Shown here: piece after piece, positions 1 through 37,458 of the stretch
Numbering within the stretch: the first letter of the stretch is position 1
Layout: each line of letters begins with the position of its first letter
Origin: Halodesulfovibrio sp.
Lineage (GTDB): Bacteria > Desulfobacterota > Desulfovibrionia > Desulfovibrionales > Desulfovibrionaceae
DNA: 37,458 nucleotides
Assembly: GCF_015482765.1 (NCBI RefSeq)
Contig: NZ_JADMLB010000079.1
Location: 1-37,458, forward strand
Direction: 5' to 3'
Notes under the pieces: model-generated
Database searches by the model: none
Seen by the model: only the letters and a program-made list of their open reading frames with translations
What the model was told of the DNA's origin: nothing
Position numbers and translations under genes: made by a program

Positions 1-328
1 GAAGAGAAAGACAACAGATGCGGTTATTCTGTTTTGTAGTGTCATGTGCACTTCCTTTGCGAGAGTAAGTCAGGATTCACCGTATAGTGTTCAAACATAG
101 TAGTAATGAGAAAAAGTTGTTTGATGCTATACTGCAGTGGTGAAAATTAAAAGACTCTCTCCCCCCTGAAATGATAGTTGTGTGAAAAATTTGTTAAAAA
201 GGCGGTAGCACCGCGGTAATCTTAACAATTGATATCGGCATGATTGCGCTAATCTTTAAAAATCTATAACGTTTTTCTTCTGTAGCGTTCCGGATGTTCT
301 GATTCTTTTTGATTACTGCGAGGATGTT
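1..328. other. Intergenic region upstream of yifB
   Basis: I see no convincing gene in this stretch. It contains a nested inverted repeat at 191-228: outer arms TTGTTAA and TTAACAA enclose inner arms GCGGT and ACCGC. A TATAAC hexamer at 265-270 could be a -10 element for yifB, but no good -35 sits 16-18 bases upstream, so I do not call a promoter. Confidence 0.5.
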
Positions 329-1849
329 GTGATTACTGTTGTTTCCTGTGCTGCACTGGCTGGAATTGATGCATTTACTGTTGAGATGGAAGTTGACCTG
401 ACGCGTGCCGGTTTACCGGCTTTTACGATGGTAGGGTTGGCAGAAGGCGCTGTGCGTGAAGCAAAAGAGCGTGTTATGGCAGCGTTGAAGAATACAGGGC
501 ACAAGCTTCCGCCGTCACGCATAACTGTGAACCTTGCGCCGGCAGACAAAAGAAAAGCAGGAAGCGGGTATGACTTAGCCCTCGCTTTAGGATTGTTGGG
601 GGCGGCGGGCGTGCTTTCTCCAGAGGCGTTGCGGGGATGGTTTTTTGTTGGAGAGCTATCTCTGACCGGTGAATTGAAGCCTGTATCCGGCGTGTTACCT
701 ATTGCTATTCATGCCCGTGAAGTTGGAGCAAAGGGGCTTATTGTTGCGGCGGATAATGCTGATGAAGCGGCAGTCGTTGAAGGTTTGCCAGTTTTTTCTA
801 TGACAACACTCGGAGAAGTCATAGAGCACATAGAGGGCGGCACCGTTCTCGAACCTGCTATTCCGCCGGAATCTGTTCAGAGTGTTTCGTCCGAATGGAT
901 GCATGACTTTGCTGAGGTGAAAGGGCAGGAACATGCGAAACGCGCTATTGAAATAGCCGCTGCGGGGAATCATAACTTACTGTTTGTGGGCCCTCCCGGA
1001 AGCGGGAAAACGATGCTGGCTAAACGGATACCTACTGTACTGCCTAGATTGACCTTTGATGAAACGCTTGAAGTGACAAAAATTTATTCTGTATCCGGCT
1101 TGCTGAGTAAGCAGCGATCATTGATAACAGAAAGGCCGTACCGCTCCCCGCACCATACAATCTCTGATGTCGGTCTGGTAGGTGGCGGGGCATATCCTAA
1201 ACCGGGTGAAGTTTCTTTGGCGCATCGAGGCGTACTTTTTTTAGACGAGCTTCCTGAGTTTAAAAAGTCTGTATTAGAAGTTATGCGGCAGCCGTTGGAA
1301 GACGGTACTGTTACTATTTCCCGTTCCAGTATTTCACTTTCTTTCCCTTCGGATTTTATGCTGGTTGCAGCTATGAACCCTTGCCCTTGCGGTTTTCTTA
1401 CAGATGATCGTCATCCATGCACTTGTAGCAGCAGGCAGGTGGCGCAGTATCGTTCCAAACTTTCAGGCCCGTTGCTGGATAGAATTGATTTGCATGTTGA
1501 AGTTCCTGCTGTGAAGTATGATGACTTACAATCGTCATCCGGAGTCAGTTCTGAAGAAATGCGGGAACGTATTGAAGCAGCGAGAAGAATTCAGGAAGAA
1601 CGGTACAAGGGAACACCGTTGAAGACGAACGCAGATCTTTCCGGTCGCTGGTTGGAGAAATTTACTCCGATATCTGAAGCAGAAAATACGTTTTTACGGA
1701 ATGCTGTAGAAGCGCTTGGACTTTCTGCCCGTGCGTATACTCGAGTGTTGCGTATATCCAGAACGATTGCCGACCTTGAAGGTGCAAAGGATATCGGCGT
1801 GGCACATATTGCTGAAGCCATAAACTGTCGAACATTGGACAGAGAATGA
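329..1849 (+). CDS. yifB: YifB/ComM family Mg-chelatase-like AAA+ ATPase
   Basis: This 506-residue protein has the full length and layout of the YifB/ComM family. The N-terminal ChlI/Lon-like domain covers about residues 1-170. A Mg-chelatase-type AAA+ domain follows, with Walker A GPPGSGKT at 221-228, Walker B VLFLDEL at 302-308 and a cysteine cluster (CPCG then CTC) at 352-366, ending in the C-terminal helical domain. ComM is known in other bacteria as a hexameric helicase that drives branch migration in natural transformation; that role here is inferred. The start is GTG, chosen because AGGA at 321-324 lies just upstream and the next residues match the family N-terminus. The gene stands alone and ends at a strong terminator shared with the convergent lysE-type gene. 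Confidence 0.95.
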   Translation: MITVVSCAALAGIDAFTVEMEVDLTRAGLPAFTMVGLAEGAVREAKERVMAALKNTGHKLPPSRITVNLAPADKRKAGSGYDLALALGLLGAAGVLSPEALRGWFFVGELSLTGELKPVSGVLPIAIHAREVGAKGLIVAADNADEAAVVEGLPVFSMTTLGEVIEHIEGGTVLEPAIPPESVQSVSSEWMHDFAEVKGQEHAKRAIEIAAAGNHNLLFVGPPGSGKTMLAKRIPTVLPRLTFDETLEVTKIYSVSGLLSKQRSLITERPYRSPHHTISDVGLVGGGAYPKPGEVSLAHRGVLFLDELPEFKKSVLEVMRQPLEDGTVTISRSSISLSFPSDFMLVAAMNPCPCGFLTDDRHPCTCSSRQVAQYRSKLSGPLLDRIDLHVEVPAVKYDDLQSSSGVSSEEMRERIEAARRIQEERYKGTPLKTNADLSGRWLEKFTPISEAENTFLRNAVEALGLSARAYTRVLRISRTIADLEGAKDIGVAHIAEAINCRTLDRE

Positions 1850-1853
1850 TAGT

Positions 1854-1890
1854 AAAAAAGTCTTGCTGAAGTTCAGCAAGACTTTTTTTG
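1854..1890. terminator. Bidirectional terminator, yifB / LysE-type gene
   Basis: The arms AGTCTTGCTG (1859-1868) and CAGCAAGACT (1874-1883) form a 10-bp stem with a 5-base loop, flanked by an A-run before and a T-run after. It lies between two convergent genes and can serve both strands. Confidence 0.9.
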
Positions 1891-1909
1891 TAGCGTATTG
1901 ATGGTGTTG

Positions 1910-2548
1910 TTATTCCGAGGCAGCCAACTTAATGCCTAATCCTACAAGAATAGAGCCTGCGGTAGCTTCGATATATGAGCGGCTTCTTGGCGCAGAAACA
2001 ACTTGTTTGGCTTTTCCGACAATGCTCGCAAGGAGGCATTGCCATATGAAGGAGATGCCGAAGTGGATGCTGGTAAGAACAAGAATCTGGGTTACAGGGT
2101 TGCCGTTGGCGTTCATAAACTGCGGCATAAATGTAATGTAAAAGACAGCAGTTTTAGGGTTGAGAACGTTTGAAAGAATGCCTTCTCTGAAAGAACGCAT
2201 GACACGCACTTTTTCTGCTGCGGCAGCCAGTTCCTCCGAGCCTTGTGCACCGGAGTAGCGTTTTTTAGCATCCCAAAGATTCTGAAAACCAAGCCATACG
2301 ATGTAGAACGCACCGATAATTTTAATAAAGTGGTACAGCTGAGCCGAATTGTACAGAATTAACGCAAGTCCGCAGCCGGAAACGGCTGCATGGAAAAAAA
2401 GTCCTGTACATATTCCTGCACTGGTAATGGCGCCGTCCGGTAATCCGCCTCGAATACTATTGCGGATAACCATCATGGTGTCCGCTCCGGGGATCATAGC
2501 AAGTATAGTGATGGCAATAAGAAATTCGCCAAAATTATCCGGTAACAT
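1910..2548 (-). CDS. LysE/RhtB family amino-acid exporter
   Basis: The 212-residue product is very hydrophobic, with about six membrane segments. It carries the RhtB-family N-terminal signature: a first helix followed by the PGADTMMVIRNSIRGG motif near residues 20-34, where the family has PGP. Members are inner-membrane exporters of amino acids such as threonine, homoserine, lysine or leucine; the substrate cannot be read from sequence. The start ATG has AGGAGAG a few bases upstream. The gene is monocistronic, convergent with yifB and divergent from nothing close; the next gene upstream on this strand is over 400 bases away. Confidence 0.88.
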   Translation of the reverse strand: MLPDNFGEFLIAITILAMIPGADTMMVIRNSIRGGLPDGAITSAGICTGLFFHAAVSGCGLALILYNSAQLYHFIKIIGAFYIVWLGFQNLWDAKKRYSGAQGSEELAAAAEKVRVMRSFREGILSNVLNPKTAVFYITFMPQFMNANGNPVTQILVLTSIHFGISFIWQCLLASIVGKAKQVVSAPRSRSYIEATAGSILVGLGIKLAASE

Positions 2549-2978
2549 GTTCTCTCCTGCAGTGGTCTCTACGCTTCCATATTGGAAACAGCGCGCCTAC
2601 ACGTCGTCGAATTAGAAAGGCACGCACGTTATCTATCGTATCGTGAAGACGGCGGGTTGCCAATATACCTCGTCATCATGGTGCATACTATAGATTTCGT
2701 GTGACTGAACGTATGTAGCAAGGCGTGTGTGTAAGCGAGCACAAACAGTGACAGAAACAGTTTTCTGCTGCAACGGGAAAAAGACGATTTTGTGAATTTT
2801 ATCTGTTCACTCTTGTAAGCAGATTGTGCGGACTAACCACGAAGTTTTATTGGGGTAGATTGCAGAGTGCGAAGGGGGAGGCAAGGAAAAAGGCTATCCT
2901 GATAGTGAAGGATAGCCTGTAACTTTGATGATATTTGAGCAAAAGGTAGAGAGTGCAAATGTCACAGAGAGGTATTTG
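2549..2978. other. Gap between LysE-type gene and rsgA
   Basis: The stretch holds the 5' region of the LysE-type exporter gene and the rsgA terminator. I see no coding region with a Shine-Dalgarno site and no clear promoter hexamers. Confidence 0.5.
2886..2918 (-). terminator. rsgA terminator
   Basis: AGGCTATCC (2891-2899) pairs with GGATAGCCT (2910-2918). Read on the minus strand the stem is followed by a short T-run (2886-2890), matching a Rho-independent terminator about 60 bases after the rsgA stop. Confidence 0.85.
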
Positions 2979-4097
2979 CTATTTCTTTTTCTTCTTTTTG
3001 CCGCCTTTCTTTCCGCCGCCGGAACGTCTGCGAGGTTTGCCGCCTGTTTTGGGACGGGGAGCCATCTGGCGTTCCTGACGTTTGGTGTATGTACGCTCGG
3101 TTCCTGTGCGTGCCTGTTCTTCAATGAGTTTGTGGTAGTTGTCCACACGGCGTTGTGTCAGTTCTCCAGCGGCGATTGCCTGCTGTACTGCACAGTCCGG
3201 TTCTTGATCGTGCTGGCAATCAACAAACGCACAGTTTTCTATAAGTTCTTCAATGTCATGGAAGACCTTTTTTACACTTTCTTCGCATGGAGGAAGCTGT
3301 AACTCACGGAATCCGGGAACATCCATAATAGTGCCGCCGCATGGCATTATGTACAGAGTTCGGCTTGACGTTGTATGTCGACCTTTACTGTCTACGTCTC
3401 GAATTGCGCCGGTAAGGGTTACTTCTTCTTCCATCATGGTATTGATGATGGTTGATTTACCGACACCGGAAGAACCGACGAGTGCAATGGAGTGCCCGTG
3501 ACCGCACCAGTCTTTTAAAAGTGTTGCTGTGCGTTCTTCACGCCCGTCAACTGCAAGGACTGGAACATCTTTATACAGCTTTTGGGCATCAGCAACGCAA
3601 CCGTCAACAAAGGACTGATCTGCTTCGTCTGCTTTGGTAAGGATGATGACTGGCGTAGCTCCGCATTCAAGGGCAAGAGCCAGATAGCGTTCCAGTCGTG
3701 ACAGGCTGAAGTCATGGTTGAGGGAAGACACAATAAAAACAGTATCTAAATTAGCAGCAACGAGCTGTACTGTTTTTTCATTTTGCGGGGATCGACGAAC
3801 GAACACTGTTTTACGATCCAGCATGCGGACAGGATATTGTTTGTTTTTATCAAGCACGAGCCAGTCGCCGACGGTCGGCTTTGCTTCTGCTTTGCCGCCG
3901 AGCCAGTTGCCCGGTAGTGGCATCTGCACTTTTCCGAATTCACCCCACACATTCATAAGAACTGCATGGATACTGCAGACACGCCCCACGTGTTCTGTAG
4001 ATTCCTCTTCGGAAAGTTGCTGGCTGAAATGTTCAGACCAGCCAAGAGTGCGTAAAATTGCGTCTTTTCGCATGTCATCCGTCTGCAAGTGTGTCAT
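2979..4097 (-). CDS. rsgA: Ribosome small-subunit-dependent GTPase RsgA
   Basis: RsgA is a circularly permuted GTPase that helps late 30S ribosome maturation. The 372-residue product shows the permuted motif order: G4 (TKAD) at 154-157 precedes G1 (GSSGVGKST) at 208-216 and G3 (DVPG) at 259-262. An OB-fold region lies before these. The zinc site C-x4-C-x-H-x5-C is seen at C289, C294, H296 and C302. The C-terminus is an unusually long basic tail of Lys, Gly and Arg, ending in a lysine run, probably for rRNA contact. The start ATG directly abuts GGAGGAG, a very tight spacing. A hairpin sits immediately upstream of that site. Confidence 0.95.
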   Translation of the reverse strand: MTHLQTDDMRKDAILRTLGWSEHFSQQLSEEESTEHVGRVCSIHAVLMNVWGEFGKVQMPLPGNWLGGKAEAKPTVGDWLVLDKNKQYPVRMLDRKTVFVRRSPQNEKTVQLVAANLDTVFIVSSLNHDFSLSRLERYLALALECGATPVIILTKADEADQSFVDGCVADAQKLYKDVPVLAVDGREERTATLLKDWCGHGHSIALVGSSGVGKSTIINTMMEEEVTLTGAIRDVDSKGRHTTSSRTLYIMPCGGTIMDVPGFRELQLPPCEESVKKVFHDIEELIENCAFVDCQHDQEPDCAVQQAIAAGELTQRRVDNYHKLIEEQARTGTERTYTKRQERQMAPRPKTGGKPRRRSGGGKKGGKKKKKK

Positions 4098-4102
4098 CTC
4101 CT

Positions 4103-4124
4103 CCGGCTTATTGTTTTAAGCCGG
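4103..4124 (-). promoter_or_regulatory. Leader hairpin overlapping rsgA ribosome-binding site
   Basis: CCGGCTTA (4103-4110) and TAAGCCGG (4117-4124) form a perfect 8-bp stem with a 6-base loop. In the rsgA mRNA the 3' arm runs into the Shine-Dalgarno sequence (CCGGAGGAG then ATG), so folding could restrict ribosome loading. There is no T-tract, so it is not a terminator. Function is inferred. Confidence 0.5.
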
Positions 4125-4337
4125 TATGAAAAATTGTTTCGTGTACCGTATGCATAGTACTTACCATAACGGGATAGCATTGTGCAGTGTAGCTTTATTG
4201 CGAGGGGGATTATTATCCTTCTATACAGAGCCGCAATGGTGCGTTGATACAGAACTGGTAGAGTTGTTATTAATCTTGGTTGTGTTTGCAGCATAGCAGG
4301 CCATGCGTCAAGTACCAAATGCTGTTGTGGACTTCAT
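4125..4337. other. Intergenic region upstream of rsgA
   Basis: This is most of the 308-base gap between rsgA and hemC. It presumably contains the rsgA promoter on the minus strand. I see no supported gene and no strong hexamer pair. Confidence 0.4.
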
Positions 4338-4377
4338 AAAAAAGCGGGTGAATCTGCATGGATTCACCCGCTTTTTT
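4338..4377. terminator. hemC terminator
   Basis: GCGGGTGAATC (4344-4354) pairs with GATTCACCCGC (4361-4371), an 11-bp stem flanked by A-run and T-run, so it can act on both strands. It lies about 30 bases past the hemC stop on the minus strand. Confidence 0.92.
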
Positions 4378-4405
4378 GAAGTATGTTCTGTAGCGTAGTA
4401 ACGTG

Positions 4406-5350
4406 TTAGTTTTTAACAGCGTTTTCAGAAGCGTACACTTCTTCAAGGATGGCGTCTGCGCCTTTACCTTTTACTACGTCTGCAAGGTCGAGACCTACCT
4501 GACGAGCATTCTCTTCGTTACCGTCTGCTGTTTCGCGGATTTGACGGACGCCTTCGAGGTCTGCAACAAAGCCAACCATTTCGAAGTTATCATCGTCTGT
4601 CATTGTTGCGTAACCGGCGATAGGTACCTGACAGCCGCCCTGCAAACCGAACAGGAAGCCGCGTTCTGCTTCTACACAGATACGGGTAGGACGGTGTTCG
4701 AGGAATGCCAGCATTTCGTGCAGATCTTCGCGATCCTGATGGAACTCAATACCCAGAGCACCCTGACCAACTGCTGGCAGGAAGCGTGGAGCGCCGAGAA
4801 TTTCATTTTTCGGTGCTGAAAGACCAAGACGTTTCAGGCCGGAAGTTGCCATGATGATCGCATCGAATTCGCCGTCCATGAGCTTACGCAGACGGGTGTC
4901 TACGTTGCCGCGCAGGGAAACGATTTCAAGGTCTGGGCGGAGTGCCAGCAACTGGGACTGACGACGCAGGGAACTTGTACCCACTTTTGCGCCTTCCGGA
5001 AGCTCATCAAGAGAATCGTACTGTACAGAAAGGAAGGTATCTGAAGGGTTTTCGCGTTCAGGGATACAGCCGAGGATCAGGCCTTCAGGCAGTTCCATAG
5101 GAACGTCCTTCATGGAATGAACGGCGATATCTGCGCGACCATCAAGCAGAGCCTCTTCGATTTCTTTAACAAATAAGCCCTTGCCGCCTACTTTTGCGAG
5201 CGGAACATCCAGAATGATGTCGCCTTTTGTTTTAAGAATCAAAAGCTCTACAGTGGTGCCTTCGTGTTCTTTTTCAATACAGTCTTTAATATGGTTTGCC
5301 TGCCAGAGTGCAAGCTTGGAACCTCGGGTAGCAATAACGATTTTCTTCAT
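4406..5350 (-). CDS. hemC: Hydroxymethylbilane synthase (porphobilinogen deaminase)
   Basis: HemC condenses four porphobilinogens into hydroxymethylbilane in tetrapyrrole synthesis (heme, siroheme, cobalamin). The 314-residue protein starts with the family N-terminus [17 protein letters not shown]. It has the catalytic HSMKDVP motif (Asp82), the arginine-rich SSLRRQ segment near 126-131, and the cofactor-attachment cysteine C240 in GGCQVPI. A reading frame extends 26 codons further upstream, but those residues do not match the family and cover the fmdB end, so I place the start at 5350. The gene is last in a probable gmhA-fmdB-hemC unit, 44 bases after fmdB, and is followed by a strong terminator. 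Confidence 0.96.
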
Positions 5351-5394
5351 GTCGTGTCCGAAAGTGCTTGGTAGTTCGAATGTAGGACTGCGAG

Positions 5395-5622
5395 TTAGCC
5401 GCAGGTAGAACAATTGCCGCCGGAGCAACCGGAACAGCTGGAGCCGCCGGATGAACCGGTAGGGGCGGAGATGCTGCCTCCGGACATTTTAAACTTGGTA
5501 GCAGAGAGTAATTTGTGTGTATTGGAAGATTTGCATTCTGGGCATTCTGGAGTTTCGTCACCAAAAACAAGTTCTTCAAACTCTTTGCCGCAGTCTTCGC
5601 ATGTGTATTCGTACAAAGGCAT
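5395..5622 (-). CDS. FmdB family zinc-ribbon protein
   Basis: This 75-residue protein begins [12 protein letters not shown], the hallmark of the FmdB putative regulatory family, with a zinc ribbon formed by C8, C11, C27 and C30. The C-terminal tail is Ser/Gly-rich and contains a second pair of CxxC motifs (C63, C66, C71, C74) typical of the longer family members. The function is not established; related proteins have been linked to regulation of amide or formamide genes. A strong Shine-Dalgarno (AAGGAG) lies 8 bases before the start. A 10-bp hairpin sits immediately 5' of that site. It lies between gmhA and hemC on the same strand. Confidence 0.88.
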
Positions 5623-5637
5623 AGCCGTTGCTCCTTA

Positions 5638-5663
5638 ACTATCTATTTTGGCGAATAGATAGT
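5638..5663 (-). promoter_or_regulatory. Perfect 10-bp inverted repeat in fmdB leader
   Basis: ACTATCTATT (5638-5647) and AATAGATAGT (5654-5663) are perfectly complementary with a 6-base spacer. In the fmdB transcript the stem ends next to AAGGAG. It lacks a T-tract, so it is either an RNA element affecting translation or an operator. The arm sequence ACTATCTA recurs at 6504-6511 upstream of gmhA. Confidence 0.5.
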
Positions 5664-5702
5664 GCGAAATTGAAAAAGGTCAATATATACAACTGAAAAT
5701 TT

Positions 5703-6323
5703 TTATTCGGCGGCTTCTAAATCCGGCTGAAGCGCGGCTGCATCTTCAAACAGATAGTAGTCCGTAAGCTGGCAGAGAAGGTGCCCGATTGTAAGCTGCA
5801 CTTCCTGAATAAGCGGGGTGTGAGAATGAGGCACATCCAGCAGGTAGTCGCACAGTTCAGCCATTTTGCCGCCACCGTTACCGGTAAAACCTACAGTCAT
5901 CAAACCGCGTTCGCGGGCTGCATTGAATGCATTGATGATGTTAGTAGAATTGCCGGATGTGGAAATACCGACGAGAATGTCGTTTTTATTTCCCAGTGCC
6001 TGAACCTGTTTAGAAAATACAAGATCATAGCCGTAGTCATTGCCGATGGCTGTAAGAATGGAAGAGTCTGTGGTCAGGGCAATGGACGGAAGCGGAGGGC
6101 GTTCGATTAAAAAGCGGTTTACAAATTCTGCTGCGAGGTGCTGTGCGTCTGCCGCACTGCCGCCGTTACCGCAAAACAAGATTTTACCACCTTTTGCAAG
6201 GCAAACAGCAAATTTGCGCGCCACATAATCCACGTCTTCTGCGTGGTTAGAAAAATATTCGTCGCGTAAGCGTGCGCCTTCGCGTGCATGTTCTAAAATT
6301 GTGTCGATTGCTTGTTGAGTCAT
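5703..6323 (-). CDS. gmhA: Sedoheptulose-7-phosphate isomerase
   Basis: GmhA converts sedoheptulose 7-phosphate to D-glycero-D-manno-heptose 7-phosphate, the first step of ADP-heptose synthesis for LPS core. The 206-residue product is a SIS-domain protein with the signature CGNGGSAADAQHLAAEF at 51-67, including the zinc ligands H62 and E66. The later LIQEVQLTIGH segment supplies a Gln and a His eight residues apart, as in the family zinc site. The ISTSGNS phosphate-binding loop is present. A TTG codon just upstream is too close to GGAG; the ATG at 6323 has proper spacing. It probably begins the gmhA-fmdB-hemC unit. Confidence 0.94.
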   Translation of the reverse strand: MTQQAIDTILEHAREGARLRDEYFSNHAEDVDYVARKFAVCLAKGGKILFCGNGGSAADAQHLAAEFVNRFLIERPPLPSIALTTDSSILTAIGNDYGYDLVFSKQVQALGNKNDILVGISTSGNSTNIINAFNAARERGLMTVGFTGNGGGKMAELCDYLLDVPHSHTPLIQEVQLTIGHLLCQLTDYYLFEDAAALQPDLEAAE

Positions 6324-6622
6324 CAATTCTCCAGACGCATTCTTATGCGTACAATTTGTATACAGGTCAGTAGCACCTGACGCAAAGGAAGTACACTATA
6401 TACGCAGGTGTGACAATGAGCGAAAGACTGCGGGAAATAGTTTGAAATATCTGCATAATAGAGCTTTTTTGCTGCAATTGTGCTGACTTGATTGCAAGAA
6501 AATACTATCTAATCGCTAGATTTACTGTTGTCGGAAAAAAGCTGGTGGTACAATTGGATTTATGCGATTCATTTTATCATACATTTCTTGAAGTCATAGC
6601 CGGTTTTTACTAGAGAACTGCC
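6324..6622. other. Divergent promoter region between gmhA and nadK
   Basis: This roughly 300-base AT-rich stretch separates divergent gmhA and nadK and must contain both promoters, but I cannot single out convincing hexamers. A small inverted repeat, ATCTA (6507-6511) and TAGAT (6517-6521), shares its left flank with the fmdB leader repeat. I see no gene here. Confidence 0.4.
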
Positions 6623-7474
6623 ATGCACCATAAAATTTCTACTATTTGCATTATAACAAAGGCCTCACATGACGCTGCAGCAGCGCTCGGGCAGGAACTG
6701 CTCGACTGGTTTGCCGCACGCGATGTGCAGGGGATTATTTGCGAAAACGGCACAACTGAGTGGTTATACACCCGCGAAGCTGTTCAATGTGATCTTGTTC
6801 TTGTCCTCGGTGGCGACGGCACACTGCTCAGTGTTGCGCGTCATCTTATTGGACGTGAGATTCCGCTTGTCGGTATCAACATGGGGAAGGTCGGGTTTCT
6901 TGCCGAGATCCCGAGTGACGCATGGGAAGAACGATTACAGGCGATACTCGACGGCGAGGTTGAATTTCGTCGAAGACTTGCGCTTTCCTGTACCGTCACA
7001 CGCGGAGATGAAATTGTCTTCAGTGGTGTTGCCGCAAACGACTTTGTTATCAACAGGGGCGCGCTTGCCCGAATCACCCGCCTTGAGCTTTCTGTGAACG
7101 ATAACCCGATGGGGGAAATTCGCGCAGACGGCATCATCATTGCCTCACCTTCCGGTTCGACAGGATATGCGATCTCCGCAGGTGGACCGCTTGTTCATCC
7201 TGATATGGATGCCTATTCCGTAACGCCTGTCTGTGCTTTTCTGCGCAGTCTGTACCCAATGGTACTGCCCGGAGAACATGTGTTCACTGCTGCCGTGCGT
7301 ACACATGATGCGGATTTGTTCCTTACGCAGGATGGTCAGGAAGGTATATTGTTGCAGCCTGATGATGTTGTTTCTATTTCTAAAGCCGAGGGTGGTTTGC
7401 TGTACGCTGAATTTGACGATAATTCGTATTACAACAAACTCTTGAAACGAGGGTTTATTCGAGAAAACTGCTAA
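6623..7474 (+). CDS. nadK: NAD(+) kinase
   Basis: NadK phosphorylates NAD to NADP in the cytoplasm. The 283-residue protein has the diagnostic GGDGT motif at 63-67 (catalytic Asp65), followed by the GINMGKVGFLAE segment. The second conserved motif, usually NE, reads AND at 138-140, a conservative Glu-to-Asp change. The glycine-rich SPSGSTGYAISAGGP segment is also present. Length and order are normal. The Shine-Dalgarno is weak (AGAGAA). It is followed 36 bases later by the DUF89-like gene in the same direction, so the two are probably co-transcribed. Confidence 0.95.
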   Translation: MHHKISTICIITKASHDAAAALGQELLDWFAARDVQGIICENGTTEWLYTREAVQCDLVLVLGGDGTLLSVARHLIGREIPLVGINMGKVGFLAEIPSDAWEERLQAILDGEVEFRRRLALSCTVTRGDEIVFSGVAANDFVINRGALARITRLELSVNDNPMGEIRADGIIIASPSGSTGYAISAGGPLVHPDMDAYSVTPVCAFLRSLYPMVLPGEHVFTAAVRTHDADLFLTQDGQEGILLQPDDVVSISKAEGGLLYAEFDDNSYYNKLLKRGFIRENC

Positions 7475-7510
7475 TCTGGAAACAGCTGTGAGTTTCGAGG
7501 GAGAAACAGA

Positions 7511-9259
7511 ATGGGGAAAGTACTGCCTGCAATTGCATCCGCACAAGATGTTCGATGGGGACAGGATGCGACTATGGATGCCTGGTTGCATCACTTTAAG
7601 ACAGAAAACAACATTGAACACCTCATGAATCCTGAACACGTTGCTTCTGATGAGCAACTTAAGTTCATGGTCGCCCTTGATAAACAGCAAATTTTTATTC
7701 CGTGCTCTGATGAAACGCTGATGTGTCTGATGGAAGAAAAGCCTTCGGAAGATCTTATGCGTGAGTATGGCCGGATTTGGTTGCACACTGTCCGGCTGAT
7801 CAGAAAACATTCGTTCAACAAGTATCACGAACGGAAAGTAATGAACTTCTGTCGGTTGCGGTTTCAAACGCATTTGTCGTCGCGCATTATGATTCCTTCC
7901 CGTTTGTTGAAACGGATGAACAGCATTGTGTTGACGCAGTGTTCTCTGGTTGACCCGTCCAGCGAAACAAAGTTGGCAGCTAACCGGAATGCGTATGAGT
8001 ATTTTAAAAATTCTGCAACAGACAGAATTTTATACTCTACTCCTTCTGAGTGTATGTTTAATCCTGACTTGCGGGATTTGCGGTCTGAGCTTGATATTAT
8101 TGAGCTTATCCGTCTGATGTACTTTTCCACGATGCCTCAGCTTTGGAGCAGCGGGACACCTTCATATCTTGATATTGAAAAAGAAATGAATAAGCCGTGT
8201 CCTACCTCTCATGCTCTTGAAGTTCTTTTGGGGACAGAAAAGGATGACCGGAAAACGATTTTGTTTTTACCGGAAAGCAGTGGTGGAATTGTATTTGACC
8301 TCTACTTTATCAGAGCGTTACTCAGACAGGGGCACAAGGTTATTCTGGCACTGAAAGAAGGATTTCTGTTTGATGCTCCTACATACTGGGATGCTATGCA
8401 GGATCCTGTTTTGCTTGAGTTGTGTAAGACTGCCAAAATGGTGGCAAACGACACTATTTCAAAGAATCTGCTGCTGGCGTTATTGCGGTCGCATCGTTTT
8501 CTTATCATCTCTGATGGGATGCGCGAAAAGCTTAACCTTTATAAAACCAATGTGACGTTCTCCCGTGCGTGGAAAGAATGCGACATTGTTTTTGCGAAAG
8601 GAGCAGCAAATTACGATAATCTGCTTAACTGCGGGCATCGTTTTACTCGTGATGTTCTCGGTTTTTACAGAAAGCCTGACGGAACATTTGTTTTAGAAGC
8701 TAAGCCTCGTGCTAATAATGTTCGCAAGTTCAGTGAGGAAGCCATCAATGATATGGCGAACCGGATTATCGAGAGCATGCGTCTGGAGAAACAGAAAGGT
8801 CGCAGTGTGATGTTCTATAGCGCCATTATCGGCTCTATTCCGGGTGAAACTGATACTGCGATTAAGATTGTGAATTCATTTGTTTCGCATTTGCGAACCC
8901 GTCTCGACAGTACGTTTATTATCAATCCTGCTGAGCACTTTGAAGAAGGCATGGACGGAGATGATTTGATGTTTATGTGGGAACAGGTTCAGCGAAGCGG
9001 GCTGTTGGACGTCTGGCGTTTTCAGACAGTTGAAGATATAGAAACAAGCTTTGCCTTGCTTGATCGTAAAGTACCGTCCATTTGGTCGGGGAAAGACTCT
9101 ACATTTTCTACGGGTTGTACAAAAGAAATGCGCATCGCTTTGGATGTACAGAAGAGGAATCCGGAGTTACAGATCATCGGGCCGAGTTCAGAAAAATTTT
9201 TCCGTAGGGCAGAATACGGCGTCGGTAAATATTATGATGCCGGTATTACCTCTATGTAG
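7511..9259 (+). CDS. DUF89/ARMT1-like domain protein
   Basis: The 582-residue protein has an uncharacterised N-terminal half and a C-terminal half that resembles DUF89/ARMT1. The PESSGGIVFDLYFI segment (about residues 256-269) lines up with the family motif around DNAGEIVFDL, and DIVFAKGAANYDNL matches the family AKG-N-L segment. DUF89 proteins are metal-dependent phosphatases proposed to remove damaged phosphometabolites. Here the metal-binding Asp-Asn of the first motif reads Glu-Ser, so activity is uncertain. No signal peptide or membrane segment is seen. It has a good Shine-Dalgarno (GGGAG) and follows nadK closely. Assignment to the superfamily is by eye; the specific function is unknown. 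Confidence 0.7.
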   Translation: MGKVLPAIASAQDVRWGQDATMDAWLHHFKTENNIEHLMNPEHVASDEQLKFMVALDKQQIFIPCSDETLMCLMEEKPSEDLMREYGRIWLHTVRLIRKHSFNKYHERKVMNFCRLRFQTHLSSRIMIPSRLLKRMNSIVLTQCSLVDPSSETKLAANRNAYEYFKNSATDRILYSTPSECMFNPDLRDLRSELDIIELIRLMYFSTMPQLWSSGTPSYLDIEKEMNKPCPTSHALEVLLGTEKDDRKTILFLPESSGGIVFDLYFIRALLRQGHKVILALKEGFLFDAPTYWDAMQDPVLLELCKTAKMVANDTISKNLLLALLRSHRFLIISDGMREKLNLYKTNVTFSRAWKECDIVFAKGAANYDNLLNCGHRFTRDVLGFYRKPDGTFVLEAKPRANNVRKFSEEAINDMANRIIESMRLEKQKGRSVMFYSAIIGSIPGETDTAIKIVNSFVSHLRTRLDSTFIINPAEHFEEGMDGDDLMFMWEQVQRSGLLDVWRFQTVEDIETSFALLDRKVPSIWSGKDSTFSTGCTKEMRIALDVQKRNPELQIIGPSSEKFFRRAEYGVGKYYDAGITSM

Positions 9260-9292
9260 TGTAATAGCGTTACTGACAAATAAAATTAACCG

Positions 9293-9320
9293 GCTACCCT
9301 GTGTTTTTACGCAGGGTAGC
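9293..9320 (+). other. Hairpin between DUF89-like gene and gatB
   Basis: GCTACCCTG (9293-9301) pairs with CAGGGTAGC (9312-9320) across a 10-base loop. No T-tract follows, so it may be a weak or factor-dependent terminator or a leader element for gatB 44 bases downstream. Confidence 0.5.
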
Positions 9321-9363
9321 TGTTCTTCGGTATATTCCGGAAGATAGATGTAAGGAGAGTGTT

Positions 9364-10791
9364 ATGGCTGATTTTGAAGTTGTCATCGGGCTTGAGGTTC
9401 ATGCTCAGCTCAAGACGGAATCAAAATTATTCTGTTCCTGTTCGACCCGCTTCGGGTCTGATCCGAACGAAAATGTTTGTGAAGTGTGTTCCGGTATGCC
9501 TGGTGCATTGCCTGTGCTTAATGCCAGAGCTGTTGAATTTGCTGCTAAAATGGGGCTTGCAATGAATTGCAACGTAAGCCTTGATTCTATTTTTGAGCGC
9601 AAAAACTACTTCTACCCTGATTCTCCTAACGGCTATCAGATTTCTCAGCTCGATAATGCTATTTGTCAGCACGGGCATATTGAAATTCCTGTGGGCGAGT
9701 CTTTGAAACGTGTCGGCATTACCCGTATCCAGCTTGAAAACGATGCCGGTAAGTCAATTCACTCACAGGCAGAGAATCTTTCATACGTGGATTTTAACCG
9801 TACTGGTGTTCCGCTTATCGAGATTGTTTCTGATCCTGATATGCGCAGCGCGGAAGAAGCTGTTTCTTACCTGAAAACCCTGCACTCCATTTTGCTGTAC
9901 CTCGATATTTGTGACGGCAACATGGAAGAGGGCAGTTTCCGTTGTGATGCAAACGTTTCTTTGCGTCCTCGTGGACAGGAAGAGTTCGGTACCCGTGTTG
10001 AACTGAAGAACATGAACTCCTTCCGTAACGTACAGCGTGGTATTGAATACGAAATTGCACGTCAGGAAGACCTTATTCTTGATGGTGAAGCCGTTGTTCA
10101 GGAAACACGTTTGTACAACGCAGAAAAGAACCTGACAGCTTCTATGCGCGGTAAAGAAGAAGCACATGACTACCGCTACTTCCCTGATCCGGATCTTATT
10201 CCTATTAAGCTGACCGAGGCTCAGGTTGCAGCATGGAAAGAAGAATTGCCGGAGCTTCCTCTTGAAAAACGTGCCCGCTTTGAAGCTGAATTCGGATTGC
10301 CTGAGTATGATGCAAACCTGCTGACGCAGGATAGAGCTATTGCGGAATATTTTGAAGCGGCTGTAAAAGTATTTAATAACCCTAAAAAGTTAAGCAACTT
10401 TATGATGGGTCAGTTCATGCGCGAATTGAATGAGCGTAATATTACAGTTGCTGACGTTGCACTTGCTCCTGAAAACTTTGCAGAACTTGTTCGAATTGTC
10501 GAAGAAGGGATGATATCTACTAAGATAGGTAATGATGTTTTACCGGAACTTATGGAGCAGGGCGGTTCTGCTGAGGCATTTGTGAAAGCGAAAGGTATGG
10601 TTCAGATTTCTGATTCTTCTGAACTTGAAGCTGTTGTGGATGAAGTAATAGCTGAAAACCCTTCAGAAGCAGAAGCCTATCGCGGTGGTAAGCACAAATT
10701 GCAAAGCTTTTTTGTTGGACAGGTTATGCGCAAAACACGAGGAAAAGCTAATCCTGCCCTTGTTAACCAGTTACTACAGAAAAAATTGTAA
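9364..10791 (+). CDS. gatB: Asp-tRNA(Asn)/Glu-tRNA(Gln) amidotransferase subunit B
   Basis: GatB is the kinase/transamidation subunit of the GatCAB complex, which converts mischarged Glu-tRNA(Gln) or Asp-tRNA(Asn) to the correct aminoacyl-tRNA. The 475-residue product starts with the family N-terminus [15 protein letters not shown] and contains the GatB signature [13 protein letters not shown]. The C-terminal YqeY-like domain ends with the expected [13 protein letters not shown]. The ATG at 9364 is preceded by AAGGAGAG; an upstream extension of 21 codons does not match the family and crosses a hairpin. gatA and gatC are not in this window. A strong terminator follows. Confidence 0.97.
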
Positions 10792-10813
10792 CATTATACA
10801 TCAAAGTACAAGT

Positions 10814-10843
10814 AAGGACGTCGGAACCGGCGTCCTTTTTTTT
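10814..10843 (+). terminator. gatB terminator
   Basis: AAGGACG at 10814-10820 with the following TCGG pairs with CCGG and CGTCCTT (10827-10837), allowing one G-T pair, and is followed by a run of eight T. Confidence 0.92.
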
Positions 10844-11198
10844 GTTTGTATGAAAAAGTTGACTGGACAAGCAATAGACGCCTTGAAGGGTTCTATATTG
10901 CGTTGAAAAAGATTGTAAGTACCAACGAACAACATACTAAGTAAAAATTAAAAAAAAATATATGAAAGGAACATGATGATATTCATTTTGTAATGGAGTG
11001 AATATTAATTGAATAAGAATGTCCTTCTCTGTCTGTAGTGCCATAGTAAAATACTCTCTTGAAGAAAGTATCAAAAATAAAAAGTGCTTTGTTTGACGAG
11101 GGTTAAAAGAACATGTATTCAGTTCATGAATAGCATTTACGTAACGCAAAAAAGTTGTGCCTAGTCGTTGAGCAATAGTATTTCATGAGGTGCATTAA
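10844..11198. other. AT-rich leader of the MucR-like gene
   Basis: This gap is distinctly AT-rich compared with its neighbours. It contains an inverted repeat ATATTCA ... TGAATAT (around 10979-11006), and the promoter described separately. I see no gene. AT-rich upstream DNA fits autoregulation by MucR-type proteins, which favour AT-rich sites; that is inference. Confidence 0.45.
11093..11121 (+). promoter_or_regulatory. Predicted sigma-70 promoter for MucR-like gene
   Basis: TTGACG (11093-11098), a 17-base spacer and TATTCA (11116-11121) form a plausible promoter about 75 bases before the MucR-like start. Confidence 0.55.
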
Positions 11199-11597
11199 AT
11201 GGAAGACTACTTAAAAGAAGCGTTGGAAATTGTTAAGGCGCAAGCTAGTGTGCGGACCATGACAGAGGAAGAAATTACCTCGATGGTAAAAACACTTGCG
11301 TCCGGCATTAGGGTTATCAGTGAAGAAGATGCTCTTTCTGAAGAAACACAGGAAGCTGCAGTTGATCCTAAAAAGTCTATCAAAGAAAAGACTGTTACGT
11401 GTCTTGAATGTGGAAAGACTTTTAAGATTTTAACTAAGCGTCATCTCGCACTGCATGATCTTGATGCGATTTCTTATCGCGAAAAGTGGGGGCTGAAAAA
11501 GAATACGCCGTTGGTCTGTAAAGCATTACAGCGCGAACGACGCAAGAAAATGAACAATATGAAACTGTGGGAACGTAGACGCAAAAACGAAGAATAA
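11199..11597 (+). CDS. MucR/Ros family zinc-finger transcriptional regulator
   Basis: The 132-residue protein matches the MucR/Ros family. The N-terminal helical region probably mediates oligomerisation. The C2H2-type zinc finger is formed by C68, C71, H82 and H86, followed by the conserved SYREKWGL segment and a basic tail. Family members bind AT-rich DNA and act as global repressors of virulence, exopolysaccharide or cell-cycle genes, often with H-NS-like behaviour, and repress their own promoter. The upstream gap is AT-rich with a predicted promoter. The Shine-Dalgarno is AGGTG. The gene is monocistronic and ends before a terminator shared with the convergent YkgJ gene. Targets cannot be read from this window. 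Confidence 0.9.
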   Translation: MEDYLKEALEIVKAQASVRTMTEEEITSMVKTLASGIRVISEEDALSEETQEAAVDPKKSIKEKTVTCLECGKTFKILTKRHLALHDLDAISYREKWGLKKNTPLVCKALQRERRKKMNNMKLWERRRKNEE

Positions 11598-11736
11598 TTT
11601 TTTTCATCGTTCATGTGTAGAAAATCCAGCGATGACTTTTCTACATAGTCTTTGTTCGTATTATCCGCAGTTTTACAGAAGCAGATATATGTTTTTACGA
11701 TATCATCTGCAAACACACGGGATAAAGTTACACACG

Positions 11737-11768
11737 AAAAAAACGCCTCATTTGAGGCGTTTTTTTGT
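11737..11768. terminator. Bidirectional terminator, MucR / YkgJ genes
   Basis: AAACGCCTC (11741-11749) pairs with GAGGCGTTT (11754-11762) around a 4-base loop, with A-run and T-run on either side. It can terminate both convergent genes. Confidence 0.9.
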
Positions 11769-11775
11769 TTTTTTG

Positions 11776-12387
11776 CTATGACAGTTTGGGCGGCCCCTGA
11801 ACTATCATCTCAGCCAGCGTGAGGTCTACTCTCGGGGCTGTTTTGAGTGCTGTTCCTGCGTACTTCATTTCCAGCTGAGCCAGCTCTTGGTAAAATGGTG
11901 TACGATTCAGCATCGGGATTTGAAATTCTTCCATACCATCGACTTTTTCTCTGAAACGATAGCATCCCTGAAAGTATCGTTGCTCACCGTTCGGCAGAAT
12001 CATGAGATTCTTTGTGCCGTGCATTCTGCATATCATAAGACGGTGATCATACAGGCCGCAAAGTCCATCTTCGTTTAAAGGACACATGACATGCGGGCGT
12101 TCTTTTTTTTCCAGAGCTTCATTGTATTGTTTTACAACGTCTTTAGCCCGTTCAATGAAATATTCGCGCTTCTCTTCCGGTAAGGCGTTCAGTCCTTTCC
12201 AAAGATATGCCCATTCAATGTACGTATGGTGTTGGAAGTAACTGTAGCAACAGTTGTCTTCACAGCCTGCACAGGAAAGACCGGCTTCAGCTGCTGTTTT
12301 TGAATAGGCGTCTGCCATGTTCTTATACAGCTTTGCCAGTTTGCCGAACGTGCCGACGCTGGACGTGCGTTTAGCTTTTTTCTTCAT
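11776..12387 (-). CDS. YkgJ family cysteine-cluster protein
   Basis: The 203-residue protein carries the zinc/iron-chelating cysteine cluster of the YkgJ (UPF0153) family: CAGCEDNCC near residue 39, then a CPLN...GLCGLYDHRLMICRMHG segment with three more cysteines and a histidine. The family is thought to bind a metal or iron-sulfur centre; the reaction is unknown. I start it at the ATG at 12387, which has GGGAG seven bases upstream; a 13-codon extension would overlap the preceding gene. It begins 2 bases after the shikimate-kinase-like stop, so the two are translationally coupled. Confidence 0.88.
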   Translation of the reverse strand: MKKKAKRTSSVGTFGKLAKLYKNMADAYSKTAAEAGLSCAGCEDNCCYSYFQHHTYIEWAYLWKGLNALPEEKREYFIERAKDVVKQYNEALEKKERPHVMCPLNEDGLCGLYDHRLMICRMHGTKNLMILPNGEQRYFQGCYRFREKVDGMEEFQIPMLNRTPFYQELAQLEMKYAGTALKTAPRVDLTLAEMIVQGPPKLS

Positions 12388-12389
12388 GT

Positions 12390-12908
12390 CTATACTCCCA
12401 ACGCTGTGAGCAGAGCTGTGACGCATTCTCCAGGAGTTTTTTCGTCACAGTTAACACTGATTGTTGCGTATTTTTTGTAAAGTTCCGCACGCTCGTTGTA
12501 GAGATCTTCGATGGTTTGTCCCGGTGCAATGGCAAGCCCGCGGTCAGGTTTCTTACTGATACGTTCTAAAATTTTTGGAAGACTGACATCCAGATGGCAT
12601 ACCGGCCCCAGAGAGGTAAGGTGTACCATTGCCTCTTCTCTGTAAACAACGCTGCCGCCTGTGGCGATGACGCAGCGTTTTGCACGCAGGGCGCTTACAA
12701 CAGAGCATTCAACGTCCAGAAATTCTTCTTTGGACATAGAGTCGGTAACAGCCTGCAAGTTGGTTCCGTACTGGCCTTCAATGAGATGGTCGGTATCAAT
12801 AAATACCCAGCCAAGCTGATGAGCGAGAATTTTACCTAATGTCGATTTTCCTGCGCTCGCCATGCCTATAAGGGTAATACAATCAGTTTCGTTCGGGTAA
12901 TCTGCCAT
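12390..12908 (-). CDS. Shikimate-kinase-like P-loop kinase, atypical substrate site
   Basis: The 172-residue protein has the shikimate kinase fold signatures: Walker A GMASAGKST at 15-23, DTD at 38-40, ATGGS at 82-86, a lid arginine R123 and R140 in the NERAELY motif. Two shikimate-binding features are altered. The usual FR-x-x-E (the carboxylate-binding Arg58 of characterised enzymes) reads FLDVE at 63-67, and the GGGS loop is reduced to GGS. The phosphate acceptor may therefore not be shikimate. I recall, without checking, that a shikimate-kinase-like protein was reported to act as homoserine kinase in Desulfovibrio, which would fit. It is coupled to the YkgJ gene downstream. Confidence 0.85.
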   Translation of the reverse strand: MADYPNETDCITLIGMASAGKSTLGKILAHQLGWVFIDTDHLIEGQYGTNLQAVTDSMSKEEFLDVECSVVSALRAKRCVIATGGSVVYREEAMVHLTSLGPVCHLDVSLPKILERISKKPDRGLAIAPGQTIEDLYNERAELYKKYATISVNCDEKTPGECVTALLTALGV

Positions 12909-13006
12909 GAATACTTTCCTTGCTAAATCTAGTTATCGCCTTTTGTTCTGCCTGTAGAGGCTGGCTGTGTCAATGCTGCGGGGCTTCGCCTCTGAGGCAT
13001 GGATAC

Positions 13007-13037
13007 AAAAAAAGGCAGGTTCGTAAGAACCTGCCTT
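13007..13037 (-). terminator. rplM-rpsI operon terminator
   Basis: AAGGCAGGTTC (13012-13022) pairs with GAACCTGCCTT (13027-13037) around a GTAA loop. On the minus strand it is followed by a T-run and lies about 30 bases after the rpsI stop. Confidence 0.93.
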
Positions 13038-13065
13038 GAAGATCGAGCAGTAAACTCGAAGCGGA

Positions 13066-13458
13066 TTAACGCTTGGAGTACTGGAAGCGAGCACGAGCGC
13101 CACGCTGACCGTATTTTTTACGCTCTTTCTTACGAGCGTCACGGGTCAGGAAGCCTGCTTTTTTGAGTGCTGGACGCATGTCAGCGTCAACTTCGAGCAG
13201 AGCACGGGAGATACCGTGACGTACTGCAAGAGCCTGACCGGACATACCGCCGCCAGCTACGTTTACTTTAACGTCAAATTTTTCGAGCATTTTAACGAGC
13301 TCGAGAGGCTGACGAATGATCATCTGAAGAGTCTTACGTGGGAAGTACTCATCGTAAGGACGACCGTTAACAGTGATCTGACCGCTACCAGCGTAGAGGC
13401 GGGTACGAGCAGTAGCGTTCTTTCTTCTGCCTGTGCCGTAATCAAATTCGTTGGACAT
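13066..13458 (-). CDS. rpsI: 30S ribosomal protein S9
   Basis: S9 binds 16S rRNA in the 30S head. The 130-residue sequence is typical: the [11 protein letters not shown] motif near residues 8-18, the [10 protein letters not shown] segment, and the basic C-terminus ending in FQYSKR, whose tail reaches the P-site tRNA in known ribosomes. The start has AGGAG upstream. It lies 20 bases after rplM, the usual bacterial rplM-rpsI pair, and is followed by a terminator. Confidence 0.99.
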
Positions 13459-13478
13459 AGTAATCTCCTACCTCTAAT

Positions 13479-13913
13479 CTAGTACTTAAGCTCAAGAGCC
13501 TGAGGGTTCTGAGCAGCATGTGGGTGCTCGGTACCAACGTAAACTTTAAGCTTTTTCATGATAGCACGACCAAGACGGTTCTTTGGAAGCATGCCCTGAA
13601 CAGCTTTACGAATAACATCTTCAGGTTTTTTCTCAAGCATGGTCTCAAGGTTAGCTTCTTTGAGGCCACCTGGGAAACCGGTGTGACGGTAGTACATTTT
13701 GTCTGCCATCTTGTTACCGGTAACTTTGATTTTTTCACAATTCACGACTACGATGAAGTCACCGTTGTCAACGTGAGGTGCGAATTCTGGCTTATGTTTG
13801 CCACGAAGGCGGTGTGCGATCTGGGTAGCGAGGCGACCGAGGATCTGGTCCTCAGCGTCAACTACAAACCACTCGCGGGTGATATCTTCAGGCTTAGGGC
13901 TGAAAGTTTTCAT
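13479..13913 (-). CDS. rplM: 50S ribosomal protein L13
   Basis: L13 is an early assembly protein of the 50S subunit. The 144-residue sequence has the family features [16 protein letters not shown] near 15-30, the [10 protein letters not shown] motif, and [15 protein letters not shown]. The start ATG has AGGAGT upstream. It is first in the rplM-rpsI operon, with a good sigma-70 promoter (TTGACA-17-TAAGAG) just upstream. Confidence 0.99.
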
Positions 13914-13944
13914 CTATATTACTCCTAGTGTCGAAACACGTTGG

Positions 13945-13973
13945 CTCTTATGGAGTTCTTGTTTCCATGTCAA
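13945..13973 (-). promoter_or_regulatory. Predicted rplM-rpsI promoter
   Basis: On the minus strand a perfect TTGACA (complement of 13968-13973) is followed after 17 bases by TAAGAG (complement of 13945-13950), about 32 bases from the rplM start. The -35 is consensus; the -10 is weak. Confidence 0.6.
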
Positions 13974-14141
13974 TAAAACAATAAGATTGGTCAGCCCAAA
14001 ACCGGCGGTTGTAAACGGGGGGATCCAGATTCTGTTACAAATCCTGGAAAAAGACCTCCGGCTTCGTGCGGAAACACCGTACTTATACCATGACCGACTC
14101 GTTGCCAAGTGATTTTTGTGAAAATATGAGGATTTTTTATC

Positions 14142-15383
14142 ATGTCAAGTATTCGTAAGGGATTGCTGCAGACTGTTTTTTCCGGTGCGTACATGAAACG
14201 CTGGAATGATAAGCTGCGACCGGCTGAGCTGTATGAGGTTGATAAACAAGCACATAAAATGATTATTGCGTGGTTGCTGCTGCAGGAAAATACACGCGGT
14301 ATGGGGTTGGATGAGCGCCGTGTGCTTGGTGATAGAATTGTCGAATGGGGTATCTTTGATTATCTGTTCCGGCTTGTTATCACTGATATCAAGCCTCCGG
14401 TATACTACCGCATAAAAGAGAATCCCGAACATCATCGTCAGTTGGTGGAATGGGTACAGAGTGAGCTTGAACCTGTGCTGAGCCCTTTGGGGGCTGACTT
14501 CTGGATGCGTTTTGTTGCGTATTTTGATCCTGAACGCAAGCATGAACTTGCTGATGAGATTCTCGCAGCAGCACACTTTTATGCCAGTAGCTGGGAATTT
14601 AAGCTGATTGAAGGGTTGAATGCTTTTGACGATGAGCTTGACGAAATTCGTGACTCTTTTAATGAGCAGCAAGATTCGTTTCAGAGCTTGAAGGGTTTTC
14701 ATGAAATAATGACACCCAAAGAACATGCTCTTGGAAAGTTGGCCAATTTATGCGGGCAGCTTCGTTTCCAGAAACGCTGGTCGCAGATGCCGCGTATTCC
14801 TGAGACCTCTGTTATGGGGCACATGTTTCTTGTTGCCTGCTACAGCTATTTCTTTTCTGTTGTGCAGGATGCGTGTCCGGCGCGACGGCAGAATAACTTT
14901 TTTTGCGGGTTGTTCCATGATCTCCCAGAGATGCTCACCCGTGATATTATTTCGCCAGTAAAGAAATCTGTTAAGGAACTGGATACTCTTATTAAGGCGT
15001 ATGAAGATGAAGAGCTGGAGCGAAGGGTGTTCCAGCCGTTACGCGATGAAGGCTATACATACATTGCAGACAGACTTGGGTATTTCCTTGGGACTTCAAC
15101 CGGTTCTGAGTTCCATGATTGCATTGAGCGTAACGGTTGTGTCGAAAAAGTTTCATTTGATGAGCTTCAAGCTTTCTATAATGATAACTCATTTAATCCG
15201 AAAGACGGGGAAATGCTGAAGGTGTGTGATGAACTTGCAGCATACATAGAAGCATATACTGCGGTGCGCAACGGCATTTCAATTAATGAACTGAATTTGG
15301 CTATGTGGCGGTTGCGGGATAAGTACCGTAAAAAGAGTATTGGTAAAATTCACATTGGCGCACTGATGTCGGATTTTGATTAG
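14142..15383 (+). CDS. YfbR-like HD-domain phosphohydrolase
   Basis: The 413-residue protein ends in an HD domain of the YfbR type. H227 (in MGHMFL), the pair H259-D260 in HDLPEMLTRDIISPVK, and a later Asp in LKVCDELAAYIEAY match the HDxxExxTxDxxxPVK pattern and the metal ligands of YfbR 5'-deoxynucleotidases. YfbR itself is about 200 residues; the first 190 residues here form an extra helical half that also contains HK and AAHF segments and may be a degenerate second HD repeat. It probably hydrolyses nucleotide or cyclic nucleotide phosphates; the substrate is unknown. The Shine-Dalgarno is weak. A strong terminator follows. Confidence 0.8.
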   Translation: MSSIRKGLLQTVFSGAYMKRWNDKLRPAELYEVDKQAHKMIIAWLLLQENTRGMGLDERRVLGDRIVEWGIFDYLFRLVITDIKPPVYYRIKENPEHHRQLVEWVQSELEPVLSPLGADFWMRFVAYFDPERKHELADEILAAAHFYASSWEFKLIEGLNAFDDELDEIRDSFNEQQDSFQSLKGFHEIMTPKEHALGKLANLCGQLRFQKRWSQMPRIPETSVMGHMFLVACYSYFFSVVQDACPARRQNNFFCGLFHDLPEMLTRDIISPVKKSVKELDTLIKAYEDEELERRVFQPLRDEGYTYIADRLGYFLGTSTGSEFHDCIERNGCVEKVSFDELQAFYNDNSFNPKDGEMLKVCDELAAYIEAYTAVRNGISINELNLAMWRLRDKYRKKSIGKIHIGALMSDFD

Positions 15384-15399
15384 AAAGAATATCCTTAAG

Positions 15400-15438
15400 A
15401 AAAAACTCCCCGAGTACTCGGGGAGTTTTCTTTTTTTT
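15400..15438 (+). terminator. Terminator of the HD-domain gene
   Basis: AAAACTCCCCGAG (15402-15414) pairs with CTCGGGGAGTTTT (15417-15429), followed by a further T-run. It isolates the ECF operon from upstream transcription. Confidence 0.93.
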
Positions 15439-15465
15439 AGGGAGTTATGAAAAAAAAATAAAAAG

Positions 15466-15492
15466 TGTAACCACGCGGCGCTTAGAAACGAT
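15466..15492 (+). promoter_or_regulatory. Predicted ECF-type promoter of the sigma operon
   Basis: TGTAAC (15466-15471), a 17-base spacer and CGAT (15489-15492) resemble ECF promoters, notably the TGTAAC-N17-CGAC pattern known for Bacillus SigX. An A-rich tract lies just upstream. Its position in front of the operon that encodes an ECF sigma factor suggests autoregulation (inference). Confidence 0.5.
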
Positions 15493-15587
15493 GTAATATG
15501 TAGAAAGATGTACCAATCTTTTATCCCTTTGTGGATACAACCTTTAACTACTGATGCTTTCGGCATCGTGATAAGAAGGTCGTTATT

Positions 15588-15971
15588 ATGATTCGTATTC
15601 TTTCTATGGCTGTTTCGCTAAGCCTTTTGATGGGGTCGTTTTCCCTTTGTTTGGCGGGAAGTTCTTGCGGTGTGACATGTTGTGAAAAAATGCAGTCTCT
15701 CATTACTCAGCGTTTAGAGCTGACAGATGAAGAACGTAAAGATGTTTTCGAAATTTTACGAAATGCACGCAACGAACGCAGAGCGTTAGTGAAACAGCTA
15801 AGAGCTCCTGAGATGACACAGGAGAAGCGGTTGGCCATTCATTCTAAAATTCAGGAAGTGGATGTAGCCTCCCGCGCAGAACTTGCTTCGATGTTTTCAG
15901 AGGAGCAGATGGAAAAATTTGATGAGATAATGGTTGAGCTACGGGAGAAAATTCTTTCGTGTCTCAGATAA
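15588..15971 (+). CDS. Spy/LTXXQ-like periplasmic protein
   Basis: The 127-residue product has an N-terminal signal peptide (cleavage probably after CLAG near residue 24) and a mature all-helical part resembling the Spy/CpxP/ZraP or heavy-metal-sensor families: ELTDEERKDV and MFSEEQMEKFDEI are LTxxQ-like motifs. The mature N-terminus has a cysteine cluster (C27, C31, C32), and another cysteine lies in the last few residues; these could bind metal or form disulfides. It is the first gene of the ECF operon, 12 bases before the sigma gene. It could be a chaperone or the signal receptor; the sequence does not decide. Confidence 0.75.
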   Translation: MIRILSMAVSLSLLMGSFSLCLAGSSCGVTCCEKMQSLITQRLELTDEERKDVFEILRNARNERRALVKQLRAPEMTQEKRLAIHSKIQEVDVASRAELASMFSEEQMEKFDEIMVELREKILSCLR

Positions 15972-15983
15972 CCGGGAGTTTTG

Positions 15984-16571
15984 ATGGGAACGGTCAATGA
16001 AGACTGGGATACAGTCTGCACCGTGCTGGAGGGTGAAACTGCAGCGTTTGCGTTACTCATTGACCGCTATCAGAGTCATGTTGCGACAATTGTCGGGGCA
16101 CATGTGCCCAGGCAATGTGTAGCCGAGGTGGCACACGAAGTTTTCGTCCGCGCTTTTCGTTCCCTTTCCTCGTATGCACCTAAAAAGCCGTTTAAGCATT
16201 GGCTGACAACGATAGCTTTACGAAGCTGTACGGACTTTTGGCGAACCCATTATCGAAAAAAAGAATCACCTGTGAGTGATTTTTCAGATGATTCCGCCCA
16301 GTGGCTTGATGCTGTCTGCTTTGCAGAGTCGGAAGATGAGTTTGAGCGATTGAGCAGGGCGCAGGAAGCAAAAGATATTTTGCAGCGCGTTCTGGATTCA
16401 TTACCGCCGTTAGACAGAATGGTTTTGGTAATGACGCAGCTTGAAGAATATTCCGGCAGTGAGACCGCAGAGTTACTTGGGATAAGTTCTGCCAATGTAA
16501 AGGTTCGTACGTTCAGAGCAAAGCGTACGTTGAAAAAGCTTTTGAAAAAATACGGCATAGAAGGGGCGTAG
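15984..16571 (+). CDS. ECF RNA polymerase sigma factor
   Basis: The 195-residue protein has the two-domain layout of an ECF sigma factor. Region 2 covers about residues 18-90, with AEVAHEVFVRAFRSLSSY in place of the usual D-x-x-Q-x-x-F helix. Region 4 covers about 130-190, with LPPLDRMVLVMTQLEEYSGSETAELLGIS and the helix-turn-helix NVKVRTFRAKRTLKK. I chose the ATG at 15984, five bases after GGGAG, over an adjacent TTG. It is flanked by Spy-like genes and immediately followed by a small one-TM protein, the arrangement of sigma factors held by membrane anti-sigma proteins. It probably activates its own operon through the TGTAAC/CGAT promoter. Confidence 0.92.
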   Translation: MGTVNEDWDTVCTVLEGETAAFALLIDRYQSHVATIVGAHVPRQCVAEVAHEVFVRAFRSLSSYAPKKPFKHWLTTIALRSCTDFWRTHYRKKESPVSDFSDDSAQWLDAVCFAESEDEFERLSRAQEAKDILQRVLDSLPPLDRMVLVMTQLEEYSGSETAELLGISSANVKVRTFRAKRTLKKLLKKYGIEGA

Positions 16572-16572
16572 C

Positions 16573-16872
16573 ATGGCAGACAAAATGCTGGGCAAATTGA
16601 TGCGGGTTTGGAAAAAAACTCACGCAGAACAAGTTGATGTATATTTACCTTCTGCCTGGGGGCAGGGGATTATGCTTGACGTGTACGCTGCTGCGTCCGC
16701 TCCGCAGTCACCTTTTGAGCGTTTTGCTCCGCGGGTGGCAGTGACCGCCGGTGTTATGCTGCTGGCTGTAGCGGTTCCCTGTGTTGTCACCGTGAACAAT
16801 GTTTTATCGCTGCTTGATGCCCAGCTGGTGGAAGCCGGTCGGGATTCTGCACAGCTGTTTTTATCTTTCTAG
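16573..16872 (+). CDS. Small one-TM protein, probable anti-sigma factor
   Basis: This 99-residue protein starts 1 base after the sigma stop, so the two are translationally coupled. It has a cytoplasmic, positively charged N-terminus of about 52 residues, one membrane segment at about 54-75 and a short periplasmic tail. Size, topology and position match small anti-sigma factors such as CnrY, but I see no recognised zinc-binding anti-sigma motif (no HxxxCxxC). The anti-sigma role is inferred from context only. Confidence 0.65.
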   Translation: MADKMLGKLMRVWKKTHAEQVDVYLPSAWGQGIMLDVYAAASAPQSPFERFAPRVAVTAGVMLLAVAVPCVVTVNNVLSLLDAQLVEAGRDSAQLFLSF

Positions 16873-16881
16873 GAGTCAATC

Positions 16882-17289
16882 ATGAATAACTGGAAAGTTT
16901 GGACAGCGTTTGTCCTCGTATTTTTCCTCGGTGCTGCATGCGGGGTTATGGGAGGCGGTGTTGTTGTTAAGCAACGAATTGTTAAGTTTAAAGATTTGAA
17001 AGGAACCGGTTTTAATGGAGGAAAGCGGTTCCTGCGTAAGATAGAAACGAAAGTTCAACCTGATGCTGCAACGATGAAAGAAATTCGCCGCATTGTGCGC
17101 GAGAACCGCAAGGATGTTTTAGTGGTGCGCAGCAAAGCGGCGGATGAAGTTCTCAAGATTTTTACGACTACTGAGCAAGAAATTAACACGCTTCTTACGC
17201 CTGAACAGCAGGAACGCTTCGCAAAGATTACGAAGCGCGTCCGTAAACGGATCCAACGAGTACAGTTGCTGCGAACGTTACAAGAGTAA
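16882..17289 (+). CDS. Membrane-anchored Spy/CnrX-like periplasmic protein
   Basis: The 135-residue protein has one N-terminal membrane segment (about 6-28) containing a glycine-rich GVMGGGVVV stretch, then a basic, helical periplasmic domain with an LTPEQQERFAKI motif typical of the LTxxQ/heavy-metal-sensor group. It starts 9 bases after the probable anti-sigma gene and has a clear GGAG site. Position suggests a CnrX-like sensor that controls the anti-sigma protein. Unlike CnrX it contains no histidine at all, so metal sensing through the CnrX ligands is not possible; it may sense envelope damage or act through the other operon proteins. Confidence 0.65.
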   Translation: MNNWKVWTAFVLVFFLGAACGVMGGGVVVKQRIVKFKDLKGTGFNGGKRFLRKIETKVQPDAATMKEIRRIVRENRKDVLVVRSKAADEVLKIFTTTEQEINTLLTPEQQERFAKITKRVRKRIQRVQLLRTLQE

Positions 17290-17374
17290 CGCTCTTTGGG
17301 GGAGCTTACGCTGCAATATGACAAGGGATGGATTCTGTACCGCATGGGGTACATGCAAAGAAAAAGGATGAGAA

Positions 17375-17992
17375 ATGGACACACTGAAAAAAGCCTTTTT
17401 AGTGCTGGTAATGGCTTGCGCGTTTGTAACGTTTGTTATGCATTTTGATGCGAACGCTGCTCCCTACAAAAAGAACTTCGTAACAAAGCGTTCAAGTAAG
17501 GTTTATCCGGACTTACGCACGGTTGAACGTTTTATCGACGTTGCTGCCCACCGCCCGAACAAGATCAATCGTTTTATGCGCCGTAACCACGTTACAGAGA
17601 TTCCTAAAGGAACTCGTGTGGTGCGTGTCGGCTCAGCTATGGTCGCTGGAACTGATAAGGTTGTGTACAAAGTGCGCATCCCGAGTCAGGGACGCCACGG
17701 GTATATTTTTTCACGCAATTTGAAAAAAATGAAAAAGGCTCCGAAGCACACTGTGGTTAAGACGGTTGTGTATAAAGAAAAACATAACCACAAGCATAAG
17801 CACAAACATAAGCACAAGCACAAAGATGTATGTGTATACAAGCATGTGCATAATGATAACTGCACTGTGAAGTACGTAGAAAAACACGTTGAACGTCACG
17901 TGGAAACATACTCTTCTCCCAGGCACGACAAAGACCATACGGTTAGATTTAAAGCAGTACTTGGATCGCCTGTTTTTGTTATTGACCTATAG
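17375..17992 (+). CDS. Secreted SH3-like protein with His-Lys metal-binding repeat
   Basis: The 205-residue product has a signal peptide (cleavage probably after DANA, residue 28). The middle part (about 78-115), with KGTRVVRVG and a GRHGYIFSRNL end, looks like a bacterial SH3-type domain. Residues 137-150 are a strict alternation of His with Lys or Asn, encoded by a 6-base repeat. More histidines and two cysteines (C153, C163) follow, then a KHVERHV segment. The His-rich stretch is expected to bind transition metals such as Ni, Co, Zn or Cu; which one is not known. It belongs to the ECF operon, 85 bases after the CnrX-like gene, with no terminator between. I know no named family for the whole protein. 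Confidence 0.7.
   Translation: MDTLKKAFLVLVMACAFVTFVMHFDANAAPYKKNFVTKRSSKVYPDLRTVERFIDVAAHRPNKINRFMRRNHVTEIPKGTRVVRVGSAMVAGTDKVVYKVRIPSQGRHGYIFSRNLKKMKKAPKHTVVKTVVYKEKHNHKHKHKHKHKHKDVCVYKHVHNDNCTVKYVEKHVERHVETYSSPRHDKDHTVRFKAVLGSPVFVIDL
17783..17824 (+). repeat. In-frame 6-base tandem repeat (CAYAAR)
   Basis: Seven 6-base units of the form CA(C/T)AA(G/A/C) lie in tandem and in frame with the secreted protein, giving the His-Lys alternation. Such short repeats can change copy number by slippage without shifting the frame. Confidence 0.85.
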
Positions 17993-18005
17993 CAGGGAGT
18001 AGTAA

Positions 18006-18152
18006 ATGAGATACGGTATCCTACTGCTGCTCGCGGTGTTTCTGCTCACGTCATTAGGGTGCAGGCATCATCGCCACAGGCACCATCGTCCTGCTAAGTT
18101 GATTATTGTTGTAGAAGATACGACGACCAGTTCTGTAATGAACGTTGCATAA
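18006..18152 (+). CDS. 48-residue His-rich lipoprotein-like peptide
   Basis: A short open frame (ATG at 18006, TAA at 18150-18152) follows the His-Lys protein by 13 bases and has GGAG six bases before the start. The predicted product begins with an Arg and a hydrophobic stretch (residues 3-17) ending in SLGC at 16-19, close to but not a canonical lipobox. Next comes HHRHRHH at 21-27, with the hydrophobic LIIVV further on. A terminator lies right after the stop. Signal sequence, His-rich cluster, good ribosome-binding site and operon position together support a real gene. It may be an outer-membrane or periplasmic metal-binding lipopeptide (inference). Confidence 0.6.
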   Translation: MRYGILLLLAVFLLTSLGCRHHRHRHHRPAKLIIVVEDTTTSSVMNVA

Positions 18153-18160
18153 TGAAAATA

Positions 18161-18187
18161 AAAAGCCCGCTAAAGCGGGCTTTTTTT
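18161..18187 (+). terminator. ECF operon terminator
   Basis: AAAAGCCCGC (18161-18170) pairs with GCGGGCTTTT across a TAAA loop, followed by a T-run. It marks the 3' end of the sigma operon just after the 48-residue peptide gene. Confidence 0.93.
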
Positions 18188-18356
18188 ATGTGCTCAGCCG
18201 TAGAATAAGATCCGGTAAAAATAGCTTTTTGCACAGTTTGTTATTTTTTTCACAAAAACTTTTGGAATCATCTTTACGTCTTGCTCACAAATGTTTACCG
18301 TTACTATAACGCAACGCAGTATTAACCAATTTGCGTGCAGCCCATTGAAAGAAATA

Positions 18357-18384
18357 TTGACCATACCTTGCCGGATGTTATGAT
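18357..18384 (+). promoter_or_regulatory. Predicted sigma-70 promoter for the CBS gene
   Basis: TTGACC (18357-18362), a 16-base spacer and TATGAT (18379-18384) match sigma-70 well and lie about 50 bases before the CBS gene start. Confidence 0.65.
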
Positions 18385-18435
18385 TCGGCAGAGTGACAGA
18401 CTAACCGTACTCTGAAATTTTTAGGAGTTTCGATT

Positions 18436-18915
18436 ATGCTATTACGAAGACGAGCATGGGATATTTTGCGTGACGATTATCCTGTTGTTAAAATAGATGA
18501 TCCACTTGCTGAGGCTATCCGTAAACTTAACGCCTGTTCCTCAGAAGGGTGCTTATGCGCTTTGGTGGAGGATCGAAACGGTCGTGTAAAAGGTGCTGTT
18601 TCCATTTGGGATACAATGCGTTTTATGGAAGACACGTTGCTGCGTGGTGACGGCTTGAAATGCCTTGATGAAAACCGCTATGAGCAGATGTTTACGAACG
18701 CCTGTAAGGTTTCCGGTTCTATTTCCGTCAAAGACGTGATGGATAAGGATATGACAGTTGTTCGCCCTGATGAACCATTGCTGTTGGTGCTGGAGGACTT
18801 TGTTAAAAAAGGTCGCAGCTATGCCGTAGTTATGGAAGGCGGTCAGGTTATCGGTGTCATTATGATTAACGATATCTACAAAGAAATCAGTGATCAGATG
18901 CTGGCACGCGGCTAG
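18436..18915 (+). CDS. CBS-domain pair protein
   Basis: The 159-residue protein is made of two CBS motifs, about residues 10-65 and 98-155. The second is clear: VKDVMDKDMTVVRPDEPLL followed by GRSYAVVMEGGQVIGVIMINDI. CBS pairs bind adenosyl nucleotides (AMP, ATP, SAM) and regulate partner proteins or act alone as energy sensors. No catalytic or membrane domain is attached, so the partner is unknown. It has GGAG before the start, its own promoter and its own terminator, so it is monocistronic. Confidence 0.88.
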   Translation: MLLRRRAWDILRDDYPVVKIDDPLAEAIRKLNACSSEGCLCALVEDRNGRVKGAVSIWDTMRFMEDTLLRGDGLKCLDENRYEQMFTNACKVSGSISVKDVMDKDMTVVRPDEPLLLVLEDFVKKGRSYAVVMEGGQVIGVIMINDIYKEISDQMLARG

Positions 18916-18930
18916 TAAAAAAATAAAAAG

Positions 18931-18968
18931 AGAAAGCCCTCTGTTCGAAAGAGCAGAGGGCTTTTTTA
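18931..18968. terminator. Bidirectional terminator with GAAA tetraloop
   Basis: AAAGCCCTCTGTTC (18933-18946) pairs with GAGCAGAGGGCTTT (18951-18964) around a GAAA tetraloop, allowing one G-T pair. It separates the convergent CBS and 300-residue genes. Confidence 0.92.
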
Positions 18969-18987
18969 TATTCTATAATCAATCAGG

Positions 18988-19890
18988 TTAGCTGAGGGGA
19001 ACGATTTCACATTGCATGGACTGTGCGCCGTCTACAAAGCGAATACCGAAGTTTGCCCAGAAAGCTTCCATGATGTCGATGCCGTCTGATAAGTCTGCGC
19101 TTCCTTCTGAATATTTCAAACGGAAGTATTCAAGGAAAACTCGAGTGTCGTTATCCAGCATTGGTGCTTCGCTGATAAGCTGTTCTTTATCGCGAAGGTA
19201 CTCATAATGATCCATTGTTGCGTAAGCAAAGATAATGGAGAAGGAAAGCTGAGAGATTTTACCCTGAATTTGAGAGAGGAATTGAGAAATGTTTTTGTGT
19301 TTCTGGAATTCCTGCTGCTGGAATTTGATCCAGTCGTAGTATTCAGGTTTGTTATTAATAAGAGCAAGGTTGCCCATGAGAGAGGTCTCAAGGTCTGCCC
19401 GTGCTGTTTCTGAAAGTTCGGTACCCAGTGCGTTTTTTACAATGGCATCACGGAATTCAAAAGATTTACGTGCTGCATCGTACTGATCGAACAACTGGTA
19501 CAGGTTCATAAAGTAGTTTGCGTAGCGGTCTAACTTATGACGGGTAAGAACCGGGAAACGACCTTTGTTTACGATAAGGGTGAACTCGTGCCAGTAGATC
19601 GTAAAGCGTACCTGATTGTCGTAATGCTTAGTGAACAGGTTGGGATGGAACAGCAGGTAGTAGCCTTTTTCGTGAAAAATGCTTCGCGCAACCGGCTCTG
19701 CACCCGGAATGGATTTAAAGTCTGTTGTGCCCTGAAGCTCGTTCACTTTGGCATCAAAGTTTTCAGGAACAATAATTTCCTGAATGCGAAAAGCCATTGT
19801 GGCATGTCGTGCTGCTTCGCCGATGATTCCAAGTTCGTCTGTAATTTCTTTACGTTGATTGCTGTTTCCAATCTCAACAGTAATTTTCAT
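18988..19890 (-). CDS. Unrecognised 300-residue protein
   Basis: I do not recognise this family. The product is soluble, with no signal peptide or membrane helix. The N-terminal third is mixed alpha/beta and contains a HEKGYYLLFHPNLF segment followed by WHEFTLIVNKGRFP. There is a WHEF but no HExxH zinc-protease motif. The remainder appears helical. The start ATG has GGAG five bases upstream. It is monocistronic, convergent with the CBS gene, with about 400 bases of non-coding DNA upstream. Codon use looks like that of its neighbours. Confidence 0.8.
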   Translation of the reverse strand: MKITVEIGNSNQRKEITDELGIIGEAARHATMAFRIQEIIVPENFDAKVNELQGTTDFKSIPGAEPVARSIFHEKGYYLLFHPNLFTKHYDNQVRFTIYWHEFTLIVNKGRFPVLTRHKLDRYANYFMNLYQLFDQYDAARKSFEFRDAIVKNALGTELSETARADLETSLMGNLALINNKPEYYDWIKFQQQEFQKHKNISQFLSQIQGKISQLSFSIIFAYATMDHYEYLRDKEQLISEAPMLDNDTRVFLEYFRLKYSEGSADLSDGIDIMEAFWANFGIRFVDGAQSMQCEIVPLS

Positions 19891-20108
19891 GGATGCTCCG
19901 TTATAACAAAATAGTTTGTGCGCTCTTGCCTACCCTGACAAGGGATTCCCTGCAAGTATGAATTACATGCGTCGGCTTATCGAGAGTTTTTTTGCAAAAG
20001 TCTGTGTTAGAGGGCTGTGATGTTTCTTCAATAATAATGTGAATAGCCCATTGTAATTATAGAATGTATTGCAGGGCGACCTGTGTGTGTATGAACATGG
20101 GGGCGGTA
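19891..20108. other. Intergenic region upstream of the candidate RNA
   Basis: This part of the 417-base gap contains the 5' region of the 300-residue gene on the minus strand. TATAGAAT at 20058-20065 could be a -10 element for plus-strand transcription into the structured region, but no matching -35 is seen. No gene is supported. Confidence 0.35.
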
Positions 20109-20256
20109 TTGTAACCGGCGTTTTGACATGGCTTGCGGCAGGAGAAAACTTGATGAACTTGGGTTTGAGTTCTTGCCATGAGGGGGTCAAAACTGTATGG
20201 TGCGCACCTTCCTATTGGAGAAAAACACGCCGCAGGCACAGCCCTGTGGCGTTTTT
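20109..20256 (+). ncRNA. Candidate structured RNA or leader with terminator
   Basis: A long inverted repeat pairs GTTTTGAC and ATGGC (20120-20132) with GCCAT and GTCAAAAC (20175-20193), with a 6-base bulge. An alternative inner stem, GGCAGGA (20137-20143) with TCTTGCC (20171-20177), competes for the same GCC. A terminator hairpin follows at 20228-20251. This could be a small RNA or an attenuated leader of the zinc-ribbon/CarD-like gene 50 bases further on. It matches no riboswitch class that I can recognise by eye. Confidence 0.35.
20221..20256. terminator. Terminator upstream of the zinc-ribbon gene
   Basis: CGCCGCAGG (20228-20236) pairs with CCTGTGGCG (20243-20251), one G-T pair, loop CACAGC. 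An A-run precedes and a T-run follows. No gene ends just before it on the plus strand. Confidence 0.8.
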
Positions 20257-20307
20257 CTTCCTGAATTATAAGATTAGATATAACGTTGCAATAAATAGAG
20301 ATTGGAT

Positions 20308-20820
20308 ATGAGCAAAACAGGCAGCCTCTCTGCAGGTGATCGTATTGATACTAAATGCACGCGCTGTAGTGACATTACAGGGCATGTGATCGTGGCAATG
20401 GTTGGTAGCGAAATTATTAAAGTGGAATGTCAGGCTTGCGGTAGCGTGCACAAGTACCGTGAAGCTCGTGCTCCTAAAAGCAAAGCACAGGTTTCCACTG
20501 TGAAGAAAGTTCGCAATGGAGATTCCCGTAAAGAAGCAATTTCCGCTGCCCGTTCTGCTGCTGCTAAAAAAGCTGCTCAGACTCGCGCTGCACAGCGAGC
20601 TAAACAGGAAGCAGAAGCCGTTATGATTGCATGGAAAACAGCAATGGTTGCAAAAGGTTCTGACGGCGCTCGTACCTACAACATGAACGACACATTCACT
20701 AAAGGTGATGTTGTTCAGCACCCTACCTTTGGTATGGGCGAAGTACAGGCTGTTACCAAACCAAACAAAATGGAAGTTTTGTTTGAAGATGGTGTAAAAG
20801 TACTCCGTTGCCGCGTTTAG
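20308..20820 (+). CDS. Zinc-ribbon protein with CarD-like C-terminus
   Basis: The 170-residue protein has three parts. Residues 1-50 form a zinc ribbon with two CxxC pairs (CTRC and CQAC). Residues 55-115 are a Lys/Ala/Arg-rich helical linker. The last 45 residues, with FTKGDVVQHPTFGMGEVQAV and VLFEDGVKVLRC, resemble the Tudor-like RNA-polymerase-interacting fold of CarD/Mfd or a related beta-barrel. I chose the ATG at 20308 rather than a TTG two codons upstream. A role in transcription is possible but is inferred from fold resemblance only. Confidence 0.75.
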   Translation: MSKTGSLSAGDRIDTKCTRCSDITGHVIVAMVGSEIIKVECQACGSVHKYREARAPKSKAQVSTVKKVRNGDSRKEAISAARSAAAKKAAQTRAAQRAKQEAEAVMIAWKTAMVAKGSDGARTYNMNDTFTKGDVVQHPTFGMGEVQAVTKPNKMEVLFEDGVKVLRCRV

Positions 20821-20832
20821 CGATTTTCTATG

Positions 20833-20873
20833 AAAAAACGGGGATGACTATGATTAGTCATCCCCGTTTTTTT
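20833..20873. terminator. Bidirectional terminator at the edge of the repressor module
   Basis: ACGGGGATGACTA (20838-20850) pairs with TAGTCATCCCCGT (20855-20867) around TGAT, with A-run and T-run on the two sides. It can end both the zinc-ribbon gene and the minus-strand operon of the repressor module. Confidence 0.93.
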
Positions 20874-20938
20874 GTGGCTATCGTCTAGAGTAGAAGGATT
20901 TTTTTATTCTATTTGCTAAGGTGCAGAACGTTTCTGCA

Positions 20939-21229
20939 CTATTTAGAGCTGCGGGAGAACCACTCTTTGATGGATTCAGGAGAGGCTCTGTATATTCCGT
21001 CGGAGCATTTGCGGACAGGAAATTCCTCTTCCTTGATCCATTTTTTAATGGTTCCCGGGCCTGCTCCGACAGCTCTGCATATGGCGGCAAGGCCGACTAG
21101 AATTATTTGTCCGTTTGATACATAGGTACGCGCTCTGCCGTGTACTGCCGCAGGCGGCAGCAAGGGAGAGTAGTCTGCCGGAGGCGGTGCCGTATATGTA
21201 TCATTCTTATCGTATCCGTATTTATTCAT
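20939..21229 (-). CDS. Small winged-helix (excisionase-like) DNA-binding protein
   Basis: The 96-residue protein has a proline-rich N-terminus (about 1-38) and a C-terminal helix-turn-helix: LAAICRAVGAGPGTIKKWIK, then the wing EEFPVRKCSDGIYRASPESIKEWF. This is the MerR/excisionase-type winged-helix pattern also common in small phage regulators and terminase-associated proteins. It is the last gene of a three-gene minus-strand unit divergent from the CI-like repressor, 27 bases after the triple zinc-finger gene. The specific role is unknown; control of DNA recombination or transcription is possible. Confidence 0.75.
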   Translation of the reverse strand: MNKYGYDKNDTYTAPPPADYSPLLPPAAVHGRARTYVSNGQIILVGLAAICRAVGAGPGTIKKWIKEEEFPVRKCSDGIYRASPESIKEWFSRSSK

Positions 21230-21256
21230 GCCTTTACTTCCAGTCTATTCCGGTTG

Positions 21257-21703
21257 TTAGAAACCGAGTCCGATATCCGGCATACGGAACAGATCTCGCG
21301 CATACTGATCCGGTGGAATTTCTCCGGTTGCCCACGGGTCTTCAAATAAGGAATATCCGCCAACATTGTTGCCGTTGCGGTGTTTTGCAAGGCAGGCGTT
21401 ACTGCATATCTTACTGCTGACGCCGTTGGTGAATTTTTTTTCGCAGACAATGCAGTGTTTTTCATCTGTTCCTTGTCTGTCGTGTGCTGCATGGTTTGCT
21501 GAAGCAGCACAGGAGCGTGAGCAGTAGATTTGCCCTGCACGCTTTACGAAGTGCCTTCCGCACCATGGACAACTGACTGTCTGCTTAATGCGTTTGGCTT
21601 CGGCTGCGCATTTCCGAGAGCAATATCTTCCTTTACCGGCATTGTATCGTGCCGGACGCACGTAAAATTCTGTTCCGCACTGACTGCAAGGTACTACTGG
21701 CAT
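21257..21703 (-). CDS. Triple zinc-finger (C-x2-C ... C-x3-C) protein
   Basis: The 148-residue protein contains three tandem zinc-binding units: C6/C9/C28/C32, C45/C48/C61/C65 and C84/C87/C100/C104. Each has a C-x2-C knuckle followed by a (Y/I)CS-x2-C knuckle, and charged linkers separate them. The C-terminal 40 residues have no cysteines. It resembles phage-encoded multi-zinc-knuckle proteins, but I know no function. The start has a strong GGAGG and overlaps the end of the upstream gene by 10 bases, showing translational coupling. Confidence 0.75.
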   Translation of the reverse strand: MPVVPCSQCGTEFYVRPARYNAGKGRYCSRKCAAEAKRIKQTVSCPWCGRHFVKRAGQIYCSRSCAASANHAAHDRQGTDEKHCIVCEKKFTNGVSSKICSNACLAKHRNGNNVGGYSLFEDPWATGEIPPDQYARDLFRMPDIGLGF

Positions 21704-21999
21704 GACCGTCCTCCATTATAGAACGTGTTGCATCGTTCGATTGCCCGCATGATTGCGTGGCCAGAGTGATTTGTTGGTGATGCATGATGGTTGAACTCAG
21801 CATAGTAAAGCTGTAGCAGGCGCTGATGTTCTCCAACTTCAATCTGCACCATAGGTTGATACCCGTTCCCTGTTCGGGGCAGGTTGCATTCGGGGCAGAT
21901 GGAAACTCCTACGCACGCCATTCTCCAAGGTCGGGAAAAATTTCGACCACACACTGTGCAGCGAGTGCGTTCTGGGGCGTGATAATAAAAACCGGACAT
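21694..21999 (-). CDS. Small zinc-ribbon protein, first gene under the repressor
   Basis: The 101-residue protein has a zinc ribbon with C14-x2-C17 and C35-x2-C38, plus an extra C29. The C-terminal half is a helical segment rich in His and Asn (NHHASPTNHSGHAIMRAIERC). It is preceded by GGAGG and is the first gene after the divergent promoter that carries the operator. No family was recognised. Its position corresponds to the first early gene of a temperate phage, but no phage structural genes are nearby. Confidence 0.7.
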   Translation of the reverse strand: MSGFYYHAPERTRCTVCGRNFSRPWRMACVGVSICPECNLPRTGNGYQPMVQIEVGEHQRLLQLYYAEFNHHASPTNHSGHAIMRAIERCNTFYNGGRSCQ

Positions 22000-22085
22000 A
22001 TATACTTTCCTCCGAGTGTGCGTCAGAAAGAGTCTATTGTGCTTTCTGAGTGCAAAAAGTGACCATGAAGTGGCGAAGTGATCAT

Positions 22086-22114
22086 ATTGTTCACAAAATG
22101 CACAACAACGTCAA
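22086..22114 (-). promoter_or_regulatory. Promoter of the zinc-protein operon
   Basis: On the minus strand TTGACG (complement of 22109-22114) is followed after 17 bases by AACAAT (complement of 22086-22091). The spacer and -10 are covered by operator A, so a bound repressor would block it, as in phage early promoters. Confidence 0.55.
22087..22105. promoter_or_regulatory. Operator A (inverted repeat)
   Basis: Half-sites TTGTTCA and TGCACAA are separated by 5 bases. Its reverse complement matches operator B at 16 of 19 positions, including an identical TTTTG spacer. It overlaps the predicted promoter of the minus-strand operon. Confidence 0.6.
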
Positions 22115-22120
22115 GTCAGT

Positions 22121-22139
22121 TTGTACATTTTGTGCAAAA
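22121..22139. promoter_or_regulatory. Operator B (inverted repeat)
   Basis: Half-sites TTGTACA and TGCAAAA are separated by TTTTG. It lies between the two divergent promoters, just upstream of the likely repressor promoter, a position from which a CI-type protein could activate its own synthesis (inference). Confidence 0.6.
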
Positions 22140-22179
22140 AACTGTTTTATTTTTTCTAACATTGTGCTATTTCATAGAT

Positions 22180-22956
22180 ATGAACAAAGACTACAACGAA
22201 GAAGAATGGCAGCTTCAAGAGTTTATTGCCGAATCCATTACGCTTGTGGGCGGGGTGCCGAAACTTGCTGAAATTGCAGGAGTCAGCCCGCGTACTGTTT
22301 ATGCGTGGAAAAAGGGAGAGCGGCATCCTAACCGTCAGAATTTAAAGCGTCTTACTCGTTATCTTGAGAAGATTGCTGAGCAGACAGAATCTTCAACGGA
22401 GCTTTATTTTCCGCTTTCTGTCGGGGCTGAAAGGCGTCCGGCGCGGGAAAGTGCTTCCCGTGGAACTGTGGCGCAGGTTGATGACTCCTCAACCACGTTT
22501 CTTGCGCCGCCTCGTGGTGCAGATGATCATCAGGAAGAATTTTTCTTTGTGGATAAAGCGGAGGCACGCCCTAGTGCCGGTGGTGGTTCCTTAGCAACGA
22601 GTGATTCTTCTGACGGTCGTTACGCTTTTAGGCTGGATTGGATTCTGCATAAGACACAAGATGCCAATAGCTTGAAAATTATGGAAGTTATGGGGCGTTC
22701 GATGGAGAACACTCTGCATAACGGTGATTTATGTCTTGTTAATCAGTCTGATAAGAATTTGGTTGAAGACAGGGTATATGTTGTGCGTCTTGATGATGAA
22801 ATTTACGTAAAGCGGTTTTCCCGTATCCCCGGAAAGTATCTTTTCCGTGGTGATAATCGTGAGCTTGCGTATCAGGATATTGAAATTGATCCTCGTGATG
22901 AATCGCGGAGTTGGGAAGTTATCGGGCGTGTGATTTGGGCAGGAAAGGATTTATAA
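22180..22956 (+). CDS. CI/LexA-like repressor with S24 peptidase domain
   Basis: The 258-residue protein has an N-terminal helix-turn-helix (about 22-46, VPKLAEIAGVSPRTVYAWKKG) and a C-terminal S24 signal-peptidase-like domain. The catalytic pair is S174 in GRSMENT and K211 in YVKRF. An Ala-Gly at 133-134, 41 residues before the serine, is a candidate self-cleavage site by comparison with LexA and lambda CI. This suggests RecA-dependent, damage-induced inactivation. The frame is open 34 codons further upstream, but that part is hydrophobic and unlike the family. The ATG at 22180 has no Shine-Dalgarno, so the mRNA may be leaderless. Operator-like repeats flank the gene on both sides. Confidence 0.88.
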   Translation: MNKDYNEEEWQLQEFIAESITLVGGVPKLAEIAGVSPRTVYAWKKGERHPNRQNLKRLTRYLEKIAEQTESSTELYFPLSVGAERRPARESASRGTVAQVDDSSTTFLAPPRGADDHQEEFFFVDKAEARPSAGGGSLATSDSSDGRYAFRLDWILHKTQDANSLKIMEVMGRSMENTLHNGDLCLVNQSDKNLVEDRVYVVRLDDEIYVKRFSRIPGKYLFRGDNRELAYQDIEIDPRDESRSWEVIGRVIWAGKDL

Positions 22957-22963
22957 GATTTGA

Positions 22964-22989
22964 TTTTGCACATTATGTGCACAATGTGC
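22964..22989. promoter_or_regulatory. Operator-like palindromes after the repressor gene
   Basis: TGCACAT-T-ATGTGCA (22967-22981) is a perfect 15-bp palindrome extending imperfectly to 21 bp. It overlaps a second perfect palindrome, GCACA-A-TGTGC (22979-22989). The half-sites resemble those of operators A and B. Confidence 0.6.
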
Positions 22990-22990
22990 T

Positions 22991-23010
22991 TTGTTCATAA
23001 CTTTGTACAA
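22991..23010. promoter_or_regulatory. Operator-like site D
   Basis: TTGTTCA and TGTACAA with a 6-base spacer repeat the half-sites of operator A and B. It lies between the repressor stop and its terminator. Confidence 0.5.
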
Positions 23011-23269
23011 TACAAGGCGTTCCCACTTTTTGCGGGAACGCTTTTTTTATTTTTTGTTCGGAAAAAAGGTTGCAGAAACAGTATGTTATTCTTCATACAT
23101 AAAAATATTGAGTAAGAGATAAAGGTTTCAGGTGTTTACAAGGAAATAATTATTATAGAATCTTCCCTTTTTCCTTTCATATGGTAGTATCGGAACAGTT
23201 TTTATTTGAGTAATTCGTAAACAATAGGAAATATATTGCCGATGATTACAAGAACATAAGGAGGGGTTT
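23011..23269. other. Gap between repressor module and membrane-protein gene
   Basis: It holds the repressor terminator and an AT-rich stretch that presumably carries the promoter of the next gene. I see no gene. Confidence 0.4.
23018..23047 (+). terminator. Repressor terminator
   Basis: GCGTTCCC (23017-23024) pairs with GGGAACGC (23034-23041) and is followed by seven T. It closes the repressor module. Confidence 0.92.
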
Positions 23270-23761
23270 ATGAATTATCGTAAAGCAGAAAGTATGACTG
23301 AGTTGTTTTGGCAGAAGTCTCGTAATCCACTTACCTTTTGGCCTAGAATTATACTGACCTTACTTATATTTATTGCATTCTGGTCGCATGCTGTTTGGTG
23401 GATTATTTTTTTACTCTTTGTAGAAGCGGGAATAATGTTTTTTGCACCGCCTGCAACCGATCATGAAAATTGGATAACTCGCGCTACAGACGGCTTTCGA
23501 GTCTGGAGTGTTGTGCGTTCTCCTGAAGAACGTAATACTATGCTTCTTATGTTTTTATTTGCGACAATTGCCTTTCTCGGGAGTTTATGGGCACACAGCG
23601 TGTTTTGGATTCTTTTCTTCGGGGTACAGATTGCGATGGGAAAATATCTTTTAATTCGAAGATTCCTTTCTATGGCGCGAAATGTTGATTACGACATCCA
23701 TACGGGGCTGACCGAAGCAGATCTTCAGGCAATAGTGAGTCGCTGTAATCTGACAAATTAA
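23270..23761 (+). CDS. Four-helix inner-membrane protein
   Basis: The 163-residue protein has two pairs of hydrophobic segments, near residues 24-58 and 90-130, each pair containing a repeated SHAVWWI / AHSVFWI motif. This suggests an internal duplication of a two-helix hairpin. The C-terminus is soluble. There is a strong GGAGG site. It lies 21 bases before the NlpC/P60 lipoprotein gene on the same strand and is probably co-transcribed with it. I do not recognise a named family. Confidence 0.75.
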   Translation: MNYRKAESMTELFWQKSRNPLTFWPRIILTLLIFIAFWSHAVWWIIFLLFVEAGIMFFAPPATDHENWITRATDGFRVWSVVRSPEERNTMLLMFLFATIAFLGSLWAHSVFWILFFGVQIAMGKYLLIRRFLSMARNVDYDIHTGLTEADLQAIVSRCNLTN

Positions 23762-23782
23762 TTTTAGTAAAAGGTGTGATGC

Positions 23783-25354
23783 GTGGCGAAATTAGTGCGG
23801 AATTCGCAACGGTGTCATAAGAATGTGAGACTTTTTGTTGGTGTCGCTGCTCTTGTGGCTGTGTGTTTAAGTGTTGCCGCGTGTAAAAGTGTAGGCAGAT
23901 ATGCTGCGTGGGAATATGATCAGCAGAATATTATTGCAGATGTAGATACGTTATCGCAGAATCCTGTTGATTACGTAAAACGAAATGCAAACACTCCTGT
24001 GATGACTCCTGAAGAGCAGGCTGTGCAGTTTGCTGCTCTTAAAGTGTATCATTTTTCTCCGTGGCGGCAGAGTAAAGCTACTCTTTCTAAAGAAAATGCG
24101 TTTTGGGGCGTTACTGCCTATCCGCACACTATTGGGTATGCAGAGAATCTTTTGCCATGGACAAAGACAGCCATGTCCAAGCTGGTTGCCAGACAGTCTA
24201 TGCGCACGTACCCGAGCATGGCAAAGCATGCTATTTCTGTACGGAGTACTTCGCTTCGTGTGATGCCTACGGTAAAGCCTTACTTTTTTAATCCGACTCT
24301 TCCCGGTGAGGGATTTCCTTTCGATTATTTCCAAAATTCCAGTATTCATGCCGGAACACCGTTGTTTATTTCTCATGCCTCAACATCAGGAAAATGGCTT
24401 TTTGCTGAAACAGCATTTGCCAGCGGCTGGGTGCTTGCCGCAGATGTGGCGTATGTAACGCCGGAGCAGGAACGGGAATTTATGGCAGGTACCTTATACG
24501 CGATTATGCGTGACGATGTGCCACTAAAAACAGTTGATGGGCAGTATATTTCCACAGCATATGTAGGGGGAATTTTCCCTCAAGTTGCGAAAGAAAATAC
24601 ACCGCAAACACCGCCTGTTCGTTCTGCGTCTGTTGCTATCGCCAATGCAAAGCAGGCAAAGGCTCGTAAAAGTCTTTTTGAGGCAATAACAGGTGTGAAG
24701 TTAGATTCTGCACGGTTTAGAAAAATCGCTGCGAAAAAGCTGCATGTGATGCCACGTTCATATGTCTATGTGATGGTTCCTGCGCGAGATGTGCGTGGGC
24801 AGGCAGAATTTGTGACCGTTCCGGTCTGGTCAAAACGTGTGGCGCAAATTCCGGCTGAGATGACACCGAAAGCGATGGCTGAGCTTGCACGCCATATTAT
24901 CGGGCAACGATATGGATGGGGCGGATTGTATCTTGATCGGGACTGTTCTTCCGCTGTCCGTGATTTGTTTATGGCCTTTGGGGTCTGGTTGCCACGAAAT
25001 TCAAGCAGGCAGGTTGATACTGGTAAGAAGGTAATTGACCTGAAAGGGCTGACTGCCGATGAAAAGCAGGATGCCATTGTTACCAACGGTATTCCTTTCT
25101 TCTCACTCATTGGTATGCGCGGTCATATAGGATTGTACCTCGGGTATGAGCCGGTTACTAAGATGCCTTTGATGTTGCATGATTTTTGGGGAGTTCGCAC
25201 CTTCAACGCAGACAGAGAAAGTCGTGCCATTATTGGCAGGATTGCTATTACAACATTGCGCCCCGGCGAAGAACGTCGCGATGTGAAGAAAGATTATTTT
25301 TATAGCCGGATTTTGAAATTACAAACAAAGCCCGGAACGTGGAGTACGAAATAG
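23783..25354 (+). CDS. NlpC/P60 lipoprotein cell-wall peptidase with SH3 domains
   Basis: The 523-residue protein has a lipoprotein signal (VAAC, lipid-bearing C34). An N-terminal stabilising region follows, then two SH3-like domains, the first around residues 150-225 (HAISVRSTSLRVMP and GWVLAADVAYVTP). The C-terminal NlpC/P60 domain carries the catalytic Cys388 (DRDCSS), His448 (RGHIGLYLG) and a third polar residue, His466. Such enzymes cut peptide stems of peptidoglycan, usually between gamma-D-Glu and the diamino acid, and often serve in recycling. From memory, a D. vulgaris homologue has been crystallised; not checked. The start is GTG with AAGG upstream. A terminator follows. Confidence 0.9.
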   Translation: MAKLVRNSQRCHKNVRLFVGVAALVAVCLSVAACKSVGRYAAWEYDQQNIIADVDTLSQNPVDYVKRNANTPVMTPEEQAVQFAALKVYHFSPWRQSKATLSKENAFWGVTAYPHTIGYAENLLPWTKTAMSKLVARQSMRTYPSMAKHAISVRSTSLRVMPTVKPYFFNPTLPGEGFPFDYFQNSSIHAGTPLFISHASTSGKWLFAETAFASGWVLAADVAYVTPEQEREFMAGTLYAIMRDDVPLKTVDGQYISTAYVGGIFPQVAKENTPQTPPVRSASVAIANAKQAKARKSLFEAITGVKLDSARFRKIAAKKLHVMPRSYVYVMVPARDVRGQAEFVTVPVWSKRVAQIPAEMTPKAMAELARHIIGQRYGWGGLYLDRDCSSAVRDLFMAFGVWLPRNSSRQVDTGKKVIDLKGLTADEKQDAIVTNGIPFFSLIGMRGHIGLYLGYEPVTKMPLMLHDFWGVRTFNADRESRAIIGRIAITTLRPGEERRDVKKDYFYSRILKLQTKPGTWSTK

Positions 25355-25375
25355 CTCCTTCTTCAGTAGAATGTT

Positions 25376-25407
25376 AAAGCCCCCTGAATTTTCAGGGGGC
25401 TTTTTTA
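25376..25407 (+). terminator. Terminator after NlpC/P60 gene
   Basis: GCCCCCTGAA pairs with TTCAGGGGGC (25379-25400 overall), preceded by AAA and followed by six T. Confidence 0.92.
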
Positions 25408-25500
25408 TAGAATTCGCCTGCTGTCTTGAAGGACGGGGGAGAGGCCGCAGGTGTAATCTTCTTTTGCTCTCAATGCGGAAAGGCGTAGATTACGCTCTAT

Positions 25501-26145
25501 TCAGCATGAATATTTTGATCTGTGTAATGCACGTCGTTTTGCTGTATCTGTAAGAACAGGAACCGGCTGCCTGCATTGATACAGAAAAGCCGGAGGGAAG
25601 TTTCCCCAGACAATTGGTGAAGTATCCACATTGGAAAATGATCGGGCCAACTGTTTTCTGAAAGTTGAAAAGGATGGGAGAATTGCTCCGCAGACATAAG
25701 CATAGGTTATGAACACACCGTTCGGGCGCAGGCTTTCCCTGATTGCTTGTGTTAATTGGTTTTGCAGTTCCGGTGAGAATGATGCCCAAGGGAGTGAGGA
25801 AATAATGACATCTGCTTTGCCGATTGCTTTTTGCTGTAATATTTGTGGAAGGTTTTCAGCGCCGTCCAGAATAAAGTATGGCTGAGAGTATTGGGCGATA
25901 AGTGTTTTATAGAGTGCAGGGTTTTTTTCGATAGAAATAAAGGTGGCGTCTTTTTTTAAAGAACGCAGTACATGTTTCGAAATGCATCCGGTACCCGCAC
26001 CTAGTTCAACAACAACGTCGGCATGACGGAGTGATTCGCTGCTTGCGATTTGCCGACAAAGACTTGGGCTGCTTGAACAGACTGTTCCTGTTGAAAACGG
26101 ATCACGAATAAATTCTCGGAGCATGCTCCAACGGGATGATTCCAT
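25501..26145 (-). CDS. SAM-dependent methyltransferase (PmtA/rRNA-adenine-like)
   Basis: The 214-residue protein has a class I methyltransferase fold: motif I VVELGAGTG near residues 44-52, an acidic ISIEKNP at the end of strand 2, and a SSLPWASF motif (about 115-122) similar to the NxPY-like site of PmtA-type phospholipid N-methyltransferases and of rRNA adenine dimethylases. The N-terminal FIRDPFSTGTVCSSSP matches the phospholipid methyltransferase start. Substrate remains uncertain: phosphatidylethanolamine or another small substrate. The start ATG has AAAGGA upstream. It is monocistronic on the minus strand. Confidence 0.8.
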   Translation of the reverse strand: MESSRWSMLREFIRDPFSTGTVCSSSPSLCRQIASSESLRHADVVVELGAGTGCISKHVLRSLKKDATFISIEKNPALYKTLIAQYSQPYFILDGAENLPQILQQKAIGKADVIISSLPWASFSPELQNQLTQAIRESLRPNGVFITYAYVCGAILPSFSTFRKQLARSFSNVDTSPIVWGNFPPAFLYQCRQPVPVLTDTAKRRALHRSKYSC

Positions 26146-26594
26146 GTGGTTTCCTTTGCAATATAAACTGGCTGTTTTTGTTCTGCATGTGAATATGTGA
26201 TCAGGTAAAAACAGCTGTGTATTCTTAGAAAGAGTTCCGTGTGTGAAACACGGTGCCTGCTATGGTAACAGCAAAAGAAGTACCATTTAAATATAGATTC
26301 GCGTGAGGAGAGCGGCTGACATAGAATGTTTTGTAAGGTCGGCTGGTTGAGTGCAGGATTTTTTTTTACATGTCCTGAAGGACAAAATATGCAAGGTGGC
26401 AGTGTGAAAGACCTTGCACTGGAAACGGGATATTTTTTTCACGCAGCGTATAGAAATTATACGTAGAGACAGCGTTGGAGAGTTTTTACGGGAAGGCTGT
26501 TTGCGGTTGTTCCTACCTGAGTATCTTACCAGTTGACACAGAAGATTTTCCGGCTAGTCTGCACGAGGCGACATTACGCCGGAGCAGAATTTGA
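26146..26594. other. Divergent gap with serial hairpins before mtaB
   Basis: This 449-base non-coding stretch lies between the methyltransferase gene and mtaB. It has three successive inverted repeats: TGTCCT/AGGACA (26371-26384), TGCAAGGT/ACCTTGCA (26390-26418) and CGTATA/TATACG (26447-26463). Runs of eight or nine T and seven T lie near the first and third. They may form a structured mtaB leader. I see no coding region with a ribosome-binding site. Confidence 0.4.
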
Positions 26595-27893
26595 ATGAGC
26601 GAATCATATACATTTTATGCAGCAACGTTGGGCTGCAAAATTAACCAGTACGAAACACAGGCATTACGCGAAGTGTGGGTTGCCAGAGGCTTTAAAGAAG
26701 TAGACTCTGCCGACCGTGCTGAATTTATTCTTGTAAACTCCTGCGCAGTTACAGCTAAGGCTGTAAGTGATGTACGTTCAACTGTACGTCAGCTGCATAG
26801 AGCAAATGAGTCAGCACAGATTGTTGTTACAGGCTGCGCTGCACAGGTTATGGGGGATGAACTGAAGGAACTTCCGGGGGTGACTCGTATTGTTCCTCAG
26901 GATGCAAAAACTTCGTTAAAAACATGGCCGGAATTGAGAGAAGGCATGGTTGAACCGGAGAATGTATTCCCAGACTTTGCTGTAACCAACTACAATCGTG
27001 CCCGTGCTGTTGTAAAAGTACAGGACGGCTGTTCGCATCGTTGTACGTACTGTATTGTTCCGCTGACTCGCGGTCGTTCCCGTTCGCGCAGTGTGGCGGA
27101 TATTGTAACTGAAGCCCGAACCCTGTTGGAGTCCGGTTTCAGAGAGCTTATTCTTTCTGGCGTAAACCTTCGTCAATTCGGGCGTGATCTCGATGGAACA
27201 CCAGATTTTTGGGATTTGATTGACGAGTTGGAAAAAGCACTGGGTAAAAAATGGGGCGGCAAAGCACGCTTCAGAATTTCTTCTTTGGAACCGGGACAGC
27301 TTGGAGACAAGGCTCTTGAGGTTCTTGGAAGAAGTACCATGGTTGCTCCTCAACTTCATATTTCCTTGCAGTCCGGTAGTGATTCTGTACTGAAACGCAT
27401 GGGACGCGGGCATTACAAGACAGCTCCTCTTCTTGATTTTCTGGAAAAGTTACATGCTGTATGGCCGGTGTACGGGCTTGGTGCAGATATTCTTATGGGC
27501 TTTCCCGGTGAGACAGAAGAAGAATTTCAGGAAACTATGGCGTACATTACAGCTATGCCGCTGACGTATGCTCATGTTTTCCCATATTCCATTCGCCCTG
27601 GAACTGCTGCTGCCTCTATGGGAGGACAGTTACAGAAGCAGGTGAAAAAAGAGCGTGCAAAAGCAGTGCGTGATTTGATTGCCGAAAAGAAACAGGCTTT
27701 TCTACAGAAGCTTATTGATGAGAAGTTACCGTTGCACGTTGTTCTTCAGTCCGTTGAAGAAAAGAAAGGTGTTTCTCAATTCTATACAGAATGTTATTTT
27801 GACTCCCTTCCGTTCGGTGCCGGTCTTCGAGACATTTGTACCGGTGTTGCCACAGAATTTGACCGTGGCGGTTTGCGGGTAGTCGCTGAATAA
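26595..27893 (+). CDS. mtaB: tRNA N6-threonylcarbamoyladenosine (t6A37) methylthiotransferase
   Basis: MtaB adds a methylthio group to t6A37 of tRNAs decoding ANN codons, giving ms2t6A. The 432-residue protein shows the full methylthiotransferase layout. The N-terminal domain carries three auxiliary 4Fe-4S cysteines, C14 (LGCKINQYE), C50 and C81. The radical-SAM core has C146, C150 and C153 (DGCSHRCTYC). A C-terminal TRAM-like region completes it. The GCKINQYE motif, rather than GCQMN, distinguishes MtaB from MiaB and RimO. A GGAG lies 10 bases upstream of the ATG. It is monocistronic with a long leader and its own terminator. Confidence 0.95.
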   Translation: MSESYTFYAATLGCKINQYETQALREVWVARGFKEVDSADRAEFILVNSCAVTAKAVSDVRSTVRQLHRANESAQIVVTGCAAQVMGDELKELPGVTRIVPQDAKTSLKTWPELREGMVEPENVFPDFAVTNYNRARAVVKVQDGCSHRCTYCIVPLTRGRSRSRSVADIVTEARTLLESGFRELILSGVNLRQFGRDLDGTPDFWDLIDELEKALGKKWGGKARFRISSLEPGQLGDKALEVLGRSTMVAPQLHISLQSGSDSVLKRMGRGHYKTAPLLDFLEKLHAVWPVYGLGADILMGFPGETEEEFQETMAYITAMPLTYAHVFPYSIRPGTAAASMGGQLQKQVKKERAKAVRDLIAEKKQAFLQKLIDEKLPLHVVLQSVEEKKGVSQFYTECYFDSLPFGAGLRDICTGVATEFDRGGLRVVAE

Positions 27894-27898
27894 AAAAT

Positions 27899-27932
27899 GA
27901 AAAGCAGCCGGATGTGTTCCGGCTGCTTTTTT
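27899..27932 (+). terminator. mtaB terminator
   Basis: AAAGCAGCCGGA pairs with TCCGGCTGCTTT around a 5-base loop (27901-27929), followed by further T. Confidence 0.93.
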
Positions 27933-28115
27933 CTATATTATTATTTTTCCACGCACTGATGCGGTTATTTGCTGAAAAGTGACAACTCTATGTTATAACA
28001 TGTCTTGAATAAAGAATGGATGTAGAGTAGGTAGCGTGGAGCGCCGTAGCAAGCAACTTGTTGCGGCTATTCCCATATGCAGGACTGACATCTTGCATTC
28101 AAAAAAAATCTAAAT

Positions 28116-28138
28116 GCCCTGCAGTGTTAACGCAGGGC
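28116..28138 (+). other. Leader hairpin upstream of yicC
   Basis: GCCCTGC (28116-28122) pairs with GCAGGGC (28132-28138) across a 9-base loop, ending 14 bases before the yicC Shine-Dalgarno. Only three T follow, so it is more likely a leader element or weak terminator than a strong one. Confidence 0.5.
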
Positions 28139-28160
28139 TTTGACATATAGAGAGGAACGT

Positions 28161-29042
28161 ATGCTTAGAAGCATGACAGGATATGGTCGTTGTACCCACG
28201 AGGGGGACGGCTTCACCATGACATGGGAAATCCGTAGCGTTAACAGTCGCCATCTTGATCTCAAATGGCGCCTGCCTATGCTGGCTCGCTCTTTGGAAAC
28301 CCGTTTTGAAAAGACCGTCCGTAAGTTCGGTCAGCGTGGTCGTGTAGAAATTACTCTGAATTTGCAGATTCAGCGTGCAGAATTGCAGGCAGTAGCGTTT
28401 AATACTGCTCAGGCTTCTGCAATGCTTGATGAACTTGCACAGTTTGCAAGCCAGCGCGGTGATGATTTTGCACCTGACTACACACGCATGCTTGGTATGT
28501 CTTTCTTATGGGAAGACAGCAATAAAGAGCCGGAAAAAGAATTTGCCAACAAGCTTGTGGAAGGCCTTGAGCTTGCCCTTGCTGATTGGAATGAAGCCCG
28601 TGCAAAAGAAGCGACTGCGCTTTCGGCTGATATGCTTGAGCGTACAGAGCGTATGCGCGGCTGGGTTGAGACCATTACAGAACGTGCTCCGCAAATTAAG
28701 GAAGAACGTTTCGAAACCCTGCGCGAACGCCTTACTGAAGTTCTTGCACGTGTTGAATCTGAACTGGAAGAACAGCGTTTCTTGCAGGAAATCACCGTAC
28801 TTTCCGATAAGCTTGATGTAAGTGAAGAAATCACACGCCTTAATGCACACATTGAGCGTCTTGATGAGCTCATTAACGGCGGCGGCGAAGCTGGTAAACG
28901 TCTTGATTTTACCCTGCAGGAGTGTTTCCGCGAAGTGAACACCTGTGGTAACAAAATTCAGGATCAGCATGTTGCACGAATCATCGTTGATTTCAAAAAC
29001 GAACTCGAAAAATGCCGGGAACAGGTACAGAATCTGGAGTAG
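28161..29042 (+). CDS. yicC: YicC family protein (putative endoribonuclease)
   Basis: The 293-residue product has the YicC N-terminal domain (MLRSMTGYGR, then EIRSVNSRHLDLKWRLP) and the C-terminal DUF1732 domain with EEQRFLQEITVLSDKLDVSEEITRL and GKRLDFTLQECFREVNT. YicC proteins have been reported as endoribonucleases linked to sRNA turnover in E. coli. I place the start at 28161 with GAGG upstream; an earlier in-frame start would lie in the leader. It is first in the yicC-remA-gmk-pyrF cluster, 3 bases before remA. Confidence 0.93.
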   Translation: MLRSMTGYGRCTHEGDGFTMTWEIRSVNSRHLDLKWRLPMLARSLETRFEKTVRKFGQRGRVEITLNLQIQRAELQAVAFNTAQASAMLDELAQFASQRGDDFAPDYTRMLGMSFLWEDSNKEPEKEFANKLVEGLELALADWNEARAKEATALSADMLERTERMRGWVETITERAPQIKEERFETLRERLTEVLARVESELEEQRFLQEITVLSDKLDVSEEITRLNAHIERLDELINGGGEAGKRLDFTLQECFREVNTCGNKIQDQHVARIIVDFKNELEKCREQVQNLE

Positions 29043-29045
29043 CAT

Positions 29046-29300
29046 ATGAAAAGCAGCAAGCTGCTTAACATCGGCTTTGGTAATTATGTAGTGCATCACC
29101 GTGTTGTAAGCATTGTGACGCCCACGTCTTCACCTATGCGGCGCGTCCGAGAAGATGCGCGTAATGAAGGGCGTCTTATTGATGCGACTCAGGGACGAAA
29201 AACGCGCTCCATCATTATCACAGATTCTAATCATGTAATTTTATCTGCCATTCAGGCTGAAACTATTAGTCAACGTTTCCTACAGGAGGATAACGACTAA
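29046..29300 (+). CDS. remA: RemA/DUF370 family regulator
   Basis: The 84-residue protein matches the RemA/DUF370 family: [11 protein letters not shown] at the N-terminus, then [28 protein letters not shown]. In Bacillus RemA is a ring-forming DNA-binding regulator of matrix and osmoprotection genes; its role in sulfate reducers is unknown. Its position between yicC and gmk is a widely conserved arrangement. The GGAG site lies in the end of yicC. Its TAA stop overlaps the gmk ATG by one base. Confidence 0.92.
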
Positions 29301-29959
29301 TGACTCTTGATATTTCCGGTAAGGTCAATTCTGATTCTGACATTACTGGCCGCCGAGGAATTGTTTTGGTGTTATGCGCACCTTCCGGCACAGGCAAAAC
29401 TACTTTGACTAAGCGCTTACTGAAAGAATTTCCTCGATTCTCATTTTCTATTTCATATACTACCCGCCAGCCGCGCGAGGGTGAGGTTCACGGCAAAGAC
29501 TACTTCTTTGTGACTGAAGAAGAGTTTTGCGAAAAGCGTGATGCCGGATTCTTTGCAGAATGGGCTGAAGTGCACGGCAAGTTCTACGGCACGCCGAAAC
29601 AGGCTACGTTGGACATGCTTCAGCAGGGCGTTGATATTATTTTTGATATTGATGTACAGGGTGCAAGCCAGCTTTACGGTAACTTAAAGCAGGGCTGTTA
29701 TGTCTTTATTCTGCCGCCTTCCCGTGAAGAGTTGGAAAAACGTTTGCGTGGACGCGGAACGGACGACGAACAGACCATCATGAACCGCATTGCCAATGCT
29801 CAGAAAGAACTTGAGCAGGCACACTGGTTTAACGCGTGGATTGTTAATGATGATCTGGATAAAGCTTATGATCAGCTGCGCAGTGCGTACATTGCTGCTA
29901 CGCTGTCTCCGCAAAGCTCTCCTGATCTTGTAGACTCTATTATGGAAGATTGGAGATAA
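29300..29959 (+). CDS. gmk: Guanylate kinase
   Basis: Gmk phosphorylates GMP to GDP with ATP. The 219-residue protein has the P-loop APSGTGKT at 27-34, the GMP-binding [21 protein letters not shown] segment, and the IDVQGA motif. The lid segment [13 protein letters not shown] is present. It is about 10-15 residues longer at the N-terminus than usual; AGGAGG at 29283-29288 supports the ATG at 29300. It overlaps the remA stop and is 1 base from pyrF, so it belongs to a tight operon. Confidence 0.96.
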
Positions 29960-29960
29960 C

Positions 29961-30656
29961 ATGGCGAACCTTGTTATTGCGCTTGATTATCCGGATAAAG
30001 CCGGAGCACTGGCGATGGCTCGTATGCTCAAAGGGGCTGATGTCTGGGTAAAAGTGGGGCTGGAACTCTTTACAGCCGCAGGTCCCGAGATTATTGGTGA
30101 ATTAAAAGATATGGGATTCAAAGTCTTTCTTGATATGAAGTTCTTTGATATTCCAAATACTGTTCAGGGTGCGGTACGTTCCAGCGTTCGTCACGGTGTG
30201 GACATGGTAAATATTCACCTGATGGGTGGTGAGCGCATGGCTCGCGCTGCTGTTGCAGGGCTGGCTGAAGGTTCTGCTGATTCCGGTGTTGCACCTATTT
30301 TGCTCGGTGTAACTGTGCTTACTTCCATGTCTCAGGAAGATTTGCCTAAAGGAATGACAACATCTCTCGAAGAGACTGTAAGGTCGTTTGCCACTTCCGG
30401 TAAGGAATGGGGCATTCACGGTGTTGTTTGTTCCGGCTTTGAGGTTGATACAATCAAAAAGTCATGCGGGAACGACTTCCTTTGCCTGACTCCGGGGATT
30501 CGTCCGGTTTCTCTTGGTGATGACCAGAGACGTACGATGACTCCGGCTGAAGCTGTTAAAGCCGGATCTGATTATCTGGTTGTTGGACGTCCCGTTACCG
30601 GCGCCGATTCTCCACTGCTCGCTGCACAGGAGATTTTGGAGGCCATGAAGATATAA
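29961..30656 (+). CDS. pyrF: Orotidine 5'-phosphate decarboxylase
   Basis: PyrF decarboxylates OMP to UMP, the last step of de novo pyrimidine synthesis. The 231-residue TIM-barrel protein has the catalytic D-x-K-x-x-D array, D58, K60 and D63, in [13 protein letters not shown]. The phosphate-binding end LTPGIRP and VVGRPVTGA is also present. It starts 1 base after gmk with GGAG in the gmk 3' end, linking purine and pyrimidine nucleotide steps in one transcript. The TPR gene follows 33 bases later. Confidence 0.97.
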
Positions 30657-30689
30657 CCACTAGTTGCTGCTGGATATGAGGAGGTTGAA

Positions 30690-31631
30690 GTGGGAGTACA
30701 AGAAGTTTCTTCGAAAGAAGGTAGAGAACCTATTAAGGGTATTTTTTCTACACAGGAAGTAAAGCAGGTGGATACCGGTACCGGTGTTCGTAAGTCTGTA
30801 CAGAAAACTTTCTGGTTTGTTGAAGAGCTGGATGGAAAAATGGAAGTTCAGCCCCTTAACTCGAACTACATTCCTGCCGGAAAGAAGCGTTTTATTACCA
30901 TTGAAGACCTCATCGGGCGTTTTCAGCCGGAACCTGAGTTCTATGTAAATACTGTGTTCCCTAAAATGCAGGAGCTTGCCGATACTGTTGATCGTGCTGA
31001 TAACCATCGCAGTAATGGCGAGAATTTCACTGCTGAATTTGAATACGGTAATGCGCTTCAGGTTGATGAAGAAAACGTGCGCGCAAACTTCGGTCTTGGT
31101 CTTACCTATCTTGATCGTGGTGAAACCAGCAAAGCTAATAATATCTTTGAACGTCTTGTAAAGTTGGATGCTGCATTTGAAACAAAGCATAAGCATTTGT
31201 TCAATGAGTTCGGCATCAGCCTTCGTAAAAACAAGATGACGAAGCAGGCTCTTGAGTATTATGACAGAGCGCTTGAGTTGTCCGGTGGTGATGACCACCT
31301 CTTCTACAACATTGCCCGTGCTCATTTTGAGAAAAAAGATCATGCACGGTGCGTTGATTTCCTTTTAAAGGCGATCAATAGTAATCCTGATTTTGATGTT
31401 GTTCTGAAGTTCTTAACCTGGTTACTTGATAAAAACTTTGTACCGGGAGAACGCTTGAGTGAAGTGCGAACTGTAGTTCGTACTGCTGAGATTGCCGCTA
31501 ACAGGCAGCAGGAAGTTGCTGCCGTGGTTAATGACGGTATGGAGCTTGAGCAGAGCAGCAGTGAAGAGGGAATTTCCAGTGTTGAGAATGTGTTTGATGA
31601 CGATGATGACGACGATTTGCTTCTGCAGTAA
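30690..31631 (+). CDS. TPR-repeat protein
   Basis: The 313-residue protein has an N-terminal segment of about 90 residues with no recognised domain, then a run of tetratricopeptide repeats (about 105-255), for example NVRANFGLGLTYLDRGETSK and ALEYYDRALELSG. TPRs mediate protein contacts. The C-terminus is a low-complexity acidic tail ending in a run of seven Asp and LLLQ. No signal peptide is seen. The start is GTG with GGAGG five bases upstream. It follows pyrF by 33 bases and precedes recJ. Its partner is unknown. Confidence 0.85.
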   Translation: MGVQEVSSKEGREPIKGIFSTQEVKQVDTGTGVRKSVQKTFWFVEELDGKMEVQPLNSNYIPAGKKRFITIEDLIGRFQPEPEFYVNTVFPKMQELADTVDRADNHRSNGENFTAEFEYGNALQVDEENVRANFGLGLTYLDRGETSKANNIFERLVKLDAAFETKHKHLFNEFGISLRKNKMTKQALEYYDRALELSGGDDHLFYNIARAHFEKKDHARCVDFLLKAINSNPDFDVVLKFLTWLLDKNFVPGERLSEVRTVVRTAEIAANRQQEVAAVVNDGMELEQSSSEEGISSVENVFDDDDDDDLLLQ

Positions 31632-31743
31632 AATTCATCTGTTTTACAAGTAGTTGTTCGTATTCTATGGCAGGGGATTACAGATGTAATTCCCTGCTTT
31701 TACTGTTTTGATACAGATATTTTGTTACCGTACTGGAGTTGTT

Positions 31744-33453
31744 TTGGCTAAAAATTGGGTACAGCGTGAAGGTGAAAGTGCTCCTTCTGAACTGGCTGGA
31801 TGGGCTGAAAAGCTTGAGATTTCAAAGACGCTTATAGATATTCTCTGGTTGCGCGGGTTGCATACCCCTGAAGCCATGCAACAGTATCTTTCTCCGGGGC
31901 TTAAATATCTTGAGCCGTTCTGCAAATGGCCCGGCTTGGAAGAAAGTGCTGCAGTGCTGGCCGAGGCATTACTTGCCGGTAAAAAAATGGCTGTATGGGG
32001 TGATTACGATGTGGACGGTGTAACGTCTTCTGCTGTTGTTACTCAGCTTGTTGAAGCTCACGGGTATGACATTGTGCATCATATCCCTAATCGTATGGAA
32101 GAAGGCTACGGGCTTAACGAAGCGTGGATAGAGCGTCTTGCGGCTGACGGCATCGAGCTTTTGCTGACCGTTGACTGCGGCATTACAGATTTTGCTCCTA
32201 TTGCGAAAGCCCGTGAGTTAGGAATGACCGTTGTTGTTTCTGATCATCATCTTCCTGCTGAGACCTTGCCGGATGCCCATGCTATTTGTAACCCTAAGCT
32301 TGGTGAGTGTCCTTGTGCTCATCTTGCCGGCGTTGGTGTCGCTTTTTTCCTTATGTGCGCCCTTAACGCTAAACTTGCTGAAACCACTGGCTTCCGTGCG
32401 GATGTGAAAGAGTTACTTGACCTTGTAGCTCTTGGAACAATTGCAGATGTCGTGAGTCTTTCCGGTCAGAACAGGGTGCTGGTTAAAAACGGACTGTTGA
32501 AGATCAAAGAAGCTCGTCGTCCCGGAATTGCAGCACTGAAAGAAGTTTCTGGATATGCCGCAGGGGGGACAGTGGAAGCCGGTCAGGTTGCATTCGGTCT
32601 TGCTCCGCGTATTAACGCTGCCGGTCGAATGGGCAAGGCAGATATTGCGTTGGAAATGTTGCTCACTAAAGATCATGAGCGTTCCCGTCAGCTTGCACGA
32701 GAGCTGGACGTGATGAACGAAGAGCGCAAGAACGAAGAAGAACGTATTCTTGATGAAGCCATGAAACAGGCTGAGTTACAGTCTGATAAGATGGGACTTG
32801 TTTTATACGGTGAAGATTGGCATTCCGGCGTTATCGGTATTGTTGCTTCTCGTGTTGTAGAAAAATTTTATAAGCCGACGCTGATCTTATGCAGCGATGG
32901 TGAAAAGATTAAAGGTTCCGGCCGTTCTATCAGCGAATTTCATCTGCATGAAGGGTTATGCAATTGCAAGGATTTACTGCTGGGCTTTGGCGGTCACAGG
33001 TTGGCTGCGGGTATGTCTTTGGAGAAAGACAAGCTTCCTGAACTTCGTACCCGATTTAATGACATCGTCATTGAGGCGGTCGGGGATAAGCCGCTGACGG
33101 CAACATTGAAGTTTGATGCACCTATGGGCTTTAATCTTGCTGCAGATTTTACGCTGCTTAAAGAACTTGAATTGCTTCAGCCATTCGGCATGGGCAACAG
33201 CGAGCCGGTCTTTACCTCTCCGACACTGTTGTTGAAGTCGCGGAGAATTTTTGCGCGGAAGCACCTCAAGCTTGAATTACTTGATCTGGACTCCGGCATC
33301 ACACTGCATGCTAAGGCATGGAGAATGGTGGATGACATTCCACCTTCCATGGAAGGGCGAAAGCTTAAGCTTGCCTATTCTCCGCGAATAGATCGCTATA
33401 ATGGCAGCGCCAGTGTGGACTTGAAAATAAAAGATTGGGAATTTCTGCCATAG
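31744..33453 (+). CDS. recJ: Single-stranded-DNA-specific 5'-3' exonuclease RecJ
   Basis: RecJ degrades single-stranded DNA 5' to 3' in RecF-pathway recombination and mismatch repair. The 569-residue protein carries the DHH-family motifs DYDVDG at 87-92 and DHH at 167-169, the VALGTIADVV segment, the DHHA1 GSGRS motif, and GFGGHRLAAG. The C-terminal OB-fold ends in RIDRYNGSASVDLKIKDWE. I chose a TTG start at 31744 because GGAG lies six bases upstream; an earlier TTG at 31708 has no ribosome-binding site. A perfect-palindrome terminator follows. Confidence 0.96.
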   Translation: MAKNWVQREGESAPSELAGWAEKLEISKTLIDILWLRGLHTPEAMQQYLSPGLKYLEPFCKWPGLEESAAVLAEALLAGKKMAVWGDYDVDGVTSSAVVTQLVEAHGYDIVHHIPNRMEEGYGLNEAWIERLAADGIELLLTVDCGITDFAPIAKARELGMTVVVSDHHLPAETLPDAHAICNPKLGECPCAHLAGVGVAFFLMCALNAKLAETTGFRADVKELLDLVALGTIADVVSLSGQNRVLVKNGLLKIKEARRPGIAALKEVSGYAAGGTVEAGQVAFGLAPRINAAGRMGKADIALEMLLTKDHERSRQLARELDVMNEERKNEEERILDEAMKQAELQSDKMGLVLYGEDWHSGVIGIVASRVVEKFYKPTLILCSDGEKIKGSGRSISEFHLHEGLCNCKDLLLGFGGHRLAAGMSLEKDKLPELRTRFNDIVIEAVGDKPLTATLKFDAPMGFNLAADFTLLKELELLQPFGMGNSEPVFTSPTLLLKSRRIFARKHLKLELLDLDSGITLHAKAWRMVDDIPPSMEGRKLKLAYSPRIDRYNGSASVDLKIKDWEFLP

Positions 33454-33458
33454 AGAGT

Positions 33459-33494
33459 AAAAATACCCTGACACATGTGTCAGGGTATTTTTTC
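33459..33494. terminator. Bidirectional terminator after recJ
   Basis: TACCCTGACACA (33464-33475) and TGTGTCAGGGTA (33476-33487) form a perfect palindrome flanked by A-run and T-run. It serves recJ and the convergent TSCPD gene. Confidence 0.93.
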
Positions 33495-33544
33495 ATATAA
33501 AGAAAGAATCCCAAATAGATTCTTAAAGACTGTTTGGCGAACCC

Positions 33545-33844
33545 TTATGCAAACGGGTTGAAACCATTTGCAGCAGGCTTAACTTCATACGGCTCAGTGT
33601 TGCCGTTCTGAATATCTTCAAGCGCTACAGCGAGCTTGTCTGGACAGGAAGTGTTCTTTGTGCCGCAAAGAGTTCCTTTCAGAGTTGAGATAACGTCTTC
33701 AACAGGTTTGCCTTCAAGCAACTTGCTGATAGCAGCGAGGGAACCTGGACAGCCTTTAACAAATTTTACATCGTGAATGACACCGTCAGTCACATCGAAC
33801 AGAATCTGTTTTGCACAGACACCGGTTGGAACAAATGAATACAT
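33545..33844 (-). CDS. TSCPD-domain protein (TIGR03905-like)
   Basis: The 99-residue protein has the TSCPDKLA motif at 65-72 and cysteines C10, C32, C60 and C67 typical of the TIGR03905 TSCPD family. TSCPD domains also end vitamin-B12-dependent ribonucleotide reductases, where they bind zinc; the stand-alone form has no firm function. AGGAG lies upstream of the start. It is monocistronic, divergent from the Smr-domain gene. Confidence 0.9.
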   Translation of the reverse strand: MYSFVPTGVCAKQILFDVTDGVIHDVKFVKGCPGSLAAISKLLEGKPVEDVISTLKGTLCGTKNTSCPDKLAVALEDIQNGNTEPYEVKPAANGFNPFA

Positions 33845-33956
33845 ATGGGCAGCTCCTTATTTTTGCTCGACGGTTATAAGAGTACTGCAGGGGCCTTGTA
33901 AAGGGTGTTCTGCATAGATAAAATGTTTTGATATTGCGCAGTGGAGGTGGATTGAT

Positions 33957-34880
33957 ATGGATAATAATCCTTTTAAGGCTTTGAAGAAAAAGAATTTTCC
34001 TGATTCCAATGCGCCTAAGAAAAAGAAAGGCGCACCTGCAAAGAAGAGTGTTCAGGATGAAGATTTATTCTCTGTGCCGTCAGATGATGACGACTTGTTT
34101 TCTCAAGCGATGTCCAGTGTGTCGTCTCTTGGTGGCGGGCAGGGAAAAGTGAAAAAGCGTACCCATTCAAGTGACTCTGCAATGCGCATGGATGAAGTGA
34201 AGGGCTTTGAAAAAGTGTCTAAAAAGAAAGATAAAAAACAGGCTGCGAAAGAACGCTCTCGAAAAGCGGTAGAGTCTGTTCAGCCAAAGGTGGAAATGCC
34301 GGAGGAAGATGCCTTTGCTGCTGCGATGATGGGCGTAACTGAGATCAATAGTAAAGGCAGGGAAGTTGTGCCGGATGCAAAGGTGGATGCGAAAAAAGGC
34401 ACTGCTGCAGAAGATCCGGTTAAAGCCCTACAGGATTTGCTGGAAGGTGAAGTGAATTTTATGCTCGAATATACAGATGAGTATATTCAGGGGCATGTTC
34501 AGGGACTCGACCCTATGATTCTTGGTAAAATGCGTGCTGGTCAATACAGTCCAGAAGGGCATCTTGATATGCATGGTATGGTTGCTCAGGAGGCGCATGA
34601 GGCACTGGTTCATTTCATCAGGGCTTCCTACAATAAAGGGAAACGCACAGTGCTGTTGATTCCCGGACGTGGAAAAAATTCACCGGAAGGGTATGCAGTT
34701 CTTCGTGAGCGTATTCAAGAATGGCTGACTCGTGAGCCTTTTAAGCGAGTTATCTTAGCTTTTTGTACTGCTCAGAATAAAGACGGCGGTGCCGGAGCAT
34801 TGTACGTGTTACTGCGTAAGTACAAAAAGAGCCGTGGTAAAATCCAATGGCAGCGAAATGATGTAACTATTGATTATTAA
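33957..34880 (+). CDS. Smr-domain protein
   Basis: The 307-residue protein has a charged, Lys- and Asp-rich low-complexity N-terminal half (about 1-150) and a C-terminal Smr domain (about 200-285). The latter shows LDMHGM (the DxHG motif), IPGRGKNSPEG and GGAGALYVLL. Smr domains of the MutS2/YdaO type are nicking nucleases on DNA or RNA and can act in mismatch repair, recombination suppression or ribosome rescue. No MutS domain is attached. GGAGG lies before the start. A basic lysine cluster near the N-terminus may bind nucleic acid. Confidence 0.88.
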   Translation: MDNNPFKALKKKNFPDSNAPKKKKGAPAKKSVQDEDLFSVPSDDDDLFSQAMSSVSSLGGGQGKVKKRTHSSDSAMRMDEVKGFEKVSKKKDKKQAAKERSRKAVESVQPKVEMPEEDAFAAAMMGVTEINSKGREVVPDAKVDAKKGTAAEDPVKALQDLLEGEVNFMLEYTDEYIQGHVQGLDPMILGKMRAGQYSPEGHLDMHGMVAQEAHEALVHFIRASYNKGKRTVLLIPGRGKNSPEGYAVLRERIQEWLTREPFKRVILAFCTAQNKDGGAGALYVLLRKYKKSRGKIQWQRNDVTIDY

Positions 34881-34938
34881 TTGTTACTTAATTCTGTGAC
34901 TCTTCGCCTACTGTGATTCTGGTGGGCGGTGATGGTGT

Positions 34939-36561
34939 TTAGGACGCTTGCTGCTGTTCCATATCTATTGTCGGGTTCCAGATAGCGAACGGGGTGTTTG
35001 CTGTTCTTTTGCATGCGTACATGGCGTGGTCAGCTTTTGAGAGAAGCTCATCTGCGTCTATTCCGTGTTCTGGACACATTGCTACTCCCATTGCAGCTGT
35101 GACGTTCGTTGTTGTGCCGTCACGAAATTCCATTTGTTGGGCAATATGGTAGGCAATTCGCAGAAGCGTAGCCTCCAGATCCTCCAAGGTTTGGATTCCG
35201 CTGAGAAGTATGAGGAATTCATCTCCCCCGAGGCGAGCCACAAAATCCACTTCCCGCAAAATGTCTTTAAGACGTTTTGCGGTTTTTTTCAAAACTTCAT
35301 CGCCAAAATCATGCCCTCGGGTGTCGTTGACTTCTTTGAAGTCATTCAGATCAACGAAGACCAGAGCGAAAGGAACCTGACTGCGGTGCTGGAGTTCCAA
35401 GAATCGGGAGAGCTGCATTTTGAACTGGCGGCGGTTCGCGACTCCTGTCAGGCCGTCATGCATTGCCATATGCTGAATTTTTCGCTCTTGTTCTTTCTTT
35501 TCAGTTATATCCTCAAGAATTAGCACATAACGAGAAAGTTTTGTGTGTTCCAGTACTGGCGAGATGGAAAGTGAGAGCCAGCACTTCGTATTGTCTTTAC
35601 GGATCGTAAAAATATCGTCACGCCAGTTAGATTTTGCTCCTAACATTGACCATGAAAACGCTGATTTTTCAGGAATATGTTCTAAGAACGGAACTGTGTT
35701 TCCATGTAATTCTTGCGCGGTGTATCCTGTTATTTGCGTGAAGCGTGTGTTGACGTATTCGACTGTCCCTTTTGTAGAAAGGATAGCCGTGCCGGCAGGG
35801 CTTTGCTCCAGTGCTTTGGAGAAGGTATAAATTTCGTGTTGAGCGGCATGGAGATCTGAATAATCTCGCACGGCAATAATTGCGGTGTTTTTTCCGGAAA
35901 TAGATACAGAACGCATTGAAACTAAGGCAAAAAACTTTTTCCCGTTCCAGTGCGTGGAGACCGTTTGGAGGTTGTTAACTGGTCGCCCATGTTTCAGGGC
36001 GTTATTGAAGAGCGTTTCATCTTCTTTGCTTGCCCATGAAAATACAGATGTTACCGGATTATTGTATACATCCTGCCAATCGTGGTCGAGGAGTTGCAAA
36101 AAACTTTCATTAACATCTGTAACCAGACCGGACTCCATATCTGCAAGAAGCATCGGGTCCGGCATTGCATGAAATGTCGTTTCGAATTTATTGCTTTCTT
36201 CAGGGAGTTTTTTGCAGCGCTCCAAGCGCAGGGCTTTCAGGTCTCTTTGAACAGAGAGAGATTTTCGTTCAACATCGACTAATCGTTTACGGAGCTGAAC
36301 GGCTTCTGTTCGGGAGGCAGCAAGCTGCTCTTCCTTTTTTTTAGCAGATTCTTTTGTTTTTTCGTGTTGCCGAACGATGTGGAAGCTGAAGAGATAAATA
36401 CCGCCACCAGCAAGCAAGGGCAGGATAAAGTGCGCAACAGAACTTTCCGTGAACCATTGGTTAACGGCAAAGTGATATCCTATCGCGCAGCATGTGGCGA
36501 TGATGAAGAAGAGAGCCGGTCTGCCTTTCCCTACAAAAACAGATGGCGTGCTATTGCCCAT
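34939..36561 (-). CDS. Membrane diguanylate cyclase (TM2-coiled coil-PAS-PAS-GGDEF)
   Basis: The 540-residue protein has two membrane segments (about 14-32 and 43-63), a coiled coil (about 66-120), two PAS domains (about 125-240 and 245-355) and a GGDEF domain (about 365-535). The active-site motif is an intact GGDEF at 445-449, so it should make cyclic di-GMP. An RxxD inhibitory site (R436 to D439) lies exactly five residues before it, consistent with product feedback inhibition. No EAL domain is present. PAS domains may bind heme, flavin or a small molecule; the ligand is unknown. GGGGA precedes the start. Confidence 0.93.
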   Translation of the reverse strand: MGNSTPSVFVGKGRPALFFIIATCCAIGYHFAVNQWFTESSVAHFILPLLAGGGIYLFSFHIVRQHEKTKESAKKKEEQLAASRTEAVQLRKRLVDVERKSLSVQRDLKALRLERCKKLPEESNKFETTFHAMPDPMLLADMESGLVTDVNESFLQLLDHDWQDVYNNPVTSVFSWASKEDETLFNNALKHGRPVNNLQTVSTHWNGKKFFALVSMRSVSISGKNTAIIAVRDYSDLHAAQHEIYTFSKALEQSPAGTAILSTKGTVEYVNTRFTQITGYTAQELHGNTVPFLEHIPEKSAFSWSMLGAKSNWRDDIFTIRKDNTKCWLSLSISPVLEHTKLSRYVLILEDITEKKEQERKIQHMAMHDGLTGVANRRQFKMQLSRFLELQHRSQVPFALVFVDLNDFKEVNDTRGHDFGDEVLKKTAKRLKDILREVDFVARLGGDEFLILLSGIQTLEDLEATLLRIAYHIAQQMEFRDGTTTNVTAAMGVAMCPEHGIDADELLSKADHAMYACKRTANTPFAIWNPTIDMEQQQAS

Positions 36562-36679
36562 AATCGTGTATCCCCCTACCGATTATGCTGGGTTATTTTT
36601 CTATCTTTTTGAGTGGATAGCAAATTATGTTTGGACGGGGAATAGGGATTCTCCTGATTCGTAGCAAATTGATAAAAAT

Positions 36680-37147
36680 TTATTGTGTTGGATATGTAGA
36701 TTGAGTCAGGCGCCCGTGCAAATCATCGGAAATTGCATGAATTAAGGACAATGGAATTTTATAGAAAAAAGTTTCTGAAAAAAGTGTCCCGTCGTCTTTT
36801 GTCCAGTTTTTGCTTGTAAAAACATGTGCCAATCCTGCAAGTTCGGCGTCGTTCGCTTGTGGGGTACCTGTTCTGAGTGTTTTTTCCCGTACAAGAATCA
36901 GCAAATCTTCAAGCAGGCTGAAAACATCATCTTCTTCAAGAGCCTTTTTATTCAAAATGTCTTGAAAATGTTGAATGAAATATCCCTGTGAATAGCAGAG
37001 TTGGGAATAGACAGCATGCTGTTCGTCGATGGTTTCAAGCAGCATGGCGCACCTTTCTGCATTTTCTTTTTGGCGTAAAAAGGGATAGGAACGTAGCTGC
37101 TGCAAGAGAGAATGGATTTTTGTGCGTGTCGCTGCAGGCGAAAACAT
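36680..37147 (-). CDS. Unrecognised 155-residue protein
   Basis: I do not recognise this family. The product appears mostly helical and soluble, with no signal peptide, cysteine cluster or membrane helix. AGGAG lies five bases upstream of the ATG, which supports the start. It is about 120 bases upstream of the diguanylate cyclase gene on the same strand and may share its promoter. Divergent from the lipoprotein gene at the window edge. Confidence 0.7.
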   Translation of the reverse strand: MFSPAATRTKIHSLLQQLRSYPFLRQKENAERCAMLLETIDEQHAVYSQLCYSQGYFIQHFQDILNKKALEEDDVFSLLEDLLILVREKTLRTGTPQANDAELAGLAHVFTSKNWTKDDGTLFSETFFYKIPLSLIHAISDDLHGRLTQSTYPTQ

Positions 37148-37261
37148 GATGACTCCTGTATAGGCAAGTTGTTATAGCAGTTCCGATAAATCGTACTGAA
37201 AAATGAGTCAACCTTTTCCTAACTTTCCACAAGGCGGTGGCAGCCGTCAGGTAGATTTATT

Positions 37262-37458
37262 ATGAAGCGTTTTTTCTTTTTGTTTTTGATCGTAACATGC
37301 TTACTCAGCGGATGCTTTGGCTCAAATAAGCAACCCAAGCCTCAAGTAGATCCTACCGGGGCTTCGGGAAAATTGAACCGTGACGCAGAGATTGCGTATG
37401 CCAAAGCACATGTGTTGTGGAGAAACGACGTGTGTCAAAACCCTGCCAAGGCGGCAGG
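37262..37458 (+). CDS. Lipoprotein, 3' end cut by the window
   Basis: The frame is open from ATG at 37262 to the window edge (65 codons). The product begins MKRFFFLFLIVTCLLSGC, a lipoprotein signal with a good lipobox (LSGC; lipid-bearing C18), followed by a short Ser/Pro/Gln linker and a helical AEIAYAKAHVLW segment. The mature domain is too incomplete to name. The ribosome-binding site is weak (AGG). Confidence 0.75.
   Translation, partial: MKRFFFLFLIVTCLLSGCFGSNKQPKPQVDPTGASGKLNRDAEIAYAKAHVLWRNDVCQNPAKAA

What the first reader, a model, noticed from the sequence alone, without database searches (positions are those of the whole stretch)
20939..23045. Stand-alone CI/LexA-type switch controlling three small zinc and winged-helix proteins
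An S24 repressor with an intact Ser-Lys pair (S174, K211) and a candidate Ala-Gly cleavage site diverges from three small genes: a zinc ribbon, a triple zinc-finger protein and an excisionase-like winged helix. Operator A sits exactly on the -10 and spacer of the minus-strand promoter, and operator B lies between the two promoters, as in a phage immunity region. No integrase, replication or structural gene is nearby, and terminators close both ends. It may be a domesticated phage switch driving cysteine-rich proteins after DNA damage.
Basis: partly seen in the sequence, partly recalled or inferred. Interest (0 to 1): 0.7.

Follow-up and report, generated by a model that had tools for sequence, protein, structure and literature searches.

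The report
Phage-derived genetic switch kept by host
A small on/off control unit that looks borrowed from a virus of bacteria sits at one fixed place in all ten genomes examined of a genus of sulfate-reducing bacteria, is being preserved by selection, and probably turns on three small DNA-binding proteins, perhaps after DNA damage.

Summary
The anatomy is real. A CI/LexA-type repressor (258 aa; A133-G134, S174, K211) diverges from a zinc-ribbon/helical protein, a triple treble-clef protein and a small HTH protein. The organism is a Halodesulfovibrio. All four genes lie at the same site in 10 of 10 genomes of the genus, with median dN/dS 0.025-0.107 in six of them. The module sits at another fixed site in 8 of 8 Nitratidesulfovibrio genomes, and compact versions at two more sites in two further genera. 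No copy lies in a recognisable prophage by the flanks read. Longer versions add an SSB-like gene and, in one clade, an endolysin-family gene; prophages carry relatives of the triple finger, so phage descent is likely. New here: a third operator after the repressor gene, operators concentrated at this locus (12 of 21 sites in six genomes), and an invariant 22-mer at the operon start, unique in each of six genomes. Closest logic: Caulobacter RogA-GafYZ, Pseudomonas AlpR-AlpA. Damage control is inferred; two outlying genera lack the catalytic residues. Effector function is unknown. New variant of a known kind.

The parts
22180..22956 (+). Stand-alone CI/LexA-type repressor, 258 aa: N-terminal HTH, S24 domain; A133-G134 presumed cleavage site, S174, K211
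   Evidence: Pfam S24 6e-18, HTH_3 4e-6; phrog_4 3e-33; residues invariant in 11 of 11; median dN/dS 0.046
21694..21999 (-). Zinc-ribbon protein, 101 aa: C14/C17/C35/C38 ribbon plus conserved C-terminal helical pair (IE..EH..LL.LYYA ... CN)
   Evidence: Alignments A1 and A5; AlphaFold model, pLDDT 65.6, helices 55-73 and 77-94; median dN/dS 0.089
21257..21703 (-). Triple treble-clef zinc-finger protein, 148 aa, with a conserved C-terminal tail (DPWATG-IPPD...R-PD--LGF)
   Evidence: phrog_1271 4e-14 on the finger part, matched by 24 of 24 members of A6; model pLDDT 76.5, tail about 57; median dN/dS 0.025; start overlaps the end of the ribbon gene
20939..21229 (-). Excisionase/AlpA-like small HTH protein, 96 aa; variable N-terminus, conserved C-terminal HTH
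   Evidence: HTH_17 0.0018 and phrog_66 0.002, weak; alignment A4; median dN/dS 0.107
22109..22114 (-). -35 box TTGACG of the operon promoter
   Evidence: 6 of 6 columns invariant in six genomes; present in 11 of 11 loci; TTGACG or TTGACC also upstream of the operons of G028 and G026
22086..22091 (-). -10 box AACAAT of the operon promoter
   Evidence: 6 of 6 columns invariant
22091..22107 (.). Operator A, over 16 of 17 spacer bases and the first -10 base of the operon promoter
   Evidence: Inverted copy of operator B; 13 of 17 columns invariant
22121..22137 (.). Operator B, TTGTACATTTTGTGCAA, between the two promoters
   Evidence: 17 of 17 columns invariant in six genomes; 2 mismatches to the palindrome
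22966..22982 (.).
   Evidence: 1 mismatch to the palindrome; core conserved in 6 of 6; a site after the repressor gene in 9 of 11 loci at 14 or more of 16
22060..22081 (-). Invariant 22-mer TCACTTCGCCACTTCATGGTCA at the presumed start of the operon transcript
   Evidence: Identical in 6 of 6 genomes; longest invariant run of the region; one copy per genome at up to 3 mismatches
22023..22049 (-). Leader inverted repeat TCAGAAAG-N11-CTTTCTGA before the Shine-Dalgarno sequence of the ribbon gene
   Evidence: All 8 pairs kept in 6 of 6, two through G-U changes; the leader as a whole folds no better than shuffles (z -0.03)
20833..20872 (.). Left boundary: perfect 18-nt inverted repeat ending in a T run, placed to end transcription from both sides (inferred)
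   Evidence: I1
23017..23048 (+). Right boundary: terminator-like hairpin and T7 after the repressor and operator C
   Evidence: Stem 23017-23041, listed for the minus strand; plus-strand T7 read directly; CGCTTTTTTT end invariant in six genomes

Best explanation
A domesticated, phage-derived regulatory switch, long resident at one chromosomal site. In growing cells the repressor binds operators A and B, silencing the ribbon-finger-HTH operon (A covers its promoter) and probably tuning its own transcription; operator C behind its gene may add cooperative or looped binding. When RecA is activated, the repressor should cut itself at A133-G134 with the S174/K211 pair and release the operon. Its products, three small probably nucleic-acid-binding proteins, are most simply regulators acting in trans or at the operon itself, not enzymes. 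Shown: gene layout, intact residues, conserved operators concentrated at the locus, fixed site across the genomes examined, purifying selection. Inferred from family knowledge: binding, cleavage, induction. Inferred with little support: what the three proteins do.
For: Four genes at the same site in 10 of 10 Halodesulfovibrio genomes; same module at another fixed site in 8 of 8 Nitratidesulfovibrio. Median dN/dS 0.025-0.107 for the four genes against 0.026-0.098 for six neighbours, no internal stops. A-G, S and K kept in 14 of 14 repressors of these two genera in A7. Operator, at up to 2 mismatches, in six genomes: 21 sites, 12 of them here, two per genome. Operator B, -35 and -10 fully invariant. 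Phage descent: phrog_4 repressor, relatives of the triple finger near integrase genes, endolysin-family gene in the longer version (phrog_894 8e-14).
Against: No binding, cleavage or expression data. Two compact relatives have lost catalytic residues (G026 K to R; G028 S to C and K to R; no A-G at the aligned place in either), so damage control is not universal. Nine of the 21 operator-like sites lie elsewhere, against one palindromic site for the backwards control pattern; one of them (G007) has only 1 mismatch and four (G000, G004, G007, G009) are the same sequence and may be one orthologous second site, so a small wider regulon is not excluded. G002 has no intergenic operator at 12 of 16 or better. 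Several dS values are near saturation. The HTH protein is a weak family match, so 'excisionase-like' is soft.
Confidence: 0.6

Rival explanations
1. Master switch of the RogA or AlpR kind: the operon products activate or antiterminate a separate phage-derived programme elsewhere in the genome (gene transfer agent, tailocin or lysis genes).
For: RogA is a LexA-like S24 repressor without catalytic residues that represses gafYZ, whose products turn on a GTA cluster elsewhere; ChIP found RogA at only two promoters (PMC9632790 passages). AlpR, cleaved after DNA damage, represses the antiterminator gene alpA (PMC7969949 passages). Here too operators are concentrated at the locus and the products are small, probably DNA-binding proteins; the longer version carries an endolysin-family gene; a Desulfovibrio is among the organisms with a GTA.
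Against: No target locus was found. The invariant 22-mer has no second copy at up to 3 mismatches in six genomes. Structural phage genes were not searched for in the own genome. None of the three proteins was compared with GafY, GafZ or AlpA.
Confidence: 0.2
2. Decaying or cryptic prophage remnant without function that happens to persist.
For: Phage-type parts; a partial endolysin-family remnant in G005; no room for the ssb and endolysin genes between finger and HTH genes in the window's clade (27-35 bases).
Against: Presence in 10 of 10 and 8 of 8 genomes, no stops, low dN/dS, invariant operator and leader.
Confidence: 0.07
3. Superinfection immunity: the host keeps the repressor to block phages that use the same operator, and the operon is kept for company.
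For: CI-type repressor with conserved operators; dN/dS 0.046.
Against: No relative of the repressor confirmed in viral contigs (33 pattern stretches, none confirmed) and none at 60% identity or more among 272 matching phage records; in the window's clade the triple finger is under stronger constraint than the repressor (0.025).
Confidence: 0.08
4. Part of a small mobile element that moves by a recombinase encoded elsewhere.
For: Different chromosomal sites in four genera; excisionase-like last gene; an imperfect T-rich direct repeat (14 of 16) near the two ends, 20893-20908 and 23036-23051.
Against: One site per genus in the two genera with many genomes, conserved flanks, no integrase read nearby, no tRNA in the window; the repeat lies in terminator-like T runs.
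Confidence: 0.05

Closest known systems
Caulobacter crescentus RogA-gafYZ (PMC9632790, passages read)
   Same: Stand-alone LexA/CI-like S24 repressor with few genomic targets, controlling a short operon of DNA-binding proteins; two compact relatives here have also lost S24 catalytic residues, as RogA has
   Different: RogA is catalytically dead while the window repressor keeps the full set; gafYZ were not compared with these operon proteins; no GTA locus shown here
Pseudomonas aeruginosa AlpR-AlpA-alpBCDE (PMC7969949, passages read)
   Same: Self-cleaving repressor that controls a small regulator gene; lysis logic; the longer version of the module here includes an endolysin-family gene
   Different: No alpBCDE-like genes shown; no endolysin-family gene in the window's operon; operon proteins not compared with AlpA
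Phage lambda CI immunity region (recalled, no call)
   Same: Divergent promoters, repeated operators over the promoters, a distant operator set, A-G/S/K self-cleavage
   Different: No cro, no replication, integration or structural genes; unrelated effectors; fixed in the host chromosome
HNH/endonuclease VII-type phage zinc fingers (phrog_1271; BFVD hits)
   Same: C-x2-C...C-x3-C finger units of the triple-finger protein
   Different: Three fingers and a conserved tail; the family matches listed for the window's protein fall on the fingers

Membership tests
CI/LexA-type (S24) repressors | HTH domain joined to an S24 domain with A/C-G site, Ser and Lys | tested here: met
   Pfam PF00717 6e-18 and PF01381 4e-6; A133-G134, S174, K211
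CI/LexA-type (S24) repressors | Binds palindromic operators at the promoters it controls | tested here: inconclusive
   Conserved palindromes at the promoters; binding not measured
CI/LexA-type (S24) repressors | RecA-stimulated self-cleavage | not testable with these tools
   Residues present only
LexA (the SOS regulator itself) | LexA equivalog score | tested here: not met
   TIGR00498 24.2 bits against a cut-off of 110.95
Prophage | Integrase, replication or structural genes around the repressor | tested here: not met
   Same non-phage flanks in 10 of 10 genomes of the genus; window 15000-29000 read by eye. Not a systematic phage-gene scan. In the divergent clade an SSB-like and an endolysin-family gene lie inside the module
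RogA-GafYZ GTA control | Local S24 repressor of activators that switch on a distant GTA cluster | not tested
   Operators concentrated locally; GTA genes not searched; GafY/GafZ not compared
AlpR-AlpA self-lysis | AlpA-type antiterminator and alpBCDE lysis genes | not tested
   No direct comparison with AlpA or AlpB-E was made
PADLOC defence systems | Match to a defence model | tested here: not met
   Seven proteins scanned; nothing better than 0.0019, an HTH stretch of the repressor

The most novel reading that the evidence does not exclude
The module is the missing master control of a domesticated phage programme (gene transfer agent, tailocin or lysis) in the Desulfovibrionaceae: a RogA/AlpR-like repressor, damage-cleavable in two genera and damage-blind in others, releasing a new set of regulators (a helical ribbon protein, a triple-finger protein with a conserved tail that may bind a partner, and an HTH protein) that act on a distant locus.
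Probability: 0.18. Interest if true: 0.75.

Novelty: new variant of a known kind. Interest (0 to 1): 0.5.

Why it matters
It is a clean case of a phage immunity switch that hosts have kept at fixed sites in all genomes examined of two genera, with intact operators, while the rest of the phage is gone. The ribbon protein gave no phage match by the searches made, so part of the operon may be a host-side invention. The module suggests a concrete entry point for finding what controls phage-derived programmes in sulfate reducers, where a gene transfer agent has been reported but only cursorily characterised (PMC11841831, passage). Comparing cleavable and non-cleavable versions of the same module also lets one ask how a damage switch is rewired.

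Tried and rejected
Whole prophage or integrative element around the module: not seen in the flanks read. Phage homes for the parts: viral-contig scans gave the triple finger in 5 loci, the HTH protein in 1 (a contig of the same length as a Nitratidesulfovibrio liaohensis contig, which IMG/VR lists as viral and which I read only in part), ribbon 0 (34 pattern stretches) and repressor 0 (33). These scans start from short peptide patterns and return few candidates, so absence is weak. Fold and sequence searches in the PDB gave nothing reliable for the ribbon (best E 1.8; profile best 0.002, a eukaryotic RING finger) or the triple finger (best 0.036 and 0.031); the viral structure library returned phage HNH and zinc-finger proteins (best E 3e-7, TM-scores mostly 0.2-0.4). 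A wider regulon was looked for with the operator (nine sites elsewhere, not pursued except one) and the 22-mer (none). The site at G000 C10:71226, near a TPR-type gene, was read. Leader hairpin: pairs kept but mostly unvaried, and the fold is not better than shuffles. The second S24 gene of the genome was followed in case it marked a prophage; it lies beside mutS. Empty-site test: the neighbour gene at 20302 was found in 29 of 79 family genomes; five of those regions, from four other genera, were compared and none held the cassette or the NlpC/MtaB flank, so the ancestral empty site could not be shown. Literature: the listings (in part capped: 20 of 85, 20 of 708, 12 of 32) showed no paper describing this module; 57 and 99 were mostly unrelated papers. 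Only passages of PMC7969949, PMC9632790 and PMC11841831 were read.

Full report
What is there. Its genus is Halodesulfovibrio: genome G008 of the same genus has a contig of the same length (178,961) as Halodesulfovibrio spirochaetisodalis JC271. Between a small zinc-ribbon/CarD-like gene (20302-20820) and a membrane/NlpC/MtaB stretch (23270 onward) lie a repressor on the plus strand (22180-22956) and three small genes on the minus strand (21999 down to 20939). Names of neighbours are mostly my reading of the translations.

The repressor. Pfam S24 6e-18 and HTH_3 4e-6, PHROG transcriptional repressor 3e-33. It is not LexA by the curated model (24.2 bits against 110.95). Residues A133-G134, S174 and K211 are invariant in 11 of 11 aligned repressors, ten of Halodesulfovibrio and one of Desulfovibrio sp. 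A2. S24 domains as such are common: 77 of 99 relatives have some match.

Fixed site and selection. All four genes are found in 10 of 10 genomes of the genus. Tblastn on nine relatives' regions places them, as in the window, between the CarD-like gene on one side and NlpC and MtaB genes on the other (DNA match). In six close genomes the medians of pairwise dN/dS are 0.025 (triple finger), 0.046 (repressor), 0.089 (ribbon) and 0.107 (HTH protein), against 0.026-0.098 for six neighbouring genes, with no internal stops (two of the neighbours in five genomes). Several dS values are near saturation or undefined (8 of 15 pairs for the HTH gene), so these are rough, but they argue against decay. In Nitratidesulfovibrio the medians are 0.215 (ribbon), 0.051 (finger), 0.100 (repressor) and 0.392 (SSB-like); in the divergent Halodesulfovibrio clade 0.20, 0.27 and 0.07, with 0.22 for the endolysin-family gene and 0.28 for the SSB-like gene (the HTH gene was not included). 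Constraint is steadiest on the repressor, and strongest on the triple finger in two of three clades.

Other genera. A ribbon profile hit 18 of 297 genomes of the order: 10 Halodesulfovibrio, 7 of genus g38, and G026 weakly, with a stop inside the reported match (read in its own short frame it is open). It hit 1 of 395 genomes drawn over the phylum, the own genome; other carriers were evidently not in that draw. The repressor profile gave a strong match in 8 of 8 genomes of g38, the HTH profile likewise in 8 of 8, and ribbon and finger genes lie beside the repressor in all eight, the finger cut by contig ends in two, where the HTH gene is on another contig. The site differs from that in Halodesulfovibrio but is the same within the genus: the right-hand histidine-kinase-like gene is beside it in 8 of 8. 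The HTH profile as a whole matched 61 of 348 genomes in 22 of 59 genera, mostly weakly, so small HTH proteins of this sort are wider than the module. G026 (genus g18) has repressor, ribbon-like, finger and HTH genes between a cobyrinate-synthase-like gene and transporter/peptidase genes; G028 (genus g20) has repressor, finger and HTH genes beside ruvAB, without a ribbon gene found. One result cuts the other way: IMG/VR lists as viral a contig of the same length (34,153) as the N. liaohensis contig that holds the finger end and the HTH gene; it was read only in part.

What varies and what is the core. In Nitratidesulfovibrio (6 of 8; the other two contigs end before it) and in the divergent Halodesulfovibrio genomes (G002, G003, G005, G006) an SSB-like gene follows the finger gene (Pfam SSB 3.5e-7 for Desulfovibrio sp. 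A2; no Pfam hit for the two Halodesulfovibrio versions tested; the link between the two sets is weak, 25%, 3e-5). G002, G003 and G006 also have an endolysin-family gene (phrog_894 8e-14 for G003; Pfam M15_3 below cut-off for G003 and G006); G005 has a partial remnant. A further small gene of unknown kind follows the repressor in these genomes. In the six-genome clade of the window only 27-35 bases separate finger and HTH genes; those genomes were not searched for the missing genes elsewhere. Whether the longer form is older is inference. The common core is repressor, finger and HTH, with the ribbon protein in three of the four genera. In G026 the ribbon cysteines are gone while I53, E54, E57, H58, L61, L62, L64, Y65, A67, A86, C90, N91 and G96 remain, so the helical C-terminal half is the conserved part. 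The triple finger's last 30-odd residues are poorly ordered in the model (pLDDT about 57) yet include R140, P142, D143, L146, G147 and F148, invariant in 24 of 24 sequences, which suggests a partner-binding tail. This is inference.

Phage descent. Relatives of the triple finger outside the module lie near integrase-like genes in G007, G001 and G005, and on the same contig as a Mu-type transposase-like gene or an S24 repressor-like gene, some kilobases away, in two viral contigs. All 24 aligned finger proteins match phrog_1271, an HNH-endonuclease family; for the window's protein the match falls on the fingers. The ribbon protein had no match in 50,697 phage records. The repressor matched 272 phage records, all below 60% identity.

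Control DNA. Three 17-bp sites fit TTGCACAT-N-ATGTGCAA: A (22091-22107), B (22121-22137), C (22966-22982). In the window the palindrome at up to 3 mismatches finds B and C only, with 0.28 expected; 3 of 100 shuffles did as well. A is recognised as the inverted copy of B. Over six genomes at up to 2 mismatches there are 21 sites: two at this locus in each genome (12) and 9 elsewhere; the backwards control pattern gave one. Four of the nine have the same sequence in G000, G004, G007 and G009, and one in G007 has a single mismatch. The operator is thus concentrated here, but a small wider regulon is not excluded. In the alignment of the six intergenic regions operator B (17/17), -35 (6/6) and -10 (6/6) are invariant and A is 13/17, against 32/60 for the remaining leader. 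A site after the repressor gene is present at 14 or more of 16 in 9 of 11 loci; G006 has none and Desulfovibrio sp. A2 reaches 12. Between the genes, G005, G006, G003 and Desulfovibrio sp. A2 reach 13 and G002 has none at 12 or more. TTGACG stands upstream of the operon in 11 of 11 loci; G028 and G026 have TTGACG and TTGACC.

The invariant 22-mer. Just downstream of the operon -10, at 22060-22081, TCACTTCGCCACTTCATGGTCA is identical in six of six genomes, the longest invariant run of the region, and occurs once in each of these genomes at up to 3 mismatches. It contains CACTTC twice, two bases apart. It could be an autoregulatory site for an operon product or an RNA element; it does not reveal a wider regulon. 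I did not see it by eye in the divergent clade's intergenic sequences.

How it likely works. By analogy with CI/LexA systems, the repressor shuts the operon through A and B, with C as an auxiliary site, and self-cleaves on DNA damage. This is expected for the 14 repressors with intact residues in alignment A7 but not for G026 (K to R) or G028 (S to C, K to R), neither of which has A-G at the aligned place. Caulobacter RogA, an S24 repressor that lacks the catalytic residues, represses gafYZ, whose products activate a GTA cluster, and was found by ChIP at two promoters only (PMC9632790, passages). P. aeruginosa AlpR is cleaved after damage and represses the antiterminator gene alpA (PMC7969949, passages). 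The module shares this architecture. Whether it shares the outcome is untested: I did not search for GTA, tailocin or lysis loci in the own genome, and did not compare the proteins with GafY, GafZ or AlpA.

Verdict. Observation confirmed and extended; interpretation partly supported; a phage-derived switch domesticated in at least two genera, new as a combination, of a known kind.

Noticed in passing
window 22966-22982: Third and best operator palindrome, shortly after the repressor stop; core conserved in 6 of 6 close genomes.
   Followed up: yes
window 22060-22081 (-): 22-mer at the presumed operon transcript start, invariant in six genomes and unique in each.
   Followed up: partly
L219:14524-15171 (-), L221:7878-8570 (-): A second stand-alone S24/HTH regulator (about 215-230 aa) beside mutS, with the same neighbours in the two genomes read; possibly a general damage regulator.
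   Followed up: partly
L067:5083-5457, L068:4981-5355: Triple-finger paralogs shortened, with most of the third finger missing; the L067 copy lies beside an integrase-like gene.
   Followed up: no
L118:7164-7421: Ribbon-protein relative that has lost the zinc-ribbon cysteines but keeps the helical half.
   Followed up: partly
window 21694-21999: Low synonymous divergence of the ribbon gene (median dS 0.59 against 1.4-1.8 for the other three module genes), hinting at extra constraint; but the neighbouring CarD-like gene has the same value.
   Followed up: no
G000:C10:71226-71242 (L084): Operator-like site TTGCAATTAATGTGCAA near a TPR-type gene, the same sequence also in G004, G007 and G009; a possible second target.
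   Followed up: no
L135, L136 (IMGVR_UViG_2899433461_000003): A contig listed as viral by IMG/VR has the length of a Nitratidesulfovibrio liaohensis contig and carries the end of the module; likely a chromosomal contig classed as viral.
   Followed up: no
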